A stretch of 35,807 nucleotides of DNA, from positions 1-35,807 of the IMG/VR virus record IMGVR_UViG_3300042465_001868. The stretch is one strand, 5' to 3'. Within the stretch, counting starts at the first letter, position 1; the number at the start of each line of letters is the position of its first letter. Under the pieces are notes generated by a model that saw only the letters and a list, made by a program, of their open reading frames with translations, was not told the DNA's origin and did no database searches. This DNA comes from a virus. Below are positions 1-35,807 of this stretch, in pieces. The position numbers and the translations under genes are program-made.

Positions 1-2
1 CG

Positions 3-53
3 GGTCCGATGGCCGCATACCTGAGAACTCTTCAGGCTGTTGCTAAAAACTGA
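3..53 (+). CDS. 22: Prohead core scaffold protein gp22, C-terminal end only
   Basis: Only the last 16 codons are inside the window, ending at TGA 51-53. The residues read GPMAAYLRTLQAVAKN, which resembles the conserved C-terminus of cyanophage gp22, the internal scaffold of the T4-type prohead that the gp21 protease later degrades. The position directly upstream of the major capsid gene agrees with the T4 order 20-21-22-23. The call rests on context plus this short tail, so it is good but not certain. Confidence 0.7.
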   Translation, partial: GPMAAYLRTLQAVAKN

Positions 54-99
54 ATTTAAGATTAAATCAAACGTAAACATTCACAATAGGTAAACGCAA

Positions 100-1533
100 A
101 TGTTCCATTCCGAGCATCTGCAGGAAAAGTGGGCACCACTCCTCAACTATGAGGGTCTTGATCAAATCAAAGATTCCCATCGTAGAGCGGTAACCGCCGT
201 CCTGCTCGAAAACCAAGAAAAATTTTTAAGAGAAGAAGCTGCATTTGGTAGCAGCTTCAACCTGATGGAAAACCCAACCAACTCAGCTAATGCTGTTGGT
301 GGTTCTGGTGGTTTCGGTGCTGGGTCTGCTGCTGCAGGTCCTACCGCAGGTTTCGACCCAGTTCTGATCTCACTGATCAGACGTTCTATGCCTAACCTGG
401 TCGCATATGACCTGGCTGGTGTTCAACCTATGAGTGGTCCTACTGGACTCATCTTTGCGATGCGTTCCCGTTATAACACCCAGAGTGGAACCGAATCATT
501 CTACAACGAAGTTGATAGTGCTTTCTCTGGTCAAGATAGTGGACTTGATGAGTCTGCAGGATTCTCTGATGCTGCTGTTGGTCTTGGTACGACTACTCAG
601 TCCGGCACCAACCCTTCAATCCTGAACCCTGTTGGAACCGCAACCTCGACCGCATATAATGTTGGTCAGGGCATGGTAACTGGTGATGCTGAAAACCTTG
701 GCGATGGTGCTGGTGATCAGTTCAACCAGATGGCATTCTCGATCGAGAAAGTCACCGTTACTGCAAAGTCCAGAGCACTGAAGGCCGAGTATTCACTCGA
801 ACTGGCACAAGACCTCAAGGCAATTCATGGTCTGAATGCTGAGGCTGAACTCGCAAACATTCTCTCAACCGAGATTCTTGCTGAGATCAACCGTGAAGTT
901 ATCAGAACCATCTACAAGATTGCTGAACAGGGTGCTGTAGAAAATACCGCAACTGCTGGTGTATTTGACCTCGATATCGATTCCAACGGTCGTTGGTCGG
1001 TTGAGAAGTTCAAGGGTCTTCTGTTCCAGATCGAAAGAGATGCTAACAGAATTGCTCAGAGAACTCGTCGTGGAAAGGGTAACATCATCATGTGCTCTGC
1101 TGACGTTGCTTCAGCACTGACCATGGCTGGTGTTCTTGATTACACCCCTGCTCTGAATGCAAACCTGAACGTTGATGATACTGGCAACACCTTTGCTGGT
1201 ACTATCCAAGGTAAGTACAGAGTATACATCGACCCATATTCGGCAAACCTTGCTGCCGATAACGGTGGTCTCGCACAAGGCACCAACCAATACTACGTTG
1301 TTGGTTATAAGGGTTCCAGTGCATATGATGCTGGTCTGTTCTATTGCCCATATGTTCCTCTCCAAATGGTACGTGCCGTTGGTGAGAACACCTTCCAGCC
1401 CAAGATCGGCTTTAAGACCCGTTATGGTATCGTTGCAAACCCATTTGCAGAAGGTACTACTCAGGGTCTGGGTCGTCTGCGTGTCAACAGCAACCGTTAC
1501 TACAGAAGAGTTGCTGTTAAGAATTTGATGTGA
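100..1533 (+). CDS. 23: Major capsid protein gp23
   Basis: This is the T4-type major capsid protein, which forms the hexamers of the head shell. It has 477 residues, shorter than T4 gp23 (521) as is usual in cyanophages. The N-terminus (EKWAPLLNYEGLDQIKD) and the Gly/Ala-rich stretch at residues 64-80 are family hallmarks. T4 gp23 is matured by gp21 cleavage after a hydrophobic-x-Glu site; here L55-M56-E57 just before the Gly-rich segment is a plausible site (inference). Codon use is rich in C-ending, translationally favoured codons, unlike the AT-rich genes that follow, which fits very high expression. A 46-nt gap separates it from gp22 and a strong terminator follows the stop. Confidence 0.97.
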   Translation: MFHSEHLQEKWAPLLNYEGLDQIKDSHRRAVTAVLLENQEKFLREEAAFGSSFNLMENPTNSANAVGGSGGFGAGSAAAGPTAGFDPVLISLIRRSMPNLVAYDLAGVQPMSGPTGLIFAMRSRYNTQSGTESFYNEVDSAFSGQDSGLDESAGFSDAAVGLGTTTQSGTNPSILNPVGTATSTAYNVGQGMVTGDAENLGDGAGDQFNQMAFSIEKVTVTAKSRALKAEYSLELAQDLKAIHGLNAEAELANILSTEILAEINREVIRTIYKIAEQGAVENTATAGVFDLDIDSNGRWSVEKFKGLLFQIERDANRIAQRTRRGKGNIIMCSADVASALTMAGVLDYTPALNANLNVDDTGNTFAGTIQGKYRVYIDPYSANLAADNGGLAQGTNQYYVVGYKGSSAYDAGLFYCPYVPLQMVRAVGENTFQPKIGFKTRYGIVANPFAEGTTQGLGRLRVNSNRYYRRVAVKNLM

Positions 1534-1554
1534 GTTTTGTTCGCATCAAACTTC

Positions 1555-1581
1555 AAGAGGGTCTTCAGACCCTCTTTTTTT
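1555..1581 (+). terminator. Intrinsic terminator after gp23
   Basis: A perfect 9-bp stem (AAGAGGGTC / GACCCTCTT) with a TTCA loop is followed by a T-run at 1575-1581. The T-run passes straight into TATAAATA, forming a terminator/late-promoter module. Confidence 0.9.
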
Positions 1582-1588
1582 ATAAATA
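1581..1588 (+). promoter_or_regulatory. Late promoter TATAAATA (gp55-type)
   Basis: Exact match to the T4 late promoter octamer, immediately after the gp23 terminator T-run. With T4 spacing the start site would be about 1594, which falls on the first ATG of the HNH gene and therefore favours its second ATG. Confidence 0.75.
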
Positions 1589-1613
1589 AAAAATGTTAAA
1601 TATTAGTTGTGAT

Positions 1614-1946
1614 ATGCCAAGACCAACAGATCTAAATATTGGTAAAGATTATATCTCAAAATCAGGTGTAAAAAGAAATAAAGAAAATCATAAATTATAT
1701 GTAATGAGAAGACGTGATGAAAGAAAGTTAAAACTTGTAGAACACTTTAACAATAAATGTAATGATTGTGGTGGAGTATTTCCACCTTGTTGTTACGATT
1801 TTCATCACATAGATCCATTAATAAAATCTTTTGAAATAGCACCTCGTCTTGATGGAAATTATGAAAATATTTTAAAAGAAGCAGAAAAATGCGTAATGAT
1901 ATGTGCAAATTGCCATAGGATCCGACATTATAAGGAAAACCGATAA
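1614..1946 (+). CDS. HNH homing endonuclease
   Basis: A free-standing HNH nuclease inserted between the capsid gene and the gp3-like gene. Measured from the upstream ATG at 1593, C56-x2-C59 and C104-x2-C107 would bind structural zinc, and HHIDP (71-75) with C107-H108 forms the HNH beta-beta-alpha metal site. The basic N-terminal segment may contact DNA. The upstream ATG at 1593 lies 4 nt past a late promoter and would sit at the transcription start, so the ATG at 1614 (MPRPTDLNIGK) is chosen; 1593 remains possible. The stop codon lies inside the next late promoter (GATAAATA). Codon use is much more AT-rich than gp23, consistent with recent acquisition. The target is probably a nearby capsid or tail locus in related phages (inference). 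Confidence 0.85.
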   Translation: MPRPTDLNIGKDYISKSGVKRNKENHKLYVMRRRDERKLKLVEHFNNKCNDCGGVFPPCCYDFHHIDPLIKSFEIAPRLDGNYENILKEAEKCVMICANCHRIRHYKENR

Positions 1947-1949
1947 ATA
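1942..1949 (+). promoter_or_regulatory. Late promoter GATAAATA upstream of the gp3-like gene
   Basis: NATAAATA match overlapping the stop codon of the HNH gene. The predicted start site (~1955) is only about 4 nt before ATG 1959, so the late mRNA would be nearly leaderless. Confidence 0.65.
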
Positions 1950-1958
1950 ATTCAAAAA

Positions 1959-2522
1959 ATGGCAGTTACAAACGCTTATAAGAATCAGATACAGAATAGA
2001 AACTTTCTATCTCCTGTAGGATTTAAGTTTACTTTAAACAGAGCACCAAAAGTAGCATTCTTTGGAAACTCAACAAATATTCCAGGAATAAACTTGGGAG
2101 TAGCAGTTCAATCAACATATCTCAAGGATATTGATATTCCTGGAGATAAAATAACTTTTAATGATCTAACTCTAAGATTTCTTGTAGATGAGAACCTTGA
2201 GAACTACATGGAAATTCAAAACTGGATGAGGGGTATTGGATATCCAGAAAGTTTGGATGAAATTTATGAATGGCAAAGATCAAATCCAAGCATGGGTTTA
2301 CAAGAAAAATCTCAGATGAATTTATATTCTGATGCAACTCTTTCTATTCTTACAAGTTCAAACAATTCAAATTTTAAAGTTAAATTTTTAGATGTATTTC
2401 CATATTCGTTGACGGATCTTCAATTTGATGCTACAGATAGTGATATTGATTATTTGACTGCAGAGGTCACTTTCAAGTATACTATCTACAATATAGTAGA
2501 TAATGCTGATAATCCATTATGA
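1959..2522 (+). CDS. 3: Tail completion / tail-tube family protein, gp3-like
   Basis: A 187-residue protein. Its length and its place just after gp23 match the cyanophage protein usually assigned as T4 gp3 (176 residues), which caps the tail tube and stabilises the sheath before head joining. The body (FLSPVGFKFTLNRAPKV, then NIPGINLG and DIPGDKITFNDLTLRF) has the beta-rich pattern shared by the gp19/gp54/gp3 tail-tube fold. The exact paralogue (3, 19 or 54) cannot be settled by eye; gp3 is preferred from synteny. The gene is preceded by its own late promoter and overlaps uvsY by 4 nt (ATGA). Confidence 0.75.
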   Translation: MAVTNAYKNQIQNRNFLSPVGFKFTLNRAPKVAFFGNSTNIPGINLGVAVQSTYLKDIDIPGDKITFNDLTLRFLVDENLENYMEIQNWMRGIGYPESLDEIYEWQRSNPSMGLQEKSQMNLYSDATLSILTSSNNSNFKVKFLDVFPYSLTDLQFDATDSDIDYLTAEVTFKYTIYNIVDNADNPL

Positions 2523-2956
2523 ATTTTGACTTGGATACAATCCAAAAAATGTGGGAACAGGATTCTAAAATTGATGCTGACAACTTACACACTGAATCTT
2601 TAAATATTCCTGTTCTTCATTCAAAGTATTTTGATCTTTATAACAATATTATTCTTTTAAAGAAAAAGGCAGAACAACAAAGGAAAAATATCAGGCATGA
2701 TCGTTATGAGTATTATACTGGAAAAGCAGATCCTGATGTTTATGTGGAGAATCCATTTCCTAAAAAAATTCGTGATAAAGAAACTCTTCAAAAATACTTA
2801 GATGCTGACGAGAAACTTTCTCAGGTATGTTTGAAGATTGATTATTATGATACTATGTTGAATTATATTGAAAGTATTCTGAAGATGATTCAAAATAGAA
2901 CTTTCCAAATTAAAAATGCTATCGAGTTTGTTAGATTTACTGCTGGACTGGGGTAA
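2519..2956 (+). CDS. uvsY: UvsY recombination mediator
   Basis: 145 residues against 137 in T4. The Lys/Arg-rich helix followed by YEYYTGKADPD matches the T4 UvsY LDYYSGRGDGD region, and the C-terminus (NRTFQIKNAIEFVRF) matches the T4 C-terminal helix (SRGFAIKHIQDMRAF). T4 UvsY is a hexamer that helps load UvsX on gp32-coated single-stranded DNA. It overlaps the gp3-like gene by 4 nt, and its stop codon is adjacent to a late promoter and hairpin that head uvsW. Confidence 0.93.
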   Translation: MNFDLDTIQKMWEQDSKIDADNLHTESLNIPVLHSKYFDLYNNIILLKKKAEQQRKNIRHDRYEYYTGKADPDVYVENPFPKKIRDKETLQKYLDADEKLSQVCLKIDYYDTMLNYIESILKMIQNRTFQIKNAIEFVRFTAGLG

Positions 2957-2963
2957 ATAAATA
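2956..2963 (+). promoter_or_regulatory. Late promoter AATAAATA upstream of uvsW
   Basis: NATAAATA match whose last three bases are also the first three of the hairpin 5' arm. With T4 spacing, transcription would start at about 2969, the first base after that arm. Confidence 0.65.
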
Positions 2964-2982
2964 TCCATAGATGAATGGATAT
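2961..2982 (+). promoter_or_regulatory. Start-codon-proximal hairpin of uvsW (putative translational gate)
   Basis: Perfect 8-bp inverted repeat ATATCCAT (2961-2968) / ATGGATAT (2975-2982) with a 6-nt loop, ending 2 nt before the GTG start. The 3' arm contains the only SD-like bases (GGA, 2977-2979). Read-through transcripts from uvsY would carry the hairpin; late transcripts starting near 2969 would lack its 5' arm. Confidence 0.7.
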
Positions 2983-2984
2983 AT

Positions 2985-4463
2985 GTGATTGATACGACAG
3001 CAAATCTTGTTATTTCAAAATCCAACGAAGTATTTTTAAAGATTAATACGGAACCTCATATAGAATACGAACTTAGAGATCACTTTAAGTTTGAGGTTCC
3101 TAATGCAAAATTTATGCCCCAGTACAGAGGAAGAAACTGGAATGGGGAAATTCATTTATATGATATGAGATCCAAACAGATTTATGTTGGTCTCTTAGAT
3201 AAGTTAGTATCCTTCTGTAAGCAATATGGATACACTTATAAGTTTGAAGACAATAGATTCTACGGACTACCCTTTGAAGTTAATGAAGAGATTTCTTACG
3301 AAGGTGTAAAAGATTACATGAAATCTATTTGCGCCCATTCTCCGAGGGAGTATCAAGTAGAGGGAGTATATGATGCTCTAAGGCATAACAGAAAACTATT
3401 GATAAGCCCCACTGCATCTGGCAAATCACTGATGATTTATTCGATTGTAAGATATTATGTGGATAAAGGGCAAAAAATTCTTTTAATTGTTCCGACGACA
3501 TCTCTTGTAGAACAGATGTACAAGGATTTCCAAGATTACGGTTGGGATGCTGAGTCATATTGCCACAAGATTTATTCTGGTAGAGAGAAAACAAACGAAT
3601 ACGCAGTTACCATTACTACTTGGCAATCCGTATATAAGTTAGATCGTTCTTTCTTTGAAGATTATGGTTGCATTATAGGTGATGAAGCACATTTGTTCAA
3701 GAGCAAATCTCTTGTTCAGATTATGACCAAACTTCATCATGCAAAATTTAGGTTTGGATTTACTGGAACACTTGATGGAACTCAAACTCACAAATGGGTT
3801 CTTGAAGGTTTATTTGGTCCATCATATAAAGTAACCAAAACTGCAGAACTAATGAAGCAAGGTCATCTTTCTCAGTTAGATATTCAGTGCCTTGTTCTCA
3901 AACACCCACCTCAAAGATTTGAAACTTATGAAGATGAGATACAATATTTGATTTCTCACGAACAAAGAAATAAGTTTATTACAAATCTTTCTCTTGACTT
4001 GAAAGGAAACACTTTAGTTCTTTTCTCAAGAGTAGAAACTCATGGTGCAATTCTCTATGAACTAATAAATAAGAATAACCGTGAAGATCGTAAAGTATTT
4101 TTCGTTCATGGTGGGGTGGATGCCACAGAAAGAGAATTGGTAAGGGAAATTACTGAAAGAGAAAACAACGCAATCATCGTTGCTTCTTATGGAACATTTT
4201 CTACAGGTATTAATATTAAGAGCCTCCATAACGTTATCTTTGCTTCACCCAGTAAATCACGAGTTAGAAATCTTCAATCGATTGGAAGAGTTCTTAGAAA
4301 AGGAAAAAATAAAACTAAAGCAGTCCTCTACGACATCTCTGATGATTGTACAATTCAATCAAGAAAGAACTACACTTTAAACCACTTCATAGAAAGAATT
4401 AAAATTTATAATGAAGAGCAATTCAATTATGAGATAATCACTATTCAACTAAAGAGCAAATGA
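2985..4463 (+). CDS. uvsW: UvsW superfamily 2 DNA/RNA helicase
   Basis: A 492-residue RecG-like SF2 helicase, close to T4 UvsW (about 500). The N-terminal domain carries the typical YRGRNWNGEIHLYD segment. Walker A is SPTASGKS (141-148), motif II is the DEAH box D233-H236, motif III is FTGT, and motif VI is QSIGRVLRKGK near the C-terminus. T4 UvsW unwinds R-loops and branched DNA and shifts replication from origin-dependent to recombination-dependent mode. The start is GTG at 2985; no in-frame ATG lies nearer. It overlaps the next gene by 4 nt. The late promoter and hairpin upstream suggest strictly late synthesis, as known for T4 UvsW. Confidence 0.95.
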   Translation: MIDTTANLVISKSNEVFLKINTEPHIEYELRDHFKFEVPNAKFMPQYRGRNWNGEIHLYDMRSKQIYVGLLDKLVSFCKQYGYTYKFEDNRFYGLPFEVNEEISYEGVKDYMKSICAHSPREYQVEGVYDALRHNRKLLISPTASGKSLMIYSIVRYYVDKGQKILLIVPTTSLVEQMYKDFQDYGWDAESYCHKIYSGREKTNEYAVTITTWQSVYKLDRSFFEDYGCIIGDEAHLFKSKSLVQIMTKLHHAKFRFGFTGTLDGTQTHKWVLEGLFGPSYKVTKTAELMKQGHLSQLDIQCLVLKHPPQRFETYEDEIQYLISHEQRNKFITNLSLDLKGNTLVLFSRVETHGAILYELINKNNREDRKVFFVHGGVDATERELVREITERENNAIIVASYGTFSTGINIKSLHNVIFASPSKSRVRNLQSIGRVLRKGKNKTKAVLYDISDDCTIQSRKNYTLNHFIERIKIYNEEQFNYEIITIQLKSK

Positions 4464-4852
4464 TAGAAGATGATTTTTATTCCACAATCAAACTTAAAAC
4501 TGGAGAGGAAATCTTCGCAAAGGTAGCAGCTACCGAAGAAGATGATAGAACTCTTCTTTTAGTTACTAATCCCATTATTGTTTCTGAGATCAAAGGAAGA
4601 TCTGGAGTAATGGGATATAAAATAGAACCTTGGTTAAAAACAACCACAGAAGATATGTTCATTATTAATATAGAAGATGTTCTTACGATGACTGAATCTT
4701 CTGATATTGAAATGATTTCTATGTACCAAACTTATTGTAGAGAAAGTTTTAAAACAAAGAATAATGAATCAAAGATCTCTCGTAAGATGGGATATCTTGC
4801 TAACGTTAATGATGCTAAAGAGATCTTAGAGAAACTCTATAAGAATAGCTAG
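4460..4852 (+). CDS. Conserved cyanophage hypothetical protein (Sm-like N-terminus)
   Basis: 130 residues, not confidently recognised. The N-terminus (FYSTIKLKTGEEIFAKV) has the strand-turn-strand pattern of a small beta-barrel of Sm/LSm type, and the same opening (LKSGENIISDI) occurs in the protein at 17753. No catalytic motif or membrane segment is seen. It overlaps uvsW by 4 nt and precedes the late sigma factor gene. A nucleic-acid or protein-binding adaptor role is only a guess. Confidence 0.75.
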   Translation: MIEDDFYSTIKLKTGEEIFAKVAATEEDDRTLLLVTNPIIVSEIKGRSGVMGYKIEPWLKTTTEDMFIINIEDVLTMTESSDIEMISMYQTYCRESFKTKNNESKISRKMGYLANVNDAKEILEKLYKNS

Positions 4853-4901
4853 AGCCTGATCTTCAAACCCAACAAAGGTATTCTACACAGTTTTAGACAC
4901 C

Positions 4902-4930
4902 TTGTCAACTATTAGGATAGGTGGTAGAAT
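4902..4930 (+). promoter_or_regulatory. sigma70-like early promoter upstream of gp55
   Basis: TTGTCA (4902-4907) and TAGAAT (4925-4930), each one mismatch from consensus, are separated by exactly 17 bp in the gap between the hypothetical gene and gp55. The start would be about 4937, giving an 18-nt leader. Confidence 0.65.
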
Positions 4931-4954
4931 TCATACATATTATGAGATAACCTA

Positions 4955-5449
4955 ATGATAACAACAGCAGTTATGACCAAAAGAAAGAGGTCAGAGCATT
5001 ATGTCAACAATAAAGAGTTTCTTGCTGCACTGATTAAGTATCGTGAGGATGTTGAGATTGCCAAAATCAAAGGTAATCCCAAGCCACAAATTCCCAGGTA
5101 TATTGGTGAGTGCTTCTTGAAGATTGCAAATCATTTATCATTCAAACCAAATTTTGTCAACTACATGTTCAAGGATGACATGATTTGTGATGGTATTGAG
5201 AACTGTGTTCAGTACATTCATAACTTTAATCCAGAGAAATCTCAGAATCCATTTGCTTACTTCACTCAGATTATTCACTACGCATTTTTGAGGCGCATTC
5301 AGAAAGAGAAGAAGCAACTGGAAATTAAGAATAAAATTCTTGAGAGAACTGGATTTGATCAGGTTTTTGAGAGTGGAAGTGTTGACGGATCCGACTACTC
5401 CGACTATAATAGCATCAAGGACGCAGTACACTCCAAACTTCGTTATTGA
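4955..5449 (+). CDS. 55: Late-transcription sigma factor gp55
   Basis: 164 residues (T4: 185), a divergent sigma70-family protein that directs host RNA polymerase to TATAAATA promoters together with clamp gp45 and gp33. The core INPFAYF-type segment (SQNPFAYFTQIIHYAFLRRI, about residues 107-126) corresponds to sigma region 2 and is strongly conserved in cyanophage gp55. The first ATG (4955) is taken; ATG 4973 (MTKRKRSEHY) is a reasonable alternative and neither has a clear SD. Unlike its neighbours it has its own sigma70-type promoter, as expected for a gene needed before late transcription. It abuts gp47. Confidence 0.93.
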   Translation: MITTAVMTKRKRSEHYVNNKEFLAALIKYREDVEIAKIKGNPKPQIPRYIGECFLKIANHLSFKPNFVNYMFKDDMICDGIENCVQYIHNFNPEKSQNPFAYFTQIIHYAFLRRIQKEKKQLEIKNKILERTGFDQVFESGSVDGSDYSDYNSIKDAVHSKLRY

Positions 5450-6490
5450 ATGAAAGTAGCAATTATTAGTGATCAGCACTTTGGGGCAAGAAAGAATTCC
5501 AAACTCTTTCATGATTATTTCCTAAAGTTCTACAATAATGTATTTTTCCCAACACTCGAAGAGCATGGGATTACTACTGTTGTGGACATGGGAGATACTT
5601 TTGATAGTCGTAAAGGTATTGACTTCTCTGCTCTATCGTGGGCAAAGAATAATTACTATGATCGTCTCAACGAAATGGGAGTAAAGGTCCACACTATTGT
5701 TGGAAACCATACTGCCTATTATAAGAACACGAATCAGGTGAATGCGGTTGATCTTCTTCTGCGTGAATATGATAATGTGACTGTGTATTCTGAACCAACC
5801 GAAATAATGTTGGGTCAATTAAATACACTTTTTATTCCATGGATCAATCAAGAAAATGAAGAACGCACTCTCAAACTTATTCAAAAGACAACTTGCAACT
5901 GTGCGATGGGGCACCTTGAACTCCAGGGATTTAGAGTTAATAACCAAATCGTCATGGAGCATGGTTTGGAGAGCAAACTATTTGGTAAGTTCACCCGTGT
6001 CTTCTCGGGACACTATCACACTCGATCGGACAACGGAGTAGTATTTTATCTAGGAAATCCTTATGAATTGTATTGGAATGATGTAAATGACACCAGAGGT
6101 TTTACTATCTTTGATACTGAAACCTTGGAACATACTCCTGTCAATAATCCTTATAGAATGTTCTATAGCATTTACTATGAGGATACTAACTATCAAACTT
6201 TTGATACTCGTGAGTATGAAAACAAGATCGTTCGTGTGATTGTTCGCAAGAAAACAGATCTTAAGAAGTTTGAAAAGTTTATTGATAAACTTTATAGTTC
6301 TAATGTCGCAGAACTCAAAGTTGTAGAAAACTTCCAAATTCAAGAGAATGAGGAGTTTGAAGCATTTGAGTCAGAAGATACACTTTCTATCTTGAATAGA
6401 TATGTAGAGGAATCAGAGATTGGACTTGATAAATCAATTGTTCAAAAACTTATTTCCGAAGTATATCAAGAGGCTTGCGAACTAGTGTAG
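5450..6490 (+). CDS. 47: Recombination endonuclease subunit gp47 (SbcD/Mre11-like)
   Basis: 346 residues (T4: 339). Calcineurin-like phosphoesterase motifs are in order: D8-x-H10, GDTFD (48-52), GNH (85-87), GH (154-155) and GHYH (187-190), which bind two metal ions. With gp46 it forms the Mre11/Rad50-type nuclease that resects ends to start UvsX-dependent recombination and degrades host DNA. It begins directly after the gp55 stop, so the genes are translationally coupled. Confidence 0.96.
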   Translation: MKVAIISDQHFGARKNSKLFHDYFLKFYNNVFFPTLEEHGITTVVDMGDTFDSRKGIDFSALSWAKNNYYDRLNEMGVKVHTIVGNHTAYYKNTNQVNAVDLLLREYDNVTVYSEPTEIMLGQLNTLFIPWINQENEERTLKLIQKTTCNCAMGHLELQGFRVNNQIVMEHGLESKLFGKFTRVFSGHYHTRSDNGVVFYLGNPYELYWNDVNDTRGFTIFDTETLEHTPVNNPYRMFYSIYYEDTNYQTFDTREYENKIVRVIVRKKTDLKKFEKFIDKLYSSNVAELKVVENFQIQENEEFEAFESEDTLSILNRYVEESEIGLDKSIVQKLISEVYQEACELV

Positions 6491-6491
6491 A

Positions 6492-6761
6492 ATGTTTATC
6501 CTAACAATCAGTGGCAGAGAAGACGAGGGTGCTTATTCAGTAGTCAACGAAGATGGAGATCAAGTTCTTTATCTCTTTGAAGAGGAAGATGATGCTGCTC
6601 GTTTTGCCATGATGTTAGAAGATGAAGATTATCCTGAAATGCATGTAATGGAAATAGACAGTGACTTACTTGTAAATGTTTGTGAAATGCATGGACATGA
6701 GTATGTTATCATTACACCTAATGACATTGTGATTCCCCCCAAAGAAAATGATATTGTTTGA
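6492..6761 (+). CDS. DUF3110-like small acidic protein
   Basis: 89 residues, strongly acidic, between gp47 and gp46. The pattern GAYSVVNEDGDQVLYLF, then EEEDDAARFAMMLEDEDYP and a final short helix, resembles DUF3110, a family found mainly in cyanobacteria and plastids with no established function. This suggests host origin (inference from memory of the family). It starts 1 nt after gp47 and overlaps gp46 by 14 nt, so it is co-expressed with the nuclease pair. Confidence 0.75.
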   Translation: MFILTISGREDEGAYSVVNEDGDQVLYLFEEEDDAARFAMMLEDEDYPEMHVMEIDSDLLVNVCEMHGHEYVIITPNDIVIPPKENDIV

Positions 6762-8460
6762 AAAAATCCGTTGGAAAAACTTTCTTTCTACTGGAAACCA
6801 ATTCACCGAAGTTGAACTGAATAAAAATTCAACCACTTTGATTGTGGGGAATAATGGAGCAGGTAAGAGTACCATTCTTGATGCTCTGTGCTTTGTGCTA
6901 TTTGGGAAAGCTTTCCGTAAGATTAATAAACCACAACTCATCAACTCCACAAACGAGAAAGATTGTCTTGTGGAGATTGAACTAAAGATTGGTTCTACTG
7001 ATTGGATGATTCGTCGTGGGATCAAACCAAATATCTTTGAGATCTATCGTAATGGATCTGTTCTGGATCAAAGTTCTTCTGCGATTGATCAGCAGAAGTA
7101 TCTGGAACAATCTATCTTGAAAATGAACTATAAGTCATTTACTCAGATTGTGATTCTGGGTAGTAGTAACTTTGTTCCTTTCATGCAATTGTCTGCTGCA
7201 AGCCGCAGGGAAGTGATTGAAGATCTTTTGGATATTAAGATCTTTTCTTCTATGAATGTCATTATCAAGGAAAAGATTCGTTCTCTGAAGGAAGAGATCA
7301 AAACTCTTGAACTGAAAAAAGAATCAGTAAAAGATAAAGTTCAAATGCAACAGAACTTTATTGACGAGTTGGAGAATCTTGGTAATGCCAACATAAATGC
7401 CAACAAAGAAAAGATTGCCAATATTGATGTAGAAATTGGCAATTATAATGAAGAAAATATTGAGATTTCTAATAAACTTACTTTATTAGAAAAACAACTA
7501 GAAGAGTATGTTGGAGCAACAGAAAAACTTCGTAAGTTGGGAAACCTTAAGGGAAAGATCTCTCAGAAAGTATCTACAATTACCAAAGAGCATAAGTTCT
7601 TCACCGAGAATACGGTATGCCCTACATGCACTCAAAGTATAGGGGAAGAGTTTAGGTTAAATAGAATTAAGAGTGCTCAAGATAATGCAAAAGAGTTGCA
7701 ATCTGGTTATAAAGAACTAGAGGAGGCAATTAAAAAGGAAGAAGAACGAGAGCACCAATTCCTTGATCTTTCAAAAGAGGTAACAAACCTAACGCATGGC
7801 ATTTCTCAAAACAATATTAGGATTAACGGATTACAAAAACAAATCCGAAATCTTGAATCTGAAATTCAAACTATTACCGAGAACCTTGCAAACCGAAATT
7901 CTGAACATGAGAAATTAGAAAACTTTAAAAAGGATTTAAAATCAGTATATGATGATCTATCTGGAAAGAAGGATCTGATTCAGTATCACGATTTCTCTTA
8001 TTCTTTGTTAAAGGATAGTGGTGTAAAATCCAAAATAATTAAAAAGTATCTGCCACTGATTAATCAACAAGTTAATCGGTATCTGCAAATGTTGGATTTC
8101 TACATTAACTTCACACTTGATGAAGAGTTTAATGAAACTGTTCAATCTCCTATTCATGAAGATTTTTCTTATTCTTCTTTCAGTGAAGGTGAAAAACAAA
8201 GAATTGACTTGGCACTTCTCTTTACCTGGCGTGAAGTTGCCAAGTTCAAAAATTCAACCAATACTAATCTTTTGATTTTGGATGAAGTATTTGATTCATC
8301 TCTTGATGGATTAGGAACAGAGGACTTTATTAAGATTATTCGATATGTTGTGAAAGATTCTAATGTCTTCATTATCTCCCATAAGGCAGGTATGGAGGAC
8401 AGATTTGAAAGTGTCATAAAGTTTGAGAAAGTCAAGGGTTTTTCACGTATGATGTCCTGA
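6748..8460 (+). CDS. 46: Recombination endonuclease subunit gp46 (SbcC/Rad50-like ATPase)
   Basis: 570 residues (T4: 560). Walker A GNNGAGKST at 34-42, long coiled-coil arms around residues 170-430, a zinc-hook CPTC at 291-294, ABC signature SFSEGEKQR near 478-486 and Walker B LLILDEVFD near 508. It is the SMC-type ATPase partner of gp47. It overlaps the DUF3110-like gene by 14 nt. All key motifs are intact. Confidence 0.96.
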   Translation: MILFEKIRWKNFLSTGNQFTEVELNKNSTTLIVGNNGAGKSTILDALCFVLFGKAFRKINKPQLINSTNEKDCLVEIELKIGSTDWMIRRGIKPNIFEIYRNGSVLDQSSSAIDQQKYLEQSILKMNYKSFTQIVILGSSNFVPFMQLSAASRREVIEDLLDIKIFSSMNVIIKEKIRSLKEEIKTLELKKESVKDKVQMQQNFIDELENLGNANINANKEKIANIDVEIGNYNEENIEISNKLTLLEKQLEEYVGATEKLRKLGNLKGKISQKVSTITKEHKFFTENTVCPTCTQSIGEEFRLNRIKSAQDNAKELQSGYKELEEAIKKEEEREHQFLDLSKEVTNLTHGISQNNIRINGLQKQIRNLESEIQTITENLANRNSEHEKLENFKKDLKSVYDDLSGKKDLIQYHDFSYSLLKDSGVKSKIIKKYLPLINQQVNRYLQMLDFYINFTLDEEFNETVQSPIHEDFSYSSFSEGEKQRIDLALLFTWREVAKFKNSTNTNLLILDEVFDSSLDGLGTEDFIKIIRYVVKDSNVFIISHKAGMEDRFESVIKFEKVKGFSRMMS

Positions 8461-8474
8461 ATCATCAAAAGATA

Positions 8475-8612
8475 ATGAACACTCCAAACTGGCAGCATCA
8501 CTCCAAAAAAGAACAAAAACGAAAACTTAAACCACAAGCACTTAGACAAGCAAAAGCACGAAGACAAGCACTCAAGAAGAGTCTCAATCAACGAGACTCT
8601 TCTTTTTTATAA
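8475..8612 (+). CDS. Small basic protein (45 aa), hypothetical
   Basis: An ORF of 45 codons, ATG 8475 to TAA 8610-8612, in the gap after gp46. The product is highly basic (MNTPNWQHHSKKEQKRKLK..., about 15 Lys/Arg). Its last codons lie in the terminator hairpin and its stop codon lies inside the late promoter TATAAATA. The SD is weak (AAAAG). The strong Lys/Arg bias and the exact fit into the gap favour a real gene, but it may be chance. Confidence 0.55.
   Translation: MNTPNWQHHSKKEQKRKLKPQALRQAKARRQALKKSLNQRDSSFL
8577..8609 (+). terminator. Intrinsic terminator after gp46 operon
   Basis: Perfect 9-bp stem AAGAGTCTC (8577-8585) / GAGACTCTT (8593-8601), 7-nt loop, then a T-rich run to 8608 that merges with TATAAATA. 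Confidence 0.88.
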
Positions 8613-8615
8613 ATA
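8608..8615 (+). promoter_or_regulatory. Late promoter TATAAATA
   Basis: Exact late octamer directly on the terminator T-run. The following leader (ACTAAAAAGCATTTGTAA) is nearly identical to that at 24017 and close to that at 24887. The start is expected near 8621, giving a 14-nt leader to ATG 8635. Confidence 0.8.
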
Positions 8616-8634
8616 ACTAAAAAGCATTTGTAAC

Positions 8635-9273
8635 ATGAACGCACAAGAACTTCGCAATCTTCAAGAAGCATATATGGAAGTTGTTGAAAATCAGAAACTT
8701 GATGAAGGAGAAAAACCATTACCATATGGTCGTATGATGAAAAAGTCTGATGAACTTGCTGATTCTGATGATAAAAAGAAAAGAAACAGAGCAGCAAAGA
8801 TTTACCTAGCAGCAAATGCACCAAAAGGACCAAAAGTTAAGGTTAGAAAAGAACAAGTAGACCTCTACGACATTATCCTCTCACATCTTCTTGATGAAGG
8901 ATATGCTGAAACACCAGAAGCAGCAGAAGCAATTATGGTGAACATGAGTGAAGAGTGGAGAGAAAGTATTATGATTGATGAGGGTCTTGATATGAAAACT
9001 TTCAAGGCAAATCGTAAAAAAGCAAAAGCATCTGCTGCTCGTGCTGATTCTGTGAAGAGAGGTCATGTAGGTAAGGAATGGTATAACAGTGGTAGAAGGT
9101 ATTCTCCCGATGAAGCAAAGAGAATGCGTTCAAAACTGGATGATGCAGAAAGACGTACAAGACATCGTAGTGCTGTTGATCCTGATGATGAGGATGATAA
9201 TAACTACTCTGCAGACAAGACTAAGAATCCTAAGAAACTTCGCAAACAACAAGCGATGGGAGAACTTGGATAA
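8635..9273 (+). CDS. Putative virion-associated protein, late-expressed
   Basis: 212 residues, no enzyme motif recognised. The N-terminus (MNAQELRNLQEAYMEVV) and a central acidic helix-turn-helix-like segment (DLYDIILSHLLDEGYAETP, then EAAEAIMVNMSEEW) are shared with the protein at 24037 (LDIFDVVLEFLQAEGFAET) and partly with 27036 ([22 protein letters not shown]), so these form a paralogous family. The C-terminal half is very basic and charged (RRTRHRSAVDPDDEDD). It sits alone between a terminator/late promoter and a terminator, implying late expression. Such proteins are often annotated as structural in cyanophages; packaging in the head is an inference. Confidence 0.75.
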   Translation: MNAQELRNLQEAYMEVVENQKLDEGEKPLPYGRMMKKSDELADSDDKKKRNRAAKIYLAANAPKGPKVKVRKEQVDLYDIILSHLLDEGYAETPEAAEAIMVNMSEEWRESIMIDEGLDMKTFKANRKKAKASAARADSVKRGHVGKEWYNSGRRYSPDEAKRMRSKLDDAERRTRHRSAVDPDDEDDNNYSADKTKNPKKLRKQQAMGELG

Positions 9274-9304
9274 GTCGTTAGACCACTTTTTAAACTGGCA
9301 CACT

Positions 9305-9330
9305 AGAGGGTTTTACCACCCTCTTTTTTT
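9305..9330 (+). terminator. Intrinsic terminator
   Basis: Stem AGAGGGT / ACCCTCT (9305-9311 / 9318-9324) with a 6-nt loop and a run of T to 9330; it closes the single-gene late unit. Confidence 0.87.
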
Positions 9331-9331
9331 G

Positions 9332-9337
9332 TATAAT
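9332..9337 (+). promoter_or_regulatory. -10 element TATAAT after terminator
   Basis: Perfect TATAAT one base after the terminator T-run; no convincing -35 at 15-18 bp. It would give a start near 9344, downstream of the first ATG (9336) of the next ORF, which supports the ATG at 9360. Confidence 0.5.
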
Positions 9338-9359
9338 GGGTTCATACGAAACGAATCCG

Positions 9360-11546
9360 ATGCCCGTTCGACACGAAATCAAATCTCAACTTGCAAAGTT
9401 GCTTGCTACTGAAGATCTTGTGGTTGAGCACAAGAAAGTTTCTACTGCTTGCTTCAACGTTCATACTCGTGTTCTAACTCTTCCTCTGTGGGAGAAAGCA
9501 AGTAACCTTGTCTATGATCTTCTGGTGGGTCATGAAGTGGGTCACGCTCTCTTCACTCCCGATGAGGATTGGTTGGATAAAGTAAAAGTTCCTCCCCAGT
9601 TTGTGAATGTAGTTGAGGATGCTCGTGTTGAGAAGTTGATGAAACGCAAGTATGCTGGACTTGCGAAGACTTTCTTCAACGGATATAAGGAATTGAATGA
9701 GGGTGATTTCTTTCAACTTGCTGATGAGGATATCTCTACTTTCAACCTTGCTGACCGAGTAAATCTTTACTTTAAGGTTGGAAACTTTATTACTCTGGAT
9801 TTTAAACCAGAGGAAAAACAAATTATTGATTTGATTTCTGTATCCGAAACTTTTGCAGATGTTCTGATTGCTGCAGAAGAACTTTACAAATACTGCAAGA
9901 AAGAAAAGGAGCAAGAACAAAAGGTTGCTGACTTTGATTCTCATGAAATGAGTGGAGATTCTCAGTCTCCCGCAAGTGAAATTGTGGAGACAAATGACTC
10001 TTCTTCTGAGGGAGAAGGTGAGAGTAATAACTCTCAACCAGAAGAGGGTGATGGGTCCTATGGAGGAACTGCTCAAGGAGATCAGACACCAGTAAAATCT
10101 GGTGATGATAATAGTGAACCTGAAGTTCGCACAGCTGATTCTCTAGAAGAAAAGATTCGTGATCTTGTAAAAGATGATACATACGAAAACATTTATGTTG
10201 AAGTTCCTCAATTAAATCTTGATACTGTTATTGCCAAGAACTCTGATGTTCATAAAGAGATTGATTTTTCTTTTGAACAACAACAGAAACTTCATAATAG
10301 TCATGCAAATGAGAAAGGATATACTCCAGTAAATCTTTATAAAGAATCTGATATGGAATTCAAGAAGTTTAAATCTTCTGCGCAGAAAGAAGTGAATTAT
10401 CTTGTGAAAGAGTTTGAATGTCGTAAAGCAGCAGATCAGTATGCTCGCGCATCAACTGCTCGCACTGGAGTTCTTGATACTACACGTCTCCATACTTACA
10501 AGTACAACGAAGACTTATTTAAAAAAGTTTCTGTAATTCCTGATGGTAAGAATCATGGTCTGGTGTTTGTACTGGACTGGAGTGGTTCTATGTGTGATGT
10601 GATGCTTGATACTTGTAAGCAACTTTTCAATCTTATTTGGTTCTGTAAGAAAGTGTCTATTCCTTTTGAGGTTTATGCATTCACTAACGAGTGGCGTCGT
10701 GCGGAATATGATTATGAAAACGACCGTTATATCGCTGCTGATCGCATCCCCCATTATCAAAAGAAAGAGAGTCTTTTGGTTGTAGATGAAACTTTTTCTA
10801 TGATGAATATTCTTACAAGTAAAGTAAATGGTAAAGAATTGGAACATCAACTTCTCAATATCTGGCGTCTTGCTTATTGTTTTGATAGAACTTATCAATC
10901 TCCATATACATATCCAAATCGTCTGTGTCTTTCTGGAACTCCTCTAAATGAGGCTCTAATTTCACTGCACCAAATTCTTCCTAAGTTTCAGAAAGATAAC
11001 AAACTCCAGAAGGTTCAGTGTATTGTTCTAACTGATGGTGAAGCAAGTCAACTTGTTTACCATAAAGAGGTTCATCGTTCTTATTCAAAAAATCCTATCC
11101 TTGGGACTGGTTATGTTCATCCCGAAAATACTTTCCTTCGTGATCGTAAACTTGGAACAACATATAATGTTGATCATGGTTATCATGCTTTTACCGATAC
11201 TCTTCTTAGGAACCTCAAGGATAAGTTTTCTTCCATGAACTTTATTGGTATTCGTGTTCTTGAGAGCCGTAGTGCTTACAATTTCATCAAACTATATCAC
11301 TCTCAACTTGATAAGCAGTATGAAAAAATCCAGAGTGACTGGAGAAAACTGCGTAGTTTCACTATCACCAACTCTGGATATGATGCATACTTTGGAATGT
11401 CTGCATCGGCACTTTCTCAGGATACTGAGTTTGAAGTTGCCGAATGTGCTACAAAATCTCAAATCAAATCTGCTTTTGTCAAATCTCTTAAAACTAAGAA
11501 ACTAAATAAGAAAGTTCTTGGTGAATTTATTTCTTTGGTGGCATGA
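9360..11546 (+). CDS. CobT-like VWA protein with zincin (HEVGH) motif
   Basis: 728 residues. Counting from the upstream ATG at 9336, an N-terminal zincin-type HEVGH motif (66-70) is followed by NVVEDARVEKLMKRKYAGL (91-109), which resembles the CobT ARVEAIGA region. A long Ser/Asp/Glu-rich linker spans about 205-270, and a C-terminal von Willebrand A domain starts with the MIDAS DWSGS (414-418), with SGTPLNEAL and VLTDGEAS as later MIDAS elements. It pairs with the CobS-like ATPase downstream, as in MoxR/VWA systems. Whether it is a protease, a chelatase subunit or a remodelling adaptor is unknown; CobN is not in the window. Start 9360 is preferred because the TATAAT at 9332 would begin transcription after ATG 9336. 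Confidence 0.85.
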   Translation: MPVRHEIKSQLAKLLATEDLVVEHKKVSTACFNVHTRVLTLPLWEKASNLVYDLLVGHEVGHALFTPDEDWLDKVKVPPQFVNVVEDARVEKLMKRKYAGLAKTFFNGYKELNEGDFFQLADEDISTFNLADRVNLYFKVGNFITLDFKPEEKQIIDLISVSETFADVLIAAEELYKYCKKEKEQEQKVADFDSHEMSGDSQSPASEIVETNDSSSEGEGESNNSQPEEGDGSYGGTAQGDQTPVKSGDDNSEPEVRTADSLEEKIRDLVKDDTYENIYVEVPQLNLDTVIAKNSDVHKEIDFSFEQQQKLHNSHANEKGYTPVNLYKESDMEFKKFKSSAQKEVNYLVKEFECRKAADQYARASTARTGVLDTTRLHTYKYNEDLFKKVSVIPDGKNHGLVFVLDWSGSMCDVMLDTCKQLFNLIWFCKKVSIPFEVYAFTNEWRRAEYDYENDRYIAADRIPHYQKKESLLVVDETFSMMNILTSKVNGKELEHQLLNIWRLAYCFDRTYQSPYTYPNRLCLSGTPLNEALISLHQILPKFQKDNKLQKVQCIVLTDGEASQLVYHKEVHRSYSKNPILGTGYVHPENTFLRDRKLGTTYNVDHGYHAFTDTLLRNLKDKFSSMNFIGIRVLESRSAYNFIKLYHSQLDKQYEKIQSDWRKLRSFTITNSGYDAYFGMSASALSQDTEFEVAECATKSQIKSAFVKSLKTKKLNKKVLGEFISLVA

Positions 11547-11568
11547 TGGACAGTTGGACAACTGTCCA
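11547..11568 (+). repeat. Perfect inverted repeat after the VWA gene
   Basis: TGGACAGTTG / CAACTGTCCA, a perfect 10-bp palindrome around a 2-bp centre starting at the base after the stop codon. It lacks a T-run of its own and stands just before a terminator-like hairpin. It may be an operator, a 3'-end stabilising hairpin or part of a double terminator. Confidence 0.8.
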
Positions 11569-11571
11569 CTG

Positions 11572-11594
11572 GGGGTCCTTGAGATCCCTTTTTT
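11572..11594 (+). terminator. Intrinsic terminator between the VWA and CobS-like genes
   Basis: GGGGTC / GATCCC stem (one G-U pair) with loop CTTGA and six T. Together with the upstream palindrome this is a tandem hairpin terminator. Confidence 0.75.
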
Positions 11595-11598
11595 GCTC

Positions 11599-11604
11599 TA
11601 TAAT
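11599..11604 (+). promoter_or_regulatory. -10 element TATAAT upstream of the CobS-like gene
   Basis: Perfect TATAAT after the terminator, 24 nt before ATG 11628; no clear -35. The leader shares GTTGAAACGAAAC-like sequence with the leader of the preceding gene (TACGAAACGAA). Confidence 0.5.
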
Positions 11605-11627
11605 GACTATGTTGAAACGAAACACAC

Positions 11628-12719
11628 ATGGCACTCTCCTCCGACTACATCCGAACTTCTCTTCAGGCACTGTACGGTAATAACATTACCAGTGCTGATG
11701 TTCGTGCATGGTGTAATCTGAATGATGCAAACTATCAAACAGTAACTAAGAAAATTGATGAGTTTAAAACAGGTCGTGGTAAATGGAATCTTGAAGTAAC
11801 ACAACAAAAGGTAGAAGAAATCGAACGTACTTTCCAAGCACCCGCAGTGGTTCCTCCTGTAGAGCAAAATCTTATTCCTGAAAAAGATGATACCTTCGTC
11901 AAGTTTGGTAACTTTGCTGATGTTAAAAAAATTATTCAGTCCCGTCTCTTTTATCCTACGTTCATTACGGGTCTTTCGGGTAATGGTAAAACGTTCTCTG
12001 TGGAGCAAGCATGTGCTCAACTTAATCGTGAACTAATCCGTGTAAATATTACGATTGAAACTGATGAAGACGACCTTATCGGGGGTTTCCGCCTTATTGA
12101 TGGAAACACTGCTTGGCACAACGGACCCGTTATTGAGGCACTTGAACGTGGTGCTATTCTTCTTCTGGATGAAATCGACCTTGCTTCTAACAAAATTTTG
12201 TGTCTCCAATCTATCCTTGAAGGTAAAGGTGTCTTCTTGAAAAAGATTGGTCGTTGGGTAAAACCTGCTGCTGGGTTTAACGTGATTGCTACCGCAAACA
12301 CCAAGGGCAAAGGTTCTGATGATGGACGATTCATCGGCACCAACGTGCTCAACGAAGCATTCCTGGAACGATTTCCTGTGACCTTTGAGCAGTCCTATCC
12401 CGCTCCTGCTACTGAGCAAAAGATTCTGGAAGGCATCGCTCTGGACCTTGGTGTGGAAGACCGTGACTTCTGCAAACGTCTTGTAGACTGGGCAGATATC
12501 ATCCGTAAGACCTTCTACGATGGTGGTATTGAGGAAATCATCAGCACCCGTCGTTTGGTTCACATCATTCGTGCTTACAGCATCTTTGGTAACAAAGCAA
12601 AAGCAATTGATGTTTGTACTGCACGATTTGATGATGAAACCAAGCAAGCATTCATCGAATTGTATGATAAGGTTGATGCTGACTTTCAGATGCTCGTTGA
12701 CGAACCTCAAGTAAACTGA
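11628..12719 (+). CDS. cobS: CobS-like MoxR-family AAA+ ATPase
   Basis: 363 residues. Walker A GLSGNGKT (115-122), Walker B LLLDEID with D181-E182, sensor 1 in FNVIATANTKGKG, and a CobS/MoxR-type segment FLERFPVTFEQSYP. An N-terminal extension of about 90 residues precedes the AAA core. Cyanophage homologues are usually named CobS, after the cobaltochelatase ATPase of aerobic cobalamin synthesis. The neighbour is a VWA protein resembling CobT, so the pair is a MoxR-VWA module. A cobalamin role is not shown by the sequence because no CobN is seen here. It has its own -10 element and terminators on both sides. Confidence 0.88.
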   Translation: MALSSDYIRTSLQALYGNNITSADVRAWCNLNDANYQTVTKKIDEFKTGRGKWNLEVTQQKVEEIERTFQAPAVVPPVEQNLIPEKDDTFVKFGNFADVKKIIQSRLFYPTFITGLSGNGKTFSVEQACAQLNRELIRVNITIETDEDDLIGGFRLIDGNTAWHNGPVIEALERGAILLLDEIDLASNKILCLQSILEGKGVFLKKIGRWVKPAAGFNVIATANTKGKGSDDGRFIGTNVLNEAFLERFPVTFEQSYPAPATEQKILEGIALDLGVEDRDFCKRLVDWADIIRKTFYDGGIEEIISTRRLVHIIRAYSIFGNKAKAIDVCTARFDDETKQAFIELYDKVDADFQMLVDEPQVN

Positions 12720-12727
12720 TAGAATAT

Positions 12728-12755
12728 GGGGAGGTAAAAAGTGCCTCCTCTTTTT
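12728..12755 (+). terminator. Intrinsic terminator after cobS
   Basis: GGGGAGG / CCTCCTC stem (one G-U pair), 9-nt loop, then T5. It closes the cobS unit. Confidence 0.8.
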
Positions 12756-12760
12756 ATGAT
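12755..12760 (+). promoter_or_regulatory. -10 element TATGAT at head of replisome operon
   Basis: TATGAT (5 of 6) merges with the terminator T-run, as at 9332 and 11599. The start near 12767 favours ATG 12777 for the next gene. No -35 is evident. Confidence 0.4.
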
Positions 12761-12776
12761 TGAACAAACTATTACT

Positions 12777-13103
12777 ATGACTGAACCTACTAATCATCTT
12801 TGGAAATACAACGAAGATAAAATTCTCAAAGATGTTGAGGACTATGTAACTAGCACCTATGGTAGTCACTACTGTGGGCATAATGAAGACTATAAAGATA
12901 TTCAAACTATCGATTTGATGGCAGCAAAAGACCTTGCAGTTGGTTTTTGCCAATCAAATATTCTTAAGTATGGAAGTCGTTATGGTGATAAAGATGGACG
13001 CAATAAGCGTGACCTTCTCAAAGTCATTCACTATGCTATGCTTCTGCTCCACTTCGATGGGCATTACACCCGTAAAGATAATGGACTTTACGAATTCCGT
13101 TGA
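12777..13103 (+). CDS. DUF3310-like protein
   Basis: 108 residues. The segment SHYCGHNEDYKDIQTIDLM, then FCQSNILKYGSRYG and KRDLLKVIHYAML, matches the DUF3310 pattern (conserved HY, then NxxKYxxRxG, then DLxKAxxY) common in phages as a small protein of unknown, possibly nucleotide-related, function. Candidate starts are GTG 12741 (inside the terminator, rejected), ATG 12756 and ATG 12777; the last is chosen from the -10 position. It precedes the clamp gene by 2 nt. Confidence 0.78.
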   Translation: MTEPTNHLWKYNEDKILKDVEDYVTSTYGSHYCGHNEDYKDIQTIDLMAAKDLAVGFCQSNILKYGSRYGDKDGRNKRDLLKVIHYAMLLLHFDGHYTRKDNGLYEFR

Positions 13104-13105
13104 TT

Positions 13106-13147
13106 ATGAAACTTCAAGACAAAACTATGAAACTCTCTGATAAAACT
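13106..13147 (+). repeat. Imperfect 21-bp tandem duplication at the gp45 start
   Basis: 13106-13126 and 13127-13147 match at about 16 of 21 positions (both begin ATGAAACT and end AAAACT), giving two consecutive in-frame starts with near-identical heptapeptides. Confidence 0.7.
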
Positions 13148-13792
13148 TTGACTCTGCTGAAGAATTTTTCTTCCATCAACCAATCTATTCTGTTTAAGGA
13201 AGGAAGCACTCTTCGCACTATTTCTGTAATGAAGAACATTCTTGCAGAAGCAACAATTGAAGAAGAACTCCCTAAAAATTTTGGTATCTATGATCTGAAC
13301 CAGTTTCTAAATGGTCTCAATCTCCATCAGAATGCTGAACTTGATTTTCAGAATGATGGTTATGTCGTTATCAAAGAAGGCAAGTCTCGTTCCAAGTATT
13401 TCTTTGCAGATCCTAATGTAATCATCACTCCTCCCGATAAAGAAATCTCTCTTCCTTCTGAAGATGTTTGTTTCCTTCTTGATACCAAAGAACTTGATAA
13501 ACTCCTTAAGGCTGCTGCTGTTTATCAACTTCCTGACCTGTCTGTGGTTGGTGAAGCAGGTGTTGTGAAACTGGTGGTTCGTGATAAGAAGAATGATACC
13601 TCTAACGACTTCTCTGTGATTGTTGGTGAAACTGATGAAACATTCTCCTTTAACTTCAAGGTAGAAAACATCAAGATTCTTCCTGGTTCTTATGAAGTTG
13701 TTATTTCACGTAAACTTCTGTCACGATTCAAGAATACTTCCTTTGATGTGACCTATCATATTGCTCTGGAGCCTGATTCTACATTTGGTTGA
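13106..13792 (+). CDS. 45: Sliding clamp gp45
   Basis: About 228 residues, equal to T4 gp45 (228). MKLSDKTLTLLKNFSSIN aligns with the T4 start MKLSKDTTALLKNFATIN, and the end (ALEPDSTFG) with T4 ALEADSTHDF. The trimeric clamp tethers gp43 and, bound to gp55/gp33, activates late transcription. Two ATGs, 13106 and 13127, head an imperfect 21-bp tandem duplication (MKLQDKT MKLSDKT). The T4 alignment points to 13127; 13106 follows the previous stop by 2 nt and is given here. TTG 13100 is unlikely. It overlaps the next gene by 1 nt. Confidence 0.95.
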   Translation: MKLQDKTMKLSDKTLTLLKNFSSINQSILFKEGSTLRTISVMKNILAEATIEEELPKNFGIYDLNQFLNGLNLHQNAELDFQNDGYVVIKEGKSRSKYFFADPNVIITPPDKEISLPSEDVCFLLDTKELDKLLKAAAVYQLPDLSVVGEAGVVKLVVRDKKNDTSNDFSVIVGETDETFSFNFKVENIKILPGSYEVVISRKLLSRFKNTSFDVTYHIALEPDSTFG

Positions 13793-14304
13793 TGAACATC
13801 TTCGTTACAAATCCATTTCCTGCGGAGAGTGCAATCGTACTTCCGGATAAGCACATATGTAAAATGCCATTAGAGTGCTGTCAAATGCTTTCGATCGTGG
13901 CATCAGAAAAGTGGGGACACGGATACGGCACTCTCCCTAAGGCAGATGGAACTCCCTACAAGACCGAGAAAGGAGCATTCCGCAATCATCCCTGCACCAA
14001 GTGGGCACTGGAGAGCATCCATAATGCCTACTGGTTAATCAAGTGGGGATTGAACTTGTCTGATGAATACTGCCTGCGGTATAATAAAACTCACTCCTGT
14101 TATAAAACTCTTGTGGATGCATACTATTTGTTTCCCAGGGGCAAGATTACAGAAGTGACTCCATTTGCTCGTGCTATGCCTGAGGAATGGAAGTTTGACG
14201 ACACTATTGATACATTTGAAGCATACAAGAGGTATATTGCATCCAAGCCTTGGGTGTCTGATAATTACCTCCGTATGCCTGAACGCAAACCTGATTGGGT
14301 CTAA
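13792..14304 (+). CDS. Conserved phage hypothetical protein (HPCTKW family)
   Basis: 170 residues, no function assigned. It opens NIFVTNPFPAESAIVLPDKH and contains HPCTKWALESIHNAYWL and RYNKTHSCYKTL, a His/Cys/Trp-rich pattern that recurs in many phage proteins; some resemble annotated DNA-glycosylase-like proteins, but no pyrimidine-dimer glycosylase (DenV) motif can be confirmed here. Start ATG 13792 overlaps the gp45 stop (TGATG), so it is coupled to the clamp. It sits between gp45 and gp44, which are adjacent in T4. Confidence 0.75.
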   Translation: MNIFVTNPFPAESAIVLPDKHICKMPLECCQMLSIVASEKWGHGYGTLPKADGTPYKTEKGAFRNHPCTKWALESIHNAYWLIKWGLNLSDEYCLRYNKTHSCYKTLVDAYYLFPRGKITEVTPFARAMPEEWKFDDTIDTFEAYKRYIASKPWVSDNYLRMPERKPDWV

Positions 14305-14307
14305 ATT

Positions 14308-15252
14308 ATGACAAGTGAATTTCTTTTTGTGGAAAAATATCGTCCTCAAGTAATTGGGGATTGTATTCTTCCTGATGATACTAAAAAAACATTTAAGGAG
14401 TTTGTAGAGAAGGGTGAGATTCCAAATCTCCTTCTTGCAGGTCCTCCTGGTATTGGTAAAACCACTATTGCAAAAGCACTGTGTAATGAATTAGGGGCAG
14501 ATTACTATGTCATCAACGGATCCGACGAAGGACGTTTCCTGGATACTGTACGGAACCAAGCAAAGAACTTCGCTTCGACCGTCTCACTTACGGGATCTTC
14601 TAAACACAAAGTCATCATCATCGATGAGGCAGATAACACAGGAAACGACGTACAACTCCTACTACGGGCAAATATTGAGGCATTTTATAGCAATTGCCGA
14701 TTCATCTTCACCTGCAACTACAAGAACAAAATTATCGAACCTCTTCACTCCCGTTGTGCAGTCATCGATTTTACAATCAAAGGAAAGCAAAGAGTTCAAC
14801 TTGCAGGATCTTTCTTTCAACGACTTCAATCAATCTTGGATGTGGAAAAGATTGAATATGATCAAAAAGTCGTGGCGGAATTGGTATCGAAACACTTCCC
14901 AGATTTCCGAAGGGTTCTAAATGAGATCCAACGTTACTCAACTGGTGGTAAGATTGACTCTGGTATCCTCGCATCGTTCTCCGATGTTTCTCTAAATGAT
15001 CTCATTAAAAGTCTCAAAGAAAAGAACTTTACGGAAGTTCGTAAATGGGTCGTCAATAATCTTGATAATGACTCTGGTGTACTTCTCCGCCGTCTTTACG
15101 ATGTTCTTCTTACATCCCTTGAAAATGGCAGCATTCCTTCTGCTGTGCTTATTATTGCTAAGTATCAGTATCAGATTGCATTTGTTGCAGACCAAGAAAT
15201 AAATCTCTTGGCAGCACTAACCGAAATTATGTGTGAGTGTGAGTTTAAATGA
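14308..15252 (+). CDS. 44: Clamp loader large subunit gp44
   Basis: 314 residues (T4: 319). EKYRP near the N-terminus, Walker A GPPGIGKTT (45-53), Walker B IIIDEAD (103-109) and the arginine-finger SRC (148-150) are the RFC-box motifs of the AAA+ clamp loader. Four gp44 and one gp62 load gp45 at primer ends. The ATG follows the previous stop by 3 nt and the 3' end overlaps the methylase gene by 4 nt. Confidence 0.96.
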   Translation: MTSEFLFVEKYRPQVIGDCILPDDTKKTFKEFVEKGEIPNLLLAGPPGIGKTTIAKALCNELGADYYVINGSDEGRFLDTVRNQAKNFASTVSLTGSSKHKVIIIDEADNTGNDVQLLLRANIEAFYSNCRFIFTCNYKNKIIEPLHSRCAVIDFTIKGKQRVQLAGSFFQRLQSILDVEKIEYDQKVVAELVSKHFPDFRRVLNEIQRYSTGGKIDSGILASFSDVSLNDLIKSLKEKNFTEVRKWVVNNLDNDSGVLLRRLYDVLLTSLENGSIPSAVLIIAKYQYQIAFVADQEINLLAALTEIMCECEFK

Positions 15253-16136
15253 AAGTAAGAACTTTTCCATTAAAAACTTGTCTTCGTTATCCTGGTGGTA
15301 AATCCAAAGCAACTAAGACTCTTTCTCCTTGGTATCCTGAAAACTTTAAAGAGTATCGGGAACCTTTTATTGGTGGAGGTTCTGTTGCGTTTTATACTAC
15401 TCAAGCATATCCAGATGTCCCTGTCTGGATTAATGATTTATATGTTCCTCTATACAACTTCTGGGTTCAACTTCGTGATAATGGAGAAGAACTATCCGAA
15501 CGACTGAAAGAGATTAAAACTAAAGTATCTGACTTTGGAACTCAGGATGAGAAAGATGCTGCTCATAAAGAACTCTTTAATCAAACTCGTGTAGACATCA
15601 ATACTCAAGAGGGACTTGAGAGAGCAACAAGTTTCTTCATCTTGAATAAGTGTAGTTTCTCTGGTCTTACAGAGAACAGTACATTCTCAGTTACTGCTTC
15701 TCGTTCCAACTTCTCTTTCGTTGGTATTGAGAAACTCAAAGAGTATTCCAAACTGATGAAGAATTGGAAGATTACAAATATTGATTACTCCGAAGTAATG
15801 AATGCACCTGGAGATGATGTGTTTGTATTCTTAGATCCTCCTTATGACATCAAGGATTTTCTTTATGGTAAGAACCGTGAGATGCACAAGTCATTTGACC
15901 ACGATGTATTTGCAGAGAATGTCTATAAGTGTCCACATAAGTTTATGATTACCTATAATGTAAACGATAGACTTCTGGAACTATACAAAGATTATGAGTT
16001 GACATATTGGAAACTTCGTTACTCCATGGCACATCGTGGAGACAAAGGAACTGATGAAAATGTGAAAACAGAACTCTTAGTCACTAACTATCCTATTGTA
16101 AAAAATAATCCCTTGGAGAGTCTTCTTTATGAGTGA
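15249..16136 (+). CDS. dam: Dam-like DNA adenine N6-methyltransferase (D12 class)
   Basis: 295 residues. RYPGGKSK (13-20) and EPFIGGGSV (38-46) form the AdoMet-binding motifs, and DPPY (196-199) is the catalytic motif IV of N6-adenine methyltransferases of the alpha (D12/Dam) group. A target-recognition region lies between. It is inserted between gp44 and gp62, which form one complex and are neighbours in T4, with 4-nt and 8-nt overlaps. It probably methylates phage DNA against host nucleases; the recognition sequence cannot be read from the protein. No partner nuclease is adjacent. Confidence 0.93.
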   Translation: MKVRTFPLKTCLRYPGGKSKATKTLSPWYPENFKEYREPFIGGGSVAFYTTQAYPDVPVWINDLYVPLYNFWVQLRDNGEELSERLKEIKTKVSDFGTQDEKDAAHKELFNQTRVDINTQEGLERATSFFILNKCSFSGLTENSTFSVTASRSNFSFVGIEKLKEYSKLMKNWKITNIDYSEVMNAPGDDVFVFLDPPYDIKDFLYGKNREMHKSFDHDVFAENVYKCPHKFMITYNVNDRLLELYKDYELTYWKLRYSMAHRGDKGTDENVKTELLVTNYPIVKNNPLESLLYE

Positions 16137-16500
16137 ATTAAAAGATTGGTTAAACTCCATTAACTTTACAAAAGAAGATCTTTCTGAGGACATTAAAGAT
16201 TATCCTTCATTCATTATTAATCGTTGTTTGTCTGGTCATATTGATTGTATCTTATTTGCAAATGAGATGAATATGAATTCTCATCTTGACAAAGACATGC
16301 AGTATTCTTTTTATCTAAATAGTCTTAGGAAACGGAAGAGATTTTCTCCCTGGCTCCGTAAAGATAAAGTCAAAGATTTAGAATGCGTTAAACAATACTA
16401 TGGTTATAGTAATGATAAAGCATCTCAAGCTTTGAAGATTCTAAATAAAGAACAACTTAATTTTATTAAACAACGACTTGAAACTGGCGGAACGAAATGA
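16129..16500 (+). CDS. 62: Clamp loader small subunit gp62
   Basis: 123 residues, much shorter than T4 gp62 (187). YSFYLNSLRKRKRFSPW resembles the T4 segment HFNYLMAAVPRGKRYGKW, and synteny (44 ... 62-regA) supports the call. It is the non-ATPase subunit that bridges the gp44 ring to the clamp and DNA. It overlaps the methylase by 8 nt and regA by 4 nt. Confidence 0.85.
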   Translation: MSELKDWLNSINFTKEDLSEDIKDYPSFIINRCLSGHIDCILFANEMNMNSHLDKDMQYSFYLNSLRKRKRFSPWLRKDKVKDLECVKQYYGYSNDKASQALKILNKEQLNFIKQRLETGGTK

Positions 16501-16937
16501 CTACTCAAACAATTGAACCACAAGTAAACTGGTCTCCCGATATGATGGTGGAGGTCGTTTTGAATGAACCTGATGATTTTCTGAAGGTACGTGAAACTTT
16601 GACTCGTATCGGAGTTGCGTCCAGAAAGGAGAAAAAACTATATCAATCATGCCATATTCTGCACAAACAGGGTAGGTATTATGTTGTTCACTTTAAAGAA
16701 TTGTTTGCTCTTGATGGTAAACATGCAAACCTTACGGTGAATGACGTTCAACGTAGAAATCGTATCACTCGTCTTCTGTCCGATTGGGGACTCATCACTG
16801 TTGTGAAAGAAGACTCTATTATCGATATTGCTCCTTTGAATCAAATCAAGGTCCTTGCTTACAAAGATAAGAACGATTGGATTCTGGAACAGAAGTACAA
16901 TATCGGTAAGAAAGGAAAGGGACAGGAAACCGAATGA
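16497..16937 (+). CDS. regA: RegA translational repressor
   Basis: 146 residues (T4: 122). PDDFLKVRETLTRIG and LYQSCHILHKQGRYYVVHFKE are almost the same as T4 PEDFLKVKETLTRMG and LYQSCHILQKKGLYYIVHFKE. RegA binds the start regions of early mRNAs, including those of replication proteins, and blocks their translation. The N-terminus is about 16 residues longer than in T4; an internal ATG at 16542 or 16545 would give the T4-like start. A strong terminator follows. Confidence 0.96.
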   Translation: MTTQTIEPQVNWSPDMMVEVVLNEPDDFLKVRETLTRIGVASRKEKKLYQSCHILHKQGRYYVVHFKELFALDGKHANLTVNDVQRRNRITRLLSDWGLITVVKEDSIIDIAPLNQIKVLAYKDKNDWILEQKYNIGKKGKGQETE

Positions 16938-16943
16938 TTTTGT

Positions 16944-16967
16944 AGGGGGTTCAACACCCTCTTTTTT
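16944..16967 (+). terminator. Intrinsic terminator after regA
   Basis: Stem AGGGGGT / ACCCTCT (one G-U pair), 5-nt loop and T6; it ends the 45-44-62-regA operon. Confidence 0.87.
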
Positions 16968-16978
16968 ATGATTACTTG

Positions 16979-16984
16979 TATAAT
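16979..16984 (+). promoter_or_regulatory. -10 element TATAAT upstream of hsp20
   Basis: Perfect TATAAT shortly after the regA terminator; no good -35. The leader of about 54 nt ends with a canonical SD. Confidence 0.5.
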
Positions 16985-17030
16985 TAGTAGTGGATGCCGA
17001 AAGGGTCCACAAAAAACAAACTCGCTTTAA

Positions 17031-17036
17031 AAGGAG
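17031..17036 (+). promoter_or_regulatory. Strong Shine-Dalgarno AAGGAG of hsp20
   Basis: AAGGAG lies 8 nt before ATG 17045 and decides this start over the upstream ATG at 16994. Most genes in the window lack so good an SD. Confidence 0.85.
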
Positions 17037-17044
17037 CTACAATA

Positions 17045-17479
17045 ATGACTAACCTCACAAGGTATACATCTGCGGATCTTCCTGCTCTTCTGGATAAGAT
17101 TACACGTAACAGTATCGGGATGGATGAATATCTTGATCGTATCTTTAATGTTCATGAAACTACATCAAATTATCCCCCATACAATCTTGTTCAGATAAGT
17201 AATGTAGAATCTCATCTAGAAATTGCTCTTGCTGGATTCAAAAAGGAGGAAGTTCATGCGTACACAGAGTATGGAAAACTTTTTGTCGAAGGACAAAAAT
17301 CAGATTCCGAATCGGACAAGACGTTTATCCACAAGGGATTGGCTCAAAGAAGTTTCAAACGAGCCTGGACTTTATCCGACGACACAGAAGTATCCAACGT
17401 CACATTCGAAGACGGACTCCTTAGAATTGAATTGAAAAAGATTGTTCCAGACCATCATCAGAGAAGGGATTATATCTAA
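17045..17479 (+). CDS. hsp20: Small heat shock protein Hsp20
   Basis: 144 residues. The alpha-crystallin domain runs from about residue 40: NVESHLEIALAGFKKEEV, then GKLFVEGQK, then KTFIHKGLAQRSFKRAWTL and FEDGLLRIELKK, the classic A-x-x-x-G-L-L signature in its DGLLRIEL form. It is an ATP-independent holdase chaperone common in cyanophages, possibly protecting phage or photosystem proteins during infection (inference). The SD at 17031 sets the start. A variant late-promoter-like TCTAAATA (17475-17482) overlaps its stop. Confidence 0.93.
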   Translation: MTNLTRYTSADLPALLDKITRNSIGMDEYLDRIFNVHETTSNYPPYNLVQISNVESHLEIALAGFKKEEVHAYTEYGKLFVEGQKSDSESDKTFIHKGLAQRSFKRAWTLSDDTEVSNVTFEDGLLRIELKKIVPDHHQRRDYI

Positions 17480-17495
17480 ATAAAAGAAAAAAAAC

Positions 17496-17651
17496 ATGAA
17501 AACCTTCCAGCAATTTATGGAGAAAGTGGGAGATTTTGGAAATCCTCCAGAAAAAACAAAAGTGAAATGTTACAAAACAATTCCTTATGCTATGGCTCCT
17601 GGAGGAAAAGCATGTGCTAAAAGATCATCATCAAGTGCTGGTGGGGATTGA
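17496..17651 (+). CDS. Small hypothetical protein (51 aa), MKTFQQFMEK type
   Basis: 51 codons, ATG 17496 to TGA 17651. The opening MKTFQQFMEK resembles MKSFFQFLTEA of the protein at 25719, a start often seen in cyanophage late or virion-associated proteins. Two Cys and a basic Ser-rich tail follow. A variant late octamer TCTAAATA (17475-17482) lies 13 nt upstream of the ATG. The stop codon is embedded in AATAAATA. No function is known. Confidence 0.6.
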   Translation: MKTFQQFMEKVGDFGNPPEKTKVKCYKTIPYAMAPGGKACAKRSSSSAGGD

Positions 17652-17658
17652 ATAAATA
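17651..17658 (+). promoter_or_regulatory. Late promoter-like AATAAATA
   Basis: NATAAATA match with no ORF before the terminator at 17679. It would give a start near 17664 and an RNA of about 55 nt ending at the terminator. Confidence 0.45.
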
Positions 17659-17678
17659 TAATTGAATATCGTCGGCGC

Positions 17679-17720
17679 AGGGGATCGACTGGCAAAATCC
17701 AGTTGACTTCCCCTCTTTTT
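17679..17720 (+). terminator. Intrinsic terminator upstream of the DNA polymerase operon
   Basis: AGGGGA / TCCCCT outer stem, CT bulge, then TCGACTGG / CCAGTTGA inner stem (one G-U), CAAAAT loop and a T-rich end. This is the longest terminator stem in the window. Confidence 0.85.
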
Positions 17721-17722
17721 AT

Positions 17723-17731
17723 TGGTATAGT
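17723..17731 (+). promoter_or_regulatory. Extended -10 promoter TGGTATAGT
   Basis: TGn extension plus TATAGT (5 of 6) just after the terminator, heading the 17753-23989 operon. An extended -10 can work without a -35, and none is seen. Confidence 0.5.
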
Positions 17732-17752
17732 AGTTGGAGGTATTGGAGTATT

Positions 17753-18121
17753 ATGACTGTAAAACTTGCTCATTTGAAATCTGGAGAGAATATTATTTCC
17801 GATATTCAAGAAATGATAGTGGATGAACGAGTAGTTGGATATTTGTTTAATAAACCTCAGGTTGTTCTTTTGAAAGATTTTGAGATTCTTTCTAAGAATA
17901 ATGAGGATACACTTAAGCACTCTTTTGATATCAATCTTTTTCCTTGGATTCCCTTTACGAAGGATGAACAGATTCCAGTTCCCAGTGATTGGGTAGTTAC
18001 TCTTGTGGAACCACTGGAAAAACTAAAGAATATGTATGAAAAAAATGTATTAAAAGTTGGAGAACAAAATGACGAAGTTGATTTTACTGATGAACAATCA
18101 GATTCTGGTATCGCAGATTGA
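17753..18121 (+). CDS. Conserved hypothetical protein (Sm-like)
   Basis: 122 residues. The opening VKLAHLKSGENIISDIQEM resembles that at 4460 (IKLKTGEEIFAKV), and both have a later P-W segment (INLFPWIPFT here, KIEPWLK there), suggesting small beta-barrel paralogues. The C-terminal part is acidic. GGAG lies 4 nt before the ATG and GGAGG 12 nt before it. It is the first gene of the operon leading to DNA polymerase and overlaps the next gene by 53 nt. Confidence 0.78.
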   Translation: MTVKLAHLKSGENIISDIQEMIVDERVVGYLFNKPQVVLLKDFEILSKNNEDTLKHSFDINLFPWIPFTKDEQIPVPSDWVVTLVEPLEKLKNMYEKNVLKVGEQNDEVDFTDEQSDSGIAD

Positions 18122-18320
18122 AGAAGTCCCATCAGAACTTGGAGAACCAGATTGTAAGTTGATTGAACCTTTCATTTTAAATGAAGCAGATGAAACTCTT
18201 TCTCCTTGGTTAGTTGGAGTTTGTTCTCAGAATACTTTTATGATTCACTCCGATAAGATTCTGACAATTGCTGATCCCAAACCAACACTTCTTGAAAAGT
18301 ACCAGAACTTGATTAAATGA
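18069..18320 (+). CDS. Conserved hypothetical protein, possible paralogue of the preceding gene
   Basis: 83 residues. It shares the small beta-barrel look of its neighbour (ILLMNNQILVSQIEEV; CKLIEPFIL; LSPWLVGVCS with the P-W element). GGAG (18059-18062) sits 6 nt before ATG 18069, which supports this start and a true 53-nt overlap with the preceding gene. It overlaps gp43 by 4 nt. No function is assigned. Confidence 0.75.
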   Translation: MTKLILLMNNQILVSQIEEVPSELGEPDCKLIEPFILNEADETLSPWLVGVCSQNTFMIHSDKILTIADPKPTLLEKYQNLIK

Positions 18321-20812
18321 GATTTTATACCAACGTGCAAATGATCGGGAATCAGTTTCTCGTTCGTGGTTATGAAAATGGTAAAAGTGTAATGTTCAAA
18401 GAAGAGTTTTCACCAACTCTCTTTGTTCCTTCCAAAAAAGAATCAAAGTATAAAACTCTTGATGGTGAAAATGTTGAACCGATTGTTCCTGGTTCTGTTC
18501 GGGAATGTAGAGAGTTTTATAAGAAATACGAGAACGTAGATGGATTCAAAATCTACGGTAACGATCGTTATGTCTTTCAGTATATTTCCGAAAAGTATCC
18601 TGAAGATGAGATTAAGTTTGATATCACAAAAATTAAACTGGCAACTCTTGATATTGAGGTTGCTTCCGAGAATGGATTCCCAGATACTGAATCTGCTTCT
18701 GAAGAAATTCTGACTATTACTATTCAGGATTATGCAACTAAGAAAATCGTTACCTGGGGCGTAAAACCTTTCAACAATAAACAATCAAATGTAAAGTATA
18801 TTGAATGTGGATCTGAGTACCAACTTCTTCAAAACTTTCTTGATTATTGGATAAAAAATATCCCCGAAGTAATCACGGGTTGGAATATTCAGTTTTACGA
18901 TATTCCATATATTTGTCGTCGTCTCAATCGAGTTTTGGGTGAGAAGATGATGAAATCTTTCTCTCCTTGGGGACTTGTGAGTGAAAGAGAAGTTGTAGTA
19001 ATGGGAAGAAAGCAGATTTCTTATGATGTTGGTGGTATCACTCAACTTGATTATCTTGATCTTTATAAGAAGTTTACTTATAAAGCACAAGAATCATATC
19101 GTCTCGATTATATTGCTGAAGTAGAACTTGGGCAGAAGAAACTCGATCACTCAGAGTTTGATACATTTAAAGATTTCTATACTAAAGACTGGCAAAAGTT
19201 TGTAGAATATAACATCGTTGACGTGGAACTGGTGGATCGTCTTGAGGACAAGATGAAACTCATCGAACTTGCGATTACGATGGCATATGATGCAAAAGTA
19301 AACTATGCTGATGTATTCTTTCAGGTTCGGATGTGGGATAATATTATCTACAACTATCTGAAAAAACGTAATGTTGTTATTCCACCAAAAGAAAAAACAG
19401 AGAAAGATGCGAAGTATGCTGGTGCTTATGTAAAGGAACCAAAGCCTGGAGTGTATGATTGGGTTGTTAACTTTGACTTGAACTCTCTATATCCACACCT
19501 AATTATGATGTATAACATCTCACCAGAAACTCTGATGGATGAGAGGCATCCCACTGCTTCTGTGGATAAGATTCTTAATCAGCAGGTTAGTTTTGAGTTG
19601 CATAAGGACTATGCGGTGTGTGCTAATGGTGCCATGTACCGTAAGGACTTCCGTGGAATGCTTCCCGAACTAATGGAGAAGATGTATAACGAACGAGTTA
19701 TCTTCAAAAAGAAGATGATTGTAGCAAAAAAAGAATATGAAAAAACACCAACAAAAGAACTTGAAAAGGAGATTGCAAGGTGTAACAACATCCAAATGGC
19801 AAAGAAGATTTCTCTTAACTCTGCTTATGGTGCTATCGGCAATCAGTATTTCAGGTATTTCAAACTAGAAAATGCTGAGGCAATCACTCTTTCGGGACAG
19901 GTTGCTATTCGTTGGATTGAGGGAAAGATGAACACCTACCTCAACAAGATTCTTAAGACGGAGAATGTTGACTATGTTATTGCTTCAGATACTGATTCTA
20001 TTTACCTTAATATGGGCCCTTTGGTTGAATGTGTATTCAAAGGAAGAGAGAAAACTACTGAGAGCATCGTTTCATTCCTTGATAAGGTGTGTCAAATGGA
20101 ACTTGAAAAATATATTGAAAGTTCTTACCAAGAACTGGCTGACTATGTAAATGCTTATGACCAGAAGATGTTCATGAAACGTGAGAATATTGCGGATCGT
20201 GGTATCTGGACTGCAAAGAAGCGTTATATTCTCAACGTTTGGGATAGTGAAGGTGTTCGATATACTGAACCAAAACTCAAGATTATGGGTATTGAGGCAG
20301 TTAAATCATCTACTCCAGCACCCTGTCGTAAGATGATTAAGGATGCACTGAAACTAATGATGAGTGGAACTGAAGATGATGTGATTGACTTTATTGAAAA
20401 GAGTAGGAGTGACTTTAAGAAACTTCCACCAGAGCAAGTATCATTCCCTCGTTCTGCATCTGATGTAAATAAGTATAAATCCAGTGCTTCAATCTACGAA
20501 AAGGGAACACCTATTCACGTTCGTGGAGCACTTCTTTATAATCACTACATTAAGAAAGAGAATCTTACAAACAAGTATTCTCTTATTCAGAATGGAGAAA
20601 AAATTAAGTTCTGCTATCTCAAAAAACCAAACTCTATTCATGAAAATGTAATCTCATATATTCAAGATTTCCCACGGGAACTTGGGATTGACAAATACGT
20701 TGACTACGATTTACAATTTGAGAAAGCATTTCTAGAACCTATGAAAGTCATCCTAGATTCGATTGGATGGAGTGTGGAAAAAACTGTAAACCTTGATTCA
20801 TTTTTTGCCTAA
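18317..20812 (+). CDS. 43: DNA polymerase gp43 (family B)
   Basis: 831 residues (T4: 898), single and unbroken. The 3'-5' exonuclease has DIE (112-114) and [10 protein letters not shown]. Polymerase motif A is DLNSLYP (from D387), motif [14 protein letters not shown] and motif C SDTDS (D558, D560). The C-terminus LDSFFA resembles the clamp-binding tail of T4 gp43 (LDFLF end). It is the replicative polymerase working with gp45/44/62. It overlaps neighbours by 4 nt and 1 nt. Confidence 0.98.
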
Positions 20813-21819
20813 TGGATTTCCTTAAAGATATTGTAAAAGAGATTGGTGATGACTTCACTAAACTTGCAGCAGATATTGACGAAACAGAAACTTATGTCGA
20901 TACGGGGTCATACATTTTTAATGCACTGGTTTCAGGTAGCATATTTGGTGGTGTATCTGGGAATAAGATTACTGCTATTGCTGGAGAGTCTTCTACTGGA
21001 AAGACTTTTTTCTCTCTCGCAGTGGTTAAGAACTTTCTTGATACTCATCCCGATGGTTACTGTCTCTACTTTGACACTGAGGCTGCTATCACCAAATCTT
21101 TGATCGAATCCCGTGGAATTGATACTACTCGTCTGGTTGTTGTTAACGTCGTTACTATTGAAGAGTTTCGTACAAAGGCACTCAAAGCGGTAGACATGTA
21201 TCTCAAGAAACCTCTAGAGGAACGCAAACCTTGTATGTTTGTGCTAGACTCTTTAGGTATGCTCTCCACAACTAAAGAGATTACTGATGCACTGAATGAA
21301 AAAGAAGTTCGAGACATGACTAAATCTCAACTTATTAAAGGTGCCTTCCGAATGCTCACACTTAAATTAGGTCAAGCAAATGTCCCGCTTATTGTCACAA
21401 ATCATACATACGATGTCATCGGAGCTTATGTACCAACGAAAGAAATGGGAGGAGGTTCTGGACTCAAGTACGCAGCAAGCACGATCATTTATCTCAGCAA
21501 AAAGAAAGAAAAGGACGGAACGGAAGTGGTCGGCAATATTATTAAAGCTAAGACTGCTAAGTCGCGTTTGAGTAAGGAGAACAAAGATGTTGAAGTCCGT
21601 TTGTATTATGATGAGCGCGGTCTTGATCGTTACTATGGTCTTTTGGAACTTGGTGAGATTGGTGGACTCTGGAAGAATGTAGCAGGACGTTATGAGATTG
21701 ATGGTAAGAAACTTTATGCTAAGCAGATTCTGAAAGAACCTGAAATATACTTCACTGAAGAAGTGATGCAACAATTGGACGAAATCGCACGTAAGGAATT
21801 TAGTTATGGAGAAAGTTGA
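20812..21819 (+). CDS. uvsX: UvsX RecA-like recombinase
   Basis: 335 residues (T4: 391). Walker A GESSTGKT (58-65), Walker [12 protein letters not shown], the DNA-binding loop region around [15 protein letters not shown]. It forms filaments on single-stranded DNA and drives strand invasion with UvsY. The start overlaps the gp43 stop (TAATG) and the 3' end overlaps gp41 by 14 nt. Confidence 0.96.
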
Positions 21820-23182
21820 GTTTCTAATTCTTAGAAACCTGTTACATAATGAGGAATATGTAAGAAAAGTTATACCATTTCTAAAATCTGAATACTTTGA
21901 GGATACGAATCAAAGAATTGTCTTTGAAGAAATTCTGTCATTCATTCAAAATTATAATCAACCAGCAACAAAAGAAGTTCTTTGTATTGAAGTTGAGAAA
22001 CGCAAAGATATTAATGATACTTCTTTTAAGGAAATCGTCCATCTGATTCAAAATCTCGATGATGTTCCGATTGAATTTGGTTGGTTGGTAGATACCACGG
22101 AAAAGTGGTGTCGTGATCGTGCTATTTACATCGCACTTATGGAGTCTATCCATATTGCAGATGGTAAAGATGAGAAGAAAAATCGTGATAGTATTCCTAG
22201 TATTCTTTCAGATGCTTTAGCAGTATCTTTCGATACACATATCGGACACGATTATCTGCTAGACTACGAACAAAGATACGAATCCTATCATAAGAAGGAA
22301 GAGAAAATTGAATTCGACCTTGAATACTTTAACAAAATCACAAAAGGTGGTTTACCTAATAAGACTCTCAATATCGCTCTTGCTGGTACGGGTGTCGGAA
22401 AGAGTCTCTTTATGTGCCATGTTGCTGCTTCCGTCTTATTGCAAGGCAGGAACGTTCTCTACATCACTCTTGAGATGGCGGAAGAACGAATTGCAGAACG
22501 AATTGACGCAAACCTTCTTAATGTACCGATTCAGGATATTGGGGATCTTCCGAAACAGATGTTCGAGAACAAGGTCACAAACCTTGCTAAGAAGACACAA
22601 GGCACTCTAATTATCAAAGAGTATCCAACTGCATCCGCACACTCTGGGCATTTCAAATCTCTTCTGAGTGAACTTGCTTTGAAAAAGTCATTCCGTCCAG
22701 ATATTATCTTTATTGACTATCTGAACATTTGTGCATCTTCACGATATAAGGGAAATCTTTCTGTCAACTCTTATTCTTATATCAAGGCAATTGCAGAAGA
22801 ACTTCGTGGTCTTGCTGTAGAATTTAATGTTCCTATCGTCAGTGCTACTCAAACAACTCGTTCTGGTTATGGTTCTTCTGATGTGGAACTGACTGATACC
22901 TCAGAATCTTTCGGTCTTCCTGCCACTGCAGACCTTATGTTTGCTCTGATTTCTACAGAAGAACTCGAAGAACTGGGTCAGATTCTTGTAAAGCAACTCA
23001 AGAATCGTTATAATGATCCAACTATTCATAAACGTTTTGTGGTTGGTATTGATCGTGCAAAGATGCGTCTTTATGATTGCGAACAGTCTGCTCAGAATGA
23101 TATCCTTGACAATAAACAAGAAGAGGAGTATGATTTTGAAGATAGAAAACCAAAGAAATCATTTGAGGGATTTAAGTTTTGA
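21806..23182 (+). CDS. 41: Replicative DNA helicase gp41 (DnaB-like)
   Basis: 458 residues (T4: 475). Walker A GTGVGKS (194-200), Walker [11 protein letters not shown], and SATQTTRSG as the DnaB motif H4 region. The N-terminal 150 residues are the helical domain. It is the hexameric fork helicase and partner of primase gp61. It overlaps uvsX by 14 nt. Confidence 0.95.
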
Positions 23183-23406
23183 ACTACTATTCGGTATTTG
23201 ACAAGAATGGTAAAAAAATTGCCGATTGTGCAAGTATCCGAGATGCTATTATGCTTGTCGAATTTGATTCTACAAGAACCTATCGTCAGGTTAAACATTT
23301 GAATCCTGAGACAGTTAATGTTCCTCATGTAAGACTGGATGATGATTTACAACTTCCAGCACAACAAATTTTACCCCAATCCGAATTAGAACCTTTTATT
23401 GTATGA
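23179..23406 (+). CDS. Hypothetical protein with TTG start
   Basis: 75 residues, not recognised: [19 protein letters not shown] with a helix SIRDAIMLVEF and an acidic C-terminus. The start TTG 23179 overlaps the gp41 stop and has AGGGA 8 nt upstream; the first ATG (23251) would remove the conserved-looking beta-turn. It overlaps mazG by 4 nt. Position suggests a small replication accessory. Confidence 0.65.
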   Translation: MNYYSVFDKNGKKIADCASIRDAIMLVEFDSTRTYRQVKHLNPETVNVPHVRLDDDLQLPAQQILPQSELEPFIV

Positions 23407-23807
23407 CTATTGATCTTAACAAGTATGTCGAGTTCGTTAATACGACTACCTCAAGTCCGAGTAAAGAACACACCCCGTTCATCGATCGTCTCCTTGAACT
23501 TCGTGAGAACGGATTTCCTACCGAGCGACTGCTTACTGCTGCTGTAGGTATGTCTGCAGAAGCAGGTGAGTTTACTGAGATTGTAAAGAAGATTATCTTT
23601 CAAGGTAAACCAGTAACTGAAGAAAATCTCTTTCACCTGAAACGAGAACTTGGAGATATCATGTGGTATGTTTCTCAGGCATGTATTGGACTTGATATTT
23701 CTATTGAAGAAGTAATTCAAATGAACTTTGAGAAACTGAGTGCCCGTTATCCTGAGGGTGCATTTAGTATTGAACGTTCCGAAAACCGTGTGGAGGGAGA
23801 CCTGTGA
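23403..23807 (+). CDS. mazG: MazG-type nucleotide pyrophosphohydrolase
   Basis: 134 residues. E53-x2-E56 in SAEAGEF and E82-x2-D85 in RELGDIMWYV form the ExxE...ExxD metal-binding set of the all-alpha NTP pyrophosphohydrolases. Cyanophage MazG has been proposed to alter host ppGpp or to cleave (d)NTPs to balance GC-rich host DNA recycling. It lies inside the replication operon with 4-nt overlaps on both sides. Confidence 0.92.
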   Translation: MTIDLNKYVEFVNTTTSSPSKEHTPFIDRLLELRENGFPTERLLTAAVGMSAEAGEFTEIVKKIIFQGKPVTEENLFHLKRELGDIMWYVSQACIGLDISIEEVIQMNFEKLSARYPEGAFSIERSENRVEGDL

Positions 23808-23989
23808 CTAAAGAAAAACAAGTAACACTTAAACTAGATGCTCGTGCAGCAGCAGCAGTTCGTCAAGTTTTATTCGATGCCCAAAAAGGATATACTTATG
23901 ATGAAGTAAGTGTTCCTCCTCGTGTAACTGATATTCGTGAAGTAATTCAGCAACTTGATGATAGTATTGGTGCAGTACTTAGTGTTTGA
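23804..23989 (+). CDS. Small hypothetical protein (61 aa)
   Basis: Starts GTG 23804 in a GTGA overlap with mazG. The sequence (VTLKLDARAAAAVRQVLF, then a charged helix REVIQQLDDSIGAVL) predicts two helices and no membrane segment. It is the last gene of the operon; the stop TGA overlaps the terminator hairpin. Not recognised beyond general similarity to small cyanophage ORFs. Confidence 0.75.
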   Translation: MTKEKQVTLKLDARAAAAVRQVLFDAQKGYTYDEVSVPPRVTDIREVIQQLDDSIGAVLSV

Positions 23990-24009
23990 CCCTTCGGGGT
24001 CTTTTTTTT
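23988..24009 (+). terminator. Intrinsic terminator with UUCG tetraloop
   Basis: GACCC-TTCG-GGGTC followed by T8. The C(UUCG)G tetraloop is exceptionally stable. The hairpin overlaps the preceding stop codon and its T-run flows into TATAAATA. Confidence 0.92.
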
Positions 24010-24016
24010 ATAAATA
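24009..24016 (+). promoter_or_regulatory. Late promoter TATAAATA
   Basis: Exact late octamer on the terminator T-run; start near 24022. The AAATA of the promoter pairs with TATTT (24026-24030) and CT (24018-24019) with AG (24024-24025), one bulged A, forming the leader hairpin. Confidence 0.82.
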
Positions 24017-24036
24017 ACTAAAAAGTATTTGTAAAA

Positions 24037-24735
24037 ATGGATCCTAAAGAACTACGTGGTTTAATGGAAGCATATTCTGAAGTTTATGCTCCTATTGACG
24101 AAGCAATCACCAGCGAAAAGGGTAAAGCAAAAGCAGCAGAAATGATTGCTAAGCGTTCCACTCCTTCTGGTAGAGCAAAGTCTGGTCAAGGTGCTTCTGT
24201 TGCTGCAATTAAACATATTAGTCGTGCTAATGTAGATAATCTTGGAGGAACACCACCTAATCCAAAAATTGCTAAAAATCCAGTTAAGTCTAGATCTTAT
24301 GGTGGAACTGGAAACAAAGCAGCAAGAAGAGCAGCAGCACTTAAGAATGAAGAACTTGATATTTTTGATGTAGTTCTTGAGTTCCTCCAAGCAGAAGGAT
24401 TTGCTGAAACTTTGGAAGAAGCAAAGTGGATGATGGCAAATATGATTGATGAAGAGATTGTTGATGCAATTCTTGATGAAGCAATCACTAGCGAAAAAGG
24501 TAAAGCAAAAGCAGCAGAAATGATTGCTAAGCGTTCTACTCCTTCTGGTAGAGCAAAAGCAGGTCAAGGTGCTAATGTCGCACTAATCAAGCACATCGGA
24601 CGCTCTAATAGAGACGGACTTGGGGGAACTCCTCCTAACCGTAAAGTAGCAGGTTCCAATTGGCCAAAATCATATTCTGGAATTGGGGGAACAGGAAACA
24701 AAGCAGCAAGAAGAGCAGGAACTTATAAGGACTGA
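24037..24735 (+). CDS. Putative virion-associated protein with internal duplication
   Basis: 232 residues. It starts MDPKELRGLMEAYSEVY like the protein at 8635. Residues 22-102 and 148-232 are two copies of one basic repeat (EAITSEKGKAKAAEMIAKRS, ...TPSGRAK, ...GGTGNKAARRA), flanking an acidic helical core (LDIFDVVLEFLQAEGFAET) shared with 8635 and 27036. No enzyme motif is seen. It is driven by a late promoter with the same leader as 8635, suggesting a late, packaged, possibly DNA-binding protein (inference). Confidence 0.75.
   Translation: MDPKELRGLMEAYSEVYAPIDEAITSEKGKAKAAEMIAKRSTPSGRAKSGQGASVAAIKHISRANVDNLGGTPPNPKIAKNPVKSRSYGGTGNKAARRAAALKNEELDIFDVVLEFLQAEGFAETLEEAKWMMANMIDEEIVDAILDEAITSEKGKAKAAEMIAKRSTPSGRAKAGQGANVALIKHIGRSNRDGLGGTPPNRKVAGSNWPKSYSGIGGTGNKAARRAGTYKD
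24100..24720 (+). repeat. Two direct repeats inside the gene at 24037
   Basis: Copy 1 about 24100-24339 and copy 2 about 24478-24720, both beginning GAAGCAATCAC and with long near-identical stretches at the start (AAAGCAAAAGCAGCAGAAAT in both). The high DNA identity suggests recent duplication or gene conversion. Confidence 0.85.
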
Positions 24736-24741
24736 TAAATA
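24734..24741 (+). promoter_or_regulatory. Late promoter-like GATAAATA before tRNA
   Basis: NATAAATA overlapping the stop codon of the preceding gene. It could drive late transcription of the tRNA region if the hairpin at 24759 does not stop it. Confidence 0.4.
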
Positions 24742-24758
24742 AATCGGAAGGTTGCTCT

Positions 24759-24790
24759 AACCCCTTGACTTTTTAGTTGGGGGGTTTTGT
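24759..24790 (+). terminator. Hairpin/terminator upstream of the tRNA
   Basis: AACCCCTTGAC / GTTGGGGGGTT stem (three G-U pairs), 6-nt loop, followed by TTTTG. The T-run is short, so termination may be partial. It overlaps the sigma70-like promoter below. Confidence 0.65.
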
Positions 24791-24793
24791 AAT
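24765..24793 (+). promoter_or_regulatory. sigma70-like promoter of tRNA-Ala
   Basis: TTGACT (24765-24770) and TGTAAT (24788-24793), each one mismatch from consensus, spaced by 17 bp. The start would be near 24800, a few bases before the tRNA. Confidence 0.5.
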
Positions 24794-24803
24794 CTTTATA
24801 TTT

Positions 24804-24876
24804 GGGGAATTAGCACAGTTGGTAGTGCGCCTGATTTGCATTCAGGAGGTCAGGAGTTCGAGTCTCCTATTCTCCA
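24804..24876 (+). tRNA. trnA: tRNA-Ala (anticodon TGC)
   Basis: 73 nt with full cloverleaf: acceptor GGGGAAT / ATTCTCC, D stem GCAC / GTGC, anticodon stem CCTGA / TCAGG with loop TTTGCAT (anticodon TGC), T stem AGGAG / CTCCT with loop TTCGAGT, discriminator A73. The G3-U70 pair, the key identity element for alanyl-tRNA synthetase, is present. No CCA tail is encoded beyond the coincidental C71-C72-A73. It would read GCA and GCU-type Ala codons, which are frequent in the flanking Ala-rich late genes. Confidence 0.95.
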
Positions 24877-24881
24877 TTTCT

Positions 24882-24900
24882 AAATACTTAAAAAGTATTT
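24882..24900 (+). promoter_or_regulatory. Leader hairpin of the nuclease-like gene, with variant late octamer
   Basis: Perfect AAATACTT / AAGTATTT, 3-nt loop, ending 6 nt before ATG 24907. It follows the variant late octamer TCTAAATA (24879-24886) and shares AAAAAGTATTTGTA with the leader at 24020. Confidence 0.65.
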
Positions 24901-24906
24901 GTATAA

Positions 24907-25692
24907 ATGACTAAGGTAAAGGATGACCAGGCATTAATTGATGGTGATGCTCCTGGTGCAAAACCAATAACATCTAATGCTGGATTTTTATATGAAGAAA
25001 ATTTAATTAAAGACCTTAGATCCAAAGGATTTACTTGTGGAGATCCTGCAGGAGCTGATAATGCTAAGGCTGACTTGGAAATAACACTTCCAAAAAATGC
25101 TCCTAAAGTTACTAAGTTTGAGTTAAAGGAAAAATTATCAGCTGATTTTGCTCAGTTAAATATGGATTATGATACAACAATTAATAAATTTTATATAGAT
25201 GAGAGGAAGAGTAGTAATCAAAAAGAAGCTGCTCAAACTATGATAGGAATTGCAAAAGAATTTAATATTGTTGGTCAAGCAAATAATTGGTGGAAACCAG
25301 AAAAAAATCCCCCTCAAAGATTTGTTCTTGGTAATGATTATTCTAATTTAGCAAAAAGAAAAATAGCAAGAAAATTGGATCTGAAAAATTTTCCCGACAA
25401 GTTTCTCATGGAAGGAAAAGGTGCTGCCGAAGCAGTTGAAAAATACTATAATTCAAAAAATACTTATTATATTCAAGTAAAGGGTTTTGGATTATATTAT
25501 ATGGGTAAAGATATTGAAAAATTTGGTGTACCAAGATTTTCTTCTATGGTTGGGAAGAGCAATATTAGAATAAGGATAAAAACAAATTCTGCCAGTCAAG
25601 AAAGATGGTCTTTTTTAATGGCTCTTAAAATTTCTGGATTGAAAAAAAGCAATTATGATTTAGATAAAGATCCTTCGTTTTTGTTGAATTAA
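24907..25692 (+). CDS. PD-(D/E)XK nuclease-like protein
   Basis: 261 residues. FLYEENLIKDLRSKGF (helix with E30/E31), D56 in KADLEIT, E72-x-K74 in FELKEK and Q83 in DFAQLN follow the order E...D...ExK...Q of the PD-(D/E)XK nuclease core. The C-terminal half is basic and unassigned. Codon use is clearly more AT-rich (many AAA, ATA, TTA) than flanking genes. It lies directly after a tRNA; some PD-(D/E)XK homing enzymes (I-Ssp6803I) target tRNA loci, so a homing role is possible. A virion-associated nuclease is the alternative, given the late-type leader. Confidence 0.65.
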   Translation: MTKVKDDQALIDGDAPGAKPITSNAGFLYEENLIKDLRSKGFTCGDPAGADNAKADLEITLPKNAPKVTKFELKEKLSADFAQLNMDYDTTINKFYIDERKSSNQKEAAQTMIGIAKEFNIVGQANNWWKPEKNPPQRFVLGNDYSNLAKRKIARKLDLKNFPDKFLMEGKGAAEAVEKYYNSKNTYYIQVKGFGLYYMGKDIEKFGVPRFSSMVGKSNIRIRIKTNSASQERWSFLMALKISGLKKSNYDLDKDPSFLLN

Positions 25693-25698
25693 TAAATA
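25691..25698 (+). promoter_or_regulatory. Late promoter AATAAATA
   Basis: NATAAATA match overlapping the previous stop codon; start near 25704, 15-nt leader to ATG 25719. TTAATA (25689-25694) can pair with TATTAA (25705-25710). Confidence 0.65.
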
Positions 25699-25718
25699 TA
25701 AGTATATTAAGATAAACC

Positions 25719-27023
25719 ATGAAGAGTTTTTTCCAATTTTTAACTGAGGCAACACAATCTCAGGCATCATTACAAGCAAAGAAACTCAATCTTAAGAGTG
25801 ATGGGCATGGGGGATGGTATGATTCCCGTGGAGAATTTGTTGCGAAAACTGAACAGGGAAAACTCAAGTTCTATAAGAGGGGTGAAAAAGTAGGGCAAAG
25901 AGATGTTCCTCCCGAAACGAAAGGAAAAGCAGCAACTCCAACAACATCTCAAGCAAAGACACAACAACAAGCACCCACACAGAAGAAATCACCTGCTGCA
26001 CCGGAAGAAGAAGGACAAGATACTGCAAGTGACACTCTGACTGTTGTATTTGGTCGTTTCAATCCACCAACAGTAGGACATGAGAAACTTCTAAAGTCTG
26101 CAGATAAAGTTGCCGCTGATGGAGACCTTAAGATTTATCCTTCAAGAACACAGGATCCTAAGAAGAATCCTCTTGATCCTGATATGAAGATTTCATTCAT
26201 GAAGAAGATGTTCCCTGACTATGAAGAGAACATTATTAATGATGCTGAGATGAAATCAATTTTTAATGTTCTGATTGCAGCAGCAGAATCTGGATATTCA
26301 AATGTAAACATAGTCGTTGGTTCTGATAGACAAGCAGAGTTTGAAAATCTTGCTCAGAAATACAACGGAGATCTTTATGATTTCGATTTGATTCGTGTTG
26401 TATCTGCTGGTGTTCGTGATGCAGATGCTGAAGGTGTATCTGGAATGTCCGCATCTAAGATGAGAAAGGCTGTGATGGATGATGACTTTGAATCATTCCG
26501 TAAAGGGACTCCTGAGACACTTGATGATGGTGATGCTCGTTCTTTATTTGATGCAGTTCGTCAAGGAATGGGTGCAAAGAAATCTAAAGTTCAGAAAGAA
26601 AGTTATGCACTCTGGGAGATTGCTCCTAAGTTTGATATGTTCAATCTCCGTGAGCATTATGTCACCAAAAAGATTTTTAGAATGGGTGATATTGTAGAAA
26701 ACTTAAATACTGGATTGGTTGGAGAAATCATTCGTAGAGGTGCTAATCATCTTATTTGTGTAACCGAAGAAGGTTTTATGTTTAAATCTTGGATTAGAGA
26801 TGTGATGGAGTATACTGAGATAAAAATGGAAAGAAAGGAAAGAGTTCCTGGAAAACCAAATACTCTCGTTGGAACTGGTGGATACTTTAAGTATGCTGCT
26901 GATATGACACCTGGATTTGAGAAAGGTGATAAGATGAATCTGCAACCTGGAGCAAAACCATACAGTGGGTATAAGCAATCTAATGTGAAGGAATTCATAA
27001 ATAAGTATAAGGTAAAGAACTAA
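25719..27023 (+). CDS. Late protein with nucleotidylyltransferase (NMNAT-like) domain
   Basis: 434 residues. Residues about 105-260 form a cytidylyltransferase/NMNAT-type Rossmann domain: VVFGRFNPPTVGHEKLL (HxGH-type motif with the first His replaced, TVGH), NIVVGSDRQ, and SGMSASKMRKAV (ISSTxxR-type motif). The N-terminus MKSFFQFLTEATQ and the Gln/Pro-rich linker (about 70-100) are not enzyme-like and resemble starts of other late virion-type proteins. The C-terminal 130 residues contain a VVENLNTGLVG-like small beta domain. It may be packaged and modify NAD or lipid/nucleotide precursors after entry (inference); the substrate is not readable. Confidence 0.8.
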   Translation: MKSFFQFLTEATQSQASLQAKKLNLKSDGHGGWYDSRGEFVAKTEQGKLKFYKRGEKVGQRDVPPETKGKAATPTTSQAKTQQQAPTQKKSPAAPEEEGQDTASDTLTVVFGRFNPPTVGHEKLLKSADKVAADGDLKIYPSRTQDPKKNPLDPDMKISFMKKMFPDYEENIINDAEMKSIFNVLIAAAESGYSNVNIVVGSDRQAEFENLAQKYNGDLYDFDLIRVVSAGVRDADAEGVSGMSASKMRKAVMDDDFESFRKGTPETLDDGDARSLFDAVRQGMGAKKSKVQKESYALWEIAPKFDMFNLREHYVTKKIFRMGDIVENLNTGLVGEIIRRGANHLICVTEEGFMFKSWIRDVMEYTEIKMERKERVPGKPNTLVGTGGYFKYAADMTPGFEKGDKMNLQPGAKPYSGYKQSNVKEFINKYKVKN

Positions 27024-27034
27024 TCACTTATACT
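26996..27034 (+). promoter_or_regulatory. Late promoter CATAAATA plus start-proximal hairpin
   Basis: CATAAATA (26996-27003) is followed at once by AGTATAAG (27004-27011), which pairs perfectly with CTTATACT (27027-27034), one base before ATG 27036. The predicted late start (~27009) removes five of eight bases of the 5' arm. Confidence 0.65.
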
Positions 27035-27035
27035 C

Positions 27036-28487
27036 ATGTCGATGAACATCCTTAACGATATCTCTGCTGTTTATCTGGAGCAGGTTGCAGAGTCTGCCGT
27101 TCCTGGAAAACCTGCTGAGAGACTTGGAGCAGTAACTGCTATTCCTAAATCTGAACAGGAAGCAGCAAGAGAAAGATTGCTTGCAAAAGCAAAGGCAAAA
27201 CGTGAGAAGATGAAGACGGAAGCATTAGACCCTGTTGGAAAAGAGGATTCTGATATTGATAATGACGGTGATAGTGATAAGTCTGATAAGTATCTATTAA
27301 ATCGCAGAAAGGTTCGTGGTTCTGCGATTTCTAAGAAAAAAATGAAAGAGTCTTTCTCAAACTGGAGACAAGACCTTTCTGAGGTCATGGATGATATTGA
27401 AGCAAAAAAAGAAGTCAAGGAAAAAAAAGTAAATAATAAAATCACCATTAATCCAGATTTCAAAGAATCCGTAGAAAATATGGATGGAACTCTACTTGAG
27501 ATGGTAGAGATTGATGAGATGGATTATGTTGTCGAAAGTGTTTATGATGAACTTCTGGAAGAAGGTTATGAAGAAGATGATATTGAGGAAGCAATCGAGT
27601 ATGCACTAACTGAAGCAAAAGTAACTTTCGGTCACGATACTCCTACTGCGGGAGAGAAAAAGAAAGGTAATCTTTTAAAGTCAGTTGGAAGACTGGCAAG
27701 GCAAAAACTTTCTAGTAAAGTTCGTGGTGCCAAAACTGCAGCAAAACAAGCAGTAGCATCTGGAGTAAGAAAGGTTGCTAAAGGTGCATTAGGTGTTGCT
27801 CGTAAGATGAAAAGTGGAGATAAAAAACCACATACTGCAGAAAGAAAACCATCAACCTATCGTGGTGCTGGTGCAGGAACTAAAGAAAGAGTAGGTAGTG
27901 GTTCTTATACTCCACCTACCAAGAAGAAAGCAGAAAAACCTGCTGATCCTTGGGAAGGAAGTTCCACAGTTCCTCAAAAACCAAAACCAAAACCAAAGGC
28001 AGAGAAACCCTCCGATCCTTGGGAGGGTAGCGCAACAACCCCAGCAAAACAAAAACCAAAAGCAGCAACTGAAAAAGCAGCAGCACCAAAAGCAAAAGCA
28101 CCTGCTGCTGCTCCAAAGAGAAAAAGAAAAGCAAGTAAGTTAGATTCTTTACTCACTTCAATAAGAAGTGAAGAAGTGCAGATTGATGAGAAAGCACTTA
28201 GCAAGCAGCAGCAAAAGTTTATGGGAATGGTTTATGCTGTAAAGAAAGGTGAAATGGAAGCACCTTCACCTGAAGTTGCAAAGGCAGCAGCAGGTATGAC
28301 AAAGCAGCAAGCAAAAGACTTTGCCAAGACCAAGCATAAGGGTCTTCCTCAAGTTAAAGAACAGATGGATGAACCAACTGAACCAGCAGTAGATAAGGCA
28401 TCTGAGATGCAGAAGAAGAAAATCCAGGTTCAAAAGGTAAGAGAACTTACAACCAGATTGCAATCCGCAAGAAAAGGAGTTTATTAA
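27036..28487 (+). CDS. Putative virion-associated protein with histone-H1-like C-terminus
   Basis: 483 residues. The N-terminal part ([17 protein letters not shown]) and the acidic [20 protein letters not shown] segment (about 168-187) place it with the proteins at 8635 and 24037. An [17 protein letters not shown] segment (about 70-86) looks like a Ca-binding or dockerin-type acidic loop. From about residue 205 the chain is Lys/Ala/Pro-rich and histone-H1-like, with two repeats ([14 protein letters not shown] and [14 protein letters not shown]). The end is helical and charged. It is probably a packaged or DNA-binding late protein; function unknown. An in-frame ATG at 27042 is an alternative start. 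Confidence 0.75.
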
Positions 28488-28509
28488 TCTCTTTTTAACA
28501 AGGGTTTTT

Positions 28510-28543
28510 TCTAAATAACTCAGGACCATTATCGGAGGTTATT
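28510..28543 (+). promoter_or_regulatory. Variant late octamer and SD-sequestering hairpin
   Basis: TCTAAATA (28510-28517) is followed by a hairpin: AATAACTC (28514-28521) pairs with GAGGTTATT (28535-28543, one bulged G), ending at the base before ATG 28544 and covering most of the SD GGAGG (28534-28538). A late start near 28523 would drop the 5' arm. Confidence 0.6.
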
Positions 28544-28729
28544 ATGTCTCTCGCAGTTATCCTGGCATGGGCAAAAGCAAATGAAGCTGCTATTGCTACC
28601 ATTCTTCTCATTATTTCCGAATTCTTAGGTGCAAATAATAAGTTGAAGTCAAATGGACTTGTTTCTTTTGTTCTTCTTCAAGTTCAACAACATCTCAAAA
28701 AGAAAGGTGCAGTAGATCCTACTCCCTGA
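28544..28729 (+). CDS. Small membrane-type protein (61 aa)
   Basis: SLAVILAWAKANEAAIATIL and LIISEFLGANNKLK give one hydrophobic segment at about residues 10-30, then an amphipathic helix and a basic tail. GGAGG lies 5 nt upstream. Small proteins of this kind occur in cyanophage late regions and are of unknown function; a holin-like or virion role cannot be decided. A terminator follows. Confidence 0.78.
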   Translation: MSLAVILAWAKANEAAIATILLIISEFLGANNKLKSNGLVSFVLLQVQQHLKKKGAVDPTP

Positions 28730-28749
28730 GTTTAGAAATAAAAAATCTT

Positions 28750-28783
28750 AAGGAGACTCTTGAATACAAGGGTCCCCTTTTTT
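28750..28783 (+). terminator. Intrinsic terminator
   Basis: AAGGAGACTCTTG / CAAGGGTCCCCTT, a 13-position stem with one mismatch and one G-U pair, loop AATA, then a T-run that merges with TATAAATA. Confidence 0.87.
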
Positions 28784-28790
28784 ATAAATA
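28783..28790 (+). promoter_or_regulatory. Late promoter TATAAATA
   Basis: Exact late octamer on the terminator T-run; start near 28796, 27-nt leader. AAATATT (28786-28792) can pair with AATAATTT (28800-28807, one bulge). Confidence 0.8.
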
Positions 28791-28822
28791 TTCATAGCAA
28801 ATAATTTTTTACGGAAAGACAC

Positions 28823-29347
28823 ATGGCACTCTGGGGAAATAATGATGCAAAGGGTTCCGGTGGTACAGTATCACTTGATTACAGCACCCTTGTAGTAACT
28901 GGTTCTGGAACCACTTTCGGTCAAGTAGGAGCCGCAGCAACGGGTGATGTAATTAGATTTGGTCCAAGAAGTGAAATTGGAAATGCTGTGATTGTTGGTA
29001 TTGCAAGCACAACTCAACTTTCTATCGCATCAACGATGGGTCTTAGTGGTGCTGCTATTGCTGCTACAACTTTCTATGTTAGTGAACTGCCAAAGTACAC
29101 TGTCCTTGATTCTCGTTGGTCTGAGATCAATACTAATTATGAACCACACATTTATGGTGTTGCTGATGGTGGAATTGCAGCAGCACAGGGAACTTCATAT
29201 GCCCTTACTCATCAAGGATGGGTTGGTGTGACAACATATCTTGATAATACAGGAGCATTAAGAGTTAAGACTGAAACTCTCGTTGCGATGTCTGGTATCA
29301 CTACAGGCAACTTGCCAATTTATGACCAGGATCCAACTGTTGCATGA
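28823..29347 (+). CDS. Putative virion structural protein
   Basis: 174 residues, rich in Gly, Ala, Thr and Ser, with beta-strand patterns (YSTLVVTGSGTTFGQV; GNAVIVGIASTTQLSIAST) and no enzyme motif. The N-terminus MALWGNNDAKGSGG and the WSEINTNYEPHIYGVADGG region are typical of cyanophage proteins listed as structural. It has its own late promoter with the canonical octamer. Codon use is like gp23, suggesting high expression. It may be a head decoration or neck protein; undecided. Confidence 0.75.
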   Translation: MALWGNNDAKGSGGTVSLDYSTLVVTGSGTTFGQVGAAATGDVIRFGPRSEIGNAVIVGIASTTQLSIASTMGLSGAAIAATTFYVSELPKYTVLDSRWSEINTNYEPHIYGVADGGIAAAQGTSYALTHQGWVGVTTYLDNTGALRVKTETLVAMSGITTGNLPIYDQDPTVA

Positions 29348-29353
29348 TAGTAT

Positions 29354-29746
29354 ATGATCTTTAATGAACTGAATGAGGATAACTTCCTCCTATTTGCCAT
29401 TAAAAATTATGAGAATCCTCAGGCAGTCACGAAAGAAGATTTTGATAAAGATCTAAATCATTTCAAATACATTAAAAGACTTTTGAAACGATATAGGAAC
29501 ACGGGGGAACTTAAGGTTCCCCTTTTGATCAATCATTTTATCGTTCTTTATAATATCTTTGGTGAAGCAGCAACACCTATGCTGTTCTTTAAGATTGAAA
29601 AAGAATTATGGTCTACGATGAAAACATTTATTTTATTTCTGAATAAAATACCAGAGTATCCTAAATGTTATCTTCATGATATTCCTGTTGATCTAAATTG
29701 TTTAAAACAACTCCAGAAGATTTTTAAATCAAATGAACAAACTTGA
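29354..29746 (+). CDS. Conserved phage hypothetical protein (130 aa)
   Basis: Opens MIFNELNEDNFLLFAIKNYENP and contains FKYIKRLLKRYRNTGELK and LLINHFIVLYNIFGEAATPM, a mostly helical pattern widespread in T4-like cyanophages and other phages without known function. A strong hairpin lies within the gene (29504-29522). It overlaps the next gene by 14 nt. Confidence 0.8.
   Translation: MIFNELNEDNFLLFAIKNYENPQAVTKEDFDKDLNHFKYIKRLLKRYRNTGELKVPLLINHFIVLYNIFGEAATPMLFFKIEKELWSTMKTFILFLNKIPEYPKCYLHDIPVDLNCLKQLQKIFKSNEQT
29504..29526 (+). repeat. Intragenic terminator-like hairpin
   Basis: Perfect GGGGAAC / GTTCCCC with loop TTAAG and a short TTTT, inside the coding sequence at 29354. It could attenuate transcription towards gp61/nrdAB, or be chance. 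Confidence 0.5.
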
Positions 29747-29966
29747 TAGAATTATTCAAATGATTAGAGAGCAAATGGTTGCAAATGCTCCTGGAACTTC
29801 TGGTGGATTTTCCAGTTCTTCTGATCCAGCAGGTCCAGTTGCTGGTAGAAGTCCAAAAATGTTTTTTTTACCTAGAAAGTTTGTTAAAACTTATTCTAAA
29901 GGTGGACCTGGATCTCGCAAAAAATGGTTAGATTACCTCAAATCCTCCCATGGCCGAAGAAATTAA
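29733..29966 (+). CDS. Small Gly/Ser/Pro-rich hypothetical protein (77 aa)
   Basis: Starts with a helix NKLDRIIQMIREQMV followed by a flexible Gly/Ser/Pro segment (about 20-40) and a basic end (KFVKTYSKGGPGSRKKWLDY). No known motif. It overlaps both neighbours (14 nt upstream, 17 nt downstream). Helix plus flexible linker plus basic tail suggests a small structural or adaptor protein. Confidence 0.7.
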   Translation: MNKLDRIIQMIREQMVANAPGTSGGFSSSSDPAGPVAGRSPKMFFLPRKFVKTYSKGGPGSRKKWLDYLKSSHGRRN

Positions 29967-30333
29967 AGTAGCAATCTTAGAACAAAAACTAGAAGATCTT
30001 AAAGATATCATCGTCAAGATAGATGATGCTATTGAAAAATTAAGTGAAGTAAATAGTAATGTAACTAAGATGCTCGCGGTCCATGAGCAAAGGATCACCA
30101 AGCAAGAGGAAACCGACACTATACTCTTTGCTAAAATTGACAAACTCCGTGATAAAGTTGACAGGGATTATGACGCACTTATTACAAGAGTACAAACGAT
30201 AGAGAAGAGAGTTTGGATGGCAATCGGAGCAATTGCCTGCATAACTTTTCTTGTCAACAATACCCGTGTCATAGAAATCTTGACATTAGAACCTCAGGCA
30301 TCTATAATAGAGCAACGCAACTTTAAGGCTTGA
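29950..30333 (+). CDS. Coiled-coil membrane protein, XhlA-like
   Basis: 127 residues. Residues about 5-88 are a heptad-rich coiled coil (ILEQKLEDLKDIIVKIDDAI; LFAKIDKLRDKVDRDYDALI), followed by VWMAIGAIACITFLVNN (about 90-106), a single membrane segment, and a short tail. This layout resembles XhlA-type haemolysin/holin-associated proteins, so a lysis or membrane-anchoring role is possible but unproven. It overlaps the preceding gene by 17 nt. Confidence 0.75.
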   Translation: MAEEIKVAILEQKLEDLKDIIVKIDDAIEKLSEVNSNVTKMLAVHEQRITKQEETDTILFAKIDKLRDKVDRDYDALITRVQTIEKRVWMAIGAIACITFLVNNTRVIEILTLEPQASIIEQRNFKA

Positions 30334-30335
30334 TT

Positions 30336-31304
30336 ATGGATTTTGTTGATGTTAAGTACATCAATTTGATTTCTCCACGACTTCAGAAATTTAAAAAAGT
30401 AAAGAATAATCTTTTTAATTTTCGGTGCCCTATTTGTGGAGATTCTCAGAAGAATAAGAATAAAGCACGAGGATACCTATATCAAGTCAAAAACAATACA
30501 AACTTTAAGTGCCACAACTGTGGTCTGAATATATCTTTCAATAATTTTTTAAAACAACTAGATATTAACACTCACAAGCAATATACATTTGAAAAATTTA
30601 AAGAGGGAACTACAGGAAAAAACTTTGTCGTTGATGAACCAGAGTTTAAGTTTGAAACTCCCAAGTTCAAACCAAAGTTGGATTTGCCAAGAGCATCAGA
30701 AAATCCTGACTCAAGGGCATATCTGGAAAGAAGAAAACTAAACCCTTATAAATTTTATTACACTGAAAAATTTAAGGAGTGGACCAACTCTTTAAAACTC
30801 ACATTTGACTCTACAGTTAAAGATGAACCAAGGATTATTATTCCTTTGTTCTATCAAGATACCTTAGTCGGATTTCAGGGAAGAGCACTCGGTCCATCAA
30901 AGATTAAATACATTACTGTGATGCTTAATGATGACGCACCAAAAATCTATGGTCTTGATGAAGTCGAAAAAAATCAAATTGTATACATCACCGAAGGTCC
31001 ATTTGACTCAACATTCGTTCGCAACTCAATTGCTATGTGTGGAGCTGATGGTGATATTGATAAGTGGGGTATTAGCAGGCGTGTTTGGATTTACGATAAC
31101 GAACCACGTAATGCAGAAATCGTCAGGAGAATCCAATCTAAAATTGAGAGTGGAGAATCCGTCGTCATTTATCCAACCACAGTGACTCAAAAAGATATTA
31201 ATGATATGGTTCTATCTGGACTTGATGTTCAATCTATGATAGAATCTAATACCTATTCTGGTCTAGAAGCAAAACTCAAATTTACCACCTGGAAGAAAAT
31301 ATGA
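30336..31304 (+). CDS. 61: DNA primase gp61
   Basis: 322 residues (T4: 342). An N-terminal zinc finger uses C31, C34, C59 and C62 (CPIC...CHNC). The TOPRIM domain has VYITEGPFDSTF with the catalytic Glu and WIYDNEP as the Asp motif. It makes primers with helicase gp41. Start ATG 30336 is preferred over TTG 30330; AAGG lies 7 nt upstream. TTGATTATG at the start is identical to that of gp45, a possible RegA target. It overlaps nrdA by 4 nt. Confidence 0.93.
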   Translation: MDFVDVKYINLISPRLQKFKKVKNNLFNFRCPICGDSQKNKNKARGYLYQVKNNTNFKCHNCGLNISFNNFLKQLDINTHKQYTFEKFKEGTTGKNFVVDEPEFKFETPKFKPKLDLPRASENPDSRAYLERRKLNPYKFYYTEKFKEWTNSLKLTFDSTVKDEPRIIIPLFYQDTLVGFQGRALGPSKIKYITVMLNDDAPKIYGLDEVEKNQIVYITEGPFDSTFVRNSIAMCGADGDIDKWGISRRVWIYDNEPRNAEIVRRIQSKIESGESVVIYPTTVTQKDINDMVLSGLDVQSMIESNTYSGLEAKLKFTTWKKI

Positions 31305-33601
31305 GCAACGGTCTAAAGGTTACAAAGAGAAATGGATCTATTGAGAGTATTGATCTCGATAAGATGCATGTGATGGTTGAAGAGGCATGTAAGGGTCTTG
31401 CAGGGGTCTCTGCAAGTCAAGTTGAGATGAAGTCAGGTATTCAATTTTATGATGGAATAACAACTTCAGAGATTCAAGAGATCCTGATTCGCAGTGCATC
31501 CGATTTGATTGATCTTGAGCATCCTAATTATCAATATGTTGCTGCACGTTTACTTCTCTTTGCTGTTCGCAAGCAACTCTATGGGAAGATGAAAGAACTT
31601 CCTACTATGGAGCAACACATTATTGATTGTGTTTCTGCTGAGGTTTACGATAGTGATATCTATAATAAGTATTCTCAAGAAGATATTGAACGTGCGGAAT
31701 CATTTATTGATCATGACCGTGACTTTTTGTTTACTTATGCTGGATTGCGTCAGGTTGTTGATAAGTACCTCGTGCAAGATCGAAGCAGTGGTGGTGTATA
31801 TGAAACCCCACAGTTTATGTACATGATGATTGCTCTGACTATCTTTGCAGAGTATCCCAAAGAAACCCGTATGTCATATGTCAAGAGGTATTATGACGCA
31901 ATCTCCAAACACAAAATCAACATCCCCACACCAATCATGGCGGGAGTGCGAACTCCGCTTAGACAATTTGCTAGCTGTGTGCTTGTTGACGTTGATGACA
32001 CCCTCGATAGTATCTTTAGTAGTGATATGGCTATTGGCAGATACGTTGCACAGAGGGCGGGAATCGGCATCAACGCTGGTCGAATCCGTGGCATCAACAG
32101 CAAAATTAGAGGTGGAGAAGTTCAACACACGGGTGTTGTACCATTTCTCAAGAAGTTTGAAGCAACTGTCAGATGTTGCACGCAAAATGGCATACGAGGT
32201 GGATCCGCGACAGTCCACTTCCCAATCTGGCACCAAGAAATAGAGGACATTCTGGTTCTCAAGAATAATAAGGGTACGGAGGACAATCGTGTTCGTAAAC
32301 TTGATTACAGCATTCAGATCAGCAAACTCTTCTATGAGAGGTTCATTCAGGATGGTGAGATTACGCTTTTCTCCCCGCATGATGTACCTGGACTTTATGA
32401 TCGATTTGGACTCTCTGATTTTGATGATCTCTACTGTGCATATGAAAAGGATCCGTCCGTTAAGAAAAAAATTGTTAAGGCACAGGAACTCATTCTTAAT
32501 CTTCTCAAGGAACGTGCGGAGACAGGTCGCATCTACATTATGAATATTGATCACTGCAACTCTCACTCATCCTTCAAGGATAAAGTTGAGATGAGCAACT
32601 TGTGTCAAGAGATTACACTCCCAACTTATCCTATTCAACATATTGATGATGAGAATGGTGAGATTGCTCTGTGCATTCTCTCTGCCATTAATGTGGGTAA
32701 GGTTAAGTCTGATGAAGAACTTGAGGATCTCTGTGATCTTTCAGTTCGTGGATTAGATGAATTGATTGACTATCAGAAGTATCCTGTACGTGCTGCAGAA
32801 CTTGCTACAAAGGCACGTAGGTCCCTTGGAATTGGTTATATTGGTTTGGCACATTATCTTGCCAAACTCGGTTATGATTATTCATCACAAGAAGCATGGG
32901 ATGCAGTTCATGGTCTCTCCGAGTCCTTCCAGTATTATCTTCTGAAAGCATCTAATCAACTTGCTAAAGAGAAAGGATACTGCGAAAACTTTGGTCGTAC
33001 TAAGTATGCCGATGGAATTCTTCCTATCGACACATACAAGCAAGATGTAGACGAAATCTCTTCTATTTCACTTCAGCATGATTGGGAAACTCTTAGAGCA
33101 TCTATCCAGGAACACGGTCTCAGGCACTCAACACTGTCCGCACAAATGCCATCGGAGAGCAGTTCCGTTGTGTCAAACGCAACAAATGGAATTGAACCAC
33201 CTCGTGGATTCTTGTCCATTAAGAAATCCAAGAAAGGACCTCTTAAGCAGATTGTTCCACAGTATGCTACACTGAAGAATCATTACACCCTGTTGTGGGA
33301 TATGAAATCTAATGAAGGATATATTAATATCGTTGCAGTAATGCAAAAGTTCTTCGATCAAGCTATTTCTGGTAACTGGAGTTATAATCCAGAAAATTAT
33401 CCAGATAATGAAGTTCCAGTGTCTGTAATGGCAAATGACTTCTTGACTACATACAAGTACGGATGGAAAAATTCCTATTATCAGAATACTTACGATATTA
33501 AAACTGATGAAATTGTGGAAGAAAAGAAATCCGAATTGGAAAATCTAATTAATGAGTTAAGTTCAGTAGAGGAGGGAGAGTGTGAATCCTGTGCAGTTTA
33601 A
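31301..33601 (+). CDS. nrdA: Ribonucleotide reductase large subunit NrdA (class Ia)
   Basis: 766 residues (T4: 754). An N-terminal ATP-cone (KVTKRNGSIESIDLDKMHVM) starts the chain. The catalytic set is present: Cys in FASCVLVDVDDT, N-L-C-Q-E in SNLCQEITLP, and Cys in CILSAINVG. The C-terminal CESC provides the redox pair that regenerates the active site. It reduces ribonucleotides to deoxyribonucleotides for phage DNA. It overlaps nrdB by 20 nt. Confidence 0.97.
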   Translation: MSNGLKVTKRNGSIESIDLDKMHVMVEEACKGLAGVSASQVEMKSGIQFYDGITTSEIQEILIRSASDLIDLEHPNYQYVAARLLLFAVRKQLYGKMKELPTMEQHIIDCVSAEVYDSDIYNKYSQEDIERAESFIDHDRDFLFTYAGLRQVVDKYLVQDRSSGGVYETPQFMYMMIALTIFAEYPKETRMSYVKRYYDAISKHKINIPTPIMAGVRTPLRQFASCVLVDVDDTLDSIFSSDMAIGRYVAQRAGIGINAGRIRGINSKIRGGEVQHTGVVPFLKKFEATVRCCTQNGIRGGSATVHFPIWHQEIEDILVLKNNKGTEDNRVRKLDYSIQISKLFYERFIQDGEITLFSPHDVPGLYDRFGLSDFDDLYCAYEKDPSVKKKIVKAQELILNLLKERAETGRIYIMNIDHCNSHSSFKDKVEMSNLCQEITLPTYPIQHIDDENGEIALCILSAINVGKVKSDEELEDLCDLSVRGLDELIDYQKYPVRAAELATKARRSLGIGYIGLAHYLAKLGYDYSSQEAWDAVHGLSESFQYYLLKASNQLAKEKGYCENFGRTKYADGILPIDTYKQDVDEISSISLQHDWETLRASIQEHGLRHSTLSAQMPSESSSVVSNATNGIEPPRGFLSIKKSKKGPLKQIVPQYATLKNHYTLLWDMKSNEGYINIVAVMQKFFDQAISGNWSYNPENYPDNEVPVSVMANDFLTTYKYGWKNSYYQNTYDIKTDEIVEEKKSELENLINELSSVEEGECESCAV

Positions 33602-34769
33602 GGTTTCTTCTGTGGAGAAAACTACTTCAGTCAAAGGTATGACTGTTTTTAACACTGAGCAAGTGAATACCAAGAAACAACCTATGTTTTTTGGTAAACC
33701 TCTTGGAGTTCAGAGATATGATTCCTACAAATATCCCGTCTTTGATAAACTGACTACTCAACAATTAGGATACTTCTGGAGACCCGAGGAGGTTTCTCTC
33801 CAGAAGGATCGTGGAGATTATCACACACTACGACCAGAGCAGAAGCATATCTATACTTCTAATTTGAAGTATCAGATCATGCTTGATTCTGTTCAGGGTC
33901 GTGGTCCTGGCATGGCATTTATTCCTTATTGTTCTTTACCAGAACTTGAGGCATGTATGGAAGTGTGGGGATTTATGGAGATGATCCATAGTCGTTCCTA
34001 CACTTACATCATCAAGAATGTATACTCAGATCCTTCTGAGGTGTTTGATACTATTATCAACGACAATCGTATTCTTGAACGTGCTAAGAGTGTGACTGAA
34101 TCGTATGATGACTTTATTCAATCAGCACAGCAGTATGGTGTATCCGATGCCTGGTTACACAATCTTGAGGGAGTTTCATACGCAAAAGAAACAATTAACG
34201 ATGTTAAAAGAAAACTCTATAGAGCAGTCGCCAACGTTAACATTCTTGAGGGTATTCGGTTCTACGTTAGTTTTGCTTGTTCTTTCGCATTCGGTGAACT
34301 TAAGCTTATGGAAGGATCAGCTAAGATCATCTCTCTTATCGCAAGAGACGAAAATCAACACTTAGCAATCACCCAAAATATTCTGAATAAGTGGAAAGAG
34401 GGTGATGATCCTGAGATGAAGCAAATCATGAAGGAGGAAGAAGAGTGGACATATGCTATGTTTGATCGTGCAGTAAATGAAGAAAAACGTTGGGCAGACT
34501 ATCTGTTCAAAGATGGAAGCATGATTGGACTTAATGATAAACTTCTTCAGCAATACGTAGAGTGGATCGCAAACAGAAGACTTAAATCAATTGGGTTGAA
34601 ACCCCAATACGATATTGCAGCAAACAATAATCCACTTCCTTGGACTCAGCACTGGATTTCCTCTAAAGGTCTCCAGGTGGCACCCCAGGAAACGGAAGTA
34701 GAAAGTTATGTGGTTGGTGGAATAAAACAAGATGTAAAGAAAGATACCTTCAGTGGTTTCAAACTTTGA
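33582..34769 (+). CDS. nrdB: Ribonucleotide reductase small subunit NrdB (class Ia)
   Basis: 395 residues (T4: 388). Di-iron ligands and radical Tyr appear in EVWGFMEMIHSRSYTYI (compare E. coli ETIHSRSYTHI) and RDENQHLAIT. The start is GTG 33582 with an SD GGAGGGAG ending 4 nt before it, inside the nrdA end; this decides the 20-nt overlap. The C-terminal FSGFKL is the expected NrdA-binding tail. A strong terminator follows. Confidence 0.97.
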   Translation: MNPVQFKVSSVEKTTSVKGMTVFNTEQVNTKKQPMFFGKPLGVQRYDSYKYPVFDKLTTQQLGYFWRPEEVSLQKDRGDYHTLRPEQKHIYTSNLKYQIMLDSVQGRGPGMAFIPYCSLPELEACMEVWGFMEMIHSRSYTYIIKNVYSDPSEVFDTIINDNRILERAKSVTESYDDFIQSAQQYGVSDAWLHNLEGVSYAKETINDVKRKLYRAVANVNILEGIRFYVSFACSFAFGELKLMEGSAKIISLIARDENQHLAITQNILNKWKEGDDPEMKQIMKEEEEWTYAMFDRAVNEEKRWADYLFKDGSMIGLNDKLLQQYVEWIANRRLKSIGLKPQYDIAANNNPLPWTQHWISSKGLQVAPQETEVESYVVGGIKQDVKKDTFSGFKL

Positions 34770-34775
34770 TAGATA

Positions 34776-34800
34776 GGGGAGAGCAATCTCCCCCTTTTTT
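34776..34800 (+). terminator. Intrinsic terminator after nrdB
   Basis: Perfect GGGGAGA / TCTCCCC with GCAA tetraloop (GNRA) and T6; the next ATG starts at the first base after the T-run. Confidence 0.92.
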
Positions 34801-34956
34801 ATGCCTAAGAATCAACTGACTAAAGACGAAATAAAAGTTCGTGTACTAAAATTAAAAGATAGATTGTATCGAGACCAACCGAGTTGGGACTCTAAAGGAC
34901 TTGCCCATAAATACATCAACGAAGTCCTTGATATAATTGATGAGTACAGATATTGA
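34801..34956 (+). CDS. Small conserved protein (51 aa)
   Basis: MPKNQLTKDEIKVRVLKLKD, then WDSKGLAHKYINEVLDIIDEY. A mostly helical, charged protein of a kind commonly found after nrdB in cyanophages; no function known. The ATG follows the terminator T-run with no room for an SD, so translation may depend on read-through or start atypically. It ends at 34956, directly against the 3' end of the convergent endonuclease gene. Confidence 0.75.
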   Translation: MPKNQLTKDEIKVRVLKLKDRLYRDQPSWDSKGLAHKYINEVLDIIDEYRY

Positions 34957-35676
34957 CTATGAAATCAAAAATATAGTTCCCTCTTCTAATAATTTTTTAT
35001 ATTTTTGAAATCCTATCCTATTTTCCTTAATATATGAAGTAACAGTTTCCCAAGTGGTTGTCCCATCACTCACTTTTACATTTCTGGATGTTGTGAGTGT
35101 TTTTTTATGCTCCTCTGTAAGTTTTTTTCCATACATAGGATTTCCTTCTCCAGAAAACATTTCACTTAATTTTTGTCTAACTTCTGGTCTTTTTGCTGGA
35201 TTATTATCTCCAGTCATAAGTTTTCTTTTATCTTCTCTAAATTTATCATTTCTTAAAACAACTTCGTATATTCCTTCTCTTTCACTCACGAAAAATCTAC
35301 CTTCTATATTTGTGTTATAATATTCATCAGTCAAAAGAACATCTCTTCTAAATTGTTCATATGTTTCATAATAAGACATAGATTTTTTATGTGGGCACAG
35401 ATATAATATTTCTCTTAAAAAATTATCCCCACCAAGAAGTTTTACATCTTCATTTAGTTCATCACAAGAACCAAAATAATTTTTCCAATCACTTTCTTTG
35501 GTTTTTCTTCTTCCTGTTTTTTTATCTTTTCGTCTTGTCCAAAAAGATTTTTTTCCAATATATTTTCTTTCGTTAGTTAAATTTGTTATTAAATAAACAA
35601 ATCCCTCCATACCTTTTGGAGTTTCCATAAAATCTTCGTCGTTATATCTCCAAGTCATAAAAATACTTTCTACCAT
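34957..35676 (-). CDS. GIY-YIG homing endonuclease with NUMOD3 repeats
   Basis: 239 residues, the only minus-strand gene. GFVYLITN and KYIGKKSF are the GIY and YIG elements, with R and E of the catalytic core downstream. NPAKRPEVRQKLSEMFSG and NPMYGKKLTEEHKK are NUMOD3 DNA-binding motifs, followed by a helix-turn-helix-like C-terminus as in Seg and I-TevI-type enzymes. The late octamer on the minus strand (35690-35683) predicts a start at 35677, one base before the first ATG, so the seventh codon Met (35658) is a plausible alternative start. Codon use is very AT-rich, unlike its neighbours. Confidence 0.92.
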   Translation of the reverse strand: MVESIFMTWRYNDEDFMETPKGMEGFVYLITNLTNERKYIGKKSFWTRRKDKKTGRRKTKESDWKNYFGSCDELNEDVKLLGGDNFLREILYLCPHKKSMSYYETYEQFRRDVLLTDEYYNTNIEGRFFVSEREGIYEVVLRNDKFREDKRKLMTGDNNPAKRPEVRQKLSEMFSGEGNPMYGKKLTEEHKKTLTTSRNVKVSDGTTTWETVTSYIKENRIGFQKYKKLLEEGTIFLIS

Positions 35677-35682
35677 TAAAAC

Positions 35683-35690
35683 TATTTATA
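35683..35690 (-). promoter_or_regulatory. Late promoter TATAAATA (minus strand)
   Basis: Exact octamer on the minus strand, 6 bp before the first ATG of the GIY-YIG gene. AAATA can pair with TATTT just before the Met-7 codon. Confidence 0.7.
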
Positions 35691-35696
35691 CTGAAA

Positions 35697-35807
35697 ATGT
35701 TTTTAAGATTACTAAAAATTATCAATTGGTTCTTGACTAGAAAACCAAGTGCTCCTATAGTGGATGAACCTACTTCCGAAAAGATTACTATGGAAACACA
35801 GATTGAA
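35697..35807 (+). CDS. Hypothetical protein, N-terminal part (runs off the window)
   Basis: 37 codons without a stop to the window end. FLRLLKIINWFLTRKPSAP is a hydrophobic/basic start that could be a membrane anchor or signal-like helix, then an acidic region EPTSEKITMETQIE. Divergent from the GIY-YIG gene; the intergenic gap is 20 bp. Not recognised. Confidence 0.6.
   Translation, partial: MFLRLLKIINWFLTRKPSAPIVDEPTSEKITMETQIE

Follow-up and report, generated by a model that had tools for sequence, protein, structure and literature searches.

The T4 proteins IPII and IPIII owe their entry into the prohead core to their first ten residues (PMC9026906; PMC9958956); residues 4 and 7 of IPIII govern targeting and residues 8 and 10 processing (PMC9026906), and the tag alone brings foreign proteins into heads and thence into cells (PMC9026906; PMC9958956). 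T4 Alt, an injected NAD-dependent ADP-ribosyltransferase, is an enzyme packaged in the head, processed at ITE and LTE sites with ITE-6 at its N-terminus (PMC5694885). Among cyanophages, a putative 'citidylyltransferase (T4-GC190)' was detected in virions of S-SM1 (PMC3037559), and its counterparts were found in those of S-SCSM1 (ORF91, together with the surrounding ORFs 89, 90, 92, 93, 95 and 97; PMC9602691), S-SZBM1 (genes 139 and 140, the latter being the enzyme; PMC9146016) and S-CREM2 (ORFs 154-156 and 160, of which 154 is the enzyme; PMC10665884). Packaging of this family was thus already known before the present analysis. The cyanophage proteome papers listed virion enzymes without the power to separate cargo from contamination; peptide counts for the orthologues were low (2 in S-SZBM1, PMC9146016; 3 in S-CREM2, PMC10665884), and the authors of two of the papers, that on S-SCSM1 included, caution that CsCl virion preparations may hold carry-over (PMC9602691).

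The stretch of DNA analysed here (the window) is a complete IMG/VR record of 35.8 kb, a fragment of a T4-like cyanophage with relatives among the Kyanoviridae. The protein encoded at 25719-27023 belongs to this family, which is known and has been detected in virions before. What is new is its N-terminus, a T4-type tag conserved at the positions that are functional in T4 and common to other packaged enzymes.

The gene, its family and its surroundings

The gene order of the window runs from the major capsid protein through UvsW, gp55, gp46/47, CobS, the clamp loader, DNA polymerase and UvsX to gp41, followed by an island of unknown genes, which contains the enzyme gene, and then by gp61 primase, nrdA and nrdB. 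The enzyme gene occupies a conserved place, between gp41 (21806-23182) and primase (30330-31304) or nrdA (31301-33601). The T4-GC190 proteins of S-SM1, S-SCSM1 (ORF91), S-SZBM1 (S-SZBM1_140) and S-CREM2 (ORF154) likewise lie between gp41/mazG and gp61/nrdA, with an identical order of gp41, enzyme and gp61-nrdA in S-SCSM1 and with the S-CREM2 copy placed after gp55.

100..1533, plus strand: major capsid protein gp23, with a candidate prohead-protease site LME57/N
24037..24735, plus strand: gene whose product is homologous to virion protein 89 of S-SCSM1 and begins MDPKELRGLME/A, with a gp21-like site
24803..24877, plus strand: tRNA-Ala (TGC) within the island of virion-protein genes, in synteny with S-SCSM1
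24907..25692, plus strand: gene just before that of the enzyme, for a probable PD-(D/E)XK-type nuclease with invariant D56, E72 and K74
25691..25698, plus strand: late-promoter-like octamer AATAAATA, about 28 bp before the ATG (T4 late consensus, TATAAATA)
25719..27023, plus strand: nucleotidylyltransferase gene of the T4-GC190 / PHROG 395 family, ATG start, 434 aa
27036..28487, plus strand: counterpart of S-SCSM1 virion proteins 92 and 93 (DUF3008-like part)
28823..29347, plus strand: gene for a protein that shares 57% identity with virion protein 95 of S-SCSM1

The predicted product has a mass of about 48.6 kDa (about 47.3 kDa without residues 1-10) and is basic, with a pI of 8.8. It matches the PHROG 395 'cytidyltransferase' profile (E=4e-104) and 561 phage records, mostly of Synechococcus and Prochlorococcus phages, 378 of which cover at least 80% of its length, and it is 64.5% identical to S-SCSM1 ORF91 over 100%. 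The orthologue in P-SSM2 bears the label T4-GC 190, a cyanophage core cluster named 'cytitidyltransferase'; full-length homology together with the catalytic core places the window protein in the same family. Identity to the S-SM1, S-SCSM1, S-SZBM1 and S-CREM2 members, which carry the tag as well, is at most 64.5%, and nothing essential differs from them; what varies is the presence of a DGHG module (see below), the length of the C-terminal tail and a Thr or His in the first catalytic motif. A query of cluster C for further relatives returned one locus. The 'NMNAT' of S-CBWM1 was considered as an orthologue and set aside, as it is a short protein of another kind and lacks the tag.

The original prediction, which placed a nucleotidylyltransferase core between an N-terminal and a C-terminal part of other character, holds on both counts, as the AlphaFold2 model contains such a core and the conservation profile resolves both flanking parts as conserved modules, each set off from the core by a variable linker.

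Residues 1-10, 25719..25748, plus strand: predicted capsid-targeting sequence MKSFFQFLTE, with prohead-protease cleavage predicted between E10 and A11; the conserved block comprises residues 1-11
Residues 12-62, 25752..25904, plus strand: helix and small beta 'DGHGGWYD' (DGHG) module, pLDDT about 82, delimited as residues 25-62 in the conservation profile
Residues 63-104, 25905..26030, plus strand: low-complexity variable linker, mean column conservation 0.36, pLDDT below 50
Residues 105-285, 26031..26573, plus strand: nucleotidylyltransferase catalytic core of the HxGH superfamily (PHROG 395, AlphaFold2, Foldseek)
Residues 112-121, 26052..26081, plus strand: GRFNPPTVGH, the T/HxGH motif, with R113 and H121 invariant
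Residues 148-157, 26160..26189, plus strand: KKNPLDPDMK, which the alignment with 1f9a pairs with NPFTAGER in archaeal NadM
Residues 244-249, 26448..26465, plus strand: SASKMR, equivalent to ISSTxxR, with S244 and R249 invariant
Residues 301-365, 26619..26813, plus strand: small beta-rich C-terminal domain, phrog_4808 match, AlphaFold2 pLDDT about 75

The first of the flanking modules falls within a phrog_3561 match at residues 2-66 and recurs close to the start of further packaged proteins of cyanophages (S-CREM2 gp12, S-CRM01 g128 and a protein of MC09). The tail after the C-terminal domain is variable among homologues. The C-terminal domain itself exists as a stand-alone protein in S-PM2 (p141; L265 9537-9812); the record of p141 calls it NrdB, and in several records this stand-alone form (phrog_4808) goes by 'ribonucleotide reductase A subunit / NrdB', a name that is probably wrong.

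Evidence for late expression of the virion-protein island

The original prediction had also placed the gene under a late promoter among putative packaged proteins. The neighbours bear this out, since the products of genes 24037, 27036, 28823 and 29733 (the last a homologue of S-SCSM1 virion protein 97) have homologues in S-SCSM1 that carry a virion-protein annotation. As for the promoter, AATAAATA does precede the enzyme gene, but the motif in the window alone proves little, because the bare 7-mer is not enriched there (13 found against 9.6 expected), and it was rejected as stand-alone evidence. Its strength lies only in the association with virion genes in S-SCSM1, where NATAAATA stands upstream of 17 of 47 virion genes and of 1 of 88 others (p=2e-8). 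Taken together with TATAAATA at 24009-24016 before gene 24037 and at 28783-28790 before gene 28823, this association makes late expression of the island, as judged from such motifs, well supported. Among the homologues, NATAAATA occurs within 60 bp upstream in only 64 of 254, and in several relatives the start of the enzyme gene overlaps the preceding gene.

Directly upstream of the enzyme, the product of gene 24907 retains D56 and E72-x-K74 invariantly in 14 relatives; its best Foldseek matches, EcoRV and Hjc, belong to a set that consists mostly of nucleases and is non-significant.

The N-terminal tag and packaging

How would such an enzyme enter the head? Its N-terminus, MKSFFQFLTE/A (the slash marking the predicted cut), matches that of T4 IPII/IPIII, MKTYQEFIAE/A, position by position, both conforming to MKx[FY]xxF[IL]xE, ten residues long with key positions 4, 7, 8 and 10, followed by A. 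In 46 diverse homologues, tag positions 1, 2, 4 and 7 are invariant, positions 8 and 10 carry the same residue in 91% and 98%, respectively, and positions 3, 5, 6 and 9 are variable; the strict pattern is present in 231 of 254 homologue matches. The T4 IPs are small, whereas the window tag carries a 420-residue enzyme. The original prediction had likened the protein to T4 Alt, and this comparison stands in so far as both are packaged enzymes, but the N-terminus matches the IPII/IPIII tag and not that of Alt, which is cut at ITE-6 (PMC5694885).

A pattern modelled on the two T4 tags was searched for in S-SCSM1, in most of S-CREM2, in part of S-SZBM1 and in the window, and it matched 2 genes in S-SCSM1, 4 in S-CREM2, 1 in S-SZBM1 and 1 in the window, in addition to T4 ipII/ipIII; at internal Met residues it matched 0 of 2752. 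The tagged genes of S-CREM2 encode the SAM lyase gp6, gp13, the kinase gp14 and the enzyme gp154, and all four are in the published virion list (hypergeometric p=0.003, for 52 virion proteins among about 219 genes). In S-CRM01, a like tag stands on the kinase, g129 and the enzyme, all clustered. Two proteins of about 105 aa near terminase genes bear a perfect tag and are absent from the virion lists, S-SCSM1_30 and S-SZBM1_191.

S-SCSM1_30, L003 44215-44535: MKTFKQFMSES
S-SZBM1_191, L008 27312-27629: MKSFKSFLSES

The predicted cleavage site has parallels elsewhere in the window and its relatives. The gp23 of relatives reads LAE/A or LTE/A at about residue 57, where the window has LME/N; sites of this LxE type, here at the place expected for gp23, are of the sort that the T4 protease recognises, as with ITE and LTE in Alt (PMC5694885). 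A gene for a gp21-type protease is present in S-SCSM1 and lies outside the window in the present record.

Is the enzyme then cargo, as the original prediction supposed, or could it be a late enzyme, abundant in the cell, whose presence in virion preparations is mere contamination? Contamination was raised by the authors of two proteome papers, and the catalytic domain occurs without the tag in jumbo phages, S-CAM1 and P-HM2. Against this, the protein was found in four independent virion proteomes, those of purified S-SM1, S-SCSM1, S-SZBM1 and S-CREM2, which for these relatives contradicts any absence from virions; the island neighbours are virion proteins too, and the N-terminal tag is conserved exactly at the positions functional in T4. 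Mere contamination therefore seems highly improbable. From the published proteomes of its orthologues, the window protein is almost certainly a virion protein, and, to judge by its sequence, it is very probably directed to the head by the tag. Among the papers covered by a literature search, none was found that discusses capsid-targeting sequences in cyanophages, and both the tag and its occurrence on further packaged enzymes appear to be previously undescribed.

In cluster C cyanophages, the virion proteins with such N-termini, the SAM lyase and the kinase among them, are encoded in S-CREM2 (L098) at 3837-5081, 7704-10313, 10310-10546 and 10579-12861, in S-CRM01 (L266) at 1142-3866 and in MC09 (L267) at 3476-8099. 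S-CREM2 gp12, annotated as Cas9/Csn1 and devoid of a Pfam match, has a tag-like RFASFMAEA and a DGHG module.

We lean, if only somewhat, towards the wider reading that the capsid-targeting system of T4 has been retained in marine T4-like cyanophages as a general way of injecting enzymes, in which the ten-residue tag, often followed by the DGHG module, would load interchangeable enzymes that act before the first phage transcript: the nucleotidylyltransferase in most phages and, in some, a SAM lyase, a kinase and further large proteins. Such a tag is legible in the sequence itself, and single residues of it have been tested in T4; it separates cargo from contamination, makes enzymes so far merely listed for virions into a delivery system open to testing and predicts which proteins get injected by some of the most abundant viruses of the ocean. 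The tag-less phages (S-CAM1, P-HM2 and the jumbo phages) provide a natural control, as they should not package the domain by the tag route.

The catalytic core and its likely chemistry

AlphaFold2 predicts a confident alpha/beta core at about residues 105-285, with most 10-residue blocks at or above 90. Its best Foldseek matches in the PDB are NadD, PPAT and NadM (E of about 1e-5) and, among viral structures, cyanophage 'cytitidyltransferases'. A single-sequence search of the PDB with the protein gave no match; profile matches to the PDB are led by the UPF0348 protein MJ0951 (E=4e-5), followed by the archaeal NMN adenylyltransferase MJ0541 (1f9a, E=0.0036), which is the closest named enzyme. 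The protein shares with NadM/NadR enzymes (MJ0541, 1f9a; Methanothermobacter thermautotrophicus, 1ej2) a Rossmann-like core, GRFxPx(H/T)xGH, the NP segment and Sx(S/T)xxR, so that the HxGH or TxxH motif, the SxxxR motif and the Rossmann-like fold of NMN/NaMN adenylyltransferases are all found in it; it differs in lying below the family cut-offs and in the low identity of its structural matches.

Across 11 very divergent members (cyanophage, jumbo-phage, Pseudomonas-phage and Vibrio-phage relatives), R113, P116, H121, S142, N150-P151-L152, K157, G201, D203-R204, S244 and R249 are invariant. The first-His position varies: the window has T there, and S-CREM2, P-SSM2, S-SZBM1, RaK2 and 121Q have H. 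Thr at this position is normal in PPAT and eukaryotic NMNATs, and the PDB chain 9rpk, named NMNAT, reads FNPPTfmH. The suggestion that Thr in place of His may alter activity is thus not supported, since T and H alternate within the family and 9rpk has Thr as well. The same residue, the basic pI of 8.8 and the extra N- and C-terminal modules could also be taken to indicate a catalytically dead internal head protein with a structural or DNA-binding role. This is very unlikely, given that T and H both occur at that position and that R113, H121, N150-P151, G201, D203-R204, S244 and R249 stay unchanged across relatives as distant as cyanophages and jumbo phages, so that loss of activity is not expected. 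In all likelihood, as its sequence suggests, the enzyme is active.

Which substrate it uses is less readily told. Most records name the protein a cytidyl- or 'cytitidyl'-transferase, it matches the general Pfam CTP_transf_like model, and a TagD-like cytidylyltransferase acting on CTP and glycerol-3-phosphate has been suggested (PMC9146016). However, the name stems from a generic superfamily model that covers adenylyltransferases too. The best 50 Foldseek matches in the PDB are only of the NadD, PPAT and NadM types, and the profile matches are of the NMNAT type; of the two enzymes with which the original prediction had proposed to compare it, NadM is among the best Foldseek and profile matches, and TagD is in neither set. 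The TagD-like role was accordingly rejected and has a very small chance of being correct, an NMN adenylyltransferase (NadM/NadR-like) being favoured over it. The window protein falls far below the cut-offs of the family-specific NMNAT models (TIGR01526, TIGR00482 and others) and is therefore described here as NMNAT-like rather than filed as an NMNAT. That it is an NMN/NaMN adenylyltransferase is a tentative assignment, credible but somewhat short of probable.

Alternatively, a tag-packaged enzyme might act on nucleic-acid or nucleotide ends, or on an acceptor other than NMN, in partnership with neighbours such as the PD-(D/E)XK-like protein or DUF6267, which has a ligase-type KWDGAP motif. In relatives, the gene before the enzyme encodes one or the other of these, and DUF6267 lies directly upstream in S-SSM5, S-SZBM1, S-CAM1, S-PM2 and Vibrio phage EniLVp02. 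A Vibrio-phage relative fused to a UvsW.1 domain between the genes for gp41 and gp61, a P-loop kinase-like gene adjoining the enzyme in HTVC008M and the weakness of the specific Pfam and NCBIfam models also speak for this possibility. Nonetheless, the DUF6267 motif, when searched for in the window, is absent, the neighbour differs among phages, and the fold and the best named profile matches are those of small-molecule adenylyltransferases; action on such other acceptors hence appears unlikely.

The whole is best explained, and in our view probably so, by a late-made, tag-packaged and ejected nucleotidylyltransferase of a T4-like cyanophage. The enzyme would be made late in infection; residues 1-10 would bind the prohead core as a T4-type capsid-targeting sequence, with the enzyme enclosed during shell formation; a gp21-type prohead protease would cleave after Glu10; and the mature enzyme would remain in the head with the DNA, to be ejected into the host at infection, where it would most likely use ATP to transfer AMP to a small acceptor that bears a phosphate. 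At best guess, this acceptor may be NMN or NaMN, yielding NAD or NaAD before any phage gene expression. The window enzyme would then make NAD or NaAD, unlike T4 Alt, which has another fold and chemistry and consumes NAD, and if the product is NAD, it would set the NAD supply of the host at the first moment of infection. Counted against the ejected nucleotidylyltransferase is that KVP40-like Vibrio phages with a relative already possess other NAD genes.

DUF6267 adjoins or neighbours the enzyme in many T4-like marine phages, at the following loci.

L092 4145-5014
L090 7478-8671
L097 3796-4992
L095 1532-2614
L265 6004-6582
L264 4914-6146

In EniLVp02 (L095 2623-3510), the fusion of UvsW.1 to a relative of the core is annotated 'DNA helicase', and in Pelagibacter phage HTVC008M (L264 6658-9107), the P-loop kinase-like gene immediately precedes the enzyme gene, whose product there has 596 aa. 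The family phrog_455 spans both DUF6267 and the enzyme, and a 728-aa ORF of metaG-MbCM1 (L268 2354-4540) combines the two. This apparent fusion was discarded as functional proof, because it retains an intact internal tag, MKKFSAFLSEA, at about residue 306, and two genes merged by a frameshift or an assembly error are the more likely origin.
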